From Gammaproteobacteria bacterium (lineage in GTDB: Bacteria; Pseudomonadota; Gammaproteobacteria; SZUA-152), in contig JAKIUN010000026.1 of the NCBI GenBank assembly GCA_021647505.1, forward strand, positions 1 through 46,227: 46,227 nt of DNA. The letters run 5' to 3'. Shown in pieces: positions 1-46,227 of this stretch; within the stretch, counting starts at the first letter, position 1, and every line of letters begins with the position of its first letter. The notes under the pieces were generated by a model that saw only the letters and a program-made list of their open reading frames with translations, did not search any database and was not told the origin of the DNA. Both the position numbers and the translations under genes were made by a program.

Positions 1-126
1 TGAAAAAAAGCGGTTTTTTGCAGGTTTTCAGTGGAAGGCCTGCTTTATTATAGCTTTCTTCGCGCCAGGAATGGAGTGGTTTTTTATATTAAATCATGAG
101 GTTGGATAGTTTTCGGGCGGGCACTA
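1..126. repeat. Left arm of exact terminal inverted repeat
   Basis: Bases 1-126 are the exact reverse complement of 46101-46226. The identity stops precisely at the stop codon of the genes on both sides: the TAG at 124-126 ends the left kinase and the TAG at 46101-46103 ends the right regulator. The next base inward differs. The outer part holds short self-complementary segments and T runs that look like a transcription terminator. The length of 126 equals one less than the common assembler k-mer of 127, so a contig-end artefact or a graph break at a repeat is more likely than true terminal repeats of a linear replicon. Confidence 0.9.
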
Positions 127-1191
127 TTTATATTCGTTGCGCACCACGGTGAGCGTGGTCTGAATAGCAGCATTGATGTCGATGGGTGCCTTGTCGTTGT
201 GCGGATGTGAAAAGACCTTCATGGCCGAAACGATAGAGCAGACCCGTGAGATGCCGTCGAGCGTGCGGTCGATGGCGCGCGGTGCGTGTTCTCGCAGGTA
301 ATCGAGATCGGCGCTGGCCTCTGCCACCTCGATGGTCGCGAGCAGGGCAAGGCCGTTATCGCCTTTGTGCACTGCATTCTTGAGCGTGGCGTAGTGTTCG
401 ATCAAGCCCAGCAAATCGTCGAAGGCCTCGTGCAAAAAATGCACATTGTCGCCAATGAACTGCATCGGCGTGTTGATTTCGTGGGTGACACCAGCGGCGA
501 GTTGTCCCACTGCTTCGAGCTTGTGGGCGAGTTGCAACTCCTGCTCCATGCGCTGCCGTTCCTGCATCTGCTGAACCAGTTGCGCATTGGCCTCGCGCAG
601 CTCGGTGGTACGCTCGCCGATGCGCACTTCCAATTTGTCATTGGCGCGTTGGATGGCCGACTCGGCCTGCTTGCGCTCCATGAGGTCATGGAGGATGCCA
701 AGACGCAGATTTTTGTCGATACGGATCGACGACAGGCTGACCCAGACTGGGGAGCCATCGGCATGTGTAAAGCGTATTTCACCATCGTTCAGCGGGCCTG
801 GATGCGTGTATTTCTCAGCATCGTCATGGGTCAGTGGGCTGGGCGCTCCTTCGTGTTCTTCACCGGAATTGCTTTGCAGACAGCGTTCAAAGTGTTCACA
901 GCTAAAGCAATGGGCAAGTTGGGCACGGTCTTCTTCCCACACAAAGGCGGTGAGCGGTTGGCCGAGTGATGCCTCTAGCGGGTGACCGAGCAGCGTTTCC
1001 CAGGCCTTGTTGAGAAACAACAGCCGGCCCTGGGCATCGGTCTCGAAGACCACCTCTTGCAGTTTTTCCACCCGCTGGCGAGATTTTCGTTCAGAGGAAG
1101 AAAGCGCCTCGATCAGGCGGTAGCGGCTCTGGATTTCCAGTTCACCTTGTTCCCGGAGGTCTTCCGTTTGCGAATCGATTTGCTTATTCAT
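124..1191 (-). pseudogene. PAS-domain sensor histidine kinase, 3' truncated
   Basis: The first half of a cytoplasmic sensor kinase, 355 residues. Residues about 40-160 form a PAS domain, about 172-225 a coiled coil, and about 218-330 a HisKA dimerisation domain with phosphoacceptor His237 in a THEINTP box. The ATP-binding domain (N, G1 and G2 boxes) is missing. The frame stops just after VVRNEYK, the point where such kinases normally enter the ATPase domain, and the stop TAG is the first codon of the terminal inverted repeat. The start at 1191 is chosen because its ATG overlaps the stop of the upstream hydrolase by 8 bases; a longer frame upstream only shadows that gene. It is probably the kinase partner of the regulator at 1966-2574. 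Whether the truncation is biological or an assembly joint cannot be told here. Confidence 0.8.
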
Positions 1192-1864
1192 GATTTCCGT
1201 CAATGGCTTGTGAAGTGGGGGCGCGGCTGACGGTAGTGGCAGCTGTGTGCTGTTCTGCCAATGGCACAGCCATTTCCTGCAAAAGCGTCTGGTGGCCCAT
1301 GACCCTGGCATAGAGCGGGAAAATCTGTTCGCAATAGAAATCCTGCTCAAAATTGCTGCGTCCTGAGATGCAGTCCGAGAGAATGGTGACGCGGTAGCCG
1401 CGTTCATGGGCGGCGCGGCCGCCGGAGTCGATACAGATGGAGGTCACGGTGCCGGTAATGATCACATCTTCGATGTGGCGGTCTTGCAGAACCTGATCCA
1501 GGGCGGTGTTGGAAAAGGCATTGAGACCGCGCTTACCGGGAACCTGCAAAATACGATCACCGAAACGGCGCAGCTGTTCGATGGTTTCCGCACCCTGCGT
1601 GCCGGCCTTGAAGGCACCGGCTTCCTTGATGCTGGCGAGGATGCCCACCGGCTCTTCGAGTTCGCTGTAGTCCGGGGTAAAAATGATCGGTGTGGCGATG
1701 AGTAGAGCCGGTGTGGGGGCCAGGGCGTCCAACAGCGTGACTGTATTGTCGAGGGTGCCGGTGACCCGGGACGATTCCTCGACGACAGAATGCAGGATAC
1801 CGTCAGGCGAGAAATAATCGTTCTGATAGCCGATGAAAATCACGGCGGTGGTTTCAGGCTTCAT
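1184..1864 (-). CDS. Isochorismatase-fold cysteine hydrolase, variant active site
   Basis: A 226-residue member of the isochorismatase-like (cysteine hydrolase) superfamily, whose enzymes hydrolyse amides or vinyl ethers with an Asp-Lys-Cys triad. The Lys (K111 in PGKRGLNAF) and the nucleophile Cys (C144 in TVTSICIDS) are visible. The usual first Asp of the D-x-Q motif is Gly here (G12 in FIGYQNDYF), so normal catalysis is doubtful, or another residue such as D16 takes over. The start at 1864 is fixed by an AGGAGG ribosome site just upstream. The gene lies between a response regulator and a histidine kinase, 101 bases after the first and overlapping the second by 8 bases, so it is probably co-transcribed with them. 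The substrate is unknown; a sensory or binding role is possible. Confidence 0.8.
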   Translation of the reverse strand: MKPETTAVIFIGYQNDYFSPDGILHSVVEESSRVTGTLDNTVTLLDALAPTPALLIATPIIFTPDYSELEEPVGILASIKEAGAFKAGTQGAETIEQLRRFGDRILQVPGKRGLNAFSNTALDQVLQDRHIEDVIITGTVTSICIDSGGRAAHERGYRVTILSDCISGRSNFEQDFYCEQIFPLYARVMGHQTLLQEMAVPLAEQHTAATTVSRAPTSQAIDGNHE

Positions 1865-1965
1865 GTGGCCTCCTGATGAATGGCGGGGTGTAGTGCTTAG
1901 CTTGTTTATCGGTATATCGGGGGCTGGGCCTATGGCCCAAAACGAGGCATTTTGTGTATGACGGG

Positions 1966-2574
1966 CTATTTTTTCTGGGGCCGGCACTTGCCAATCAGTT
2001 GTGACTGGGAATGTACATTCAGCTTGTGAAACAGTGCCTTGAGGTGATTGCGTACGGTGTGGGGGCTGATATGCAGGCGGGTGGCAATGCCGCTGACGCG
2101 ATGCCCATCCAGCAACAATTTCAGCACGCCCTGTTCGCGGGAGGAGAACGCGGCCACTTCGTCAGTGGAAAGACCCTGTCCGAATGGGTCAGATTTGACG
2201 GTCAGTGGTGTTTGGTTGTCAAAGGCATCCGTGACAACCTCGATAAAATCCTTAGGATTGCAGGGTTTTTGTAGCAAACGAAAGATCCGCCCCGCATTGA
2301 TTGCCCGCGCGGCCGCCGCCACCGTTGCCTGGCCGGTGAGCGTAATCCTTACCGTGTTTGGGTAGCGTCGGGCGACAATGGCCAGAAACTCGGAGCCGCA
2401 CATACCCGGCATCACTTCATCGGCCACCACTACATCTACATTTTCCTGCGACAAGCACTCAAGACCCTCGGCCACCGAAGCGGCTGTCAGCACTCGGTGC
2501 GGCTGATTGCGCAAGGTAATCATCAGCCCCTCAAGCAGAAAGAGATCATCATCGACCAGTAGAATTGTGCCCAT
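1966..2574 (-). CDS. Two-component response regulator, REC plus LuxR HTH
   Basis: A 202-residue DNA-binding response regulator. The N-terminal receiver (about 3-120) has the acidic pocket D8-D10, phosphoacceptor D52 in ADEVMPGM, T80 and K103. A LuxR/GerE helix-turn-helix spans about 140-200 (motif HTVRNHLKALFHKL). The ATG at 2574 is preferred because AAAGG lies 7 bases upstream; a GTG six codons earlier has no ribosome site. It heads a minus-strand group with the isochorismatase-like gene and the PAS kinase, which suggests a kinase-regulator pair. The target genes are not evident from the sequence. Confidence 0.88.
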   Translation of the reverse strand: MGTILLVDDDLFLLEGLMITLRNQPHRVLTAASVAEGLECLSQENVDVVVADEVMPGMCGSEFLAIVARRYPNTVRITLTGQATVAAAARAINAGRIFRLLQKPCNPKDFIEVVTDAFDNQTPLTVKSDPFGQGLSTDEVAAFSSREQGVLKLLLDGHRVSGIATRLHISPHTVRNHLKALFHKLNVHSQSQLIGKCRPQKK

Positions 2575-2769
2575 TTGATCGCCTTTTGCCACTGGGGTGG
2601 CATAGATTGAATCTTCTCCAGCTATTAACGGCCAGGTGCCTATGTGCTTAACTGGCAGGCCGTTGGAGTCGTCCGGCAGGGTATGATTGTTATTGATATC
2701 AGGTGATCTGGATTTATGTTTGAATGGCGTCCTTTCAGTATGAAAGTGTCATGGGAGTCAAAACTGTAG

Positions 2770-3462
2770 ATGAAATATGGGATGGAAAAGCCATTGCGAA
2801 TGAAACCTGGAAATAACATGTACTTTGTCGGTTTAGACAATCTGGTCGTTGTGTTTTCCTGCAAAGTAGTTGTCTCATTGGTTATTGTCCTGTCGAGCAT
2901 TTTCTATTGCCGTATCGGGCTTACAGATTCTTTTGAGCATGAATTGGTGAAGGCCGCTATCGAAAGAACAAATCACAGCATCAAATATGATGGCGCTTAC
3001 TATGCTATCGATTATCCTGGAGGAGATGTGCCTGCCAGTATTGGGGTTTGTACGGATGTGGTGATACGAGCTTATCGAAAAGTAGGGCTAGATCTGCAAA
3101 AAGAGGTGCATGAAGATATTTCTGCGCATTTTAATTCCTATCCTTCCCGGCGTATATGGGGCTTATCGAAGCCAGACACCAATATCGATCATCGACGAGT
3201 CCCCAATTTGCAGATATTTTTCGCAAGAAATGGCATAAAACTACCTGTAACCAATAATGCAAACGACTACAAGACTGGTGATATCGTAACCTGGATGCTG
3301 ACAGGAAATTCCCCGCATATTGGCATTGTTACAGATCAGAAGAGTATCGACGGAAAACGTCCTTTAATCGTTCATAATATAGGCTTCGGGCCTAAACTGG
3401 AGGATATTCTTTTTGAGTTCAAAATAACCGGCCACTATAGATATATACCGGGAAAAACATAA
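2770..3462 (+). CDS. DUF1287 family protein, membrane-anchored
   Basis: Up to 230 residues. A hydrophobic segment at about 22-47 looks like a signal anchor or uncleaved signal peptide. The remainder matches the DUF1287 (YijF-like) family, which has an NlpC/P60-like fold: Cys94 in GVCTDVV, His183 in SPHIGIV and His202 in VHNIG are the likely catalytic-type residues. NlpC/P60 relatives act on peptides, often cell-wall peptides, but the substrate of this family is not established. The start is uncertain: ATGs at 2770, 2782, 2800 and 2818 are all in frame, and only weak purine-rich sites precede them. Base composition is more AT-rich than the genes further right. Confidence 0.75.
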   Translation: MKYGMEKPLRMKPGNNMYFVGLDNLVVVFSCKVVVSLVIVLSSIFYCRIGLTDSFEHELVKAAIERTNHSIKYDGAYYAIDYPGGDVPASIGVCTDVVIRAYRKVGLDLQKEVHEDISAHFNSYPSRRIWGLSKPDTNIDHRRVPNLQIFFARNGIKLPVTNNANDYKTGDIVTWMLTGNSPHIGIVTDQKSIDGKRPLIVHNIGFGPKLEDILFEFKITGHYRYIPGKT

Positions 3463-3626
3463 TCAGAGCATATTATATAAAAGGAAATGGAAGGACTTGC
3501 CTCTAAAAGCTGGCCATTATTTTTGCTCATCGTCGGTAGGGTTGGCGAGTTTTGTATGGCCGTGCAATTGATGTGCGTGTCTGAATTCTGGAAAATCTAT
3601 CGAGTCTGACCCTGACGGCTCTCTAC

Positions 3627-3654
3627 AAAAACCTGGTAGGGTGGTCAGGTTTTT
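3627..3654. terminator. Bidirectional intrinsic terminator-like hairpin
   Basis: AAAAACCTG at 3627-3635 pairs perfectly with CAGGTTTTT at 3646-3654 around a 10-base loop. The T run makes a rho-independent terminator plausible on either strand. It lies 165 bases after the DUF1287 stop and is the first likely stop signal for that gene. Confidence 0.6.
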
Positions 3655-3723
3655 CATGCCCACGAGGACATTCGTGGTAGTGATGCCGAGGATATCAAGG
3701 AAGCAATCCACGACGAAAGGGAA

Positions 3724-3918
3724 ATGCGTTTCCTGGACTGCCTGCCTGACGGCGATATCGACCAGATTGGCTTATACCTGAGAGCGGATGATGATGACCA
3801 TGGGGATGATGAAGATAAGGATGATGACAAAGACGATGGTGGAGAGAAGGATGATAAAGACAAGGGTGATCACAAGAAGCATGACGGAGACAAGGAGCAC
3901 AGCAAGTCACATGACTAA
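3724..3918 (+). CDS. Small Asp/Lys-rich hypothetical protein
   Basis: 64 residues: about 20 ordinary residues (MRFLDCLPDGDIDQIGLYLR), then a low-complexity tail of Asp, Lys, Glu, Gly and His. The frame is open back to 3640 and translates plausibly there, but contains no start codon before 3724, so this may be the remnant of a longer gene. AAAGGG lies only a few bases before the ATG. The codon run is simple (GATGATGATGAC), so the frame could be open by chance. Acidic tails of this type bind cations in some exported proteins, but no signal peptide is seen. No family recognised. Confidence 0.3.
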   Translation: MRFLDCLPDGDIDQIGLYLRADDDDHGDDEDKDDDKDDGGEKDDKDKGDHKKHDGDKEHSKSHD

Positions 3919-3965
3919 TGTGAGGTAAAAAACCGGGTGGTTTATCTTTTATACCGGATACCGGG

Positions 3966-3994
3966 AAAAAGGGCGGGTTACATCGCCCCTTTTT
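3966..3994. terminator. Bidirectional intrinsic terminator
   Basis: AAAAAGGGCG at 3966-3975 pairs with CGCCC plus TTTTT at 3984-3994 around a short loop. It lies between the acidic ORF (plus) and the DUF6471 gene (minus), which converge here, so it can end transcription from both sides. Confidence 0.7.
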
Positions 3995-4024
3995 GTTCTT
4001 TCGAGTGGGCTTTTTCGGCAAAAT

Positions 4025-4291
4025 TTATTGTTGAGAATCCTGCCATATTTCCTGGATCAGCTCACTGTCGAGCCGACGGACATTAAGGACGAGTAAAATT
4101 TGTAAGAGCAGTTGCGCACCTAGAATACCTTTGTTAATTTTTGATCGAAGATTATCCGGCGATTGATTCGTGCCAATCTGCGCCAATCGATGGCTCAATT
4201 CCTTATAGTCCACCGATTTTTTACTCATTTCGGATCGGATAAACTGCTTGACAACCTTATTCCACGTGAACGTGTTATCTTTGCTGTGCAT
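4025..4291 (-). CDS. DUF6471 domain protein, likely small DNA-binding protein
   Basis: 88 residues resembling the DUF6471 family, small proteins with a helix-turn-helix-like pattern (DYKELSHRLAQIG, then NLRSKINKG and ILGAQLLLQILLVLNV). Such proteins are often annotated as putative regulators; a function is not established. The start at 4291 is preferred over a GTG at 4357 because a consensus TATAAT on the minus strand lies at 4329-4334, which would put the longer start upstream of the promoter. It is divergent from yjfI, with a perfect GAACA-A-TGTTC palindrome in between, so it may regulate itself or the yjf genes (inference). Confidence 0.65.
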   Translation of the reverse strand: MHSKDNTFTWNKVVKQFIRSEMSKKSVDYKELSHRLAQIGTNQSPDNLRSKINKGILGAQLLLQILLVLNVRRLDSELIQEIWQDSQQ

Positions 4292-4328
4292 GAAATAAGT
4301 GTCCCATCGTTGGTGTGATTTCAGGTGA

Positions 4329-4378
4329 ATTATAGCTGATTGTGAACAATGTTCCACAAATGGTGATAATAGTTGACT
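4329..4378. promoter_or_regulatory. Divergent promoter region with palindrome, DUF6471/yjfI
   Basis: Reading the minus strand, TATAAT (4334-4329) is a consensus -10 for the DUF6471 gene; its -35 is weak. GAACAATGTTC at 4344-4354 is a perfect palindrome with one central base, inside a looser TTGTG/CACAA frame. On the plus strand TTGACT at 4373-4378 is a -35-like box pointing to yjfI, with AT-rich TATTAT or TTATCT downstream at non-ideal spacing. The palindrome upstream of the minus -10 could be an operator. Confidence 0.45.
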
Positions 4379-4450
4379 TTCGGATAGGTTGATATTATCT
4401 TGTCTTCAATGCTGGTTGCAACCGGTGTGAACGAAAAATTAGGGGTAAAT

Positions 4451-4840
4451 ATGAGTTGGGAAATTAAAACGTTGGCAGCACTGCTGGATCAGGATGAAAA
4501 CCTGGCCGTATCTCAGGAAGGCGACTGCCTTTTTCTCACGAGTGAGCATGGTATTGATGCTTACGTTTCCTTGGGTGGTGAGCAGATCATCGTCGAATCT
4601 CTGCTTTTTGCTATGTCTCAGGTTTCCAATACGGCATCCTTAAATGAAGCTATATTGCGCTCCCATAAACTTTTCCCATTAACAACAGTAGGGATTGTTA
4701 GTGTAGACGGTACGGAATATTACGCGGCATTTGGTGCGTTATCGGTTAATTCGAGTGAGGATGATATTCGCCTTGAGATCGATTTTTTGTTCCAGAATAT
4801 CGAGGATATGCTCGATACCTATGAAGAATTCATAAATTAA
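4451..4840 (+). CDS. yjfI: YjfI family protein (DUF2170)
   Basis: 129 residues matching the DUF2170/YjfI family: compact, acidic, soluble, no signal peptide or membrane segment. The start at 4451 follows AGGGG six bases upstream; longer in-frame TTG or ATG starts at 4400 and 4409 lack ribosome sites. YjfI has no proven biochemical role, but it is consistently encoded next to a PspA-like protein, as here (yjfJ follows after 22 bases), and is thought to be its partner. This is the first gene of the yjf locus. Confidence 0.85.
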   Translation: MSWEIKTLAALLDQDENLAVSQEGDCLFLTSEHGIDAYVSLGGEQIIVESLLFAMSQVSNTASLNEAILRSHKLFPLTTVGIVSVDGTEYYAAFGALSVNSSEDDIRLEIDFLFQNIEDMLDTYEEFIN

Positions 4841-4862
4841 TGTTAGTAAAGGTGAATACCCT

Positions 4863-5549
4863 ATGAGTGTTTGGACAAGATTATTTTCTGCAGTGAAAGG
4901 CGGTGTTAACGAGGCGGCGGAAGCCGTGGCTGACTCCCAAGCCTTGCGAATACTGGATCAAGAGATTCGGGAGTCTGAAATCGAGTTACGTCGATCCGAA
5001 GAGTCATTAACCACGATTATCGCCAAACAAAAGCTGGCTAAACGGAAAATGGATGATTTCGATGCCAGCGTAGTGGAGCATGAAAGCTACGCGAGTCAAG
5101 CACTTGAAAAGGGAGATGAAAACCTGGCTTTGGAGATTGCGGAAAAAATTGCGGACCTGGAATCTCAACGGGAAACAGAAAAAGAATTCTTGAATCAGTT
5201 TGAATCTTCATCGATCAATCTGCGTAAATCAATCAAAGATGCGAAAATAAGCCTGCGTCGAATGCAGCAACAAGTTGATACGGTGAAAGCAACAGCATCC
5301 GTTCAGAAAGCACAAACAGCAGTTTCATCGCGACACCTTGGTGCCAATTCTAAAATGAAAACGGCTGCTGAATCTTTGGAGCGTATCAAATCGAAGCAAC
5401 AAGAGCGGCAAGCCGAACTTGAGGCCGCAAATGAATTGGCCGCTGATGAAACTGGCGATGATCTGGGTGCGAAATTAAAAGCAGCGGGTATCGTCGGCTC
5501 CACCTCAAAGGAAGATATACTGGCACGTATTAGGGCTAAAAAGGGCTAA
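4863..5549 (+). CDS. yjfJ: PspA/IM30 (ESCRT-III-like) family protein YjfJ
   Basis: 228 residues, almost wholly helical and charged, with the long coiled-coil pattern of PspA/IM30/Vipp1 proteins, which polymerise on and remodel membranes under stress. The N-terminus (SVWTRLFSAVKGGVNEAAEA) is an amphipathic helix suited to membrane contact. Coiled coil covers about 25-150 and the C-terminal end (STSKEDILARIRAKKG) resembles the YjfJ branch. AAAGGTG precedes the ATG. It is co-transcribed with yjfI. A strong terminator hairpin follows 51 bases after the stop, so PspA-like protein may be made in excess of the downstream channel and YjfKLMC proteins. Confidence 0.9.
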   Translation: MSVWTRLFSAVKGGVNEAAEAVADSQALRILDQEIRESEIELRRSEESLTTIIAKQKLAKRKMDDFDASVVEHESYASQALEKGDENLALEIAEKIADLESQRETEKEFLNQFESSSINLRKSIKDAKISLRRMQQQVDTVKATASVQKAQTAVSSRHLGANSKMKTAAESLERIKSKQQERQAELEAANELAADETGDDLGAKLKAAGIVGSTSKEDILARIRAKKG

Positions 5550-5600
5550 ATTCTATTCACTACAGAAAAGTTACCTGCCACGCCTCGCCTCGTTGCGGAG

Positions 5601-5640
5601 AACACGAACGTTTACATTCATGTAACGTTCGTGTTTTTCT
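5601..5640 (+). terminator. Strong intrinsic terminator inside the yjf locus
   Basis: AACACGAACGTT (5601-5612) pairs with AACGTTCGTGTT (5624-5635); ACAT/ATGT extends the stem inward past one bulged T, and TTTCT follows. The stem is 16 bp. It sits between yjfJ and the channel gene, so the locus is either two transcription units or one with attenuation. Confidence 0.85.
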
Positions 5641-5702
5641 GTTCTACGGGTAAACTAACCGGCTGGGCTGGGTTGACGTTATTGCGCTAGGTTGTGGTTC
5701 AT

Positions 5703-6749
5703 ATGTACGTACTGTTAAGACTGCGGAAAGCCTTATCAAAATACATGATGTCATTTAGTTGGCAGGGGGTTTTTGGCGCGCTCATCGCCTATCTGGGCAT
5801 CGCATGGCTGTTGTTGTTGTTCGCGGGTGAAAAGGAAATTATCGCCGCCAATACGTTCTTTTACTGGGTTTTGGTTACGGCCTCCACGGTTGGATATGGT
5901 GATATATCACCGAGTACTACCGTTGGCAAACATGTCGTGGCGTTTTTCATTATTCCTGTAGGCATTGGATTGTTTGCTATGATAGTGGGGCGAATTGCCG
6001 TTTTTGTGTCAACCCAGTGGAGGAAAGGTGTAATGGGCTATAAGTCACTCCATGCTCAAGATCATATCGTTGTTATTGGCTGGAATCAGCAGCGTACTTT
6101 ATTACTTCTGAATTTGTTGCTGGCAGAGCTTAAACAAGGCGAGAAAAAACAAATCGTGCTGTGTGTAACCAAGGATATTGAAAACCCGCTACCGGAATCC
6201 GTTGAGTTTGTCAAGGCGAGGGTTTTTAACGACCAAGATGACATGGCGAGGGCGTGTATTGATAAAGCATCAACTATTATTATTGATACCCCGCTGGATG
6301 ACGTAACAATGACAACGGCACTGTTTTGTTTCAAACAAAACTCGACAGCTCATATTATCGCCTATTTTATGGATGAATCATTAAGTGCGTTATTGAAATC
6401 ACATTGTCCGAGTATTGAGTGTACGCCCTCTGTTTCGGTTGAAATGCTTGCGAAAGCCGCCATGGATCCAGGTTCAAGTGTGTTACATCAACAACTGCTG
6501 AATGCGACCCGAGGAACCACGCAGTATTCGATACACTATCCTGAAAATTGCCCGGAAATCAAGGTGGAGCCGATTTTCGAGGGGTTTAAAAAACACCACA
6601 ATGCGACATTTATCGGCATAAAGAGCCTAAAAAATGGCGATATGCTTCTTAACCCTGGGCTGAGTGATACAATCGAGCCTGGCTGTATTCTTTATTATAT
6701 CTCCGAATCCCGCATAAAAAATATTGACTGGCAGGCATTGTATGTTTGA
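5703..6749 (+). CDS. Two-TM potassium channel with RCK domain
   Basis: 348 residues. TM1 is about 22-41 and TM2 about 77-103. Between them is a pore helix and a canonical K+ selectivity filter, TVGYGD (62-67). From about 119 follows an RCK (TrkA-N-like) regulatory domain beginning HIVVIGWNQQ. The glycine motif is of the GW-S/N type seen in MthK-like channels rather than the GxGxxG of NAD-binding TrkA, so ligand gating by an ion rather than NAD is plausible. The C-terminal part (about 270-345) may be RCK-C-like. A GTG at 5694 is an alternative start; neither has a strong ribosome site. The gene overlaps yjfK by 8 bases. In E. coli the yjf operon lacks this gene, so here a K+ channel is built into the PspA-like locus. 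Confidence 0.88.
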   Translation: MYVLLRLRKALSKYMMSFSWQGVFGALIAYLGIAWLLLLFAGEKEIIAANTFFYWVLVTASTVGYGDISPSTTVGKHVVAFFIIPVGIGLFAMIVGRIAVFVSTQWRKGVMGYKSLHAQDHIVVIGWNQQRTLLLLNLLLAELKQGEKKQIVLCVTKDIENPLPESVEFVKARVFNDQDDMARACIDKASTIIIDTPLDDVTMTTALFCFKQNSTAHIIAYFMDESLSALLKSHCPSIECTPSVSVEMLAKAAMDPGSSVLHQQLLNATRGTTQYSIHYPENCPEIKVEPIFEGFKKHHNATFIGIKSLKNGDMLLNPGLSDTIEPGCILYYISESRIKNIDWQALYV

Positions 6750-7389
6750 TTTTTTCAAGAGCAAAAAAACCGAAAAGACAAAACCTGTCATGCCGGAAGT
6801 GCTGGGCTTGCGCCTGGGTGGTGCGGTAGAACTGAACGTACTTAAATTGCGCATGACCGATGACTATACCATTTTTGAAAATGTCGCCAAAATACAGGCT
6901 ATTCAGGCCGTAGGCGTGGTCAAGCTTGATGAGCACTCCACCATCGTGCGTTATTACACTGATGATGATGGTTTTTTTCAAGTGATTCTAAATGGTGGAA
7001 TGACAGAGAGCCATATCGAAGACCTGAAACTATGGTTTTTTTATGATACCCAAGGTGTATCCGGCAACACGGAATGGAATGCGCAACTTAAAAGTGGCAT
7101 AAGTAAGCCTGAGCATGAATTGTCAGGGCAGAAATTTTACCGTGTTTGGAACGACGTGAGCGGTGATAGTCCACCCGTATCGATGACTGAAACCACGACC
7201 TGTTCCGATGGTAACGAATCAACCACAGACCAATTTGTCATGCTCTATGAGCGAGAAAGTAAGCCTGACTTTTTCGAATTTCTAATGCTCTCAGGTGAAG
7301 AGAAAATTATTGATAATCACCCGGAACGTTGCCTGGTCTTCAGTACAGGGATAAACCTTAGTAGCGCTGATTTTGAGGTTATAGGGTAA
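6742..7389 (+). CDS. yjfK: YjfK family protein (DUF2491)
   Basis: 215 residues matching DUF2491/YjfK, a soluble family of unknown activity found in yjfIJKLMC-type loci. It begins MFDFFKSKK followed by a conserved domain (LGLRLGGAVELN, DDGFFQVILNGG). The ATG overlaps the channel stop (ATGTTTGA, 8 bases), indicating coupled translation; AGGC lies upstream. A TTG six codons earlier is less likely. The context suggests a membrane-stress or membrane-repair role with the PspA-like protein (inference). Confidence 0.85.
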   Translation: MFDFFKSKKTEKTKPVMPEVLGLRLGGAVELNVLKLRMTDDYTIFENVAKIQAIQAVGVVKLDEHSTIVRYYTDDDGFFQVILNGGMTESHIEDLKLWFFYDTQGVSGNTEWNAQLKSGISKPEHELSGQKFYRVWNDVSGDSPPVSMTETTTCSDGNESTTDQFVMLYERESKPDFFEFLMLSGEEKIIDNHPERCLVFSTGINLSSADFEVIG

Positions 7390-7459
7390 TATACCTGTCG
7401 CAGGCATGGCAAGACAGATGAGCAGGACAACCTAAATTTTCAGCTTACAGGATGACATT

Positions 7460-7870
7460 ATGTCAGAACTTCAGGAATCTATTTCAGGGCTTGGCCCTTT
7501 CGTTATGTACTTTGGCTTGTCCCTGGTTGCCTTGGTAACCTTTAAAAAAGTCTATACGATGATAACGCCGTATGACGATTGGCAACTGGTCAAAGATCAA
7601 AACATGGCGGCGGCAGCGGCCTTGTTTGGTGCCATCATCGGGTTTTCCATCGCACTTTCAAGTGCAGCATCTCAATCTGTTTCATTTCTGGATTTTGCGA
7701 TTTGGGCAGTTGTTGCACTTATTGCCCAGCTTATCGCCTTTTCTTTGGTGCGTTTGTTTATGCCAAAGATTGTACAACGAATTAAGGCAGGGGAATTGCC
7801 CGCCGGAATCGTTTTAGGCGGTGTCTCGATTGCTATTGGTTTGCTAAATGCCGGTAGCATGAGCTACTAA
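7460..7870 (+). CDS. yjfL: YjfL family membrane protein (DUF350)
   Basis: 136 residues with four predicted membrane helices (about 12-31, 47-70, 76-100 and 112-132), as in the DUF350/YjfL family, which commonly carries one or two four-helix units. AGGA lies seven bases before the ATG. It is probably an inner membrane protein working with YjfM and the PspA-like protein; the molecular activity is unknown. It lies 70 bases after yjfK and 12 before yjfM. Confidence 0.88.
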   Translation: MSELQESISGLGPFVMYFGLSLVALVTFKKVYTMITPYDDWQLVKDQNMAAAAALFGAIIGFSIALSSAASQSVSFLDFAIWAVVALIAQLIAFSLVRLFMPKIVQRIKAGELPAGIVLGGVSIAIGLLNAGSMSY

Positions 7871-7882
7871 CGGAGACCTCCT

Positions 7883-8485
7883 ATGAAGCGTACAAAGCAG
7901 ATTAATCTTGCCACTATGCGAAAGGCTGCGGCGCGGAAAACCTCGCCGACGAAATCGGTAGTGCTTACCGGAACACTGTTGCTGGCGGGCTGTGGTTCCA
8001 GCAGCCAGGAAGCCATGATATTTAGTAGCATCGAGCAGTGTGTCAGTGAAAATTCCGGCTCACGCAGCGAATGTGAAAAAGCGTACGATAGTGCTGTTTC
8101 AGAGGCGGAGCGTACAGCACCTAAATACAATTCACAGCGGGCCTGTGAAATGGAATTTGGTCATAATCAGTGCCGACAAAGCGAAACTAACAGCAGTTGG
8201 TTTTTACCCGCGATGGGAGGGTTTATGGTCGGGCGAATGATGGGGGGGGGGGGAGGTTATGATTATGGACGCCCGTCGCCCTTATTCGGTTATCGCAACT
8301 CCTGGGTTGGTGCTGATGGGGTATCCTACGGTGGCCGTTCTGACCGACGCGTCAAGGTTCCCCAGGAGGCTTTTAAGTCTAAACCCACTACGGCGAGAAC
8401 GATTTCCCGTGGCGGTTTTGGCTCGAAAATTCAGGCGAAATCCTCATGGGGAAGTTCGCGTAGCCGAGGCTCTTTTGGCGGTTAA
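7883..8485 (+). CDS. yjfM: YjfM family lipoprotein (DUF1190)
   Basis: 200 residues. The N-terminus has basic residues, a hydrophobic stretch and a lipobox LLAGC with Cys37 as the lipidated residue, so it is a probable lipoprotein. The DUF1190 core (about 45-100) has paired cysteines (EQCVSEN, SECEKAY, ACEMEFG, QCRQ). The C-terminal third is Gly/Ser/Arg-rich and low in complexity. GGAG precedes the ATG. Unusually, 12 consecutive G bases (8242-8253) encode the central Gly run, a slippage-prone tract whose change by one base would remove the C-terminal third. Four bases separate it from yjfC. Confidence 0.85.
   Translation: MKRTKQINLATMRKAAARKTSPTKSVVLTGTLLLAGCGSSSQEAMIFSSIEQCVSENSGSRSECEKAYDSAVSEAERTAPKYNSQRACEMEFGHNQCRQSETNSSWFLPAMGGFMVGRMMGGGGGYDYGRPSPLFGYRNSWVGADGVSYGGRSDRRVKVPQEAFKSKPTTARTISRGGFGSKIQAKSSWGSSRSRGSFGG
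8242..8253. repeat. 12-G homopolymer inside yjfM
   Basis: Twelve G bases in a row inside the coding frame, read as the end of ATG plus Gly codons. Tracts of this length are known hot spots for slipped-strand mispairing (phase variation) and also for sequencing error. Confidence 0.95.
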
Positions 8486-8488
8486 TCC

Positions 8489-9652
8489 ATGCTAAGAATT
8501 GAATGTGATGAACGTCCCCATTGGCGTGATCAGGCGCATGAATATGGATTTACTTTCCACACCATGCATGGCGAGCCCTATTGGGATGAAACCGCCTATT
8601 ATCAATTTACGCTGGAACAAATTGAACGGGATATAGAAGACCCTACTGCTGAAATTCACCAAATGTGCCTGGCGGTTGTTGATCAGGTTGTGCGGGATGA
8701 AGCATTATTGCGTAAATTTCAAATTCCGGAACTTTATTGGGATTTGATCGCCAAGTCCTGGTTTGATTTTGAGCCGAGTTTATATTCCAGAATAGACTTT
8801 GCTTATCATGGAAAAGGGCCGGCAAAACTCTATGAGAACAATGCCGACACGCCAACCAGTCTGTATGAAACAGGCTTTTGGCAATGGTTATGGTTAGAAG
8901 ACAAGGCTCGAAATAATCAAATTGTTCAACGTGCGGATCAATTTAATTCTCTTCAGGAAAAATTAATTGATCGTTTTTCCGTCATGGCCAAACAGCACCC
9001 AAATGAAACACTGCACTTTTCATCCTGTAAAGATACTGACGAAGATCGTGGCACGGTTCAATATTTAGAAGATTGTGCCGCACAAGCGGGTATTCAGTGC
9101 AAATTTGTCTATATTGAGGATATTGGGCACGCTGAAGGCGACTGTTTTACCGATACTGATGATCAAGTAATTAGCTGGATCTTCAAGCTCTATCCGTGGG
9201 AATTTATGTTTCGTGAAGAATACGGGCCACTATTATTAAAAACCGATATATGTTTCATCGAGCCTTACTGGAAGGCAATTCTTTCAAACAAAGCACTTCT
9301 GGCGCTGTTGTGGAAACAGTTCCCAAATCATCCAAATTTGCTTGCGACATATCTCGAAGAAGATATGCAGAATGCCGAATTGACGTATTACGTTAAAAAG
9401 CCCATTTTTTCCCGCGAGGGAGCCAATATTTCGATTGTTAAAAATGGCAATGAAATCGACTCTGTTGATGGCCCCTACGGTGAAGAAGGTTACGTCTATC
9501 AAGACTATCATCCGCTGCCTAAATTTTCCGACAACTATACTTTGATCGGCTCATGGCTGGTGGACGACCAGCCTGCTGGCATATCCATGCGAGAAGACAA
9601 ACAGCTTATTACGCAGGATTTATCGCGTTATTTGCCGCATATTATCCTTTAA
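8489..9652 (+). CDS. yjfC: Glutathionylspermidine synthase-like ATP-grasp ligase
   Basis: 387 residues covering only the C-terminal synthetase-type (ATP-grasp) domain of the glutathionylspermidine synthase family; the amidase domain of E. coli Gss is absent, as in YjfC/YgiC. Recognisable parts are the N-terminal RPHWRDQAHEYGF, the acidic NNADTPTSLYETGFWQW segment, and the nucleotide-binding region near KKPIFSREGANISIV. Family members form an amide bond between a peptide carboxylate and an amine; the substrates of YjfC are unknown. It ends the yjf operon. A weak GGCGG site precedes the ATG. About 770 bases without a gene follow. Confidence 0.88.
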   Translation: MLRIECDERPHWRDQAHEYGFTFHTMHGEPYWDETAYYQFTLEQIERDIEDPTAEIHQMCLAVVDQVVRDEALLRKFQIPELYWDLIAKSWFDFEPSLYSRIDFAYHGKGPAKLYENNADTPTSLYETGFWQWLWLEDKARNNQIVQRADQFNSLQEKLIDRFSVMAKQHPNETLHFSSCKDTDEDRGTVQYLEDCAAQAGIQCKFVYIEDIGHAEGDCFTDTDDQVISWIFKLYPWEFMFREEYGPLLLKTDICFIEPYWKAILSNKALLALLWKQFPNHPNLLATYLEEDMQNAELTYYVKKPIFSREGANISIVKNGNEIDSVDGPYGEEGYVYQDYHPLPKFSDNYTLIGSWLVDDQPAGISMREDKQLITQDLSRYLPHIIL

Positions 9653-10423
9653 GATTTTTGCTGGCGGCCATATTTACCCTATCCCTGTATCCAGGGGCTT
9701 CGTGATTTTTCCCTATCTGTGTTGCCTGCCGAGACCGACTCGGTACTGAAAGCAGGGTTTATTGGTGTAGGAGCGGTTTTAGCCGCGAATGAAACCCGCC
9801 TTTTTCGTAGCTGAAGCCACTCCCACAATGTCCAGGTTCACTGCATCCTACGGGCTGAAACAAGTTTAGCGCTTATTGCACCGAAGCGGTGGCCTGGTTG
9901 CGCTGCTGACAGCTGGGTATTTTTGACGGATAAAAATTGGCAGTGTAGCGCTGGTGATCCTGGAGAAATTATAAGCAATTGATTTTATAGAGAACTTTTA
10001 GGGGTGGTGTTAAATGTGGGCCAAGGAAGGCTCACTTGTCTACGTGCACGCGTTGCCCATTTTTCCACTGATGCTGGCCTGTCTTCCAAAGTATAGATCT
10101 TTTTCTTTTTTACCCACGTAATTACGAGCAAAATACTGCGGTAATAAATTTCAGGGTCAGTCAGCTGGTGTTCAGTTTTGGGCTATAGACTGATGGGTGG
10201 TATTCGATACAAGCAGGGATAGCTGATACGCGATTTGCCGTTATATGTCAGGTTATTAAAAAGGCTTCCTGTCTTCTTTCAACTATTACGATAAAGCAAC
10301 CTACGAAAAGCAAAGACTTGGCAGCCCTCGATTTTACCGATACATCCATCTATCGGTACAGGCTTCTGGTACTACGGATTCAGGGGCCGGTTAAACCGCA
10401 AACTATAGCCTAAGGTGCCTGCC
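9653..10423. other. Intergenic stretch, no gene recognised
   Basis: No convincing coding frame on either strand. A short imperfect hairpin (CCCTG/CAGGG near 9680-9694) could be a weak terminator for yjfC but has no immediate T run. The only clear structure is the REP-like inverted pair at 9766-9827. The rest is AT-rich and featureless to my reading. Confidence 0.6.
9766..9827. repeat. REP-like inverted pair
   Basis: The unit TGTAGGAGCGGTTTTAGCCG at 9766-9785 faces a diverged inverted copy ending GCCACTCCCACA at 9827. Both match the inner units of the structure at 17301-17362. These GGAGCGGCTT..AGCCGCGA units are REP-type palindromes of the kind often arranged as inverted pairs in Gammaproteobacteria. 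Confidence 0.8.
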
Positions 10424-10951
10424 GTGATACATTTTCAAAAACTGTTTTTAGCAACCTTTCTGATTGCCTTCGGTAGTCCATTATTGGCCCAGGACTGCGA
10501 TCACAAGACCTATGCAACGACGCCCACCGACCAGTTCCAGGAACATGGCAACGGTATTGTGACCGATACCACGACCAAGCTGACCTGGATGCGCTGTAGT
10601 ATCGGTATGCACTGGAAGGAGGAAACATGCGCTGACGTGCCCGTCCATTACGAATGGAAGGATGCCGAGCGCTTTGTCAAGCGCCTGAATGGGGAGGGTG
10701 GCTATGCGGGTCACAGCGATTGGCGACTGCCGACCTTAAAAGAACTCGAGAGTATTGTTGAGCATCGTTGCATCAATCCCGTCGTCAATCCTGAAATATT
10801 TCCTGTCACACCCCCGACCGGGTTTTGGTCATCCACCTGGGACAAAGAACATGAAAAGGGCGTCTGGCTGGTATACTTTCTGCATGGCAAGAGCTACATG
10901 GGCAATGCACGGCAGGAATGGAAGCTGCGTTTAGTGCGTGATGCGCATTAG
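10424..10951 (+). CDS. Exported DUF1566 (Lcl-type C-terminal) domain protein
   Basis: 175 residues. A signal peptide (FQKLFLATFLIAFGSPLLA) with probable cleavage near residue 22 is followed by a single DUF1566 domain. Typical motifs are GHSDWRLPTLKELESIV (97-113), FWSST (134-138) and LRLVR (168-172). DUF1566 modules occur in surface and secreted proteins and resemble the FGE-sulfatase/C-type lectin fold. Four cysteines may form disulfides in the periplasm. The GTG at 10424 is chosen because AAGGTG lies about seven bases upstream; another GTG three codons earlier overlaps that site. The gene stands alone, and its function is unknown. Confidence 0.8.
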   Translation: MIHFQKLFLATFLIAFGSPLLAQDCDHKTYATTPTDQFQEHGNGIVTDTTTKLTWMRCSIGMHWKEETCADVPVHYEWKDAERFVKRLNGEGGYAGHSDWRLPTLKELESIVEHRCINPVVNPEIFPVTPPTGFWSSTWDKEHEKGVWLVYFLHGKSYMGNARQEWKLRLVRDAH

Positions 10952-11020
10952 CTTTCACTGAGTTTTCCAGGCTGTCTGCAAGACAAGATATTATTGCCGG
11001 ACTAATATAATGGGCTACTA

Positions 11021-11932
11021 ATGAATATTGGAAATCGCCAGAAGGTTGCATCCTGCATCGAAGATATCGGCACGGATATCAATCAGCTCTCACAAAGTTT
11101 TTACCGGCATTTACTGCAAGATAATCCCGAATTAAGCCGGATATTTTCCGGCAATACGGCGACGTTGAACCGCAAATTTTTCAATATGTTGGCGGCGTTG
11201 AAGAATGTGAAGTATTTGGAAAAAATCGAGGCATCGATTCATCAGTTGGGTGAGCGTCATGGGCGGCAATATGCCGTTCTCAGCGAGCATTTTATGCCGA
11301 CAAAAAAAGCCTTGATGATGGCGCTTGAAGAGCATCTCGGTGACGGATTTACGACGCCATTGCGGCAGGCCTGGGATGATGTTTTCGATGAGGTTGCCGA
11401 TTTGATGAAAAAAGCTGTCTCACAGGCCCGGCACAGGGATGATGATTCACTGGCGTTGACGGGTTACGACGGCAATCTTTTGCAGGCCATCGGCGGTGAG
11501 GAGGTGGTGTTGCGTATCCACCAGCGTTTTTACGAGACCATTTTCGAAGAGCCCTGGTTGGGGAAGTTCTTTCGCGGTAAGCATGAAACGACACTGGCGC
11601 GTAAACAGACCGAGTTCATGGTAGCGGCCTTTGGCGGTGAGAATCACTACCGCGGTGATACGCCGGCCTTTGTGCATATGCATATGTTGATTACCCTGGA
11701 GCAATTGGAGGCCCGGGAGGTGATTCTGCGTAATGCCATTGGCGAGGAGGGCTTGAGCGAGGAGATCGTTGAGCGTTGGATCAAGGTTGATCGTGGTTTC
11801 TGGGCAGGGCTGGTAAAGGCATCGGAAGGGGAGTGTGTATTGAAGTGTTTCGGTCAGTATCCCGTGGTGGCGAAAAAGCCGGGTGATTATATTTTTCCAT
11901 CAATCAGGCCATCAAAGCTGCCTGACGATTGA
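11021..11932 (+). CDS. Two-domain globin (flavohaemoglobin-like globin plus truncated globin)
   Basis: 303 residues with two haem-globin-like domains in one chain. The first (about 5-135) resembles the single-domain or flavohaemoglobin globin class, with His80 in QLGERHGRQY as candidate proximal ligand. The second (about 150-270) resembles group 1 truncated haemoglobins: LLQAIGGEEVVLRIHQRFYE start, HYRGDTPAF, and His219 in FVHMHMLIT as candidate proximal His. A short tail follows, with no reductase domain. Such globins bind O2 or NO; a role in NO detoxification, oxygen sensing or electron transfer is possible but not shown. The gene lies 69 bases after the DUF1566 gene and is not obviously in an operon. 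Confidence 0.8.
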   Translation: MNIGNRQKVASCIEDIGTDINQLSQSFYRHLLQDNPELSRIFSGNTATLNRKFFNMLAALKNVKYLEKIEASIHQLGERHGRQYAVLSEHFMPTKKALMMALEEHLGDGFTTPLRQAWDDVFDEVADLMKKAVSQARHRDDDSLALTGYDGNLLQAIGGEEVVLRIHQRFYETIFEEPWLGKFFRGKHETTLARKQTEFMVAAFGGENHYRGDTPAFVHMHMLITLEQLEAREVILRNAIGEEGLSEEIVERWIKVDRGFWAGLVKASEGECVLKCFGQYPVVAKKPGDYIFPSIRPSKLPDD

Positions 11933-11960
11933 GATTAGGAAGTTATTGCGTGCATTCTGG

Positions 11961-11980
11961 ATTCCCGCCTGCGCGGGAAT
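11961..11980. repeat. ATTCCC-type palindrome (dRS3-like)
   Basis: ATTCCCGC CTGC GCGGGAAT is a perfect 8-bp stem with a four-base loop, between the globin gene and lolC. ATTCCC-n-GGGAAT palindromes are common dispersed repeats in Proteobacteria and serve as integration or recombination sites in some species. Only one copy was noticed in this window. Confidence 0.7.
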
Positions 11981-12147
11981 GACGCTATTCCAGGTCTTTC
12001 AAGCCCGAGTTAATAACCTTCCCCTATTTCCCCCTTCCCCAATAGTTAGTGAGTTTGCTGGAGCCGCTATTTGACATGGCTGAGGGATATGGGCAAGGTG
12101 ACGCCTTCTTTCGCCCACCTTTTATTCCCCATTGGATTACGCTCTGA

Positions 12148-13398
12148 ATGTTTAGGCCGTTGGAACTCTATATTGGCTTGCGCTACCTGCGCGCCAAACG
12201 CCGAAACCAGTTTATCTCTTTTATTTCTATGACTTCCATGCTGGGCATTGTGCTCGGTGTGACGGCGTTGATTACCGTGCTGTCGGTGATGAATGGCTTC
12301 GAGAAAGAGGTGCGTGAGCGCATTCTCGGTATGGCCTCGCACATTACCATTTCGGGTTACAACGGGCCACTGCAGGACTGGCAGACGCTGGATGAACTGG
12401 TGCGCAAGCAGGAGCCGCGTGTCATCGGTGCCGCACCCTACATCCGCAAGGAGGCAATGTTTAGCGCCGGGCGCGCGGTCACTGGTGCGTTGGTGCGTGG
12501 CATTTTACCGGAACTCGATCCCGACGTATCCGATGTTTGGGAACACATGCTGGCAGGCGAACTGACCGATCTGCGGCCCGGCGAGTTCAATATTATCCTC
12601 GGCCGTGGCCTGGCGCGCAGTCTCGGCGTAATGCTCGGCGATAAGGTGACCATGATAACACCGCAAGCCAGCAGCACACCGGCGGGTATTTTGCCGCGTA
12701 TGAAGCGCTTTACGGTCGCCGGTGTCTTCGAAGTGGGCATGCATGAATACGATAGTGCCTTGGCGCTGATCCACATCGATGATGCGGCCAAGCTGTTTCG
12801 TACCCAGGGTGGCGTCACCGGCCTGCGCCTGAAACTGGATGACCTCTATCAGGCTATGCCGGTGCGCGCCCAGTTGGCTCAGGCCCTGCCCGGCGGCTAT
12901 TGGGTCAGCGACTGGACCCAGCGCCATGCCAACCTGTTTCGTGCGGTGAAAATCGAAAAGACCATGATGTTTTTGATCCTGTCGCTGATTGTTGCCGTGG
13001 CGGCCTTTAACATCGTTTCCACCCTGGTGATGGTGGTCACGGACAAGCAGGCAGACATTGCCATTCTGCGTACCTTGGGCAGCACTCCAGCCTCCATTAC
13101 GCTGATTTTTGTCATTCAGGGCACGGTGATTGGCTTGGTGGGCGTGCTACTGGGCGCCGTGGGTGGGGTTACTCTGGCGCTCAATATCGATAACGTGGTG
13201 GCCTGGCTGGAAGGGGTGTTGGGCATGCAGTTCATGCCTGCGGATGTGTACTACATCAGCACCTTCCCTTCCGAGCTGCACTGGGACGATGTAAGCAAGA
13301 TCGTCGCCATCTCCTTCGGTCTCAGTGTGTTGGCGACCCTGTATCCGGCCTGGCGTGCCTCGCGCACGCAGCCGGCGGAGGCCCTGCGCTATGAATGA
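12148..13398 (+). CDS. lolC: Lipoprotein-releasing ABC transporter permease LolC/LolE type
   Basis: 416 residues of inner membrane permease for outer membrane lipoprotein release. The N-terminus ([20 protein letters not shown]) and first TM (about 20-45) are typical. A large periplasmic domain (about 50-265) is followed by three TMs (about 272-300, 315-345 and 375-400), the MacB/FtsX-type four-TM layout. It overlaps lolD by 8 bases, so the proteins are made together; with only one permease gene here, it may act as a homodimer (LolF-like) or have a paralogue elsewhere. The envelope-biogenesis block starts here. Confidence 0.92.
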
Positions 13399-14074
13399 TA
13401 CGGCCGTGCTGGAATGTCGCGACCTGGCCAAGCGTTTCAGCGAGGGCGGGCTGGAAGTGGAAGTGCTGCGTCGTGTCAGTCTGCGCGTGCAGCGCGGTGA
13501 AAAGGTCGCCATTGTCGGCAGCTCCGGCTCCGGCAAGTCGACCTTGCTGCACCTGTTGGGCGGACTGGACAGGCCCAGCGGCGGAGATATCTTCATCGGT
13601 GGTGAAAACCTGGCGCGGCTCGGCGAGGCGGCGCGCGGCCGCCTGCGTAATCGTATGCTGGGTTTCGTCTACCAGTTTCACCACCTGCTACCGGAATTCA
13701 CCGCGCTGGAAAACGTTGCCATGCCGCTGCTGATCCGCGGTGACAGTGTCGCCCTTGCGCGTGAACAGGCGGCGGAACTGCTGGACAAGGTGGGCCTGGG
13801 GCCGCGCCTGCGTCATAAACCCGGCGAGCTATCCGGCGGCGAGCGCCAGCGTACCGCCATTGCCCGCGCCCTGATCAGTAAACCCCTGTGCGTCCTGGCC
13901 GACGAACCCACGGGCAATCTGGACACTCACACGGCGGCACAGGTGTTCGACCTGATGCTGCAACTCAATGATGACATGGGTACCGGCATCGTCATGGTGA
14001 GCCATGACCTGCAACTGGCGCAGAGGATGGATACGGTGCTGACGCTGAGGGAGGGGTTGCTGGTCAGGGACTAG
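13391..14074 (+). CDS. lolD: Lipoprotein-releasing ABC transporter ATPase LolD
   Basis: 227 residues. Walker [10 protein letters not shown] (43-51), signature LSGGERQR (147-154) and Walker B VLADEP with D171/E172 are all present. LolD powers transfer of lipoproteins from the inner membrane to LolA. The ATG at 13391 lies within the end of lolC (overlap ATGAATGA), indicating translational coupling. It converges with the DUF2062 gene 14 bases downstream; no terminator is visible in that gap. Confidence 0.95.
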
Positions 14075-14088
14075 TCCTGACGCGGTGT

Positions 14089-14658
14089 CTATTCTTTTTC
14101 GACCTTAGCCTGAAAGGCGTCTGCGGCGTCTTGGCGGCGGGCCGCACGGCGCCGCCGGCAACGGCGATCCCAGCTGCGTTTTACCAGTTGTCGCCAGATA
14201 ATCTGTATGGTGATGTAGCCCACCACGGCGCTGACTATGCCACAGATAAGGCCACCCAGAAACAGAGGCTTCCAGACCAGTGACAGTTCCTGAGCAACCC
14301 ATTCAGCGGTAAATTCAAATTCGACCCCCAAGGCTGGCGTGCCGAGCACCCAGGTGCCCACCAGGTAGGAAAAATAAAAGAGAGGCGCGATGGTGATGGG
14401 GTTGCTGATCCATACCAGCGCGACAGAAATAGGCAGGTTGACGCGGACGAGGATGGCGCCGATGGCGGCCAGCAGCATCTGGAATGGCACCGGCCAGAAG
14501 GCGAAAAACAGGCCAACGGCGAAGGCGCCGGAGACGGAACGGCGATTCAGATGCAGGATATTGGGGTCGTGCCGCAACGGACCCAGGCAGCGCAGGTATT
14601 TGTGGTCACGAATTTTTTGCGGATCCGGCAGATAGCGTTTGATGATGCGTCTGGGCAT
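14089..14658 (-). CDS. DUF2062 inner membrane protein
   Basis: 189 residues matching DUF2062. A basic N-terminus (PRRIIKRYLPDPQKIRDHKY) is followed by SVSGAFAVGLFFAFWPVPFQ and two or three hydrophobic helices (about 45-70, 75-100 and 130-155). The C-terminal end is very basic (RRCRRRRAARR). The family is a common neighbour of comEC and the lol genes in Gammaproteobacteria; its activity is unknown. It is encoded opposite to the flanking genes and has its own upstream gap of 178 bases shared divergently with comEC. Confidence 0.85.
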   Translation of the reverse strand: MPRRIIKRYLPDPQKIRDHKYLRCLGPLRHDPNILHLNRRSVSGAFAVGLFFAFWPVPFQMLLAAIGAILVRVNLPISVALVWISNPITIAPLFYFSYLVGTWVLGTPALGVEFEFTAEWVAQELSLVWKPLFLGGLICGIVSAVVGYITIQIIWRQLVKRSWDRRCRRRRAARRQDAADAFQAKVEKE

Positions 14659-14836
14659 TGAAACTCGGTGATGCCTGGTTAGGGTATAGATTACATAGCG
14701 TCACCTCATTATCCATCTTTTAGGGCAAGTACTCCACCAGGGTAATCAAGGTACTATTCACGGAATTAGGTCACATCACGTTCAGTTTCTGCTCCGTCCT
14801 GAAAGCACGGATTCAGAAAATGATCAGGGAGGGGAC

Positions 14837-17227
14837 ATGCGCGCTGCGGCGCTGGGTTTTCTGGCTGGAACAGGGATGTTGCAGCAGCTGGCCAGTTTGC
14901 CGGATCGACGCTGGCCGTTGCTGCTGCTCGTCGTTTTGCTGTTTCTCTGGCGGACACCAACGATGCGGTTCACACTGGTGCGACTGGCAGGGTTTGCCCT
15001 GTTGGGTTTTCTCTGGGCCGTTGCCGTGGGGCATGTCATGTCCGCCGGTGGCTTGGATCCTGCGCTGGAGGGCCGGGATGTGCTGGTGGAGGGGACGATT
15101 GCTTCCCTGCCGGATCCACTCGGACAGCGCAGCCGCTTTCAGTTTCAAGCCGAACGACTGTGGCTCGATGAGGGATCCTTTCCTTCAACAGATCCTTTAA
15201 CAGATCATTCAGTAGCGTATTCAATAAAAAGCCCCCCCGGTAAACTCCTGCTGAGCTGGTACCGTGATGCGCCCCCCTTGCAGGTGGGCGAGCGCTGGCG
15301 CCTGCGACTGCGTCTCAAGCAACCCAACGGTTTCATGAATCCCGGCGGCTTTGACTATGAGGGTTGGTTGTTTGGACAGGGTGTGCGTGCCAAGGGCTAT
15401 GTGCGCAAGGCGCAGGCCGATGACGAAAACCGGCGTCTGCAAGCGGCCTCCGGCCACCTCGTTGACCGCCTGCGCCAGACCTTACGCGACGGTATCCGCA
15501 GCTCACTCGCCGGGCATCCACAGACCGGGCTGGTGACGGCGCTGGCGGTGGGGGATCGCTCGGCCATTGAGGATGCACAGTGGGACATGTTGATTCGTAC
15601 CGGCACCAACCACCTGCTGGCAATTTCCGGCCTGCATGTGGGGCTGGTATCGGGGATGGTTTTTTTCCTCATGCGCTGGTTGTGGAGCCGCTCCGCCCGC
15701 GCCAGTCTGTACTGGCCTGCGCCCAAAGCCGGGGCGATGGCGGCTCTGCTGGCGGCGACTCTTTATGCGGCGTTGGCCGGTTTTGCCGTGCCCACTCAAC
15801 GTGCCCTGGTGATGGTGGCGGTGGTGATGCTGGCGCTGATCCTGCAACGCCAGACCCGCCCCTCGTCATTGCTGGCATTGGCTTTGCTGGCGGTACTGAT
15901 GATCGATCCACTGGCGGTGCTGGCGCCGGGCTTCTGGCTTTCTTTTGCCGCCGTGGCGGCGATCTTGCTCGGCATGTCGGGGCGGGTCGGCGGTACCCGC
16001 GGTTGGCGAAGCTGGGGGCGGGTGCAGTGGGTGGTGACCCTGGGCCTGCTGCCGTTGCTGATTCTGTTGTTTCAGCGTGCCTCGCTGGTGGCACCGCTGG
16101 CCAATTTGCTGGCGGTGCCCTGGGTGAGCCTGCTCACGGTGCCGTTGACCCTGCTGGGGAGCCTGCTGTGGCTGTTGTTTCCCACCCTGGGTGGCTGGTT
16201 ACTGGCCGCTGCGGCGTGGAGCCTGTCGATCCTGTGGTGGGTGCTGGAGTGGCTGGGCGCGTGGCCCCTGGCGCAGTGGACGCAATCAGCGCCGCCGGTG
16301 TGGGCGGTGGCCAGTGCGCTGCTGGGGGTGATGTGGCTGATTTTTCCACGTGGTTTCCCGGCCCGTTGGTTGGGTTGGATATGGCTGTTGCCGCTATTGG
16401 TCGTGCGGCCCTCGATGCCGCTGCCCGGTGAGGCCGAATTCACCTTGCTGGACGTGGGTCAGGGGCTGGCGGCGGTGGTGCATACCCACAATCATGTGTT
16501 GGTGTTCGATACCGGGCCGCGCTTTCCCAGCGGCTTCAATACCGGCGAGGTGGTGATCGCACCCTTTCTGCGCCAGCGGGGGCTAACGGGGCTGGATCTG
16601 CTCATCGTCAGCCACGGTGACAATGACCACATGGGTGGTGCGCTGGCGCTGGCGGCCGAGCTGCCACCGGGGCAGGTACTGAGCAGTGTGCCGCAGCGGC
16701 TGACAGCGTTGGGGGCCTGGCCCTGCCTCGGTGGTATGCGTTGGGAATGGGATGGGGTCGATTTTGAGTTGTTGCATCCACGGGCGGATTACACCGCTGG
16801 TGGCCGGCGAGGCAATAACCGTTCCTGTGTACTGCGCGTGACGACTGCCGCCGGCAGTGTGCTGATACCCGGTGATATCGAACAGTCTGCCGAGAGATAT
16901 CTACTGGCAGGCCAGCCTGACAAACTGGCCGCCGATGTGCTGGTGGTACCGCACCATGGTAGCCGAACCTCATCCAGTGAGGCCTTTATCGATGCCGTGG
17001 CGCCGCAGTTCGCCCTGTTTCCGGTGGGCTATCGTAATCGCTATGGTCATCCCAAGGCCGACATTGTCGAGCGTTACCGGCAACGGGGTATCCGCCTGCT
17101 TGACAGCGCCAGCCACGGGGCGATTCGTTTTCGTCTTGGTGAACCAGGGGGGCTTCGTTTGCTGGACACCTGGCGGCAATCCGCACGGCGCTATTGGCAC
17201 AGGTTGCCGGATGAATCCGGCGGATAA
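14837..17227 (+). CDS. comEC: DNA internalisation protein ComEC/Rec2
   Basis: 796 residues with the full three-part ComEC layout: an N-terminal membrane/DUF4131 region (about 1-200), the Competence multi-TM domain (about 215-500) with the family motif TGTNHLLAISGLHVGLV, and a C-terminal metallo-beta-lactamase domain (about 525-770) with the metal motif SHGDNDHMGG near 593-600. ComEC forms the inner membrane channel that brings single-stranded DNA into the cytoplasm in natural transformation; the MBL domain is thought to degrade the other strand. The start is supported by GGGAGGGG just before the ATG. The chain appears complete, so competence machinery may be functional. Confidence 0.93.
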   Translation: MRAAALGFLAGTGMLQQLASLPDRRWPLLLLVVLLFLWRTPTMRFTLVRLAGFALLGFLWAVAVGHVMSAGGLDPALEGRDVLVEGTIASLPDPLGQRSRFQFQAERLWLDEGSFPSTDPLTDHSVAYSIKSPPGKLLLSWYRDAPPLQVGERWRLRLRLKQPNGFMNPGGFDYEGWLFGQGVRAKGYVRKAQADDENRRLQAASGHLVDRLRQTLRDGIRSSLAGHPQTGLVTALAVGDRSAIEDAQWDMLIRTGTNHLLAISGLHVGLVSGMVFFLMRWLWSRSARASLYWPAPKAGAMAALLAATLYAALAGFAVPTQRALVMVAVVMLALILQRQTRPSSLLALALLAVLMIDPLAVLAPGFWLSFAAVAAILLGMSGRVGGTRGWRSWGRVQWVVTLGLLPLLILLFQRASLVAPLANLLAVPWVSLLTVPLTLLGSLLWLLFPTLGGWLLAAAAWSLSILWWVLEWLGAWPLAQWTQSAPPVWAVASALLGVMWLIFPRGFPARWLGWIWLLPLLVVRPSMPLPGEAEFTLLDVGQGLAAVVHTHNHVLVFDTGPRFPSGFNTGEVVIAPFLRQRGLTGLDLLIVSHGDNDHMGGALALAAELPPGQVLSSVPQRLTALGAWPCLGGMRWEWDGVDFELLHPRADYTAGGRRGNNRSCVLRVTTAAGSVLIPGDIEQSAERYLLAGQPDKLAADVLVVPHHGSRTSSSEAFIDAVAPQFALFPVGYRNRYGHPKADIVERYRQRGIRLLDSASHGAIRFRLGEPGGLRLLDTWRQSARRYWHRLPDESGG

Positions 17228-17258
17228 CATTTTTCCACAGCGGCAAACCGCAAATACA

Positions 17259-17406
17259 AGGAGCGGGCCATGCCCGCGAAAGCAACAAAAAACAACAATC
17301 TGTGGGAGTGGCTTCAGCCGCGAATGAAGCCTATTTTCTTCGCGGCTGAAGCCGCTCCCACAGAGTCGACAGTCTCACAAAGCCATCGCGGGCATGGCCC
17401 GCTCCT
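17259..17406. repeat. Nested REP cluster A-B-B'-A'
   Basis: Two kinds of short palindromic unit are nested. Outer arms 17259-17279 and 17386-17406 are exact reverse complements over 21 bases (AGGAGCGGGCCATGCCCGCG type). Inner arms 17301-17323 and 17340-17362 match in 22 of 23 bases (TGTGGGAGTGGCTTCAGCCG type). Each unit is itself a small hairpin. The whole can fold into a long cruciform or RNA hairpin between comEC and exbB and may terminate or stabilise transcripts. The gap 17228-17590 holds no gene. Confidence 0.9.
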
Positions 17407-17590
17407 ACGCTCAATGGGTTTCTCTGCATCGCTGGTGGGAAATTCTTGGTGAGCTTTGGTTGCATGTCATTGGTGGGTGCTGCCCACCTGACTGTGGCGA
17501 AAAGAAAACATGAGCCCGTGCACGGAATCTTCCGGCTAAACGGCGTCTCTGTTACAGTAACGCCCAATCTGAAAGCAAGGGAAATCCAAC

Positions 17591-18223
17591 GTGTTCGAGA
17601 TCGTGCAATCCGGCGGCTGGCTGATGCTGCCGATCATTCTCTGTTCCATTATTGCCCTGGCCATCATTGGTGAGCGACTGTGGTCACTACAGCGCAAGCG
17701 CATCACCCCCAAGCATCTGGTGGCGCAGATCTGGCACCTGCATGCCAAGGGCCAACTGACCCCGGAGCAGATCGAAAGCGTGCGTAAAGGGTCACCACTG
17801 GGGCGTATCCTCGCTGCGGGCCTGGCGAACATGAAACACGACCGCGAGGTGATGAAGGAAAGCATCGAAGAAACCGGTCGCCACGTGGTGCACGAGCTGG
17901 AACGCTACCTCAATTCCCTTGGCACCGTCGCTGCTATTACGCCGCTGCTGGGCCTGTTGGGCACCGTCATTGGCATGATCAAGGTATTCAGCGTGATTAC
18001 CTCGCAAGGCGTGGGCAATCCGGCGGTGTTGGCCGGCGGTATTTCCGAGGCGCTGATCACCACGGCGGCGGGGCTTTCTGTGGCCATTCCCAGTCTGATG
18101 TTTTATCGCTATTTCCGCGGTCTCATCGATGGTCTGGTGGTTTATATGGAGCAGGAGGCCATCAAGCTGATCGAAGTGATTCATGGTGAACGCGAGAGTG
18201 ATGCAGGGGATTCCGCGCCGTGA
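17591..18223 (+). CDS. exbB: MotA/TolQ/ExbB proton channel family protein
   Basis: 210 residues. TM1 is about 10-30; a cytoplasmic loop follows; TM2 and TM3 are about 110-135 and 155-180, with the conserved TPLLGLLGTVIGMI stretch. ExbB/TolQ-type proteins pair with ExbD/TolR and use proton flow to drive TonB- or Tol-type work. The GTG start has AAGGG upstream. It overlaps exbD by four bases (GTGA). In this order before msbA and lpxK, the pair is often annotated as biopolymer transport ExbB/ExbD, with the energised partner unknown; no tonB gene is in the window. Confidence 0.9.
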   Translation: MFEIVQSGGWLMLPIILCSIIALAIIGERLWSLQRKRITPKHLVAQIWHLHAKGQLTPEQIESVRKGSPLGRILAAGLANMKHDREVMKESIEETGRHVVHELERYLNSLGTVAAITPLLGLLGTVIGMIKVFSVITSQGVGNPAVLAGGISEALITTAAGLSVAIPSLMFYRYFRGLIDGLVVYMEQEAIKLIEVIHGERESDAGDSAP

Positions 18224-18642
18224 ACATCGCTTCCGGGCGCAAGGAAGAGCTGGACGTCAACATTACACCGTTGATCGATGTGGTATTCCTGCTGCTGATC
18301 TTCTTCATGGTCTCCACGACGTTTGAGCGAGAATCCGAGATCGAGATCGTGCTGCCGCAGGCGGCCGCCAACGTGGTGCCCGCAGATGACTTTGCATTAG
18401 AAGTGACTGTCGATGCCGAGGGCACTTTTTACGTTAACGGCAAGCGGGTCATCAATTCCAAGATCGAGACACTGAAAAAGGCCATGCAGGAAATGGCGGG
18501 TGAGCACAAGGAACCACCGATCATTCTCAGCGCTGACGCACAGACTCCCCACCAGGCCGTGATCACGGTCATGGACGCGGCGCGTCAACTGGGCTTTGTG
18601 CATCTCAACTTTGCCACCGTCAAGTCCAACGAAGAAAAATAG
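18220..18642 (+). CDS. exbD: ExbD/TolR family proton-channel partner
   Basis: 140 residues with a single N-terminal TM (about 17-38). The essential proton-relay Asp is D20 in NITPLIDVVF. A periplasmic ExbD/TolR domain follows (about 45-138; motifs VNGKRV and ILSADAQTPHQAV). The GTG start overlaps the exbB stop. It functions with ExbB in a proton-driven complex. Confidence 0.92.
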   Translation: MNIASGRKEELDVNITPLIDVVFLLLIFFMVSTTFERESEIEIVLPQAAANVVPADDFALEVTVDAEGTFYVNGKRVINSKIETLKKAMQEMAGEHKEPPIILSADAQTPHQAVITVMDAARQLGFVHLNFATVKSNEEK

Positions 18643-18661
18643 CGGTTTCCGCATTACATTT

Positions 18662-20467
18662 ATGTCTTCCGTCTCCCCCACACAGCTACCGGTTAATCTG
18701 GCCGAACAGCAACAGACGCCGGGGCAGATTTACCGGCGCCTGCTGGGCTATGCCTGGCGCGACTGGCCGATCCTGCTGTTCGCCATTCTCGGCATGGCCG
18801 TGGTGGCCGCCACCGAGACCGGTTTTGCCTGGCTGATGAAACCGATGTTGGATGGCACTTTTGTCGACAAAGATCCGGCGGTGATTCGCTGGATTCCCTG
18901 GGCCTTGCTGGGTATTTTTATGGTTCGCGGCCTCGCCAGTTTTGTCGCCAATTACGGTATGCAACGGGTGGGGCGCAACATCGTCCACGACCTGCGCCAG
19001 CAGATGTTCGCCAAACTGATGCGTCTGCCGACGGCCTTTTACGACAACAACGCCGCCGGTCAGCTGACCTCGAAACTGATCTATGACGTCGAACGCGTGG
19101 CTTCGGCGGCTACCTCGGCGTTGACCGTCGTGGTGCGGGACAGCCTGACCATCCTCGGTCTGCTGGGCTTCATGTTTTACACCAATTGGAGGCTGGCGGC
19201 GGTGTTTCTGTTTCTCGGCCCATTGATCACCGTACTGGTGGTATTCATCAGCAAGCGTTTCCGCCGCATCAGCAAGCGCATTCAGAATTCCATGGGTGAT
19301 GTATCGCAGCTGTCCCAGCAGATTACCGAGGGTCATCGCGTGGTGAAAATCTTTGGTGGCCAGGCCTACGAGGAAAGGCAGTTTGGTGAGGCCAATGAGT
19401 ATAACCGCGCGCAGAACATGAAGATGGCCATCACCAGTGCCCTGAGTGTGCCCATTTCGCAGTTTCTCGGCGCCTCGGGGCTGGCGGTGATCTTATTCAT
19501 TGCCACTTCGGATGCCATGCTTGAATCCTTGAGTGTTGGCACCTTCATGGCCTTTGTCACCGCCAGCATGCTGCTGCTGCCGCCGATGAAACGCCTGACC
19601 ATGATTCAGTCCATCGTGCAACAGGGTATTGCTGCGGCGCAGAGTGTCTTTTCCCTGCTGGACGAAGGGGGAGAGAAAGATACCGGCACGCAGCACATCG
19701 ACTGCAGCCACCAGGGGCGGATCGAATTCCGCAATGTGATGTTTACCTATGACCCGACCAAGGGCAGAGTGCTGGATGATGTGAGTTTTAGCGCCGAGGC
19801 GGGGCAGGTGGTGGCGATTGTCGGCCGCTCCGGTAGTGGCAAGTCGACCCTGGTAGGCTTGTTACCACGTTTTTATGATCTGGACAGTGGTGAGATCAGC
19901 CTCGACGGTATTCCGATCCAGGCGCTGGCCCTCGACAGCCTGCGTGCGCAGATCGCCCTGGTGAGCCAGGACATCATTCTCTTCAACGATACCATCGGCA
20001 ACAACATTGCCTATGGGGCGTTGGCCGGCGCCGATGAAGCGGAAGTCACTCGCGCCGCTGAGGCGGCGCATGCCATGGAGTTTATCCGCGAGCTGCCGCA
20101 GGGCCTGGATACCCTGGTGGGTGATAAGGGTGTACTGCTCTCCGGTGGCCAGCGCCAGCGCATCGCCATTGCCCGCGCATTGCTCAAGGATGCGCCGATC
20201 CTGATTCTGGACGAGGCGACCTCGGCGCTGGACAGCGAGTCCGAGCGCCACATTCAGGCCGCCTTGAGTGTGCTGATGAAGGGCCGTACCACTCTGGTGA
20301 TCGCCCATCGCCTTTCCACCGTGGAAGGTGCCGACAGAATTCTCGTGTTGCGTGGCGGGCACATCGTCGAGTCCGGTTGTCATGCCGATTTGTTGGCAGC
20401 GGAGGGGGATTACGCGGCCCTGTATCACATGCAGTTCAACGACACCTCGTCTGCCAGTGCCGATTGA
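18662..20467 (+). CDS. msbA: Lipid A export ATP-binding/permease protein MsbA
   Basis: 601 residues of a half-transporter that flips lipid A-core across the inner membrane. Six TMs lie in about 35-315. The nucleotide-binding domain has Walker A GRSGSGKST (388-396), signature LSGGQ (493-497) and Walker B ILILDE (513-518). The ATG at 18662 lies 20 bases after the exbD stop; an earlier in-frame ATG lies inside exbD and is rejected. Adjacent lpxK and kdsB support lipid A/LPS work. Confidence 0.95.
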   Translation: MSSVSPTQLPVNLAEQQQTPGQIYRRLLGYAWRDWPILLFAILGMAVVAATETGFAWLMKPMLDGTFVDKDPAVIRWIPWALLGIFMVRGLASFVANYGMQRVGRNIVHDLRQQMFAKLMRLPTAFYDNNAAGQLTSKLIYDVERVASAATSALTVVVRDSLTILGLLGFMFYTNWRLAAVFLFLGPLITVLVVFISKRFRRISKRIQNSMGDVSQLSQQITEGHRVVKIFGGQAYEERQFGEANEYNRAQNMKMAITSALSVPISQFLGASGLAVILFIATSDAMLESLSVGTFMAFVTASMLLLPPMKRLTMIQSIVQQGIAAAQSVFSLLDEGGEKDTGTQHIDCSHQGRIEFRNVMFTYDPTKGRVLDDVSFSAEAGQVVAIVGRSGSGKSTLVGLLPRFYDLDSGEISLDGIPIQALALDSLRAQIALVSQDIILFNDTIGNNIAYGALAGADEAEVTRAAEAAHAMEFIRELPQGLDTLVGDKGVLLSGGQRQRIAIARALLKDAPILILDEATSALDSESERHIQAALSVLMKGRTTLVIAHRLSTVEGADRILVLRGGHIVESGCHADLLAAEGDYAALYHMQFNDTSSASAD

Positions 20468-20487
20468 CCCGACAGGCGACGCATCCC

Positions 20488-21468
20488 GTGAATGGCCTTG
20501 AGTCACACTGGTATCGCACCACCCCGCTGACTCTGTTGTTGTTGCCGCTGTCGTGGTTGTTCTGTGCCGTAGCTCTGGGTCGCCGCTGGGCCTACCGTGC
20601 CGGCTTGCTGAAAACGGTGCGGCTTCCCGTGCCAGTTATTGTGGTGGGAAACATCAATGTCGGCGGTACCGGCAAGACGCCCATGGTGACCTGGCTGGTG
20701 GCGCTGTTACGCAAGGAAGGTTATCGTCCCGGTATTATCAGCCGGGGCTACGGCGGTGGCGCGGATCACTGGCCCCAGCCTGTTCGGGCGGACAGTGACC
20801 CGGCTATGGTGGGTGACGAGGCGGTGCTGCTGGCGTGCCGTTGCCGTTGTCCGATGACGGTTGGCCCGGATCGCTTGGCGGCGGCACGGGCCCTGCTGGA
20901 ATATGCCGATTGCGACATCATCATCAGTGACGACGGCCTGCAGCATTATCGACTGGGCCGCGATGTGGAGATTGCCGTGGTCGATGGCGTGCGGCGCTTT
21001 GGCAACGGCTACTGCCTGCCCGCTGGGCCACTGCGCGAGCCGGTGCGGCGCCTGCGATCTGTGGATCTGGTTATCGTTAACGGCACTGCCAGGCCGCGTG
21101 AATACGCCATGCACCTACAGCCCGCCAGCCTGTGCAATTTGCAGCATGCGGAGAATATCCGGCCGTTGCAGCAGTTTGCCGGCCAGCGTGTGCATGCCGT
21201 CGCCGGCATTGGTAACCCGGCGCGCTTTTTTGAGTTGCTGACCAGCCACGGGCTCGGGGTGATTGAACATCCCTTTGCGGATCATCATCCCTTCCGCGCC
21301 GGGGATCTCGACTTCGGTGATGAACTGCCGGTACTCATGACGGAAAAGGATGCGGTAAAATGCCAGGCCTTCGCCAAGGCCCATTATTGGTACCTGCCGG
21401 TGGATGCGCAGCTCGACGAGCGTGTTCCCCAACGATTGTTACGCCTGATAGGAAAAAAACATGGATAA
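20488..21468 (+). CDS. lpxK: Tetraacyldisaccharide 4'-kinase LpxK
   Basis: 326 residues. This kinase adds the 4'-phosphate to lipid A precursor at the inner membrane. Visible are an N-terminal hydrophobic anchor ([18 protein letters not shown]), the P-loop [15 protein letters not shown], and the [12 protein letters not shown] segment. The GTG at 20488 is chosen because it lies just after the msbA stop and gives the usual length; AGGCGA is upstream at long spacing. The 3' end overlaps the Trm112-like gene by 8 bases. Confidence 0.94.
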
Positions 21469-21643
21469 GAAACTGCTGGATATTCTGGTCTGTCCCCTTT
21501 GCAAGGGCCCATTGGTGTATGACAAGAAGGCCCAGGAACTGATCTGCAAAGGGGATCGGTTGGCCTTCCCGATCCGTGACGACATTCCAGTAATGCTGGA
21601 AGACGAAGCGCGGGTGCTGGCGCCGGACGAAGAGGTGGCCTGA
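21461..21643 (+). CDS. Trm112/YcaR family small protein
   Basis: 60 residues of the UPF0434/Trm112 family. CPLC at 11-14 and Cys29 suggest a partial zinc site, and [11 protein letters not shown] is the family signature. It is regularly found between lpxK and kdsB, as in E. coli (ycaR). In other organisms Trm112 activates methyltransferases; the bacterial role is not settled. The ATG lies within the end of lpxK (ATGGATAA). Confidence 0.9.
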
Positions 21644-21659
21644 GGTTGCGAAATAGCTG

Positions 21660-21733
21660 TTGCCACAGAGGCTCAGAGAATGCAGAGAAGAACATTAACG
21701 ATTTTTTCCGTGTTCTCTGTGCCTCTGTGGCAA
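21660..21733. repeat. Inverted repeat with GCCACAGAGGC arms
   Basis: The arms at 21660-21680 and 21713-21733 match in 20 of 21 bases around a 32-base loop. The type (GCCACAGAGGCACAGAGA) is a dispersed intergenic palindrome. It fills almost all of the gap between the Trm112-like gene and kdsB and could act as a terminator or processing signal. Confidence 0.85.
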
Positions 21734-21764
21734 GCGCATTTGAATTCAAGATGAGAACCACCCC

Positions 21765-22529
21765 GTGAGTTTCTGTGTCGTCATCCCCGCCCGCTATGCG
21801 GCCACGCGCCTGCCGGGCAAGCCGTTGCTGGATATCGCCGGAAAACCCATGATCCAGCATGTGCACGAACGCGCACAGGAAAGTGGCGCCGAGACAGTGA
21901 TCATTGCCACCGATGACAGCCGCGTGCAGGCTGCCGCCGAGGGTTTCGGCGCGCGTGTGTGCATGACATCAAGTAAACACCGCTCCGGCACCGATCGCCT
22001 TGCCGAGGTGGTGGATCAGCTGGGCCTTGATGACGGGCAGATCGTCGTCAATCTGCAGGGCGATGAACCGCTGATGCCGCCGGCGGTGATAGACCAGGTG
22101 GCGGATAATCTGCTGGCGCACCCGGCCGCCGGCATGGCGACGGTGTGCAGCCGTATCACCACCGCCGCCGAGCTGTTCGACCCCCATGCAGTGAAGGTGG
22201 TGATGGATGCCGAAGGCATGGCGGTGTATTTCAGCCGTGCGGCGATTCCCTGGGATCGCGACGCCTTCGCCAGTACCACCGAGGCGTTGCCGGCTCGCTC
22301 GGAGCATTACCGGCACATTGGCCTGTACGCCTATCGCGCCGGTTTCCTGCGTCAGTACGTCAACTGGCCAAGCTGCCATCTGGAAGAGATGGAATCCCTC
22401 GAACAACTACGCGCCCTCTGGTATGGCCAGCGCATTCATGTGGCCGAGGCCGTTGAGACGCCACCTGCGGGGGTGGATACGGTGGGAGATATTGAGGCTA
22501 TGCGTACCCGGCTCGGTGCCGAAATCTGA
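21765..22529 (+). CDS. kdsB: 3-deoxy-manno-octulosonate cytidylyltransferase KdsB
   Basis: 254 residues. KdsB makes CMP-Kdo for the LPS inner core. The N-terminal nucleotide-binding motif [23 protein letters not shown], the NLQGDEP metal site and the [13 protein letters not shown] segment are all present. It starts with GTG at 21765, giving the normal family length and start. The preceding palindrome may separate it from the lpxK transcript. Confidence 0.96.
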
Positions 22530-22543
22530 GTAAAACAGACTGC

Positions 22544-22596
22544 GCTCCCACAGAGTCATTGTTTTTTGTTGTTTTTCGCAGGCATAGCCCGTTCCT
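22544..22596. repeat. Degenerate copy of the outer-inner REP arrangement
   Basis: GCTCCCACAGA, then an AT-rich spacer (TTGTTTTTTGTTG), then CGCAGGCATAGCCCGTTCCT. Reverse-complemented, this follows the left half of the 17259-17323 structure, including its CAACAAAAAACAACAA spacer, with several substitutions. It is therefore an eroded second copy of a composite repeat. Confidence 0.75.
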
Positions 22597-22608
22597 AAGG
22601 GTGTTCCG

Positions 22609-23265
22609 ATGGTCAAAGGTTACCCAATGTCGTTGCAGCAGGTATTTGACCACTTACTGACAGCCTATGGCCGCCAACACTGGTGGCCGGGGGAGACCCC
22701 CTTCGAGGTCATGGTGGGTGCGATACTCACGCAGAATACGGCGTGGGGCAATGTGGAAAAGGCCATTGCCAATTTGCAGGAAAACGATGTGCTGGCGGCC
22801 GAGGTGATTGCCGGCTGTGGGCACGACCGGTTGGCGGCATGGCTGAAGCCATCCGGCTATTTCAACATCAAGGCGACACGCTTGCAGAATTTCTGCCGCT
22901 GGTATCTCGCCCAGGGTGGTTTCAAGGCATTGAGCCAGAGGCCGACCGATGAACTGCGTCACGGCCTGCTGTCGGTGAACGGGGTGGGGCCGGAGACGGC
23001 AGACGATATATTGCTGTACGCCTTCGAACGACCGGTCTTCGTCATCGATGCCTATACCCGGCGTCTGTTTTCTCGTCTTGGCCTTGTGGATGAGAAACTG
23101 GGCTATGAAACCCTGCGATCCATCTTTGAGACGGCCTTGCCGACGGATGTTGCGCTATTCAATGAATATCATGCCCTTATCGTGCGGCACGCCAAGCATG
23201 CATGCAGGAAGCGGCCTTTGTGCGCAACCTGTTCGCTGGCGACGGACTGTCTGACGGCGGGCTGA
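22609..23265 (+). CDS. Endonuclease III-like HhH-GPD DNA glycosylase
   Basis: 218 residues of the HhH-GPD base-excision repair superfamily. The helix-hairpin-helix is about 119-132 (LSVNGVGPETADDILLYA) and the catalytic Asp is D147 in VFVIDAYT. The Lys that makes Nth a bifunctional lyase is Glu here (GPET in place of GRKT), which points to a monofunctional glycosylase such as those removing alkylated bases. A C-terminal 4Fe-4S cluster site is C199-x5-C205-x2-C208-x5-C214; Nth has x6 in the first gap. AAGGG before the first ATG supports this start. The substrate is uncertain. Confidence 0.85.
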   Translation: MVKGYPMSLQQVFDHLLTAYGRQHWWPGETPFEVMVGAILTQNTAWGNVEKAIANLQENDVLAAEVIAGCGHDRLAAWLKPSGYFNIKATRLQNFCRWYLAQGGFKALSQRPTDELRHGLLSVNGVGPETADDILLYAFERPVFVIDAYTRRLFSRLGLVDEKLGYETLRSIFETALPTDVALFNEYHALIVRHAKHACRKRPLCATCSLATDCLTAG

Positions 23266-23286
23266 AGTTGTTGAAGGTGGCGTGGA

Positions 23287-24183
23287 TTATTTTGCGATAC
23301 GCGTGCAGTTACGGCCATCTTTCTTGGCCTGATACAGGGCCTGATCAGTACGTGCAAAGAGCGCCTTTCCATCCTCGTCTTTACGCAGAGTCGCGACACC
23401 AAAGCTGGCCGTCATCTTGATGTGCTTGCCCTCGCAGGCACAGTCCATCTCGGCGACATTGCGACGAATACGATCGGCCAGCCGTTTGACGCCCTTGTCA
23501 TCGGTTTCCGGCAACAGAACCACGAATTCCTCACCACCGTAGCGGAACAGCTGATCCGACAAGCGAATGGTGTTTTCCGCGCAATTGGCCATGGCCTTTA
23601 GCAGAGAGTCGCCAATCGAGTGGCCATAGGTGTCATTGATGGATTTGAAGTGGTCGATATCGATGACGATCATGCCCAGTGGACGCTGGTGGCGATGAGC
23701 CAGCTCGATTTCCCGATCCAGTACTTCGTTGAGAGCTGCGCGGTTATCGATGCCGGTGAGTGGATCTTTGTGGGCAGCGGTCAGGGCAGAATGGTAGAGC
23801 AGGGCATTGCGTAACGGATACAACAGCGCGCAGAGCAGGTTTTCCAGTTGCCGACTTTCTTCTGCTTTGAACTTGCGGCGGCGGCTGATGAGCAGCGTCC
23901 CCAAGTCCTCATCGTTGACTGTCAGCTGATAGGACAGCTTGTGGCGGGCGCTCTTACCAACGCTAAAGGTGATTCCCTGTTCCTCATGTCCGTAGCCCAG
24001 GTGATCGTGTGCCACCATGGACTGGATGTCCTCGCTGAACGCCGTGAGAATACTGTCGATATCCAGGCTGGTCTGCAATTGGCTGGAAAGCTGTAGCAGC
24101 TGACTGATATCCGTCTGCGTCTCATCAAATATGTTTTCTTCAAACAGTGACACCAGATTCCCGGTATTACCGATGGGTGGCAT
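23287..24183 (-). CDS. GGDEF-domain diguanylate cyclase with N-terminal GAF-like region
   Basis: 298 residues, soluble. Residues about 30-130 look like a GAF-type sensory domain, and about 135-298 are a GGDEF domain with active-site GGEEF (216-220) and an inhibitory c-di-GMP site RxxD five residues before it (RLSD). It should make c-di-GMP with product inhibition. The start at 24183 is preferred because GGAG lies 8 bases upstream; further ATGs extend the frame by up to 20 codons. It converges with the glycosylase gene, with 21 bases between. Confidence 0.9.
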   Translation of the reverse strand: MPPIGNTGNLVSLFEENIFDETQTDISQLLQLSSQLQTSLDIDSILTAFSEDIQSMVAHDHLGYGHEEQGITFSVGKSARHKLSYQLTVNDEDLGTLLISRRRKFKAEESRQLENLLCALLYPLRNALLYHSALTAAHKDPLTGIDNRAALNEVLDREIELAHRHQRPLGMIVIDIDHFKSINDTYGHSIGDSLLKAMANCAENTIRLSDQLFRYGGEEFVVLLPETDDKGVKRLADRIRRNVAEMDCACEGKHIKMTASFGVATLRKDEDGKALFARTDQALYQAKKDGRNCTRIAK

Positions 24184-24559
24184 GGTGATTTCTCCAGTGG
24201 TTATCATTGTTGGTCTCAGCATCTTGGGCAGCTCTTGTATCAAATTCTTGTATCATGACTAGCGAAAAGTGTGCCAGCTCTTTGCGGATTTCATGAAAAG
24301 ACGTGCATTCAATGAGTTACATGCTTTATATGTATTGAGCGTCAGGATTGTGTCAAATTGTTGGCAGGTTTTTGCCGGTAGATGCGGCGGAAAGGTGTCT
24401 TCTGTGCTGGCCATTTGTCTGTTTTCAGAGTCTGTTGCTTGGGAATCGTGTTGGCCTGATCTATTGTCTGTGTTACTGAAATGATTTTTGACGTTAGCGG
24501 TTACCATAACGGCAGTGGTGGTCGCATGATTTCGTCATGGCATCACCGAGGGGAATGCA
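24184..24559. other. Intergenic region between divergent genes
   Basis: 376 bases without a recognisable gene. TCTTGTATCA occurs twice in direct repeat (about 24233-24254), just upstream of the GGDEF gene. The stretch should hold promoters for both flanking genes, but no consensus pair is convincing. Confidence 0.5.
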
Positions 24560-25597
24560 ATGTTACGAAAAGGGTTATTGGGCTTGTTATTGCTGGCTGT
24601 TTTGCCGCTCGCGATGGCGGGACTGAAAGAGGGAGAGCTGAATGAAGACATGACCAATCCCGGCTCTATTGAGTTGCCGGTCTGGTTCAAGAATTCCTTT
24701 ATGGATATTGCCGAGGATATCGCCGAGGCCACGGCGGAGAACAAGCGCTTGGTACTCTATTTTCATCAGGATGGCTGCCCCTATTGCAAGAAGCTTATCG
24801 AAGTTAACCTTACCCAGCAGGATATCGTTGACAAGGCGCGCGCCACGGTGGATGTGCTGGCGATCAACATGTGGGGTGACCGCGAGGTGACCTGGCTGGA
24901 TGGTGAGACCCTGAGTGAAAAGGCGTTCGCCCAGAAGATGCGCGTCATGTTTACGCCGACAATGCTGTTTCTCGATGAGCAAGGTCAGGTTGCCTTGCGC
25001 GTGAACGGCTATTACAAGCCCGCCAAGTTCAAGGCGGCGCTGGCATATGTTGCGCAACACGGCGAAAAAAAGGAGCGTTTTGCCGAGTATTATCAGCGGC
25101 TTAAGGCGGCGCCTGTCAGCGGCAAACTGCACCACGAGGCATTTATCCTGCCACTGGATCAGCTGACGGCCGCGCCTCGTTCCAGTAGTGGTTACCGGCT
25201 GGTGCTGTTCGAGCAGAAACTGTGCCCCCATTGCGATGAGCTGCATCAAGACATCTTCAAACGCCCGGAGACCCGTGAGCAGCTTGCGCGTTTTGATGTT
25301 TTCCAGGTGGATATGTGGTCGGATGAAAAGTTGAAAACGCCGCGCGGAGAATCCCTCAGTGCCCGCCAGTGGGCGAAAAAACTGAACATTAACTACACGC
25401 CGTCACTGCTGTTTTTGGATAAGTCGGGCAACGAGGTGTTCCGCGCCGAGGCCTACCTGAAGGCCTTTCATGTGCAGTCGATACTGGACTATGTGGCCTC
25501 AGAGGCCTATCTCGATGAACCGGAATTTCAGCGTTATATCGATGTGCGCGCAGATCGCCTGCGTGAACAGGGCAAGCGTGTCGATTTGATGAAGTAG
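24560..25597 (+). CDS. Exported tandem thioredoxin-fold protein
   Basis: 345 residues. A signal peptide (LLGLLLLAVLPLAMA, cleavage near 20) is followed by two related thioredoxin-fold domains: about 45-168 with CPYC (73-76) and cis-Pro region FTPT, and about 205-320 with CPHC (222-225) and YTPS. Both resemble the SoxW/thioredoxin_2 family of periplasmic thiol reductases or oxidases. An internal duplication is evident (WGDREVTWLDGETLSEKAFA versus WSDEKLKTPRGESLSARQWA). GAGGGG precedes the ATG. It likely acts in periplasmic disulfide handling; the partner is unknown. Confidence 0.88.
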   Translation: MLRKGLLGLLLLAVLPLAMAGLKEGELNEDMTNPGSIELPVWFKNSFMDIAEDIAEATAENKRLVLYFHQDGCPYCKKLIEVNLTQQDIVDKARATVDVLAINMWGDREVTWLDGETLSEKAFAQKMRVMFTPTMLFLDEQGQVALRVNGYYKPAKFKAALAYVAQHGEKKERFAEYYQRLKAAPVSGKLHHEAFILPLDQLTAAPRSSSGYRLVLFEQKLCPHCDELHQDIFKRPETREQLARFDVFQVDMWSDEKLKTPRGESLSARQWAKKLNINYTPSLLFLDKSGNEVFRAEAYLKAFHVQSILDYVASEAYLDEPEFQRYIDVRADRLREQGKRVDLMK

Positions 25598-25612
25598 GGC
25601 ATAGCGGCGAAC

Positions 25613-27532
25613 TTAGCCCAGGTTGTTTTTGATGTCGCGATAGAAACAGTACTGACGTTTTCCGCGCCGTTTGGCCTCGTACATGGCCTGATCTGCGCGT
25701 TCCAGCAGGCTGTCCTCACTTTCTCCATCCAGCGGATAGATGCTGATACCGGCACTGCCGCTGACCTGCAGCGGGCCATGCTCACAGTCCACGCTGATGT
25801 TCAGGCTGTTGACGATGCGTTCGGCCAGTTGTTCGATGAGAGCGGCGTCCTCCAGTCCATTGAACAGCACGGCAAACTCGTCCCCGCCAAGACGGGCGAC
25901 GGTATCGTCCTCACGCACACAGGCGCGTAACTGCGCCGCTACCTTGCCCAGTACCTGATCCCCGGCGGCGTGTCCCAGGGTATCGTTGACGGCCTTGAAA
26001 CCATCCAGATCGACGTACATGACGGCGACGATGGTCTGGTTGCGATGAGCACGCGCACGCGCACCACGCAAACGGTCATGGAACAGCATACGGTTGGGCA
26101 GGCTGGTCAATTGGTCGAAGTGGGCGAGCAATTCCAGGCGGTCTTCATTTTCCTTCAGGCTGCTGATATCCGAATAGGTGGCGACAAAATGGGTTGTCTG
26201 GCCGCTATTGTTCTTGACGCTGCTGATGGTGACCAGGTTCGGGCGGGCCTCGCCATCCTTGTGACGATTCCAGACTTCGCCCTGCCAGTGATCATTGCTT
26301 TCCAGTGACTGCCAGATGGACGGGTAAAAGTCCGCATCATGTTGTCCCGAACTCAGCATCATCGGTGTTTTCCCCATCAGTTCCTCGCGGCTGTAACCCG
26401 TCAGGTGGCAGAAGGCATCATTCATGTCGAGGATATGTTTCTCACTGTCAGTGATGAGAATGGGTTCTGCGGTAATTTCAAACACCTGCTGGGTGAGGCG
26501 AAGACGTTGCTCGGCCTTGCGTTTTTTCGACACATCCCGCATGGCGGCAATGGCCAGTGACGCGCCATTTTTTTGGGTGTGGCTGAGAGAAATCTCGACG
26601 GGAAATTCCCGACCCTCCTTCGATATGGCGATGAGATCACCACTTTTGTCGATGGGTCGGGGCTGTAGATTGGTAAAGAAGGCCGTCCTTTGACCGACGT
26701 GCTGGTGCCGCAAGCGGGAGGGCAGCAGGGATTCGATCTTCATTCCCAGCATTTCCTCCTTGCTATAACCGAACATGGACACGGTTCGGGCATTGACGCC
26801 GCTGATGTATCCACCCGTATCCACGATCAACCAGGCATCGGGGGCGGCCTCCACCAGTGATTCGGCGTAGGCCTTGGCAGCGGTGGTATTTTGATTCGCT
26901 TCCATGATCCGGCGCATGATGATGATCAGCAGGCCGGCAACCAGGGCGATGATTGGAATCAGCAGCGACGCCAGGTCGATGAAGCTGATGGTCGCGGCCA
27001 ACTGCATACCGGTTTCCCATTCACGTTTCCGGCTCTGCTCAAGGGCATTATGGGTCAGAAAATCAATCGCCGTTAGGGCTGGGGTGTCGTTGACCTGTAC
27101 ATGGATTTCGACCTCGCGGGGTGTGTTGCCTTCAGCAATGAGTTTGCGGGCAAACCTATATTTTGATCGATAGATGTTGACGACATGAAGCAGCTTTTCC
27201 AGTGCCTGTGTTTCTTCATCTGATCGGGACAGGCTGCGATACTCCTCAATGGCGTGATAGGTTTCGTGTAGATTTTCCTCAATCTTGGGCAGCAGATCGT
27301 CTGTCTGATGAAGGATGTAATTCTTGAAATAATGGATAAATCCACCATAACCAAAATGGGTACTGATTCTGGCCAGTGCGTAGTTGCTTTTGGCGGCATA
27401 TTCATTGAACTCATGCCACTGTGCTTCAACGCGGAGGATGCGCGATTTGGTTTCAAAGCCAAAGTACACCAGCGATGCCATCAAGGTGGTGGCAATCAGG
27501 GTAATGGCAATGATTTTACTTCGCAGGCTCAT
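25613..27532 (-). CDS. Membrane PAS-PAS-GGDEF diguanylate cyclase
   Basis: 639 residues. TM1 is about 7-25, a periplasmic helical sensor region covers about 26-175, and TM2 is about 180-205. Two PAS domains follow (about 225-340 and 350-470) and a C-terminal GGDEF domain (about 475-635) with GGDEF intact and an I-site R-E-D-D five residues before it. No EAL domain. It should synthesise c-di-GMP in response to a periplasmic or PAS-sensed cue. The start MSLRSKII at 27532 places the TM helix at the N-terminus, as is usual; an upstream extension is unlikely. The 3' end converges with the thioredoxin-like gene, 15 bases apart. Confidence 0.9.
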   Translation of the reverse strand: MSLRSKIIAITLIATTLMASLVYFGFETKSRILRVEAQWHEFNEYAAKSNYALARISTHFGYGGFIHYFKNYILHQTDDLLPKIEENLHETYHAIEEYRSLSRSDEETQALEKLLHVVNIYRSKYRFARKLIAEGNTPREVEIHVQVNDTPALTAIDFLTHNALEQSRKREWETGMQLAATISFIDLASLLIPIIALVAGLLIIIMRRIMEANQNTTAAKAYAESLVEAAPDAWLIVDTGGYISGVNARTVSMFGYSKEEMLGMKIESLLPSRLRHQHVGQRTAFFTNLQPRPIDKSGDLIAISKEGREFPVEISLSHTQKNGASLAIAAMRDVSKKRKAEQRLRLTQQVFEITAEPILITDSEKHILDMNDAFCHLTGYSREELMGKTPMMLSSGQHDADFYPSIWQSLESNDHWQGEVWNRHKDGEARPNLVTISSVKNNSGQTTHFVATYSDISSLKENEDRLELLAHFDQLTSLPNRMLFHDRLRGARARAHRNQTIVAVMYVDLDGFKAVNDTLGHAAGDQVLGKVAAQLRACVREDDTVARLGGDEFAVLFNGLEDAALIEQLAERIVNSLNISVDCEHGPLQVSGSAGISIYPLDGESEDSLLERADQAMYEAKRRGKRQYCFYRDIKNNLG

Positions 27533-27755
27533 GGCATCCGTGTCCTTGTTTGCACAGTTATCGATATCTGGCAAGGATCGGCTATTCCATCGGCAGCCTG
27601 GCAAGTAAAGTTTATAGATGGACGGTATTGATTGGCGCATCAGGCACTACAAGCACTATCAGTGTCACCATTTTTCATAATGAGAATGCCGGTGTAGTGC
27701 GGTACAATGCAGGCTGTTTCCGCCGGTTCATGTCCAGATTGTTCACGGGTGCCAC

Positions 27756-27901
27756 CCAATGCCATTAAGTTAAGCCTGAGATCCAGCTTGTTGTAGGTTG
27801 GTGGTGACGAAGGAACCCCAACATGGTTGGTTTTGTTGGGGTTCGCAGGCTCACCGCCAACCTACAAAACAGTCGTAATTTTGTTAACTTAATGGCATTG
27901 G
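27756..27901. mobile_element. MITE-like element, 146 bp, with 18-bp terminal inverted repeats
   Basis: The termini CCAATGCCATTAAGTTAA (27756-27773) and its exact reverse complement (27884-27901) enclose a second imperfect inverted pair at 27791-27822 and 27835-27867 (TTGTAGGTTGG...ACCCCAAC). There is no coding capacity. No clear target-site duplication is visible. The structure suits a miniature inverted-repeat transposable element mobilised by a transposase elsewhere. It sits 59 bases before the DUF3622 gene. Confidence 0.8.
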
Positions 27902-27960
27902 AATACGATCTACCTCAATAACCCTATCATTTCAATGATTTTTAAATCTCAGGATGTGAC

Positions 27961-28197
27961 ATGGCGAAAGCGAAGAAATACGACTATCGGGTCGTGCAGA
28001 CCACTGCCGGTTGGCGTGCCGAAATCACCCGCCGGGTGACTTCCAAGAAGGCGATGGTTTCCAAAGGGCAGGACGGATTTTCTACCGAATCCGAGGCAAA
28101 AGAATGGGGTGAGCAGGCGCTGAAGTCATTCCTGAAGAACCTCGATGAACGCAATAAGCGCCGATCAGATCAGCGAGCCAAAAGGCAACAAGTGTGA
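27961..28197 (+). CDS. DUF3622-like small basic protein
   Basis: 78 residues, strongly basic (Lys/Arg-rich) and hydrophilic. The pattern YDYRVVQTTAGWRAEITRRV, then SKGQDGFSTESEAKEWGEQAL, matches small DUF3622-type proteins of marine Gammaproteobacteria. AGGA lies six bases before the ATG. No membrane segment or signal peptide. It stands alone between two repeat elements; nucleic-acid binding is possible from its charge, but this is not established. Confidence 0.75.
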   Translation: MAKAKKYDYRVVQTTAGWRAEITRRVTSKKAMVSKGQDGFSTESEAKEWGEQALKSFLKNLDERNKRRSDQRAKRQQV

Positions 28198-28279
28198 TTG
28201 TCTCCCTGGTCAGGGTGGTTGCCGTGGTGGAACTTTCAGTGCGTTGCCTGATTCCACTTTGTCATATTAGATATCACTC

Positions 28280-28623
28280 AACCACCACCCGCTAAAGCTG
28301 GTGGGTTGGTATTACGGACTGAAAGTCCGGATACGGGTCGAAAGATCCGTTTCGCCTTCAGTTCTGAAGTTATCATCAACCGAACTTGTGATACCGCCCT
28401 GCGGTGTCACACATCCCGTGGCGCTCAGCGCCACCTCCACCTTGGTGGATTAGCCTGGCTTTCCTGCACCACACCGCAGAGCGGTATAGCGAGTCGAATA
28501 CAGAATGATACTGAGTCTTGTAAACGGCATGACCACCGTCGCGGTATTCCATGCCCCACCCCCCTTCATCAGGGCAACGGCCAGTATCGCCGATAAATCC
28601 GACCGCCTAAAGGCGGTGGTTTT
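28280..28623 (+). mobile_element. Non-autonomous IS200/IS605-like element carrying HEARO/IscB-type omega RNA
   Basis: Both edges carry hairpins with a shared TAAA loop: CCACCCGC TAAA GCTGGTGG at 28285-28304 and ACCGCC TAAA GGCGGT at 28602-28617, followed by TTTTAACC, as at the ends of IS200/IS605 elements. No tnpA, tnpB or iscB frame is present. Just inside the left end is a run of tight hairpins (see the RNA entry). IscB elements place their omega RNA (HEARO) directly after the left end and before iscB, so this looks like a derivative that has lost its protein gene. Exact ends are uncertain by tens of bases. Confidence 0.6.
28285..28490 (+). ncRNA. Candidate HEARO/omega RNA, hairpin-rich structured RNA
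   Basis: At least seven stems follow one another: GGACT/AGTCC (28316-28328), a GAAA-capped stem (28332-28350), CTTCAG/CTGAAG (28356-28369), an 11-bp stem TGTGATACCGC/GCGGTGTCACA (28387-28411), GTGGCGC/GCGCCAC (28418-28434), TCCACC/GGTGGA (28436-28449) and ACCGC/GCGGT (28472-28484). The segment GAAAGTCCGGATACGGGTCG with its GAAA hairpin resembles, from memory, the conserved core of IscB omega RNAs. Identification rests on structure and context, not on a covariance search. Confidence 0.5.
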
Positions 28624-28644
28624 AACCTTTAACCGGGACTAACG

Positions 28645-28918
28645 AAATTATGGCGTTACGGATTTAATGCCTATTTCGTAACGACTTACACCATGAAGAA
28701 CATGAAGCGCATAAAGGTTCACAGGGCAAAGCTTGCGATACTTCACGCTCTCCATGTTCTTCATGGTGTGAGCAACCAGCTTTAATCGCCGAGGACTCCC
28801 CACGGAAACCTGATGGGGCAGGCGGGTTTTTCATACCCTCGGGGAATATGCGCCAACCGCGTGGGCACAAAAAACATGCCCACCCTACCGTGGCCTTAAA
28901 ACCGTAACGCCATAATTT
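28645..28918. mobile_element. MITE-like element, 274 bp, next to ureG
   Basis: Terminal arms 28645-28666 and 28897-28918 match in 21 of 22 bases (AAATTATGGCGTTACGG type). Inside lies a perfect 17-bp inverted pair, 28688-28704 and 28753-28769 (ACACCATGAAGAACATG), and a GTGGGCA..TGCCCAC hairpin near 28861-28884. No gene. It ends 9 bases before the ureG stop codon region, so it directly follows the urea operon and may serve as its terminator. Confidence 0.75.
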
Positions 28919-28927
28919 TATTGATAT

Positions 28928-29605
28928 CTAATCTGACAAAGTAGAATTAAGGGGCATGCGCGTTTCTTGGGCAGGCAAGGTGGTTTGATCCCCAGTCATT
29001 AACATCCCTTCACGGATTAAAAAATCAATCACAACATCCAGACCTTCGCGGCTTTTTAGCTGGGTAAAGACAAAGGGCTTGCGACCACGCATGCGCTGAC
29101 TGTCGGTGTTCATTACCTCCAGGGATGCGCCCACCATCTCGGCGAGATCAATCTTGTTGATGACCAGAAGGTCAGACTTAGTAATACCAGGGCCGCCTTT
29201 ACGCGGGATTTTTTCACCGGAAGCAACGTCGATGACATAAATCGTCAGGTCCGCCAGTTCCGGGCTGAAGGTTGCACTGAGATTGTCGCCACCACTTTCG
29301 ATAAAGATGATGTCGAGATCCGGAAATTTCTGGGACAGATCCTCAACGGCGGCCAGATTCATGGAGGCATCTTCGCGAATAGCGGTGTGCGGGCAACCAC
29401 CGGTCTCTACGCCGACGATGCGCTCTGCTTCCAGTGCCTGTGCTTCAGTGAGGATGCGCTGGTCTTCGCGGGTATAGATGTCATTGGTGACCACGGCGAT
29501 GCTGTAATCATCGCGCATGGCCTTGCACAATTGCTCAAGCAGGGCGGTCTTGCCGGAGCCGACCGGACCACCGACACCGACGCGTAAGGGGGCCTTTGAG
29601 TGCAT
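28928..29605 (-). CDS. ureG: Urease accessory GTPase UreG
   Basis: 225 residues, SIMIBI-class GTPase that drives nickel insertion into urease with UreD/UreF and UreE. The P-loop GGPVGSGKT is at 12-20. The metal-binding Cys-Pro-His ([13 protein letters not shown]) and the NKIDLA guanine-specificity motif are present. AAGGAA precedes the ATG. It is the last gene of the operon; a MITE-like repeat lies immediately downstream. Confidence 0.97.
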
Positions 29606-29669
29606 ATTTTATTCCTTATTTGATGTGATTCGAATATTTCATGACAGACAGATTCATGCAATGTCCGGG

Positions 29670-30374
29670 TCAGGATCTGAATAAACGGCTGTACTGGGTT
29701 TCATGCAGGCTGCTGGCAATGGCCTGGGCCGGCGTGCTGGTGCCGAGGGCATCATCCTCAAGTGTGGTGGCATGCTCAACGGTGGCGCTAATTTCTGCGC
29801 TGAATTGGTACAAGAGCTGCTGGCCTTCGGTTTGTCCTAACGGCACCAGCTTGATGGCGGCCGCAACCGTGTTTTCCAACCAGCTCCAGGTGTAACCCGT
29901 GAGTAAATCCTGTAAGGGAATCCGCCAATGATGTGCGGCCAATGCATAAGCTGAGAGTTGGCAACACAAGAGAGAGGGGCGCCAGTTTTCCAGCTGCGGC
30001 CAGTCGTGGCTGTCGGGTAGTTGTTGCAATACCTTTAACAAGGCCCGTGCCCGCTGCTGTTCTTCGTTGCGTAGCTCGGAGGTCTCACGACTGGCGTACA
30101 GCCATTGAGCCCAATATTGGAAATCCTCGTGATTGTTATTTTTCACGGCAGCAAACAGCCGGACTAACAGGGGTAGTTCGAGGGTTTGCAGGCTGTCGTC
30201 CAATACGGACTTCAACCAGTGACGGGTGTCCGCTTTGTTTTGTATCCAGCCGCACTCAACGGCCCATTCCAGCCCTTGCGAATAGGTAAAGGCACCGGTC
30301 GGCAGGTTCGGGCTGATTAACTGCAGTAAACGCAGGCCTGGCAGGCTGGGGTTGGCTAAACCCATGTCAGGCAT
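29670..30374 (-). CDS. ureF: Urease accessory protein UreF
   Basis: 234 residues, all-helical UreF with the N-terminal LLQLISPNLPTGAFTYSQGLE motif region and the C-terminal tail LHETQYSRLFRS typical of the family. It bridges UreD-bound apo-urease and UreG. The start at 30374 is chosen because its ATG overlaps the stop of the upstream small gene (ATGCCTGA); an ATG three codons later is possible. The gap to ureG is 64 bases. Confidence 0.95.
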   Translation of the reverse strand: MPDMGLANPSLPGLRLLQLISPNLPTGAFTYSQGLEWAVECGWIQNKADTRHWLKSVLDDSLQTLELPLLVRLFAAVKNNNHEDFQYWAQWLYASRETSELRNEEQQRARALLKVLQQLPDSHDWPQLENWRPSLLCCQLSAYALAAHHWRIPLQDLLTGYTWSWLENTVAAAIKLVPLGQTEGQQLLYQFSAEISATVEHATTLEDDALGTSTPAQAIASSLHETQYSRLFRS

Positions 30375-30618
30375 GGTTTGCTGTTGTTGCCCGCAGGCGT
30401 GCGGAGCGTGCGCCTGCCAACCGGTTGAACAGACCGATGAGCAGGGCGGCGATGAATAAAATCCCAAGAATGAGCCCTGTGCCTGTGCCCGCTATTTCAA
30501 CACCGTGGGCCCAGGCGTGGGCAAGCAGACCCGTTGACAGACTGTTGTCATGTGCCTGTGCCAATGGAGATGTCAGGATTGCGCCAAGGGTAAGCAGTAT
30601 TTTGTTCCAAGCTTTCAT
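30367..30618 (-). CDS. Small exported membrane protein inside the urease operon
   Basis: 83 residues. A signal peptide (ILLTLGAILTSPLAQA, cleavage near 22) is followed by a short His-containing segment (HDNSLSTGLLAHAWAHG) and one TM (about 43-64), with a basic tail. AGGAG lies seven bases upstream of the ATG. It is not full-length HupE/UreJ, which has six helices, but has the same position and a His-rich start, so it could be a minimal nickel-related helper. Function unknown. It overlaps ureF by 8 bases and lies 10 bases after ureE. Confidence 0.75.
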   Translation of the reverse strand: MKAWNKILLTLGAILTSPLAQAHDNSLSTGLLAHAWAHGVEIAGTGTGLILGILFIAALLIGLFNRLAGARSARLRATTANHA

Positions 30619-30628
30619 GGGATGCTCC

Positions 30629-31099
30629 TTATTCGTGGTTATGTGAATGATGGTGGCCTTCAGCGGCCTGTTGATAGGCGCCGGCCTCTGGTTCAAAGGG
30701 GGCTTGCTCAACAACCAGCGCAAGACCCATTTGTCGCAACATGTCATCCAGCACATGGTCGTGTTGGTAACGTAGCCAACCCTGTTCCACTTGCAGAGGA
30801 ACGTGGCGATTGCCCAGATGATAGGCCGCACGGGCCAGCAGGGTGGAGTTATGGCAATGGACGGTGGAAACGGTTTCGACTGCAGCGATCAGTTCAATAA
30901 CCAGTCCGTTATCACTGCCGAGTCGATCACCGCCCCGCAACAAGGTGCCACGGGGCAAAAACAGACCAACGTCGCGGCCATCATCCAGACTGGCGCGCAG
31001 GCGGCTGCGCACCCGCTGTTCGATGGGCAGGGTCAGCCGGCCATCGATAGTGCCACATGGATTAACTCTCGCAGCAATAATGTGTGTCAGTTCAATCAT
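30629..31099 (-). CDS. ureE: Urease accessory protein UreE, nickel chaperone
   Basis: 156 residues. UreE delivers nickel to the UreG/UreF/UreD complex. The N-terminal peptide-binding domain (about 1-70) and C-terminal metal domain (about 75-145) are present, with the HCHNSTLLARAAYHLGNRHV motif that holds the interface His. The His-rich tail HHHSHNHE (149-156) is a shorter form of the K. aerogenes tail and should bind extra Ni2+. It follows ureC by three bases. Confidence 0.95.
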   Translation of the reverse strand: MIELTHIIAARVNPCGTIDGRLTLPIEQRVRSRLRASLDDGRDVGLFLPRGTLLRGGDRLGSDNGLVIELIAAVETVSTVHCHNSTLLARAAYHLGNRHVPLQVEQGWLRYQHDHVLDDMLRQMGLALVVEQAPFEPEAGAYQQAAEGHHHSHNHE

Positions 31100-31102
31100 G
31101 GT

Positions 31103-32806
31103 TTAAAACAAAAAATAACGTTGCGCCATGGGTAGTACAGTGGCGGGTTCACAGGTCAGCAGTTCACCATCGGCACGTACCTCATAGGTCTGTGAATTGA
31201 CCTCGATGTGCGGCGTGTAACTGTTGTGGATCAAGTCTTGTTTTTTGACATTACGGCAGTTTTTTACCACAGCCACTTTTTTTTGTAATCCCAGTTGTTC
31301 AACAATGCCAGCGGACATGGCCGCAGCGGAAACAAAAGTCATACTGGTTGAATCCAGAGCCTTGCCGAAACTGCCGAACATGGGGCGGGAGTGCACTGGC
31401 TGTGGTGTGGGAATTGAGGCATTGGCATCCCCCATCAGCGCCTGGGCGATCAGTCCCCCCTTGATAACCAGTGCGGGTTTGATACCGAAAAAGGCCGGTG
31501 ACCACAGTACCAGATCGGCCAGTTTGCCCACCTCCACTGAACCGACCTCGTGGGCGATGCCGTGGGTAATGGCCGGGTTGATGGTATATTTTGCAATATA
31601 ACGTTTCACCCGGTTATTGTCGTTGTCCGTGCTGTCGCCCTTCAGTGCACCACGCTGTACTTTCATTTTATGTGCGGTTTGCCAGGTGCGGGTGATGACT
31701 TCACCGACCCGGCCCATGGCCTGTGAATCGGAGGAGATCATCGAAAAAGCGCCCAAGTCATGCAAGATATCTTCGGCGGCGATGGTCTCGCGGCGAATGC
31801 GGGATTCGGCAAAGGCCACGTCTTCAGCGATACCGGCATCGAGGTGATGACACACCATCAGCATATCCAGATGTTCATCAATGGTGTTGACGGTATAAGG
31901 CCGCGTCGGATTGGTGGAGGAGGGCAGGACATTGTCGAGCCCACAGGCACGGATGATGTCCGGTGCATGGCCGCCACCGGCGCCTTCGGTGTGATAAGTA
32001 TGAATAGTGCGGCCTGCAAGGGCGGCAAGGGTGTCTTCCACAAAGCCGGATTCGTTCAGGGTATCGGTATGAATCGCTATTTGTATATCGAGCACTTCTG
32101 CAACGTTCAGGCAATTGTGAATGGCCGCCGGCGTGGTGCCCCAGTCTTCATGCAGCTTGAGGCCCATGGCGCCGGCGGCGACTTGCTCATGCAAGGCATC
32201 GGGCAGACTGGCATTGCCCTTTCCCATAAAACCCAGATTCATGGGAAAGGCCTCGGCGGCTTCCAACATGCGGTGGATATTCCAAGGCCCCGGCGTGCAG
32301 GTGGTGGCATTGGTGCCACTGGATGGGCCGGTGCCACCGCCGAGCATGGTGGTGATACCCGAGGCCAGCGCTTCTTCGATCTGTTGTGGGCAGATAAAAT
32401 GAATATGGGCGTCGATACCCCCGGCGGTGATAATCTTGCCTTCGCCACCGATCACGTCCGTGCCGGGGCCGATAATAATATCGACATTGTCCTGCACATC
32501 GGGGTTGCCCGCCTTGCCAATGGAGGCGATACGCCCATTTTTAATGCCAATGTCGGCCTTGACGATGCCCCAGTGATCGATGATCAGCGCATTGGTGATG
32601 ACCAGGTCGACGACTTCCGCAGAGACGGCCTGTGATTGCCCCATGCCATCACGAATGACCTTGCCGCCACCGAATTTGACTTCATCGCCATAGGTGGTGA
32701 AGTCCTTTTCCACTTCAATCCACAGTTCGGTATCCGCCAGGCGTAACTTGTCACCGCAGGTAGGGCCAAACATTTCCGCGTAGGCCTGCCGGCTCATGCT
32801 TGCCAT
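31103..32806 (-). CDS. ureC: Urease alpha subunit UreC
   Basis: 567 residues, catalytic subunit hydrolysing urea to ammonia and carbamate. All dinuclear nickel ligands are visible at standard numbering: H134 and H136 (DAHIHF), carbamylated K217 (GLKLHEDWG), H246, H272 and D360. The flap MVCHHLD has C319 and H320. The N-terminus [10 protein letters not shown] and C-terminus [13 protein letters not shown] are complete, so the enzyme should be active. The start codon overlaps the ureB stop by one base (TAATG). Confidence 0.98.
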
Positions 32807-33135
32807 TAGTGCGCCTCCCCCGAGGCGTCATTCAGCGGCCCCATGATCTTGCCCTGAAAGCCATACACGATACCCTTACCGGCAAAGCTTACCAATTCAA
32901 CGCTACGCTGTTGCCCTGGCTCAAAACGCACTGCGGTGCCGGCTGGGATGTTGAGCCGATAGCCACGGGTTTTTTCTCGCTCGAATTCCAAGGCCATGTT
33001 GGATTCGTAAAAATGATAATGTGAACCAATTTGAATCGGCCGGTCGCCCGTGTTGGCGACATCAATACGCAAGGTTGCGCGTCCTGAATTGATCTCGATA
33101 GTGCCTTCGCGGATCTTCATTTCGCCTGGAATCAT
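32806..33135 (-). CDS. ureB: Urease beta subunit UreB
   Basis: 109 residues of the urease structural beta subunit, with the conserved start [11 protein letters not shown], the [19 protein letters not shown] segment and [15 protein letters not shown]. The ATG at 33135 is chosen because GGAG lies six bases upstream; a TTG four codons earlier is contained in that site. The stop overlaps the ureC start. Confidence 0.96.
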
Positions 33136-33158
33136 CAGTTTCTCCAATGCTTGTGCAA

Positions 33159-33461
33159 TCAGGTAATCGGTTGATGTACGGTGACCAGTTTGGTGCCATC
33201 CGGAAAAGTGGCCTCGACCTGCACCTCATCAATCATCTCTGCGATGCCATCCATGACCTGGTCCACGCTGAGTATCTGACGGCTTTCATTCATCAGTTCG
33301 GCCACCGTCTTGCCATCACGGGCGCCTTCCATAATGGCGGCGCTGATATAGGCTATGGCCTCGGGATAGTTGAGTTTGACGCCGCGCGCCAGCCGGCGTT
33401 CAGCCAGCAATGCCGCGGTAAACAGGAGCAATTTGTCTTTTTCACGCGGGGTTAAATTCAT
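33159..33461 (-). CDS. ureA: Urease gamma subunit UreA
   Basis: 100 residues, the standard length for the separate gamma subunit, starting [12 protein letters not shown] and containing [14 protein letters not shown] and the C-terminal [14 protein letters not shown]. It assembles with UreB and UreC as a heterotrimeric unit. The gap of 139 bases to ureD holds an inverted repeat. Confidence 0.97.
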
Positions 33462-33540
33462 AAATTTGCCTTTTTTTGAGCAGCGTACTGTTTATAAACA
33501 TACGTCGAAACAATGGTTGTGTTTTTTCTGTGGGGCTCGT

Positions 33541-33604
33541 GTAGGGTGGGCACTGCCCACCATTGATACCAGGACAGAATAGAATTGGTGGGCGGTCACT
33601 CTAC
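33541..33604. repeat. GGTGGGCA-type inverted repeat between ureD and ureA
   Basis: The left arm 33541-33563 (GTAGGGTGGGCACTGCCCAC) is an imperfect reverse complement of the right arm 33583-33604. The left arm contains its own hairpin GGTGGGC ACT GCCCACC. The right arm runs into the end of ureD and supplies its stop codon. A related GTGGGCA..TGCCCACCCTAC motif lies in the element at 28645-28918. Confidence 0.75.
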
Positions 33605-34473
33605 GTTGCCCATATTCGTGGCTGTAGCGCTGACCGGCCAAGCAGCTTTGGGCGTAATATGTGCCAGATTTCAGTGAGCTTCTGCCTCAAGCTTTCGCCG
33701 TTGTTTCCCAAGCCACGAACCACCAGCAGGCCATCGATAAGTGTGACTCCCAGCCGTTTCGACGCGCCGTTTTTAATCAGATATTCACGTACCGACTCAA
33801 GATGGTCTTCGCTACAGGGAAAGGCCAACAGGGTCGCTTGTATAGGGTGGCCACGCAGGCCTGCTGCTGCGGACAGGGTTTTTTTGTCGAGCACGCGCTG
33901 GTTTTCCACCAGTAACAATTGCTGGTTATGATAAAATGACAGCCGGGAATCAAAGCCGCCGTGGTCAAATCGTTCATGGCTGGCGGGACGCCCCAGGCAA
34001 CTGATATCCCAGCCGATAAAGACGGCGTCATCTTCCAGTTCGATGCGGGTGCGGACGCGTAAGCGAGCGCCGGCAAAGAGAATGTTTTCCTGCGGCAGCC
34101 ATTCGAGGCTGGCGCCGGCCTTGATACGGAAGCTTTGTTGCAGAAATGCCCATTCGCCGGCACTCAAATAGAATTTACCGGAGCCAGGGGTAGTGCACAG
34201 CACTTGCGCCTTATTGGCAACCTCCAGCGTAATTTGCAGTTGATCGCCGCCGACCACACCACCGGGCGGATGAAGAATATAGACATGTGCGAGGTTTCCC
34301 TCGGGATAAAAGGGGCGTTGCACACGTAGCGGGCCAATGTGCCGGCTGTGCTTTATTTGGGTGCGTGAAACGGGGGCGCATGAATTGTTTTGTGCAAAAC
34401 CCAGCTCCAGTTGTGCCAGCCAGCCGGCGGAGGCTGTCGTATTTTTCTCCTGTAGCAAAGACGCCGGATTCAT
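33601..34473 (-). CDS. ureD: Urease accessory protein UreD (UreH)
   Basis: 290 residues. UreD is the scaffold that binds apo-urease and recruits UreF and UreG. The family motifs HPPGGVVGGDQL, TTPGSGKFY, LEWLPQENILF and GWDISCLGRPAS are present. Its ATG overlaps the urtE stop (ATGA), tying the urease genes to the urea transporter genes in one transcript. The last few codons and the stop fall in a dispersed inverted repeat, so the C-terminus may have been altered by that insertion. Confidence 0.95.
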   Translation of the reverse strand: MNPASLLQEKNTTASAGWLAQLELGFAQNNSCAPVSRTQIKHSRHIGPLRVQRPFYPEGNLAHVYILHPPGGVVGGDQLQITLEVANKAQVLCTTPGSGKFYLSAGEWAFLQQSFRIKAGASLEWLPQENILFAGARLRVRTRIELEDDAVFIGWDISCLGRPASHERFDHGGFDSRLSFYHNQQLLLVENQRVLDKKTLSAAAGLRGHPIQATLLAFPCSEDHLESVREYLIKNGASKRLGVTLIDGLLVVRGLGNNGESLRQKLTEIWHILRPKLLGRSALQPRIWAT

Positions 34474-35165
34474 ACGGTCAAATATTCCTTGATCAATGCT
34501 TTGGAGAGTTTATCTACCTGGCCTTTGGCGACCGGGCGTCCACGGTCGAGGATACAGAATTTATCGGCCACTTTTTTTACAAAGGGTAATTTTTGCTCCA
34601 CCAGCAAAACCGTCATACCCATTTCCCGGTTGAGTCTGCCGATGATGTCGCCGATTTCCGCCACGATGTTGGGTTGAATGCCCTCTGTTGGCTCATCCAG
34701 AATCAGCAATTTTGGATCGATGACCAAAGCACGCCCCACCGCCAACTGTTGTTGCTGGCCACCGGACAGATCGCCGCCGCGGCGTTGATGCATTTCTTTC
34801 AGTACCGGAAACAGCTCATAGATGAATTCCGGTATCTTGCGTGCGCGGTCGGGCCGGGCCGGTAAGCCAATTTGCAGATTTTCCTCCACGGTCAGCATGG
34901 GGAAAATCTGCCGGCCCTGCGGCACATAACCAATGCCGTGTCTTGCCCGCTGTTCCATAGGCAGGGAGTGCAAGGCCATGTCTCGATAATGGATCTCGCC
35001 AGACGCAATGGGCAGGGCGCCCATAATGCAATTGAGCAGGGTGGTTTTGCCGACACCATTACGGCCCATCAGGCAGGTGCATTCACCTTCACTGACGTCA
35101 AGATCAATATCCCACAGGGTGTGGCTTTGACCGTAAAACTGGTTGAGACCACGGATCGTTAACAT
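34470..35165 (-). CDS. urtE: Urea ABC transporter ATPase UrtE
   Basis: 231 residues, LivF-type ATPase. Walker A GRNGVGKTT near 34-42, QLAVGRAL after the signature LSGGQ, and Walker B ILDEPTEGIQPNI, whose GIQPNI form is typical of UrtE. It powers high-affinity urea uptake with UrtD. It is coupled to ureD by a four-base overlap. Confidence 0.95.
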   Translation of the reverse strand: MLTIRGLNQFYGQSHTLWDIDLDVSEGECTCLMGRNGVGKTTLLNCIMGALPIASGEIHYRDMALHSLPMEQRARHGIGYVPQGRQIFPMLTVEENLQIGLPARPDRARKIPEFIYELFPVLKEMHQRRGGDLSGGQQQQLAVGRALVIDPKLLILDEPTEGIQPNIVAEIGDIIGRLNREMGMTVLLVEQKLPFVKKVADKFCILDRGRPVAKGQVDKLSKALIKEYLTV

Positions 35166-35191
35166 GTGATTTTTTTACTCATTTGCCGGGT

Positions 35192-36022
35192 TTATTCACC
35201 GAGATAGACTTCAATCACCCGCGGATTTGATTGCACTTCAGCCATGCTGCCTTCCGCCAGCACACCCCCCTGGTGCAATACCGTGACCTTACGTGCGATG
35301 GAGCGCACAAAGTCCATGTCGTGTTCCACAACGATGACCGTGTGCTTACCGGCCAATGACGTGAGCAACTCTGCGGTACGCTCCATTTCCTGGTGAGTCA
35401 TGCCGGCCACCGGTTCGTCCACCAGCAGCAAGGCCGGCTTCTGCATTAGTAACATGCCGATCTCCAGCCATTGTTTTTGACCGTGAGAGAGCTTTCCAGC
35501 CGGATCAGCCGCCAACGCATTGAGGCCGATAATGGTCAGTACTTCATCGATCAGTTCACGCTGTTCCGCGTTGAGTCTTGCCACCAGCAACGGCCAGACC
35601 CGCTTGTCTTGTGACATGGCCAGTTCGAGATTTTGGGACACCGTGAGATTTTCAAACACCGTGGGTTTTTGGAATTTTCGCCCGATGCCTGCCTCGGCAA
35701 TCTCCGGTTCATCCATTTCCAGGAGATTCAGGCGTTGACCGAACCAGGCCTGGCCCGTGTCCGGGCGGGTTTTGCCGGTGATGATATCCATCATGGTGGA
35801 TTTTCCCGCACCATTGGGGCCGATGATACAGCGCAACTCACCGGTTTCGATATACAAATTGAGATTGTTGATGGCCTTGAAACCGTCAAAACTTTTGTTG
35901 AGACCTTCAAGATATAAAATAATATTGTGACTGACATCGAGTTCGGGAGGAACGGCCTTGACCAGAAAATCAAACACCCGGTCACGACGTGAAAACTCGC
36001 GCAAGATATGCATGGCTTTCAT
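35192..36022 (-). CDS. urtD: Urea ABC transporter ATPase UrtD
   Basis: 276 residues, LivG-type ATPase with Walker A GPNGAGKST, the LSHGQKQWLEIGMLLMQ signature and Walker B LLLVDEPVAGM. The first 40 residues before the ATPase core are an extension often seen in UrtD. The ATG at 36022 overlaps the urtC stop (ATGA). It pairs with UrtE. Confidence 0.95.
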   Translation of the reverse strand: MKAMHILREFSRRDRVFDFLVKAVPPELDVSHNIILYLEGLNKSFDGFKAINNLNLYIETGELRCIIGPNGAGKSTMMDIITGKTRPDTGQAWFGQRLNLLEMDEPEIAEAGIGRKFQKPTVFENLTVSQNLELAMSQDKRVWPLLVARLNAEQRELIDEVLTIIGLNALAADPAGKLSHGQKQWLEIGMLLMQKPALLLVDEPVAGMTHQEMERTAELLTSLAGKHTVIVVEHDMDFVRSIARKVTVLHQGGVLAEGSMAEVQSNPRVIEVYLGE

Positions 36023-37107
36023 GTCTTTTCTCTCCGCATGCTTCGTAAGCCGACGATGCCCTTGGGTAGGTAGAGGGTAACTAATATGAACAAGGCGCCC
36101 AGCGCATACAACCATACTTCGGGCATGGCAGCGGTGAAATAGGTCTTGGCATAGTTCACCAGTATGGCGCCGATGATTGCGCCATAGAGTGTGCCACGAC
36201 CGCCAATGGCGACCCAGATCAGTAATTCAATGGAATTCAGGGGGGAAAATTCACCGGGATTGATGATGCCGACTTGTGGCACATACAGGGCACCGGCAAC
36301 GCCTGCCATAATGGCAGAGAAGACAAAAACCCATAATTTGATATTTTCAACCCGGTAACCGCAGAAACGGCTGCGGCTTTCGGCATCGCGAATGGCGACA
36401 CTGGCCAGGCCCAGACGCGAGCTGACGATGATCCGGCTCAACACATAACCGATGGCCAGGGCCGCCGCCGAGGCCAAAAACAGGGCAATGCGGGTGCTGT
36501 CTGCGCGCAGATCAAAACCCAAAATATCCTTGAAATCCGTCAGACCGTTGTTGCCACCGAAACCCATTTCATTGCGAAAAAAGGCCAGCATCAGTGCATA
36601 GGTCATGGCCTGGGTGATAATGGACAGGTAGACACCGGTGACGCGGGAGCGAAACGTTAGATAACCGAACACATAGGCCAGTATGCCGGGCACCACCATA
36701 ACCATCAATGCAGCAAACCAAAACTGGTCGAAGCCATACCAAAACCACGGCAGCTCCTGCCAGTTGAGAAAGACCATAAAATCCGGTAGCACGGGGTCGC
36801 CATAAACACCCCGTTCACCGATCTGACGCATCAGATACATACCCATGGCGTAGCCACCCAGGGCAAAAAAGGCCGCATGACCCAGGGTGAGAATGCCCAG
36901 ATAACCCCACACCAGATCGGCGGACAGGGCCAGCAGGGCATAGGTCAAATATTTGCCGAGCAAGGTAACGGTGTAGGTGGAAAGGTGAAAAGCGCTGTTT
37001 TCCGGCACCAGCAGATTCAATACCGGCACGACAATGCTGACGACCAACAGGATGGCCAGCAGCCAGGTGCCAGGCTTGTCACTTCTTATAATCTTCATCA
37101 ATAGCAT
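36019..37107 (-). CDS. urtC: Urea ABC transporter permease UrtC
   Basis: 362 residues, LivM-type permease with about nine to ten TMs. Segments such as LVWGYLGILTLGHAAFFALGG, QAMTYALMLAFFRNEMGFGG and LYVPQVGIINPGEFSPL are characteristic of UrtC. GGAGG, within the end of urtB, precedes the ATG by 8 bases. It forms the membrane channel with UrtB. Confidence 0.95.
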   Translation of the reverse strand: MLLMKIIRSDKPGTWLLAILLVVSIVVPVLNLLVPENSAFHLSTYTVTLLGKYLTYALLALSADLVWGYLGILTLGHAAFFALGGYAMGMYLMRQIGERGVYGDPVLPDFMVFLNWQELPWFWYGFDQFWFAALMVMVVPGILAYVFGYLTFRSRVTGVYLSIITQAMTYALMLAFFRNEMGFGGNNGLTDFKDILGFDLRADSTRIALFLASAAALAIGYVLSRIIVSSRLGLASVAIRDAESRSRFCGYRVENIKLWVFVFSAIMAGVAGALYVPQVGIINPGEFSPLNSIELLIWVAIGGRGTLYGAIIGAILVNYAKTYFTAAMPEVWLYALGALFILVTLYLPKGIVGLRSMRREKT

Positions 37108-37110
37108 GAA

Positions 37111-38760
37111 TCAGTCCTCCGCTGCCCGGCCGCGCTGAGGGAACAGGCCCTTAGGACGTTTTTGTATAAACAGAATAATAAAAATCAGCACCAGGATTTT
37201 TGCCAGCACCGCCCCGGCCCAAGGCTCCAGCAGTTTATTGATGACCCCAAGGCTCATGCCGGCCACCAAGGTGCCCCACAGATTACCGACACCGCCAAAT
37301 ACCACCACCATGAAAGAATCAATGATGTAGGCCTGGCCGAGGTTTGGCCCTACATTGGTCAGTAGACTTAATGCCACACCGGCCAGGCCGGCAATGCCGG
37401 AGCCCAGGCCAAAGGTCAATGCATCAACCCATGTTGAGCGTACGCCCATGGCGCGCGCCATATTGCGATTTTGTGAGACGGCGCGAACCTGTAAGCCCAG
37501 GGTGGTTTTTTTCATCACCATGATAAGTGCCGCAAACACTGCCAGACAGAAAAGAATGATGTATAAACGATTCCAGGTTAGCGCTAACACTTCATTGATC
37601 TGCCAGGCGCCAGACATCCATTGCGGTGTTTCGACACTACGATTCAATGGCGAAAAAATCGTACGCACGGTTTGCTGCAATACCAGACTGACACCAAAGG
37701 TGGCCAACAGGGTCTCCAGTGGGCGGCCATACAAATGACGAATGACACTGCGTTCAATGGCGATACCCACCAGTCCGGCAACAATAAAGGCCGCTGGAAT
37801 GGCCACCAGTATCGAGGCGCCAATATTGTTCGGCATTAATAGCTGAACCACATAAGTTGTGTAGGCACCGATCATCATGAGTTCACCGTGGGCCATATTG
37901 ATAACCCCCATCACACCGAAGGTGATGGCAAGGCCAATGGCCGAAAGTGCCAGCACCGAGCCCAGGCTTAGGCCAAAAAATATCGTTTCAGCTTTGGCAT
38001 AAAGATCACGCTTATCATCGATCTTTTTGATGGCCGATTGGGCTGCATTTTTTAACGTCTCAGTGGGTGCCTGATAGTCTCTCAAGGCGTTCATGGCTGA
38101 AGAATTGAGGCTTTGGGAAAGTGTTTTAATGGCTGATCGTTGTTCGGTTTCATCACCTTTTTCAAGCTGAATGACGGCCAGCAGCGTTTGCATGGCGGTG
38201 GTTACCCGGCTGTCGGTTTCACTTTCCACGGCCTTTTTAATCAGGTGGGAGGCGCTAATCTCGGGTTTTTTCAAAAGCTCCTGTACGGCCGCCAGTCTGA
38301 TGTCAGCATCCTTGTGCTTGAGCTGCATTACCGCGAGCAGTTGACGAATGGTACTGCGCAGACGGTTATTGACTTTTACTTTCTTAAAGCCCCGTCTGTT
38401 TTCCTGGCTTATCTGTTCACCAGAAAAAACGGGGCTAAAGGTATAGTTGTCGCCGGTTTCTTGTAAAAAATAAAGTGCCTTGTCGTGTTTGGAGTAATAC
38501 AGCTGTCCTTCCAGCATGGCCTTCATGACAGGAAGGGCTTGCGGTGGGTTTTGCCGTGCGATGGTTTCAAGGGCTTTGGCTTTGTTGTTGTAGTTTTTGC
38601 TGGGCAGCGTTTTCCAGGCATCATCCAGTAAATCATTGTCGGGTATTTCTTCGGCCAGAACCTGTGGCGCAGGGACACTGATCATGCACAGAAACAGCAA
38701 TAGTGAAATCGGTTTTCTCACCAGGGCTGCTATTGAAAATGGCGACATATGTGGTCTCAT
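37111..38760 (-). CDS. urtB: Urea ABC transporter permease UrtB, with long N-terminal domain
   Basis: 549 residues. A signal peptide (about 15-36) leads into an extracytoplasmic helical region of about 220 residues with HEAT-like repeats (MQLKHKDADIRLAAVQELL), then a LivH-type permease domain (about 262-549) with GVMGVINMAHGELMMIGAY. The N-terminal extension is known in many UrtB proteins and may contact UrtA. ATGs at 38760 and 38748 are both possible starts. The gap from urtA is 167 bases and contains a long-loop hairpin. Confidence 0.93.
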   Translation of the reverse strand: MRPHMSPFSIAALVRKPISLLLFLCMISVPAPQVLAEEIPDNDLLDDAWKTLPSKNYNNKAKALETIARQNPPQALPVMKAMLEGQLYYSKHDKALYFLQETGDNYTFSPVFSGEQISQENRRGFKKVKVNNRLRSTIRQLLAVMQLKHKDADIRLAAVQELLKKPEISASHLIKKAVESETDSRVTTAMQTLLAVIQLEKGDETEQRSAIKTLSQSLNSSAMNALRDYQAPTETLKNAAQSAIKKIDDKRDLYAKAETIFFGLSLGSVLALSAIGLAITFGVMGVINMAHGELMMIGAYTTYVVQLLMPNNIGASILVAIPAAFIVAGLVGIAIERSVIRHLYGRPLETLLATFGVSLVLQQTVRTIFSPLNRSVETPQWMSGAWQINEVLALTWNRLYIILFCLAVFAALIMVMKKTTLGLQVRAVSQNRNMARAMGVRSTWVDALTFGLGSGIAGLAGVALSLLTNVGPNLGQAYIIDSFMVVVFGGVGNLWGTLVAGMSLGVINKLLEPWAGAVLAKILVLIFIILFIQKRPKGLFPQRGRAAED

Positions 38761-38808
38761 TTTGAATGCTTCAAACTAAAAGGTACATCTAACAAATGTC
38801 ATAAATAA

Positions 38809-38867
38809 AGGGGGCATAAACTACAAGCGAATTAACCATGCATTCATTTGCAGCCTATGACCCCCCT
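38809..38867 (-). terminator. Hairpin between urtA and urtB, possible partial terminator
   Basis: On the minus strand AGGGGGGTCATA (38867-38856) can pair with TATGCCCCCT (38818-38809) around a loop of about 37 bases; TTATTTAT follows. Such structures after binding-protein genes often lower expression of the permease genes or protect the upstream mRNA. No gene lies in this gap. Confidence 0.5.
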
Positions 38868-38927
38868 CTCTAAAAACTCGAAAATACAACTATATTTTTT
38901 CGATATTCATGTCAGTCAATATCACGG

Positions 38928-40223
38928 CTAGTAGTTTTGGCCACTGCATTTTTTCGTTTTGACATTGTAGCTTCCACAAGACAGCGGTGTGCGCCAGTCC
39001 GCAATCATATCCTTGGAGCCCGGCAGATAGTCGGACCAGGCATCACCCGCCACCAGCCCCGAGGTTTCCCAAACAATATCAAACTGGCCATCTTTCTGAA
39101 TTTCACCGATCAGTACCGGCTTAGTGATGTGGTGATTGGGCATCATTGCCGAGTAACCCCCGGATAAATTGGGCACACTGACACCGATCAGTGCTTCCTG
39201 AACGGCGGTGGGATCCGTGGTACCGGCTTTTTCAACGGCTTTAATCCACATATTGAAGCCGATGTAGTGTGCCTCCATGGGGTCATTGGTTACCCGTTTT
39301 TTGTCCTTGATGAATGTCTTCCAGGCACTGATGAAGTCTTCATTTTCATCCGACTCAACGCTCATAAAGTAATTCCACGCAGCCAGGTGGCCGACCAAAG
39401 GCTTGGTGTCAAGGCCGGAAAGCTCTTCTTCACCGACCGAGAATGCAAGCACGGGAATGTCTTCAGCAGAAATGCCCTGATTACCCAGTTCCTTATAGAA
39501 GGGGATATTGGCATCACCATTGATCGTCGATACCACCGCAGTTTTCTTACCGGCACTACCGAATTTTTTGATATCGGAAACGATGGACTGCCAGTCGGAA
39601 TGACCAAAAGGTGTGTAATTGATCATGATGTCTTTTTCCTCGACGCCTTTTGCAAGGAGATAGGCCTTAAGGATCTTATTGGTGGTGCGTGGATAGACAT
39701 AATCAGTGCCGGCCAGAACCCACCGTTCGACACCAATGTCATCCATCAGATACTCAACGGCCGGTATGGCCTGCTGATTCGGCGCCGCACCGGTGTAAAA
39801 TACATTTTTCGAGGATTCTTCACCTTCGTATTGCACGGGATAGAACAGAATGCTATTGAGTTCCTCGAATACCGGCAGTACGGATTTGCGGGAAACAGAA
39901 GTCCAGCAGCCAAAAACCACATCGGTCTTGTTCTTGGAAATAAGTTCGCGTGCCTTTTCTGCGAATAGGGGCCAGTTGGAGGCCGGGTCGACAACGACGG
40001 CTTCGAGTTTTTTACCCAGTAGGCCGCCTTTCTTGTTTTGTTCATCGATGAGCATCAGCATGGTATCTTTCAGGGTGGTTTCTGAAATGGCCATGGTACC
40101 GGACAATGAGTGCAATATGCCGACCTTGATGGTGTCTTCGGCCCAGGACAGGCCCGCGCTGGACAGGGATACCGTGGTGATTGCCGTCGCCAGCGCCAGT
40201 TTTTTCAGCGTTGCTTTTATCAT
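38928..40223 (-). CDS. urtA: Urea ABC transporter substrate-binding protein UrtA
   Basis: 431 residues. The signal peptide ends near SWA28. The mature part (DTIKVGILHSLSGTMAISE) is a type I periplasmic binding protein of the urea/short-chain amide group, with conserved FGCWTSVSRKSVLPVFEE and FYPVQYEGEESS segments. It captures urea in the periplasm. AGGAG lies 8 bases before the ATG. Confidence 0.96.
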   Translation of the reverse strand: MIKATLKKLALATAITTVSLSSAGLSWAEDTIKVGILHSLSGTMAISETTLKDTMLMLIDEQNKKGGLLGKKLEAVVVDPASNWPLFAEKARELISKNKTDVVFGCWTSVSRKSVLPVFEELNSILFYPVQYEGEESSKNVFYTGAAPNQQAIPAVEYLMDDIGVERWVLAGTDYVYPRTTNKILKAYLLAKGVEEKDIMINYTPFGHSDWQSIVSDIKKFGSAGKKTAVVSTINGDANIPFYKELGNQGISAEDIPVLAFSVGEEELSGLDTKPLVGHLAAWNYFMSVESDENEDFISAWKTFIKDKKRVTNDPMEAHYIGFNMWIKAVEKAGTTDPTAVQEALIGVSVPNLSGGYSAMMPNHHITKPVLIGEIQKDGQFDIVWETSGLVAGDAWSDYLPGSKDMIADWRTPLSCGSYNVKTKKCSGQNY

Positions 40224-40257
40224 GATTTATTCTCCTAATTCTGTATATGCCGTCTGC

Positions 40258-41397
40258 TTAAATCTGGAATTGCATGCCGAAGGTAACGGCGGTGGTGTCG
40301 TCACCTTTGGCGCCGCTGGCATTGGCATCGCCATTGGTCAGATTCAGGTTTAATTTAAGCTTATGATCGGAAATTATATAGTTGACACCCATCTCGGTCA
40401 GTGAGCTGCTTGCACCCACCGAGGGGCTGTTATTGGTGTGGCGTACATAGGGCTGATACATCCCTGCGCCGCCGGTATTGCCAATCAGATAAGCAAAGCT
40501 GGCAAAATAGGCTTCACCGTCAAACATCGAAAAGACCGGCGTTGCCGCATCGGTGGAGATGTCAAAGGACTTGTACTCCGCTTCGACCGTTACTGCGGCG
40601 CCATCACCCAATGGTTTCTCAAATAAACCATCAATGGCATAACCCGTGAAAGAGCCCGATTGTGTAATCGTGCCATAGCCGTCATCCTGTGACTGGATCG
40701 AGAAGGCCAGGGTGAGGATATCGCCACCTTTACCAAAATAGGTGCTGCTGGTGTAGTAGCCGGGATTGGATTCCTGGTCAAGGATATTGTAGGCGAAGCG
40801 GGCTGCGTACAAGGGCGCATCCGTTTGATTTTCAGCGCCGCTATAGCCATCGAATATGCCGACTGCGTACTGAAATTTTCCCAGCGAACCCCAGGCCGTG
40901 ATGCCTTCGTCACGGCCGTAAGTACCTGCCGCGCCATTGGCGCCGTTACCGATGTCGTTGTCTGATGGGTAAAGAGGAACGGTATACTGCCCCCAGGTCA
41001 GGCTATAAAACGGGCCATTCATTTCTATGCGGTCGGCCGGGGTCAGCATACGTCCCATCCACACATTGAATGCCTTGCCGGGCTCATACTGGATGATGGC
41101 ATCCAGTACGCCATATTCACCCCACATTTTGTCAGTGCCAAAATAGAACTTGAAGTCTTTACTGGCTTGACCAGAGACATACAAACGCATGTTTTCCAAG
41201 TTAAAGTTACTGGCGCGACTGCTACCATCCGGTGCGGCATCACTCACCGAGCTGATGGAGGTACGGATGCCGGCGCCAAAACTGACCCAGCGGGTATCAT
41301 TAATAACGATTTTCCCACCGGCCAAGACCGGTGCACTGCTTACGGCGAGAAAACCCGCCACAAGCAGTGACGTCCCAACTACATTTTTTATTTGCAT
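40258..41397 (-). CDS. Outer membrane porin, probably for urea or short amides
   Basis: 379 residues. The signal peptide ends near VLA26. The rest shows alternating hydrophobic/polar beta strands and ends in the outer-membrane-type C-terminal Phe-x-Ile region (GMQFQI). It resembles the phosphate-selective-porin/FmdC-like group found beside amide and urea transporters. AGGAAA precedes the ATG. It is the first gene of the operon, only 34 bases before urtA, so it likely admits urea to the periplasm; selectivity is inferred from context only. Confidence 0.85.
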   Translation of the reverse strand: MQIKNVVGTSLLVAGFLAVSSAPVLAGGKIVINDTRWVSFGAGIRTSISSVSDAAPDGSSRASNFNLENMRLYVSGQASKDFKFYFGTDKMWGEYGVLDAIIQYEPGKAFNVWMGRMLTPADRIEMNGPFYSLTWGQYTVPLYPSDNDIGNGANGAAGTYGRDEGITAWGSLGKFQYAVGIFDGYSGAENQTDAPLYAARFAYNILDQESNPGYYTSSTYFGKGGDILTLAFSIQSQDDGYGTITQSGSFTGYAIDGLFEKPLGDGAAVTVEAEYKSFDISTDAATPVFSMFDGEAYFASFAYLIGNTGGAGMYQPYVRHTNNSPSVGASSSLTEMGVNYIISDHKLKLNLNLTNGDANASGAKGDDTTAVTFGMQFQI

Positions 41398-41766
41398 TTC
41401 GAGTTTCCTGTAGCGACAGTCAATGGCCGATGAGAGATCAACAAATATCGAGGGAAAGCGCTGAAAATGAGGCAGGTGAACGGTTCAGGCGGCCTTCTTG
41501 AGGTTTTAGTCTATCGGGGCATGCACAGGGGAAGAATTCGTCATGTAGCATAGGTAGGTACGTCAAATGACGCATGGTAAAAAAATTCTGTTTAGGCTAG
41601 GGGTTTGGGCCGTTTAGAGCCATCTATCTGGCGGGTTTGCGGTAGACTTGGTGATGTCGGTGTTTAGGAGCGTGCACGTTTCTTATCTTTGCTCATCTGA
41701 GCCAGGCGATTGGCCGTCACGAGATGGCGGTCAGTGCCGGCGATGCAATAGGTGTAACAGATCTCG
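41398..41766. promoter_or_regulatory. Divergent control region of urea operon and permease-kinase
   Basis: 369 bases between divergent genes and the natural place for promoters of both. CGTCA-AA-TGACG at 41561-41572 is a perfect inverted repeat, preceded by GTAGCATAGGTAGGTA (41545-41560), and could bind the LuxR-type regulator encoded at 45168-46103. No strong sigma-70 or sigma-54 consensus was found. No gene is seen here. Confidence 0.5.
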
Positions 41767-44700
41767 ATGAACAAGAATAAAGACGCACAACGAATCCGGC
41801 GCGAATACAATCAGTGGGTCGCCAATGAAACACTGGAAGACTATGCCCTGCGGTATACCGCTAAACATGCACGGCGCTGGTCTCCGGGTTGGGTTGCCAA
41901 TACCGCGCTGGGGATCATTTCTTTCCTCGCACTGGAAGCCATCGGCGGCACCATCACCCTGAATTATGGCTTCAGCAACGCCATGTGGGCGATATTGGTG
42001 GTGGGAGGCATTATCTTTCTGTCCGGATTACCGCTTGCCTATTATGCCGCGCGCGATAGCATCGATATCGATCTTCTCACCCGTGGCGCCGGTTTTGGTT
42101 ATATCGGTTCCACTGTTTCATCACTAATTTACGCCTCATTCACCTTTATATTCTTTGCCATTGAAGCGGCCATCATGTCGATGGCCATCAATATGACTAC
42201 GGGTATTCCGATGTCGCTGGCCTATTTCATCAGCACCATCGTGGTGATCCCCCTGGTGACTCACGGCATCACGCGTATCTCTCATTTTCAGGCCTGGACA
42301 CAACCGCTGTGGCTATTTTTGCAAATTCTGCCGCTGGTATTTATCGGCATGCACGAGTCTGAAGCCTTTTCGCAATGGCTTACGTTTGGTGGTTCTGCCG
42401 CCGGGGAAGAGCAGGGGTTTGAACTGCTGCTGTTTGGTGCGGCGGCAGCGGTAATTTTCCCCCTGATCGCCCAGAATGGCGAACAGGCCGATTTTTTACG
42501 GTTTTTACCGCCGCGAACCCAACAGAATAAAACCCAATGGTGGCTGGCCGTGGTGGGCGCCGGGCCGGGTTGGGTGGTATTCGGTGTCATCAAGCTGTTT
42601 ATCGGCTCATTCCTCGCGGTGCTCGCCCTGAATCATGGCCTATCTCCCACCTTGGCCGATGACCCGGCACATATGTACGCCGTGGCATTCAATTACATCA
42701 CGGTAAATCCCGATATGGCACTGTGGCTGGCGGGTATTTTTGTGGTCATTTCACAGTTGAAGATCAATGTTACCAATGCCTATGCCGGATCTATCGCCTG
42801 GGGTAATTTCTTCTCACGGTTGACGCACAGTCATCCGGGGCGTGTGGTATGGCTGGTGTTCAATGTGACGATTGCATTGATGCTGATGGAGCTTGGACTT
42901 TATCAGGCCTTTGAAAGCATTTTGATTACCTACGGCTGTCTGGTGGTCGCCTGGGTCGCTTGCGTGGTAGCGGATCTGGTGATCAACAAGCCGCTGGGCC
43001 TGAGTCCGGCGCATATTGAGTTCAGACGCAGTCACCTGTACGACATCAATCCAGTAGGTGTGGTATCGATGCTTATCGCCTCCTGCGCCGGTATTCTCGC
43101 CAATTTGGGTCTTTTTGGCGAGCTTGCAGAGGCCCTGGCCGCCTTCATATCCTTGCTGATTCCTTTTGTTACGGTACCGCTGATCGCCTGGCTCACCCGG
43201 GGGCGGTATTATCTTTGTCGTCAAGCGGAGGAAGACGCCGTGCCTGAGTCGCCACATGAGGCAACACAACAACGTTGCCAGGTTTGTGAAAATTGTTTTG
43301 ATCACGAAGATATGAGCCAGTGTCCGAGTTATGATGGCGCGATTTGCTCATTGTGCTGTGCATTGGATTCCCGTTGTGGTAATCAGTGCCGTCCGCATGC
43401 CCATCTATCGGTACAATCATCGTCACTGTTCAGCCGGATACTGCCGGCGTTCATTTACCAGCGACTGAATTCTGTCACGGGACATTTTTTGGGTATGTTC
43501 TTCATAACCACCGGCATTATCGCCGGCTTGCTCGCGGTGGTTTTTTATGCTCAGCAAAACAAGACAGAAGCTGATTTGATATTGATCAGTGGTGCATTAT
43601 GGCAAGTATTTTTCCTCTTGATGTTGATCACCGGTGTCTTGGTCTGGCTTTATGTGCTGGCCCAGCAAAGTGCCCGTTTCGCTCTCAATGAAACACGGCA
43701 GCAAGCGGAATTGCTGGCCAATGAAGCAGAGGCACACGAGCAAACCGCGATAGAATTGGCGCAGGCGCGTGATACGGCCAACGCGGCCAACCAGGCAAAA
43801 TCGCGCTATTTGTCAGGTGTCAGTCATGAGCTAAGGACACCGCTTAACACCATTTTTGGTTATTCTCAGCTGATGGAGGCCGATGCCCGGCTGGACACAA
43901 AAAACAAAAAAATATCATCGGTGATAAGACGCAGCAGTGAACACCTTTCGGATGTCATTGAGGGTCTGTTGGAAATTTCAAAAATCGAAGCACACAAGTT
44001 TGATTTGCATCGGGATACGGTGGATCTGCAGTTATTGATTCAGCAACTTGAAGATATGTTTCGGCCACTCGCGAAGGATAAAGGTATTGATTTTGTTGTT
44101 AATTGTCAGGCGGAACTGCCTCGATTTGTTTCCACCGATGAGAAACGGCTACGGCAGATTTTGTTGAATTTGCTGTCAAATGCCATAAAATTTACGCTTG
44201 AGGGTAAAGTTGAGCTGCAAATCACCTACCGGAATCAGGTTTCCCGCATGATCGTCAGAGATACCGGCATAGGCATTGCCGAGAACGACCAGTCAAGGGT
44301 TTTCGAGCCCTTTGAGCGGGTGCACAATAAACAGACTCAACTGATTAGTGGTACAGGGCTGGGTTTGTCCATTAGCCGCCTGTTAGTGGAAATGATGGGT
44401 GGCAATCTTGAGCTGAAAAGCCAGCTTGGGCAAGGCACTGAATTTTGTCTGAGTCTTTTTTTACCGAGTGTGTCTGAACGTCTTACGGCCAGTCAGGGTC
44501 ATGCCAACATCTGTGGCTATGAAGGGAAACCCCGCCACATCATGGTTGTGGATGATGAAAGCAGTCATCGGCACTTGATTCGTGATTTATTGCAACCGCT
44601 GGGCTTTGTCGTTCATCAGGCAGAGTCGGCCGAACAGACATTTGCCCTGTTAGACGGGCGGCTTCAGTCCATTGATTTGTTCTTGTTGGACATCAACATG

Positions 44701-45168
44701 CCTGAAGTCAATGGTTGGCAATTATTGGAAGAACTCCGCCGGCGTGGTTTTGAAAAGTCCATCATCCTCCTTTCGGCCGATCCGTATGAAAATGCCACAC
44801 TACAGCAAAAAGAGACGGACTTTGATGCCTATATCAATAAGCCAGTGCGAATTGAAAAATTACTTGAACAATTGCAGCGTTGTCTTAATTTGCAGTGGCG
44901 TAGTGTTCAACCCGTTTCAGAAATAGATACAAGAAACAGCGGCGATGATGTGGTATTTCAGCCAGACCAGGACAGCATTGAATCATTGAGAAATTCTGCC
45001 AGTATGGGCTATTTGAATGGGGTTATCGCGTGCACTGAATCGCTTGAATCACAGTATCCACGATCACCTTGGGTTGCAAGGATAAGGGCCCTGACAGATA
45101 AATGTGATCTCGATAGTATTACTCGAATGATTGATGAATTGGCTGAATCCAATGGCAAGGTATCCTGA
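41767..45168 (+). CDS. NCS1-type permease fused to hybrid sensor histidine kinase
   Basis: 1133 residues. Residues about 35-478 form a twelve-helix permease like the NCS1 nucleobase/cytosine/allantoin family. Then comes a cysteine cluster (C504, C507, C510, C519, C527, C530, C531, C537 and C541) likely to bind metal, and two more TMs (about 572-594 and 606-632). A coiled coil (640-675) leads to HisKA with phosphoacceptor H687 (VSHELRTP), HATPase with N-box NLLSNAIKF and G boxes DTGIGIA and GTGLGLS, and a receiver (about 923-1040) with D975. A final helical part may be an HPt-like or linker region. The layout recalls CbrA-type transporter-kinases with another transporter family. It is divergent from the urea operon, overlaps the regulator gene by one base, and is probably a sensor for urea or a related compound. 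Confidence 0.88.
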   Translation: MNKNKDAQRIRREYNQWVANETLEDYALRYTAKHARRWSPGWVANTALGIISFLALEAIGGTITLNYGFSNAMWAILVVGGIIFLSGLPLAYYAARDSIDIDLLTRGAGFGYIGSTVSSLIYASFTFIFFAIEAAIMSMAINMTTGIPMSLAYFISTIVVIPLVTHGITRISHFQAWTQPLWLFLQILPLVFIGMHESEAFSQWLTFGGSAAGEEQGFELLLFGAAAAVIFPLIAQNGEQADFLRFLPPRTQQNKTQWWLAVVGAGPGWVVFGVIKLFIGSFLAVLALNHGLSPTLADDPAHMYAVAFNYITVNPDMALWLAGIFVVISQLKINVTNAYAGSIAWGNFFSRLTHSHPGRVVWLVFNVTIALMLMELGLYQAFESILITYGCLVVAWVACVVADLVINKPLGLSPAHIEFRRSHLYDINPVGVVSMLIASCAGILANLGLFGELAEALAAFISLLIPFVTVPLIAWLTRGRYYLCRQAEEDAVPESPHEATQQRCQVCENCFDHEDMSQCPSYDGAICSLCCALDSRCGNQCRPHAHLSVQSSSLFSRILPAFIYQRLNSVTGHFLGMFFITTGIIAGLLAVVFYAQQNKTEADLILISGALWQVFFLLMLITGVLVWLYVLAQQSARFALNETRQQAELLANEAEAHEQTAIELAQARDTANAANQAKSRYLSGVSHELRTPLNTIFGYSQLMEADARLDTKNKKISSVIRRSSEHLSDVIEGLLEISKIEAHKFDLHRDTVDLQLLIQQLEDMFRPLAKDKGIDFVVNCQAELPRFVSTDEKRLRQILLNLLSNAIKFTLEGKVELQITYRNQVSRMIVRDTGIGIAENDQSRVFEPFERVHNKQTQLISGTGLGLSISRLLVEMMGGNLELKSQLGQGTEFCLSLFLPSVSERLTASQGHANICGYEGKPRHIMVVDDESSHRHLIRDLLQPLGFVVHQAESAEQTFALLDGRLQSIDLFLLDINMPEVNGWQLLEELRRRGFEKSIILLSADPYENATLQQKETDFDAYINKPVRIEKLLEQLQRCLNLQWRSVQPVSEIDTRNSGDDVVFQPDQDSIESLRNSASMGYLNGVIACTESLESQYPRSPWVARIRALTDKCDLDSITRMIDELAESNGKVS

Positions 45169-46103
45169 TGCAGAGATTTAAGGACAAGACAACCGTGCTG
45201 GTTGTGGATGATTCACCGGATTCATTGAGCATGGTCAATCTTGCTCTGGACGAAGCAGGTATCGCGGTACTGATAGCGCTCAATGGCCAACAGGCCATGA
45301 ATGTCCTCGATAAAATTACGCCCGATATTATTTTGATGGATGCCATCATGCCAGTGATGGATGGTTTTGAATGTGCCAGTGAGATTCGAAAACGATTACC
45401 GCTGATCCCGATTATTTTCATGACCGGCCTCAGTGAAGTTGAACATATCGTCAAGGCATTTGATGCCGGGGGCAATGATTACATTGTCAAGCCAATCCAT
45501 CCTGAAGAATTACTGGTACGTATCCGCCAGCATATCAACAGCACACGCATGTTGATGGAGGCACAAAAGGCGCTGGATTCACTGCGCCAATATGTATTTT
45601 GTATCGACAATCGAGGGAATATTTTGTGGGCGACTCCAGAGGCTCAAACCTTGTTGGATCAAGCACAAACAGAAGCGGATTCAATAAGGCTGGAGGAACG
45701 ATTCAGCCGCTGGTTACCCAATGGTCAGGTTGGACATGATTTGGCCTTGCCGTTGAAAAAACAGGATACCGTGCTGACCGTGTACTATTTCAAACAGACC
45801 GAGGAAGATGAATATCTTCTGAAAATTCAATCGCCCAATGTTGAAATTGATCCGGCAATTCTGGAACAGAAGCTGGCCATAACCTACCGTGAAGCAGAAG
45901 TTTTACTTTGGTTAGCGCACGGCAAAACCAATCGGGAAATTGCCGAAATTCTTGAAATGAGCCCAAGAACCGTGAATAAACATCTGGAGCAGATGTTCCC
46001 CAAGATCGGCGCGGATAATCGCACCGTTGCCGCCTCCATTGCTATACAAATCATTCTCGGTGGGCGTATTGGGCGTCCGCCAAACCAGGAAGGCTCTATT
46101 TAG
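45168..46103 (+). CDS. Response regulator, REC plus PAS-like plus LuxR HTH
   Basis: 311 residues. The receiver (about 8-125) has D14/D15, phosphoacceptor D58 in LMDAIMPVMDG, T86 and K108. A middle region (about 135-225; FCIDNRGNILWATPEAQTLL) is PAS-like. The C-terminal LuxR/GerE HTH is about 232-295 (TNREIAEILEMSPRTVNKHL). Start and kinase stop overlap as TGATG. It is the obvious output partner of the permease-kinase, and the divergent porin-urt-ure operon is its most likely target (inference). The stop TAG is the first codon of the terminal inverted repeat; the tail after the HTH seems natural in length. Confidence 0.9.
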   Translation: MQRFKDKTTVLVVDDSPDSLSMVNLALDEAGIAVLIALNGQQAMNVLDKITPDIILMDAIMPVMDGFECASEIRKRLPLIPIIFMTGLSEVEHIVKAFDAGGNDYIVKPIHPEELLVRIRQHINSTRMLMEAQKALDSLRQYVFCIDNRGNILWATPEAQTLLDQAQTEADSIRLEERFSRWLPNGQVGHDLALPLKKQDTVLTVYYFKQTEEDEYLLKIQSPNVEIDPAILEQKLAITYREAEVLLWLAHGKTNREIAEILEMSPRTVNKHLEQMFPKIGADNRTVAASIAIQIILGGRIGRPPNQEGSI

Positions 46104-46226
46104 TGCCCGCCCGAAAACTATCCAACCTCATGATTTAATATAAAAAACCACTCCATTCCTGGCGCGAAGAAAGCTATAATAAAGCAGGCCTTCCACTGAA
46201 AACCTGCAAAAAACCGCTTTTTTTCA
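46101..46226. repeat. Right arm of exact terminal inverted repeat
   Basis: Exact reverse complement of 1-126. It begins with the stop codon of the response regulator. GCAGG...CCTGC followed by A and T runs near 46181-46223 may be the natural terminator of that gene, which would make this arm the original and the left arm the copy. Confidence 0.9.
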
Positions 46227-46227
46227 G

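Follow-up and report, generated by a model that had tools for sequence, protein, structure and literature searches.

In the window, that is the whole stretch of 46,227 nucleotides that was analysed, two overlapping genes are transcribed away from an operon of the order porin-urtABCDE-ureDABCEFG, which lies on the strand opposite the kinase gene and runs from 41397 down to 28928. The open reading frames 41767-45168 and 45168-46103 were found where the earlier note had placed them, and the order of parts is likewise the one claimed there: a transporter, a Cys segment (504-541), two extra transmembrane helices (TMs) and a hybrid kinase, with a coupled LuxR-type regulator. The features are:

28928..34473, minus strand: ureD, ureA, ureB, ureC, ureE, a small ORF, ureF and ureG, matched to the annotated ure genes of L018
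34470..38760, minus strand: urtB, urtC, urtD and urtE, matched to annotated urt genes of other records
38928..40223, minus strand: urtA, urea ABC transporter binding protein (PF13433, 1.3e-165)
40258..41397, minus strand: porin (NCBIfam porin_ExtI, below cut-off), with which the divergent operon begins
41559..41574, no strand: predicted operator TACGTCAAATGACGCA, one mismatch from TACGTCANNTGACGTA
41767..45168, plus strand: transporter-kinase fusion ORF, 1133 aa; NCS1-fold domain, Cys domain, 2-TM hairpin, HisKA, HATPase and REC
41767..43236, plus strand: NCS1-fold transporter domain, residues 1-490, with invariant E133, Q236, E239, D242, K332, N334 and N337
43276..43389, plus strand: Cys domain, residues 504-541, predicted strands plus a short helix
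43474..43665, plus strand: pair of additional transmembrane helices (residues about 570-633); the second extends without a break into the signalling helix, as far as residue 654
43795..43992, plus strand: HisKA, residues 677-742, phospho-acceptor H687 (Pfam)
44134..44463, plus strand: HATPase_c, residues 790-899 (Pfam)
44539..44874, plus strand: C-terminal REC, residues 925-1036, phospho-acceptor D975 (Pfam)
45168..46103, plus strand: LuxR-type response regulator, 311 aa, REC 10-119 and GerE/LuxR HTH 238-292 (Pfam)

The kinase motifs HELRTP (at 687), DTG (at 832), GTGLGL (at 862) and LLDI (at 973) are in place and, with the H box of HisKA, the G boxes of HATPase and the REC Asp all present, the product of 41767-45168 is, judged by its motifs, a hybrid histidine kinase. 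The ATG of the regulator gene overlaps the kinase stop codon at 45168; D14, D15, D58 and K108 are invariant, and the conserved REC Asp and Lys together with the LuxR HTH mark the product of 45168-46103 as a LuxR/NarL-type response regulator. A set of 89 LuxR-type regulators adjoining kinases on the same strand has the REC residues invariant and the HTH present. In the AlphaFold model of the fusion a LeuT-type bundle is followed by the Cys domain and by two long helices (about 570-595 and 601-654), the second of which runs into the signalling helix. A complete transporter fold and HisKA-HATPase in one ORF, with a partner regulator present, make the fusion a member of the broad transceptor class. 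Genes of the family are annotated merely as "ATP-binding protein" or "hybrid sensor histidine kinase".

The fusion architecture was found in 65 of 397 sampled Pseudomonadota genomes (about 16%), a recurrence well beyond chance. When the neighbours of the same architecture were tabulated in a broad phylum/class genome sample, urt, urease or formamidase genes lay near the kinase, usually divergently, in 45 of 49 loci; homologues are thus not "rarely near urea genes", the outcome which the earlier note had named as counting against it. Similarly, urt, ure or fmd genes are present at 116 of the 122 kinase loci for which 7 kb or more of upstream sequence was available. In records of Chelatococcus, Klebsiella, Azospirillum, Shinella and Rhizobium, annotated urtABCDE genes and the kinase homologue are transcribed away from each other. 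Kinases that could be typed by their operon occur more often with formamidase (68) than with urease (31). The operon type follows the kinase tree, with 5 changes as compared to 26.6 in shuffles, and the urease type forms clades of its own.

The operator consensus is the palindrome TACGTCA-NN-TGACGTA, and a pattern search of the 3.74-Mb genome found the site at 41559-41574 as the only one with at most one mismatch. With up to two mismatches allowed, the core occurs in 63 of the 134 regions upstream of kinase genes, where a shuffled set gives 0.1 on average, and the looser TRCG-N8-CGYA in 90 of the 134, where shuffling gives about 9. Where the kinase is present, 67 of 104 loci have the core in front of urtA, as against 0 of 15 urtA genes of kinase-free genomes (Fisher 1e-6, relatedness not corrected); for the loose form the numbers are 89 of 104 and 1 of 15 (Fisher 2e-9, relatedness likewise not corrected). 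Hence 37 of the 104 loci lack the core operator and 15 lack even the loose form. Where kinase and target operon are no longer neighbours, the site accompanies the operon (L184, L203, L072, L073, L095, L241). The palindrome and its kinase-dependent occurrence are new here. A scan of 41300-41850 gave no match to a sigma-70-type promoter in the intergenic region, and a second enriched intergenic word, ACCC-N5-TTGT, was rejected as it is the coding start of the kinase (YNRWVAN).

It could be argued that the kinase serves some unrelated function and is a neighbour of the urea operon by chance, and a few loci do lack urea or amide genes: for the kinases of L185, L201, L213 and L214 such genes are absent from the neighbouring DNA examined. 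The neighbourhood is, however, kept across Alpha-, Beta- and Gammaproteobacteria and on plasmids, and the presence of the operator depends on the presence of the kinase. As a general explanation chance proximity is refuted by the neighbourhood and urtA-operator counts, and we consider it extremely improbable. The proposal of the earlier note that a transporter-fused sensor is tied to the divergent urea operon holds up on this neighbourhood, on the conserved cysteines described below and on the shared palindrome before the target operon.

Residues 1-655, which include the transporter domain, gave nothing useful in Pfam, NCBIfam and PDB sequence searches, with no Pfam or PDB sequence match. In the fold comparison CodB scored highest (Z 34.2 over 397 residues), followed by Mhp1 (Z 29.2) and the next family at 25.7; CodB and Mhp1 are the closest solved folds, but they are only about 13-17% identical to the domain, and the fusion differs from them in having no PF02133 match and an extra C-terminal Cys domain. 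PF02133 matched neither the window protein nor any of the 13 members of set A1 with E up to 10, and had 0 matches in the window's own genome. Aligned directly to CodB with hhalign, the domain gave a weak match that covers TM1-TM5 only (E 0.0025). The family HMM matches L165 (3e-47) and L215 (1.3e-14), which are both themselves above the PF02133 cut-off. The label "nucleobase-type" or NCS1 given in the earlier note is thus borne out by fold but fails the Pfam PF02133 test by sequence.

CodB W108, S203 and N280 align with F129, position 232 and N334 of the fusion, and K332 aligns with CodB T278. The latter would be expected to be a Na+ ligand, so a lysine in its place suggests Na+ independence of the fusion domain. 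The pocket residues E133, Q236, E239, D242, K332, N334 and N337 are identical in all 99 typed kinases. E57 is invariant in the fusions and Q or F in stand-alone members, and this constancy in fusions only suggests a sensor-adapted domain. Position 232 is S in 48 of the 68 formamidase types and A or P in 27 of the 31 urease types; as a specificity residue it did not reach significance in a sign test, there being only 3-5 independent switches, and this role is kept as a hypothesis. Stand-alone members of the transporter family adjoin urease genes (L018, L216) or aliphatic amidase/formamidase genes (L019, L126), and a likely substrate range can now be assigned to this unnamed permease family.

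The pocket bears on an alternative in which the two-component system does control the operon, with the NCS1 domain being a transporter or passenger and the signal being read in the cytoplasm or via the Cys domain or REC. The SLC5 domain of CbrA is reportedly not essential for signal perception (PMC9100948), so by this precedent the receptor could be a part other than the NCS1 domain. Within the linker, furthermore, nothing is conserved as strictly as the Cys domain, and the relative L206 has a remnant of the Cys segment, two TMs and a kinase with no transporter. Against this stand the constant pocket, E57, and L213, where the same transporter and Cys module precedes PAS-GGDEF-EAL as would be expected of a sensory module. 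We judge the passenger alternative to be unlikely, although more probable than the other rivals.

The preferred reading, in which the NCS1-fold domain is the receptor, leaves the question of the ligand. Allantoin, cytosine or hydantoin, suggested in the earlier note, find no support in the partner genes, which are urease or formamidase/aliphatic amidase and make urea and short-chain amides a fitting signal. A short-chain amide (formamide, acetamide) might be the ligand in all members including that of the window, with urea as a gratuitous or secondary one; the formamidase-linked typed members are the more numerous, and the fmd genes of Methylophilus methylotrophus respond to both compounds according to PMC10781810. 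FmdA_AmdA has no match in the window's genome, which points to urea as the ligand there; the cluster encodes urease, and the urease type has its own clades. An amide ligand throughout is therefore rather improbable.

Nickel is the cofactor of urease, and the earlier note had considered a nickel or redox input through the Cys cluster. The window protein has nine cysteines (504, 507, 510, 519, 527, 530, 531, 537 and 541); eight of these are invariant in the family (178 of 180), the exception being C510, so the cluster held up in alignment except for its ninth member. A sensor that holds the kinase, and with it urease synthesis, in check until the metal is available would agree with eight invariant cysteines and with the role of nickel in urease. 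The same eight cysteines are, however, just as invariant where the locus is of the formamidase type and has no urease, and also in the stand-alone permeases L126 and L021, whereas in L018 and L216, stand-alone permeases that are linked to urease, half of the cluster is gone. In addition, the domain is predicted as beta-hairpins plus a helix, which would fit a structural zinc finger, perhaps of the treble-clef type; two zinc ions per chain would be expected, at the sites {504, 507, 527, 530} and {519, 531, 537, 541}. The nickel input is disfavoured by these observations, and gating by nickel or redox state seems very improbable; a structural two-metal (zinc-type) domain is more likely on this conservation pattern. 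Compared with the PDB by itself, the Cys and 2-TM part gave no specific match, only generic helical ones with Z 7.2 at best.

We consider it probable that a urea/amide-sensing NCS1-fold kinase acts through the LuxR-type regulator to activate the porin-urt-ure operon. The products of 41767-45168 and 45168-46103 would form a two-component system controlling this divergent operon. The NCS1-fold domain would bind urea in the window organism, using the pocket that holds the substrate in CodB and Mhp1, and in sister clades the ligand may be a short-chain amide such as formamide or acetamide. The kinase would sense the conformational state of the domain by way of the cytoplasmic Cys domain, where two metal ions probably have a structural role, and of the two-TM hairpin. 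It would then phosphorylate the regulator directly, and the regulator is predicted to bind TACGTCA-NN-TGACGTA about 100-160 bp before the operon and to activate it.

A wider proposal, for which we see even chances, is that of a distinct transceptor-kinase class. An NCS1-fold carrier would have been turned into a urea/amide receptor (E57, K332), a family-specific two-metal Cys domain would take the place of STAC, the outputs would be kinases or the GGDEF-EAL of L213, and the regulon would be defined by the operator. The class would comprise about a sixth of the sampled Pseudomonadota and hundreds of Klebsiella plasmids, with several switches between amide and urea. The system is common, also on Klebsiella plasmids, and little has been written on how bacteria sense urea and amides outside the cell. 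With one widespread putative sensor given together with its regulator, predicted operator and regulon, the function is testable with one reporter. The natural stand-alone and fused relatives allow a comparison of carrier and sensor, and the family could yield a biosensor for urea or amides.

In the literature covered, which includes few subscription papers, SLC5-STAC and Amt fusions were found, and no NCS1-kinase or urea/amide sensor kinase, nor any experiment on a member of the family. To our knowledge the ammonium sensor kinase Ks-Amt5 has no Cys domain. It is also a transporter fold fused to a histidine kinase with a nitrogen compound as signal, but the fold is Amt and the host an anammox bacterium (PMC5764959). 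The fmdCABDEF genes of M. methylotrophus are induced by formamide and urea (Wyborn 1996, Mills 1998, cited in PMC10781810); PMC10781810 names a putative positive regulator and no sensor kinase for that cluster, whereas here there is a transporter-kinase pair with a regulator. The urt-fmdAB-amiE loci noted in passages on Pseudomonas veronii and Ectopseudomonas guguanensis (PMC13209695, PMC13296017) are of the same operon type as here. An unnamed hybrid kinase and LuxR regulator adjoin such a locus in PMC13296017, and the passages of the two papers do not describe the fusion, operator or function.

The closest parallels are CbrA, CrbS and RpuS, SLC5-STAC kinases with the regulators CbrB, CrbR and RpuR, in which a transporter domain likewise forms the N-terminal part of a histidine kinase. 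CrbS and RpuS are of the hybrid type, their regulators are LuxR-type and act through short repeats, and the ACTU motif of CrbR, e.g., TACGACTAAAGTCTAAA, is similar in look to the operator proposed here (PMC5715377, PMC9100948). Their transporter is SLC5, whereas the window protein has no Pfam match to the SSF (SLC5) domain and its best folds are NCS1; their linker is STAC-PAS, whereas domain searches of the window protein gave no match to STAC and the linker consists of the Cys domain and two TMs. The regulon differs as well, being urea/amide uptake and hydrolysis with the predicted operator TACGTCA-NN-TGACGTA. Transporter-kinase fusions as such are already known from CbrA and Ks-Amt5, and what appears to be new here is the transporter class and the coupling module.

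Both reading frames, the kinase at 41767-45168 (1133 aa) and the LuxR-type response regulator at 45168-46103, lie where the earlier note placed them, and the kinase stop codon overlaps the regulator start codon at position 45168. Pfam recognizes HisKA, HATPase and REC domains in the kinase and REC and LuxR HTH domains in the regulator; kinase residues 1-655 give no Pfam match. An AlphaFold model was built from a 54-sequence alignment (mean pLDDT 86.5, pTM 0.88). Structure comparison of the model gives CodB as the closest solved fold of the transporter domain (Z 34.2, 397 residues, 17% identity), followed by the second NCS1 fold, Mhp1 (Z 29.2), and the next family at 25.7. The family HMM also matches the homologues L165 (3e-47) and L215 (1.3e-14), which are themselves above the PF02133 cut-off. 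Fold and profile links thus uphold the NCS1 assignment proposed earlier; a direct Pfam search does not, as the transporter domain has no PF02133 match.

The segment behind this domain holds nine cysteines, as had been described. Eight of them do not vary across the 54-member alignment and occur in 178 of 180 kinase-length members; C510 is not conserved. Judged from their sequences, the stand-alone members are a natural series in cysteine retention: L021 and L126, near formamidase genes, keep all eight, L018 and L216, near urease genes, keep 504, 507, 527 and 530 and have lost the others, and in L019 and L165 the pattern is lost. The series is suggestive of two metal sites with four cysteines each, {504,507,527,530} and {519,531,537,541}. 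The predicted secondary structure, beta-hairpins and then a short helix, would resemble the layout of treble-clef zinc fingers; comparison of the domain with the PDB gave no match. In 276 genomes a profile of the Cys-2TM module matches this family only. The cluster is equally invariant with and without urease genes, which argues against the nickel input suggested in the earlier note. One relative (L206:9959-11815), a hybrid kinase, has no transporter domain in front of its two TMs and a remnant Cys segment; it is followed by a convergent response regulator of the same family.

The N-terminal profile matches 69 of 397 sampled Pseudomonadota genomes; 65 matches (~16%) are strong, nearly all of them full fusions. 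It also matches 527 plasmid records, 342 from Klebsiella. Klebsiella plasmids often carry a kinase-urt-formamidase cluster (L016 and 341 further records), which in L016 adjoins the ClpK heat-resistance island and may account for some of the fitness value of these plasmids.

The proposed tie to urea genes is supported, since urt, ure or fmd genes are found at 116 of the 122 kinase loci whose upstream DNA extends for 7 kb or more and at 45 of 49 in a broad phylum/class sample; rarity was not seen. Most often the genes run fmdB-fmdA-(amiE)-urtEDCBA or ureCBAD-urtEDCBA and point away from the kinase-regulator pair. Annotated records of Chelatococcus, Klebsiella, Azospirillum, Shinella and Rhizobium have a kinase homologue divergent from urtABCDE; in many Burkholderiales the kinase is divergent from ureABCEFG, and in Methylovirgula it directly faces a formamidase. 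Operon type tracks the kinase tree (5 changes vs 26.6 in shuffles; FastTree, with near-copies inflating the clustering). Stand-alone permeases of the family precede urease genes in Acinetobacter and an aliphatic amidase in Arthrobacter. These neighbours, of fusions and permeases alike, point to urea and short-chain amides as ligands. Urea is the likely ligand of the window kinase, because a search of its own genome found no FmdA-type formamidase. Four stand-alone relatives (L018:9998-11605, L019:9932-11608, L126:1459-3138, L216:8415-10037) adjoin urease, aliphatic amidase or formamidase genes, are labelled 'hypothetical protein' where annotated, and are probably an unnamed urea/amide permease family. 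Two fusions without REC (L193:7365-10022, L196:7380-10064) lie ahead of fmdA-fmdB where urt genes are absent; they can be read as a variant that senses formamide directly.

The word TACG-N5-TGAC occurs in 47 of 93 non-redundant intergenic regions vs 0.5 in shuffles (two-letter blocks, as in all operator shuffles), an enrichment which leads to the palindrome TACGTCA-NN-TGACGTA. Within 2 mismatches this core is found in 63 of 134 anchored kinase upstream regions (0.1 in shuffles), and the loose form TRCG-N8-CGYA in 90 (about 9 in shuffles). The comparison that matters is between urtA promoters: the core precedes urtA at 67 of 104 loci with the kinase and 0 of 15 where no kinase was found, the loose form at 89 of 104 and 1 of 15 (Fisher 1e-6 and 2e-9, kinship uncorrected). 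In G007 and G010, genomes of the window's family without the kinase, urtA is 78-82% identical and is not preceded by the palindrome. The palindrome also accompanies the target operon away from the kinase, before urtA in L184, L203, L072, L073 and L095, before the porin in L241, whose porin-urt genes begin about 1.9 kb away from the kinase, and upstream of fmdA in L035, at a distance of about 160 bp. The window copy is:

41559-41574, predicted operator, one mismatch, 161 bp before the porin start

No other site in the 3.74 Mb genome comes within one mismatch, and the regulon is for this reason probably the porin-urt-ure operon alone. Between ureE and ureF lies a small ORF (30367-30831) which, read from about residue 72 onwards, resembles a fragment of a HupE/UreJ-type nickel-handling membrane protein. 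Elsewhere in the window a 303 aa ORF (11021-11932) encodes an unusual tandem of globins by Pfam (Globin 26-127, Bac_globin 153-252), and PspA/IM30, an ion channel protein and a glutathionylspermidine-synthase-type ATP-grasp protein are grouped at 4863-9652 in what looks like an envelope-stress cluster.

We favour the kinase as a transceptor, on the strength of its pocket, residue E57 and one exchanged output. The ligand state of the NCS1 domain would set kinase activity, the Cys domain and TM hairpin would relay it to the kinase, and the regulator would bind the predicted palindrome and activate porin-urt-ure. By fold and alignment to CodB, F129, position 232 and N334 occupy the positions of CodB W108, S203 and N280, and E133 lies one turn past F129, where Q121 of Mhp1 is known to serve substrate binding; a carboxylate here would suit urea and amides with their NH2 groups. 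K332 takes the place of CodB T278, which is expected to bind sodium, so coupling to sodium is improbable. All fusions examined have E57 in TM1, where four stand-alone members have Q or F; this residue is a candidate for the difference between sensor and carrier, although a single ancestral change could explain the pattern. In L213:6345-10016 this transporter and Cys module recurs with PAS-GGDEF-EAL in place of the histidine kinase; it thus works with a different output and seems to serve c-di-GMP signalling too. The main doubt comes by analogy from CbrA, whose transporter domain is reported to be non-essential for perception (PMC9100948).

Known transporter-kinase fusions are the SLC5-STAC kinases CbrA, CrbS and RpuS (PMC7096432, PMC5715377, PMC9100948, PMC13022988) and the Amt kinase Ks-Amt5 (PMC5764959). 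Transporter class, linker, regulon and operator set the present family apart from these, and it does not qualify as SLC5, as Pfam finds no SSF domain. M. methylotrophus is known to take up amides and urea through a porin and an ABC system and to have an inducible hydrolase (PMC10781810), in an account that names no sensor kinase; a 2026 genome paper mentions an unnamed hybrid kinase together with a LuxR regulator adjoining a urt operon (PMC13296017). Neither the fusion nor its operator or function was found described in the literature searched, which included few subscription papers. The transporter-kinase fusion is a known kind, and what differs here is the NCS1-fold class, the Cys-2TM linker, the urea/amide regulon and the operator; the support for the proposed urea/amide transporter-kinase system, which is computational, is good.
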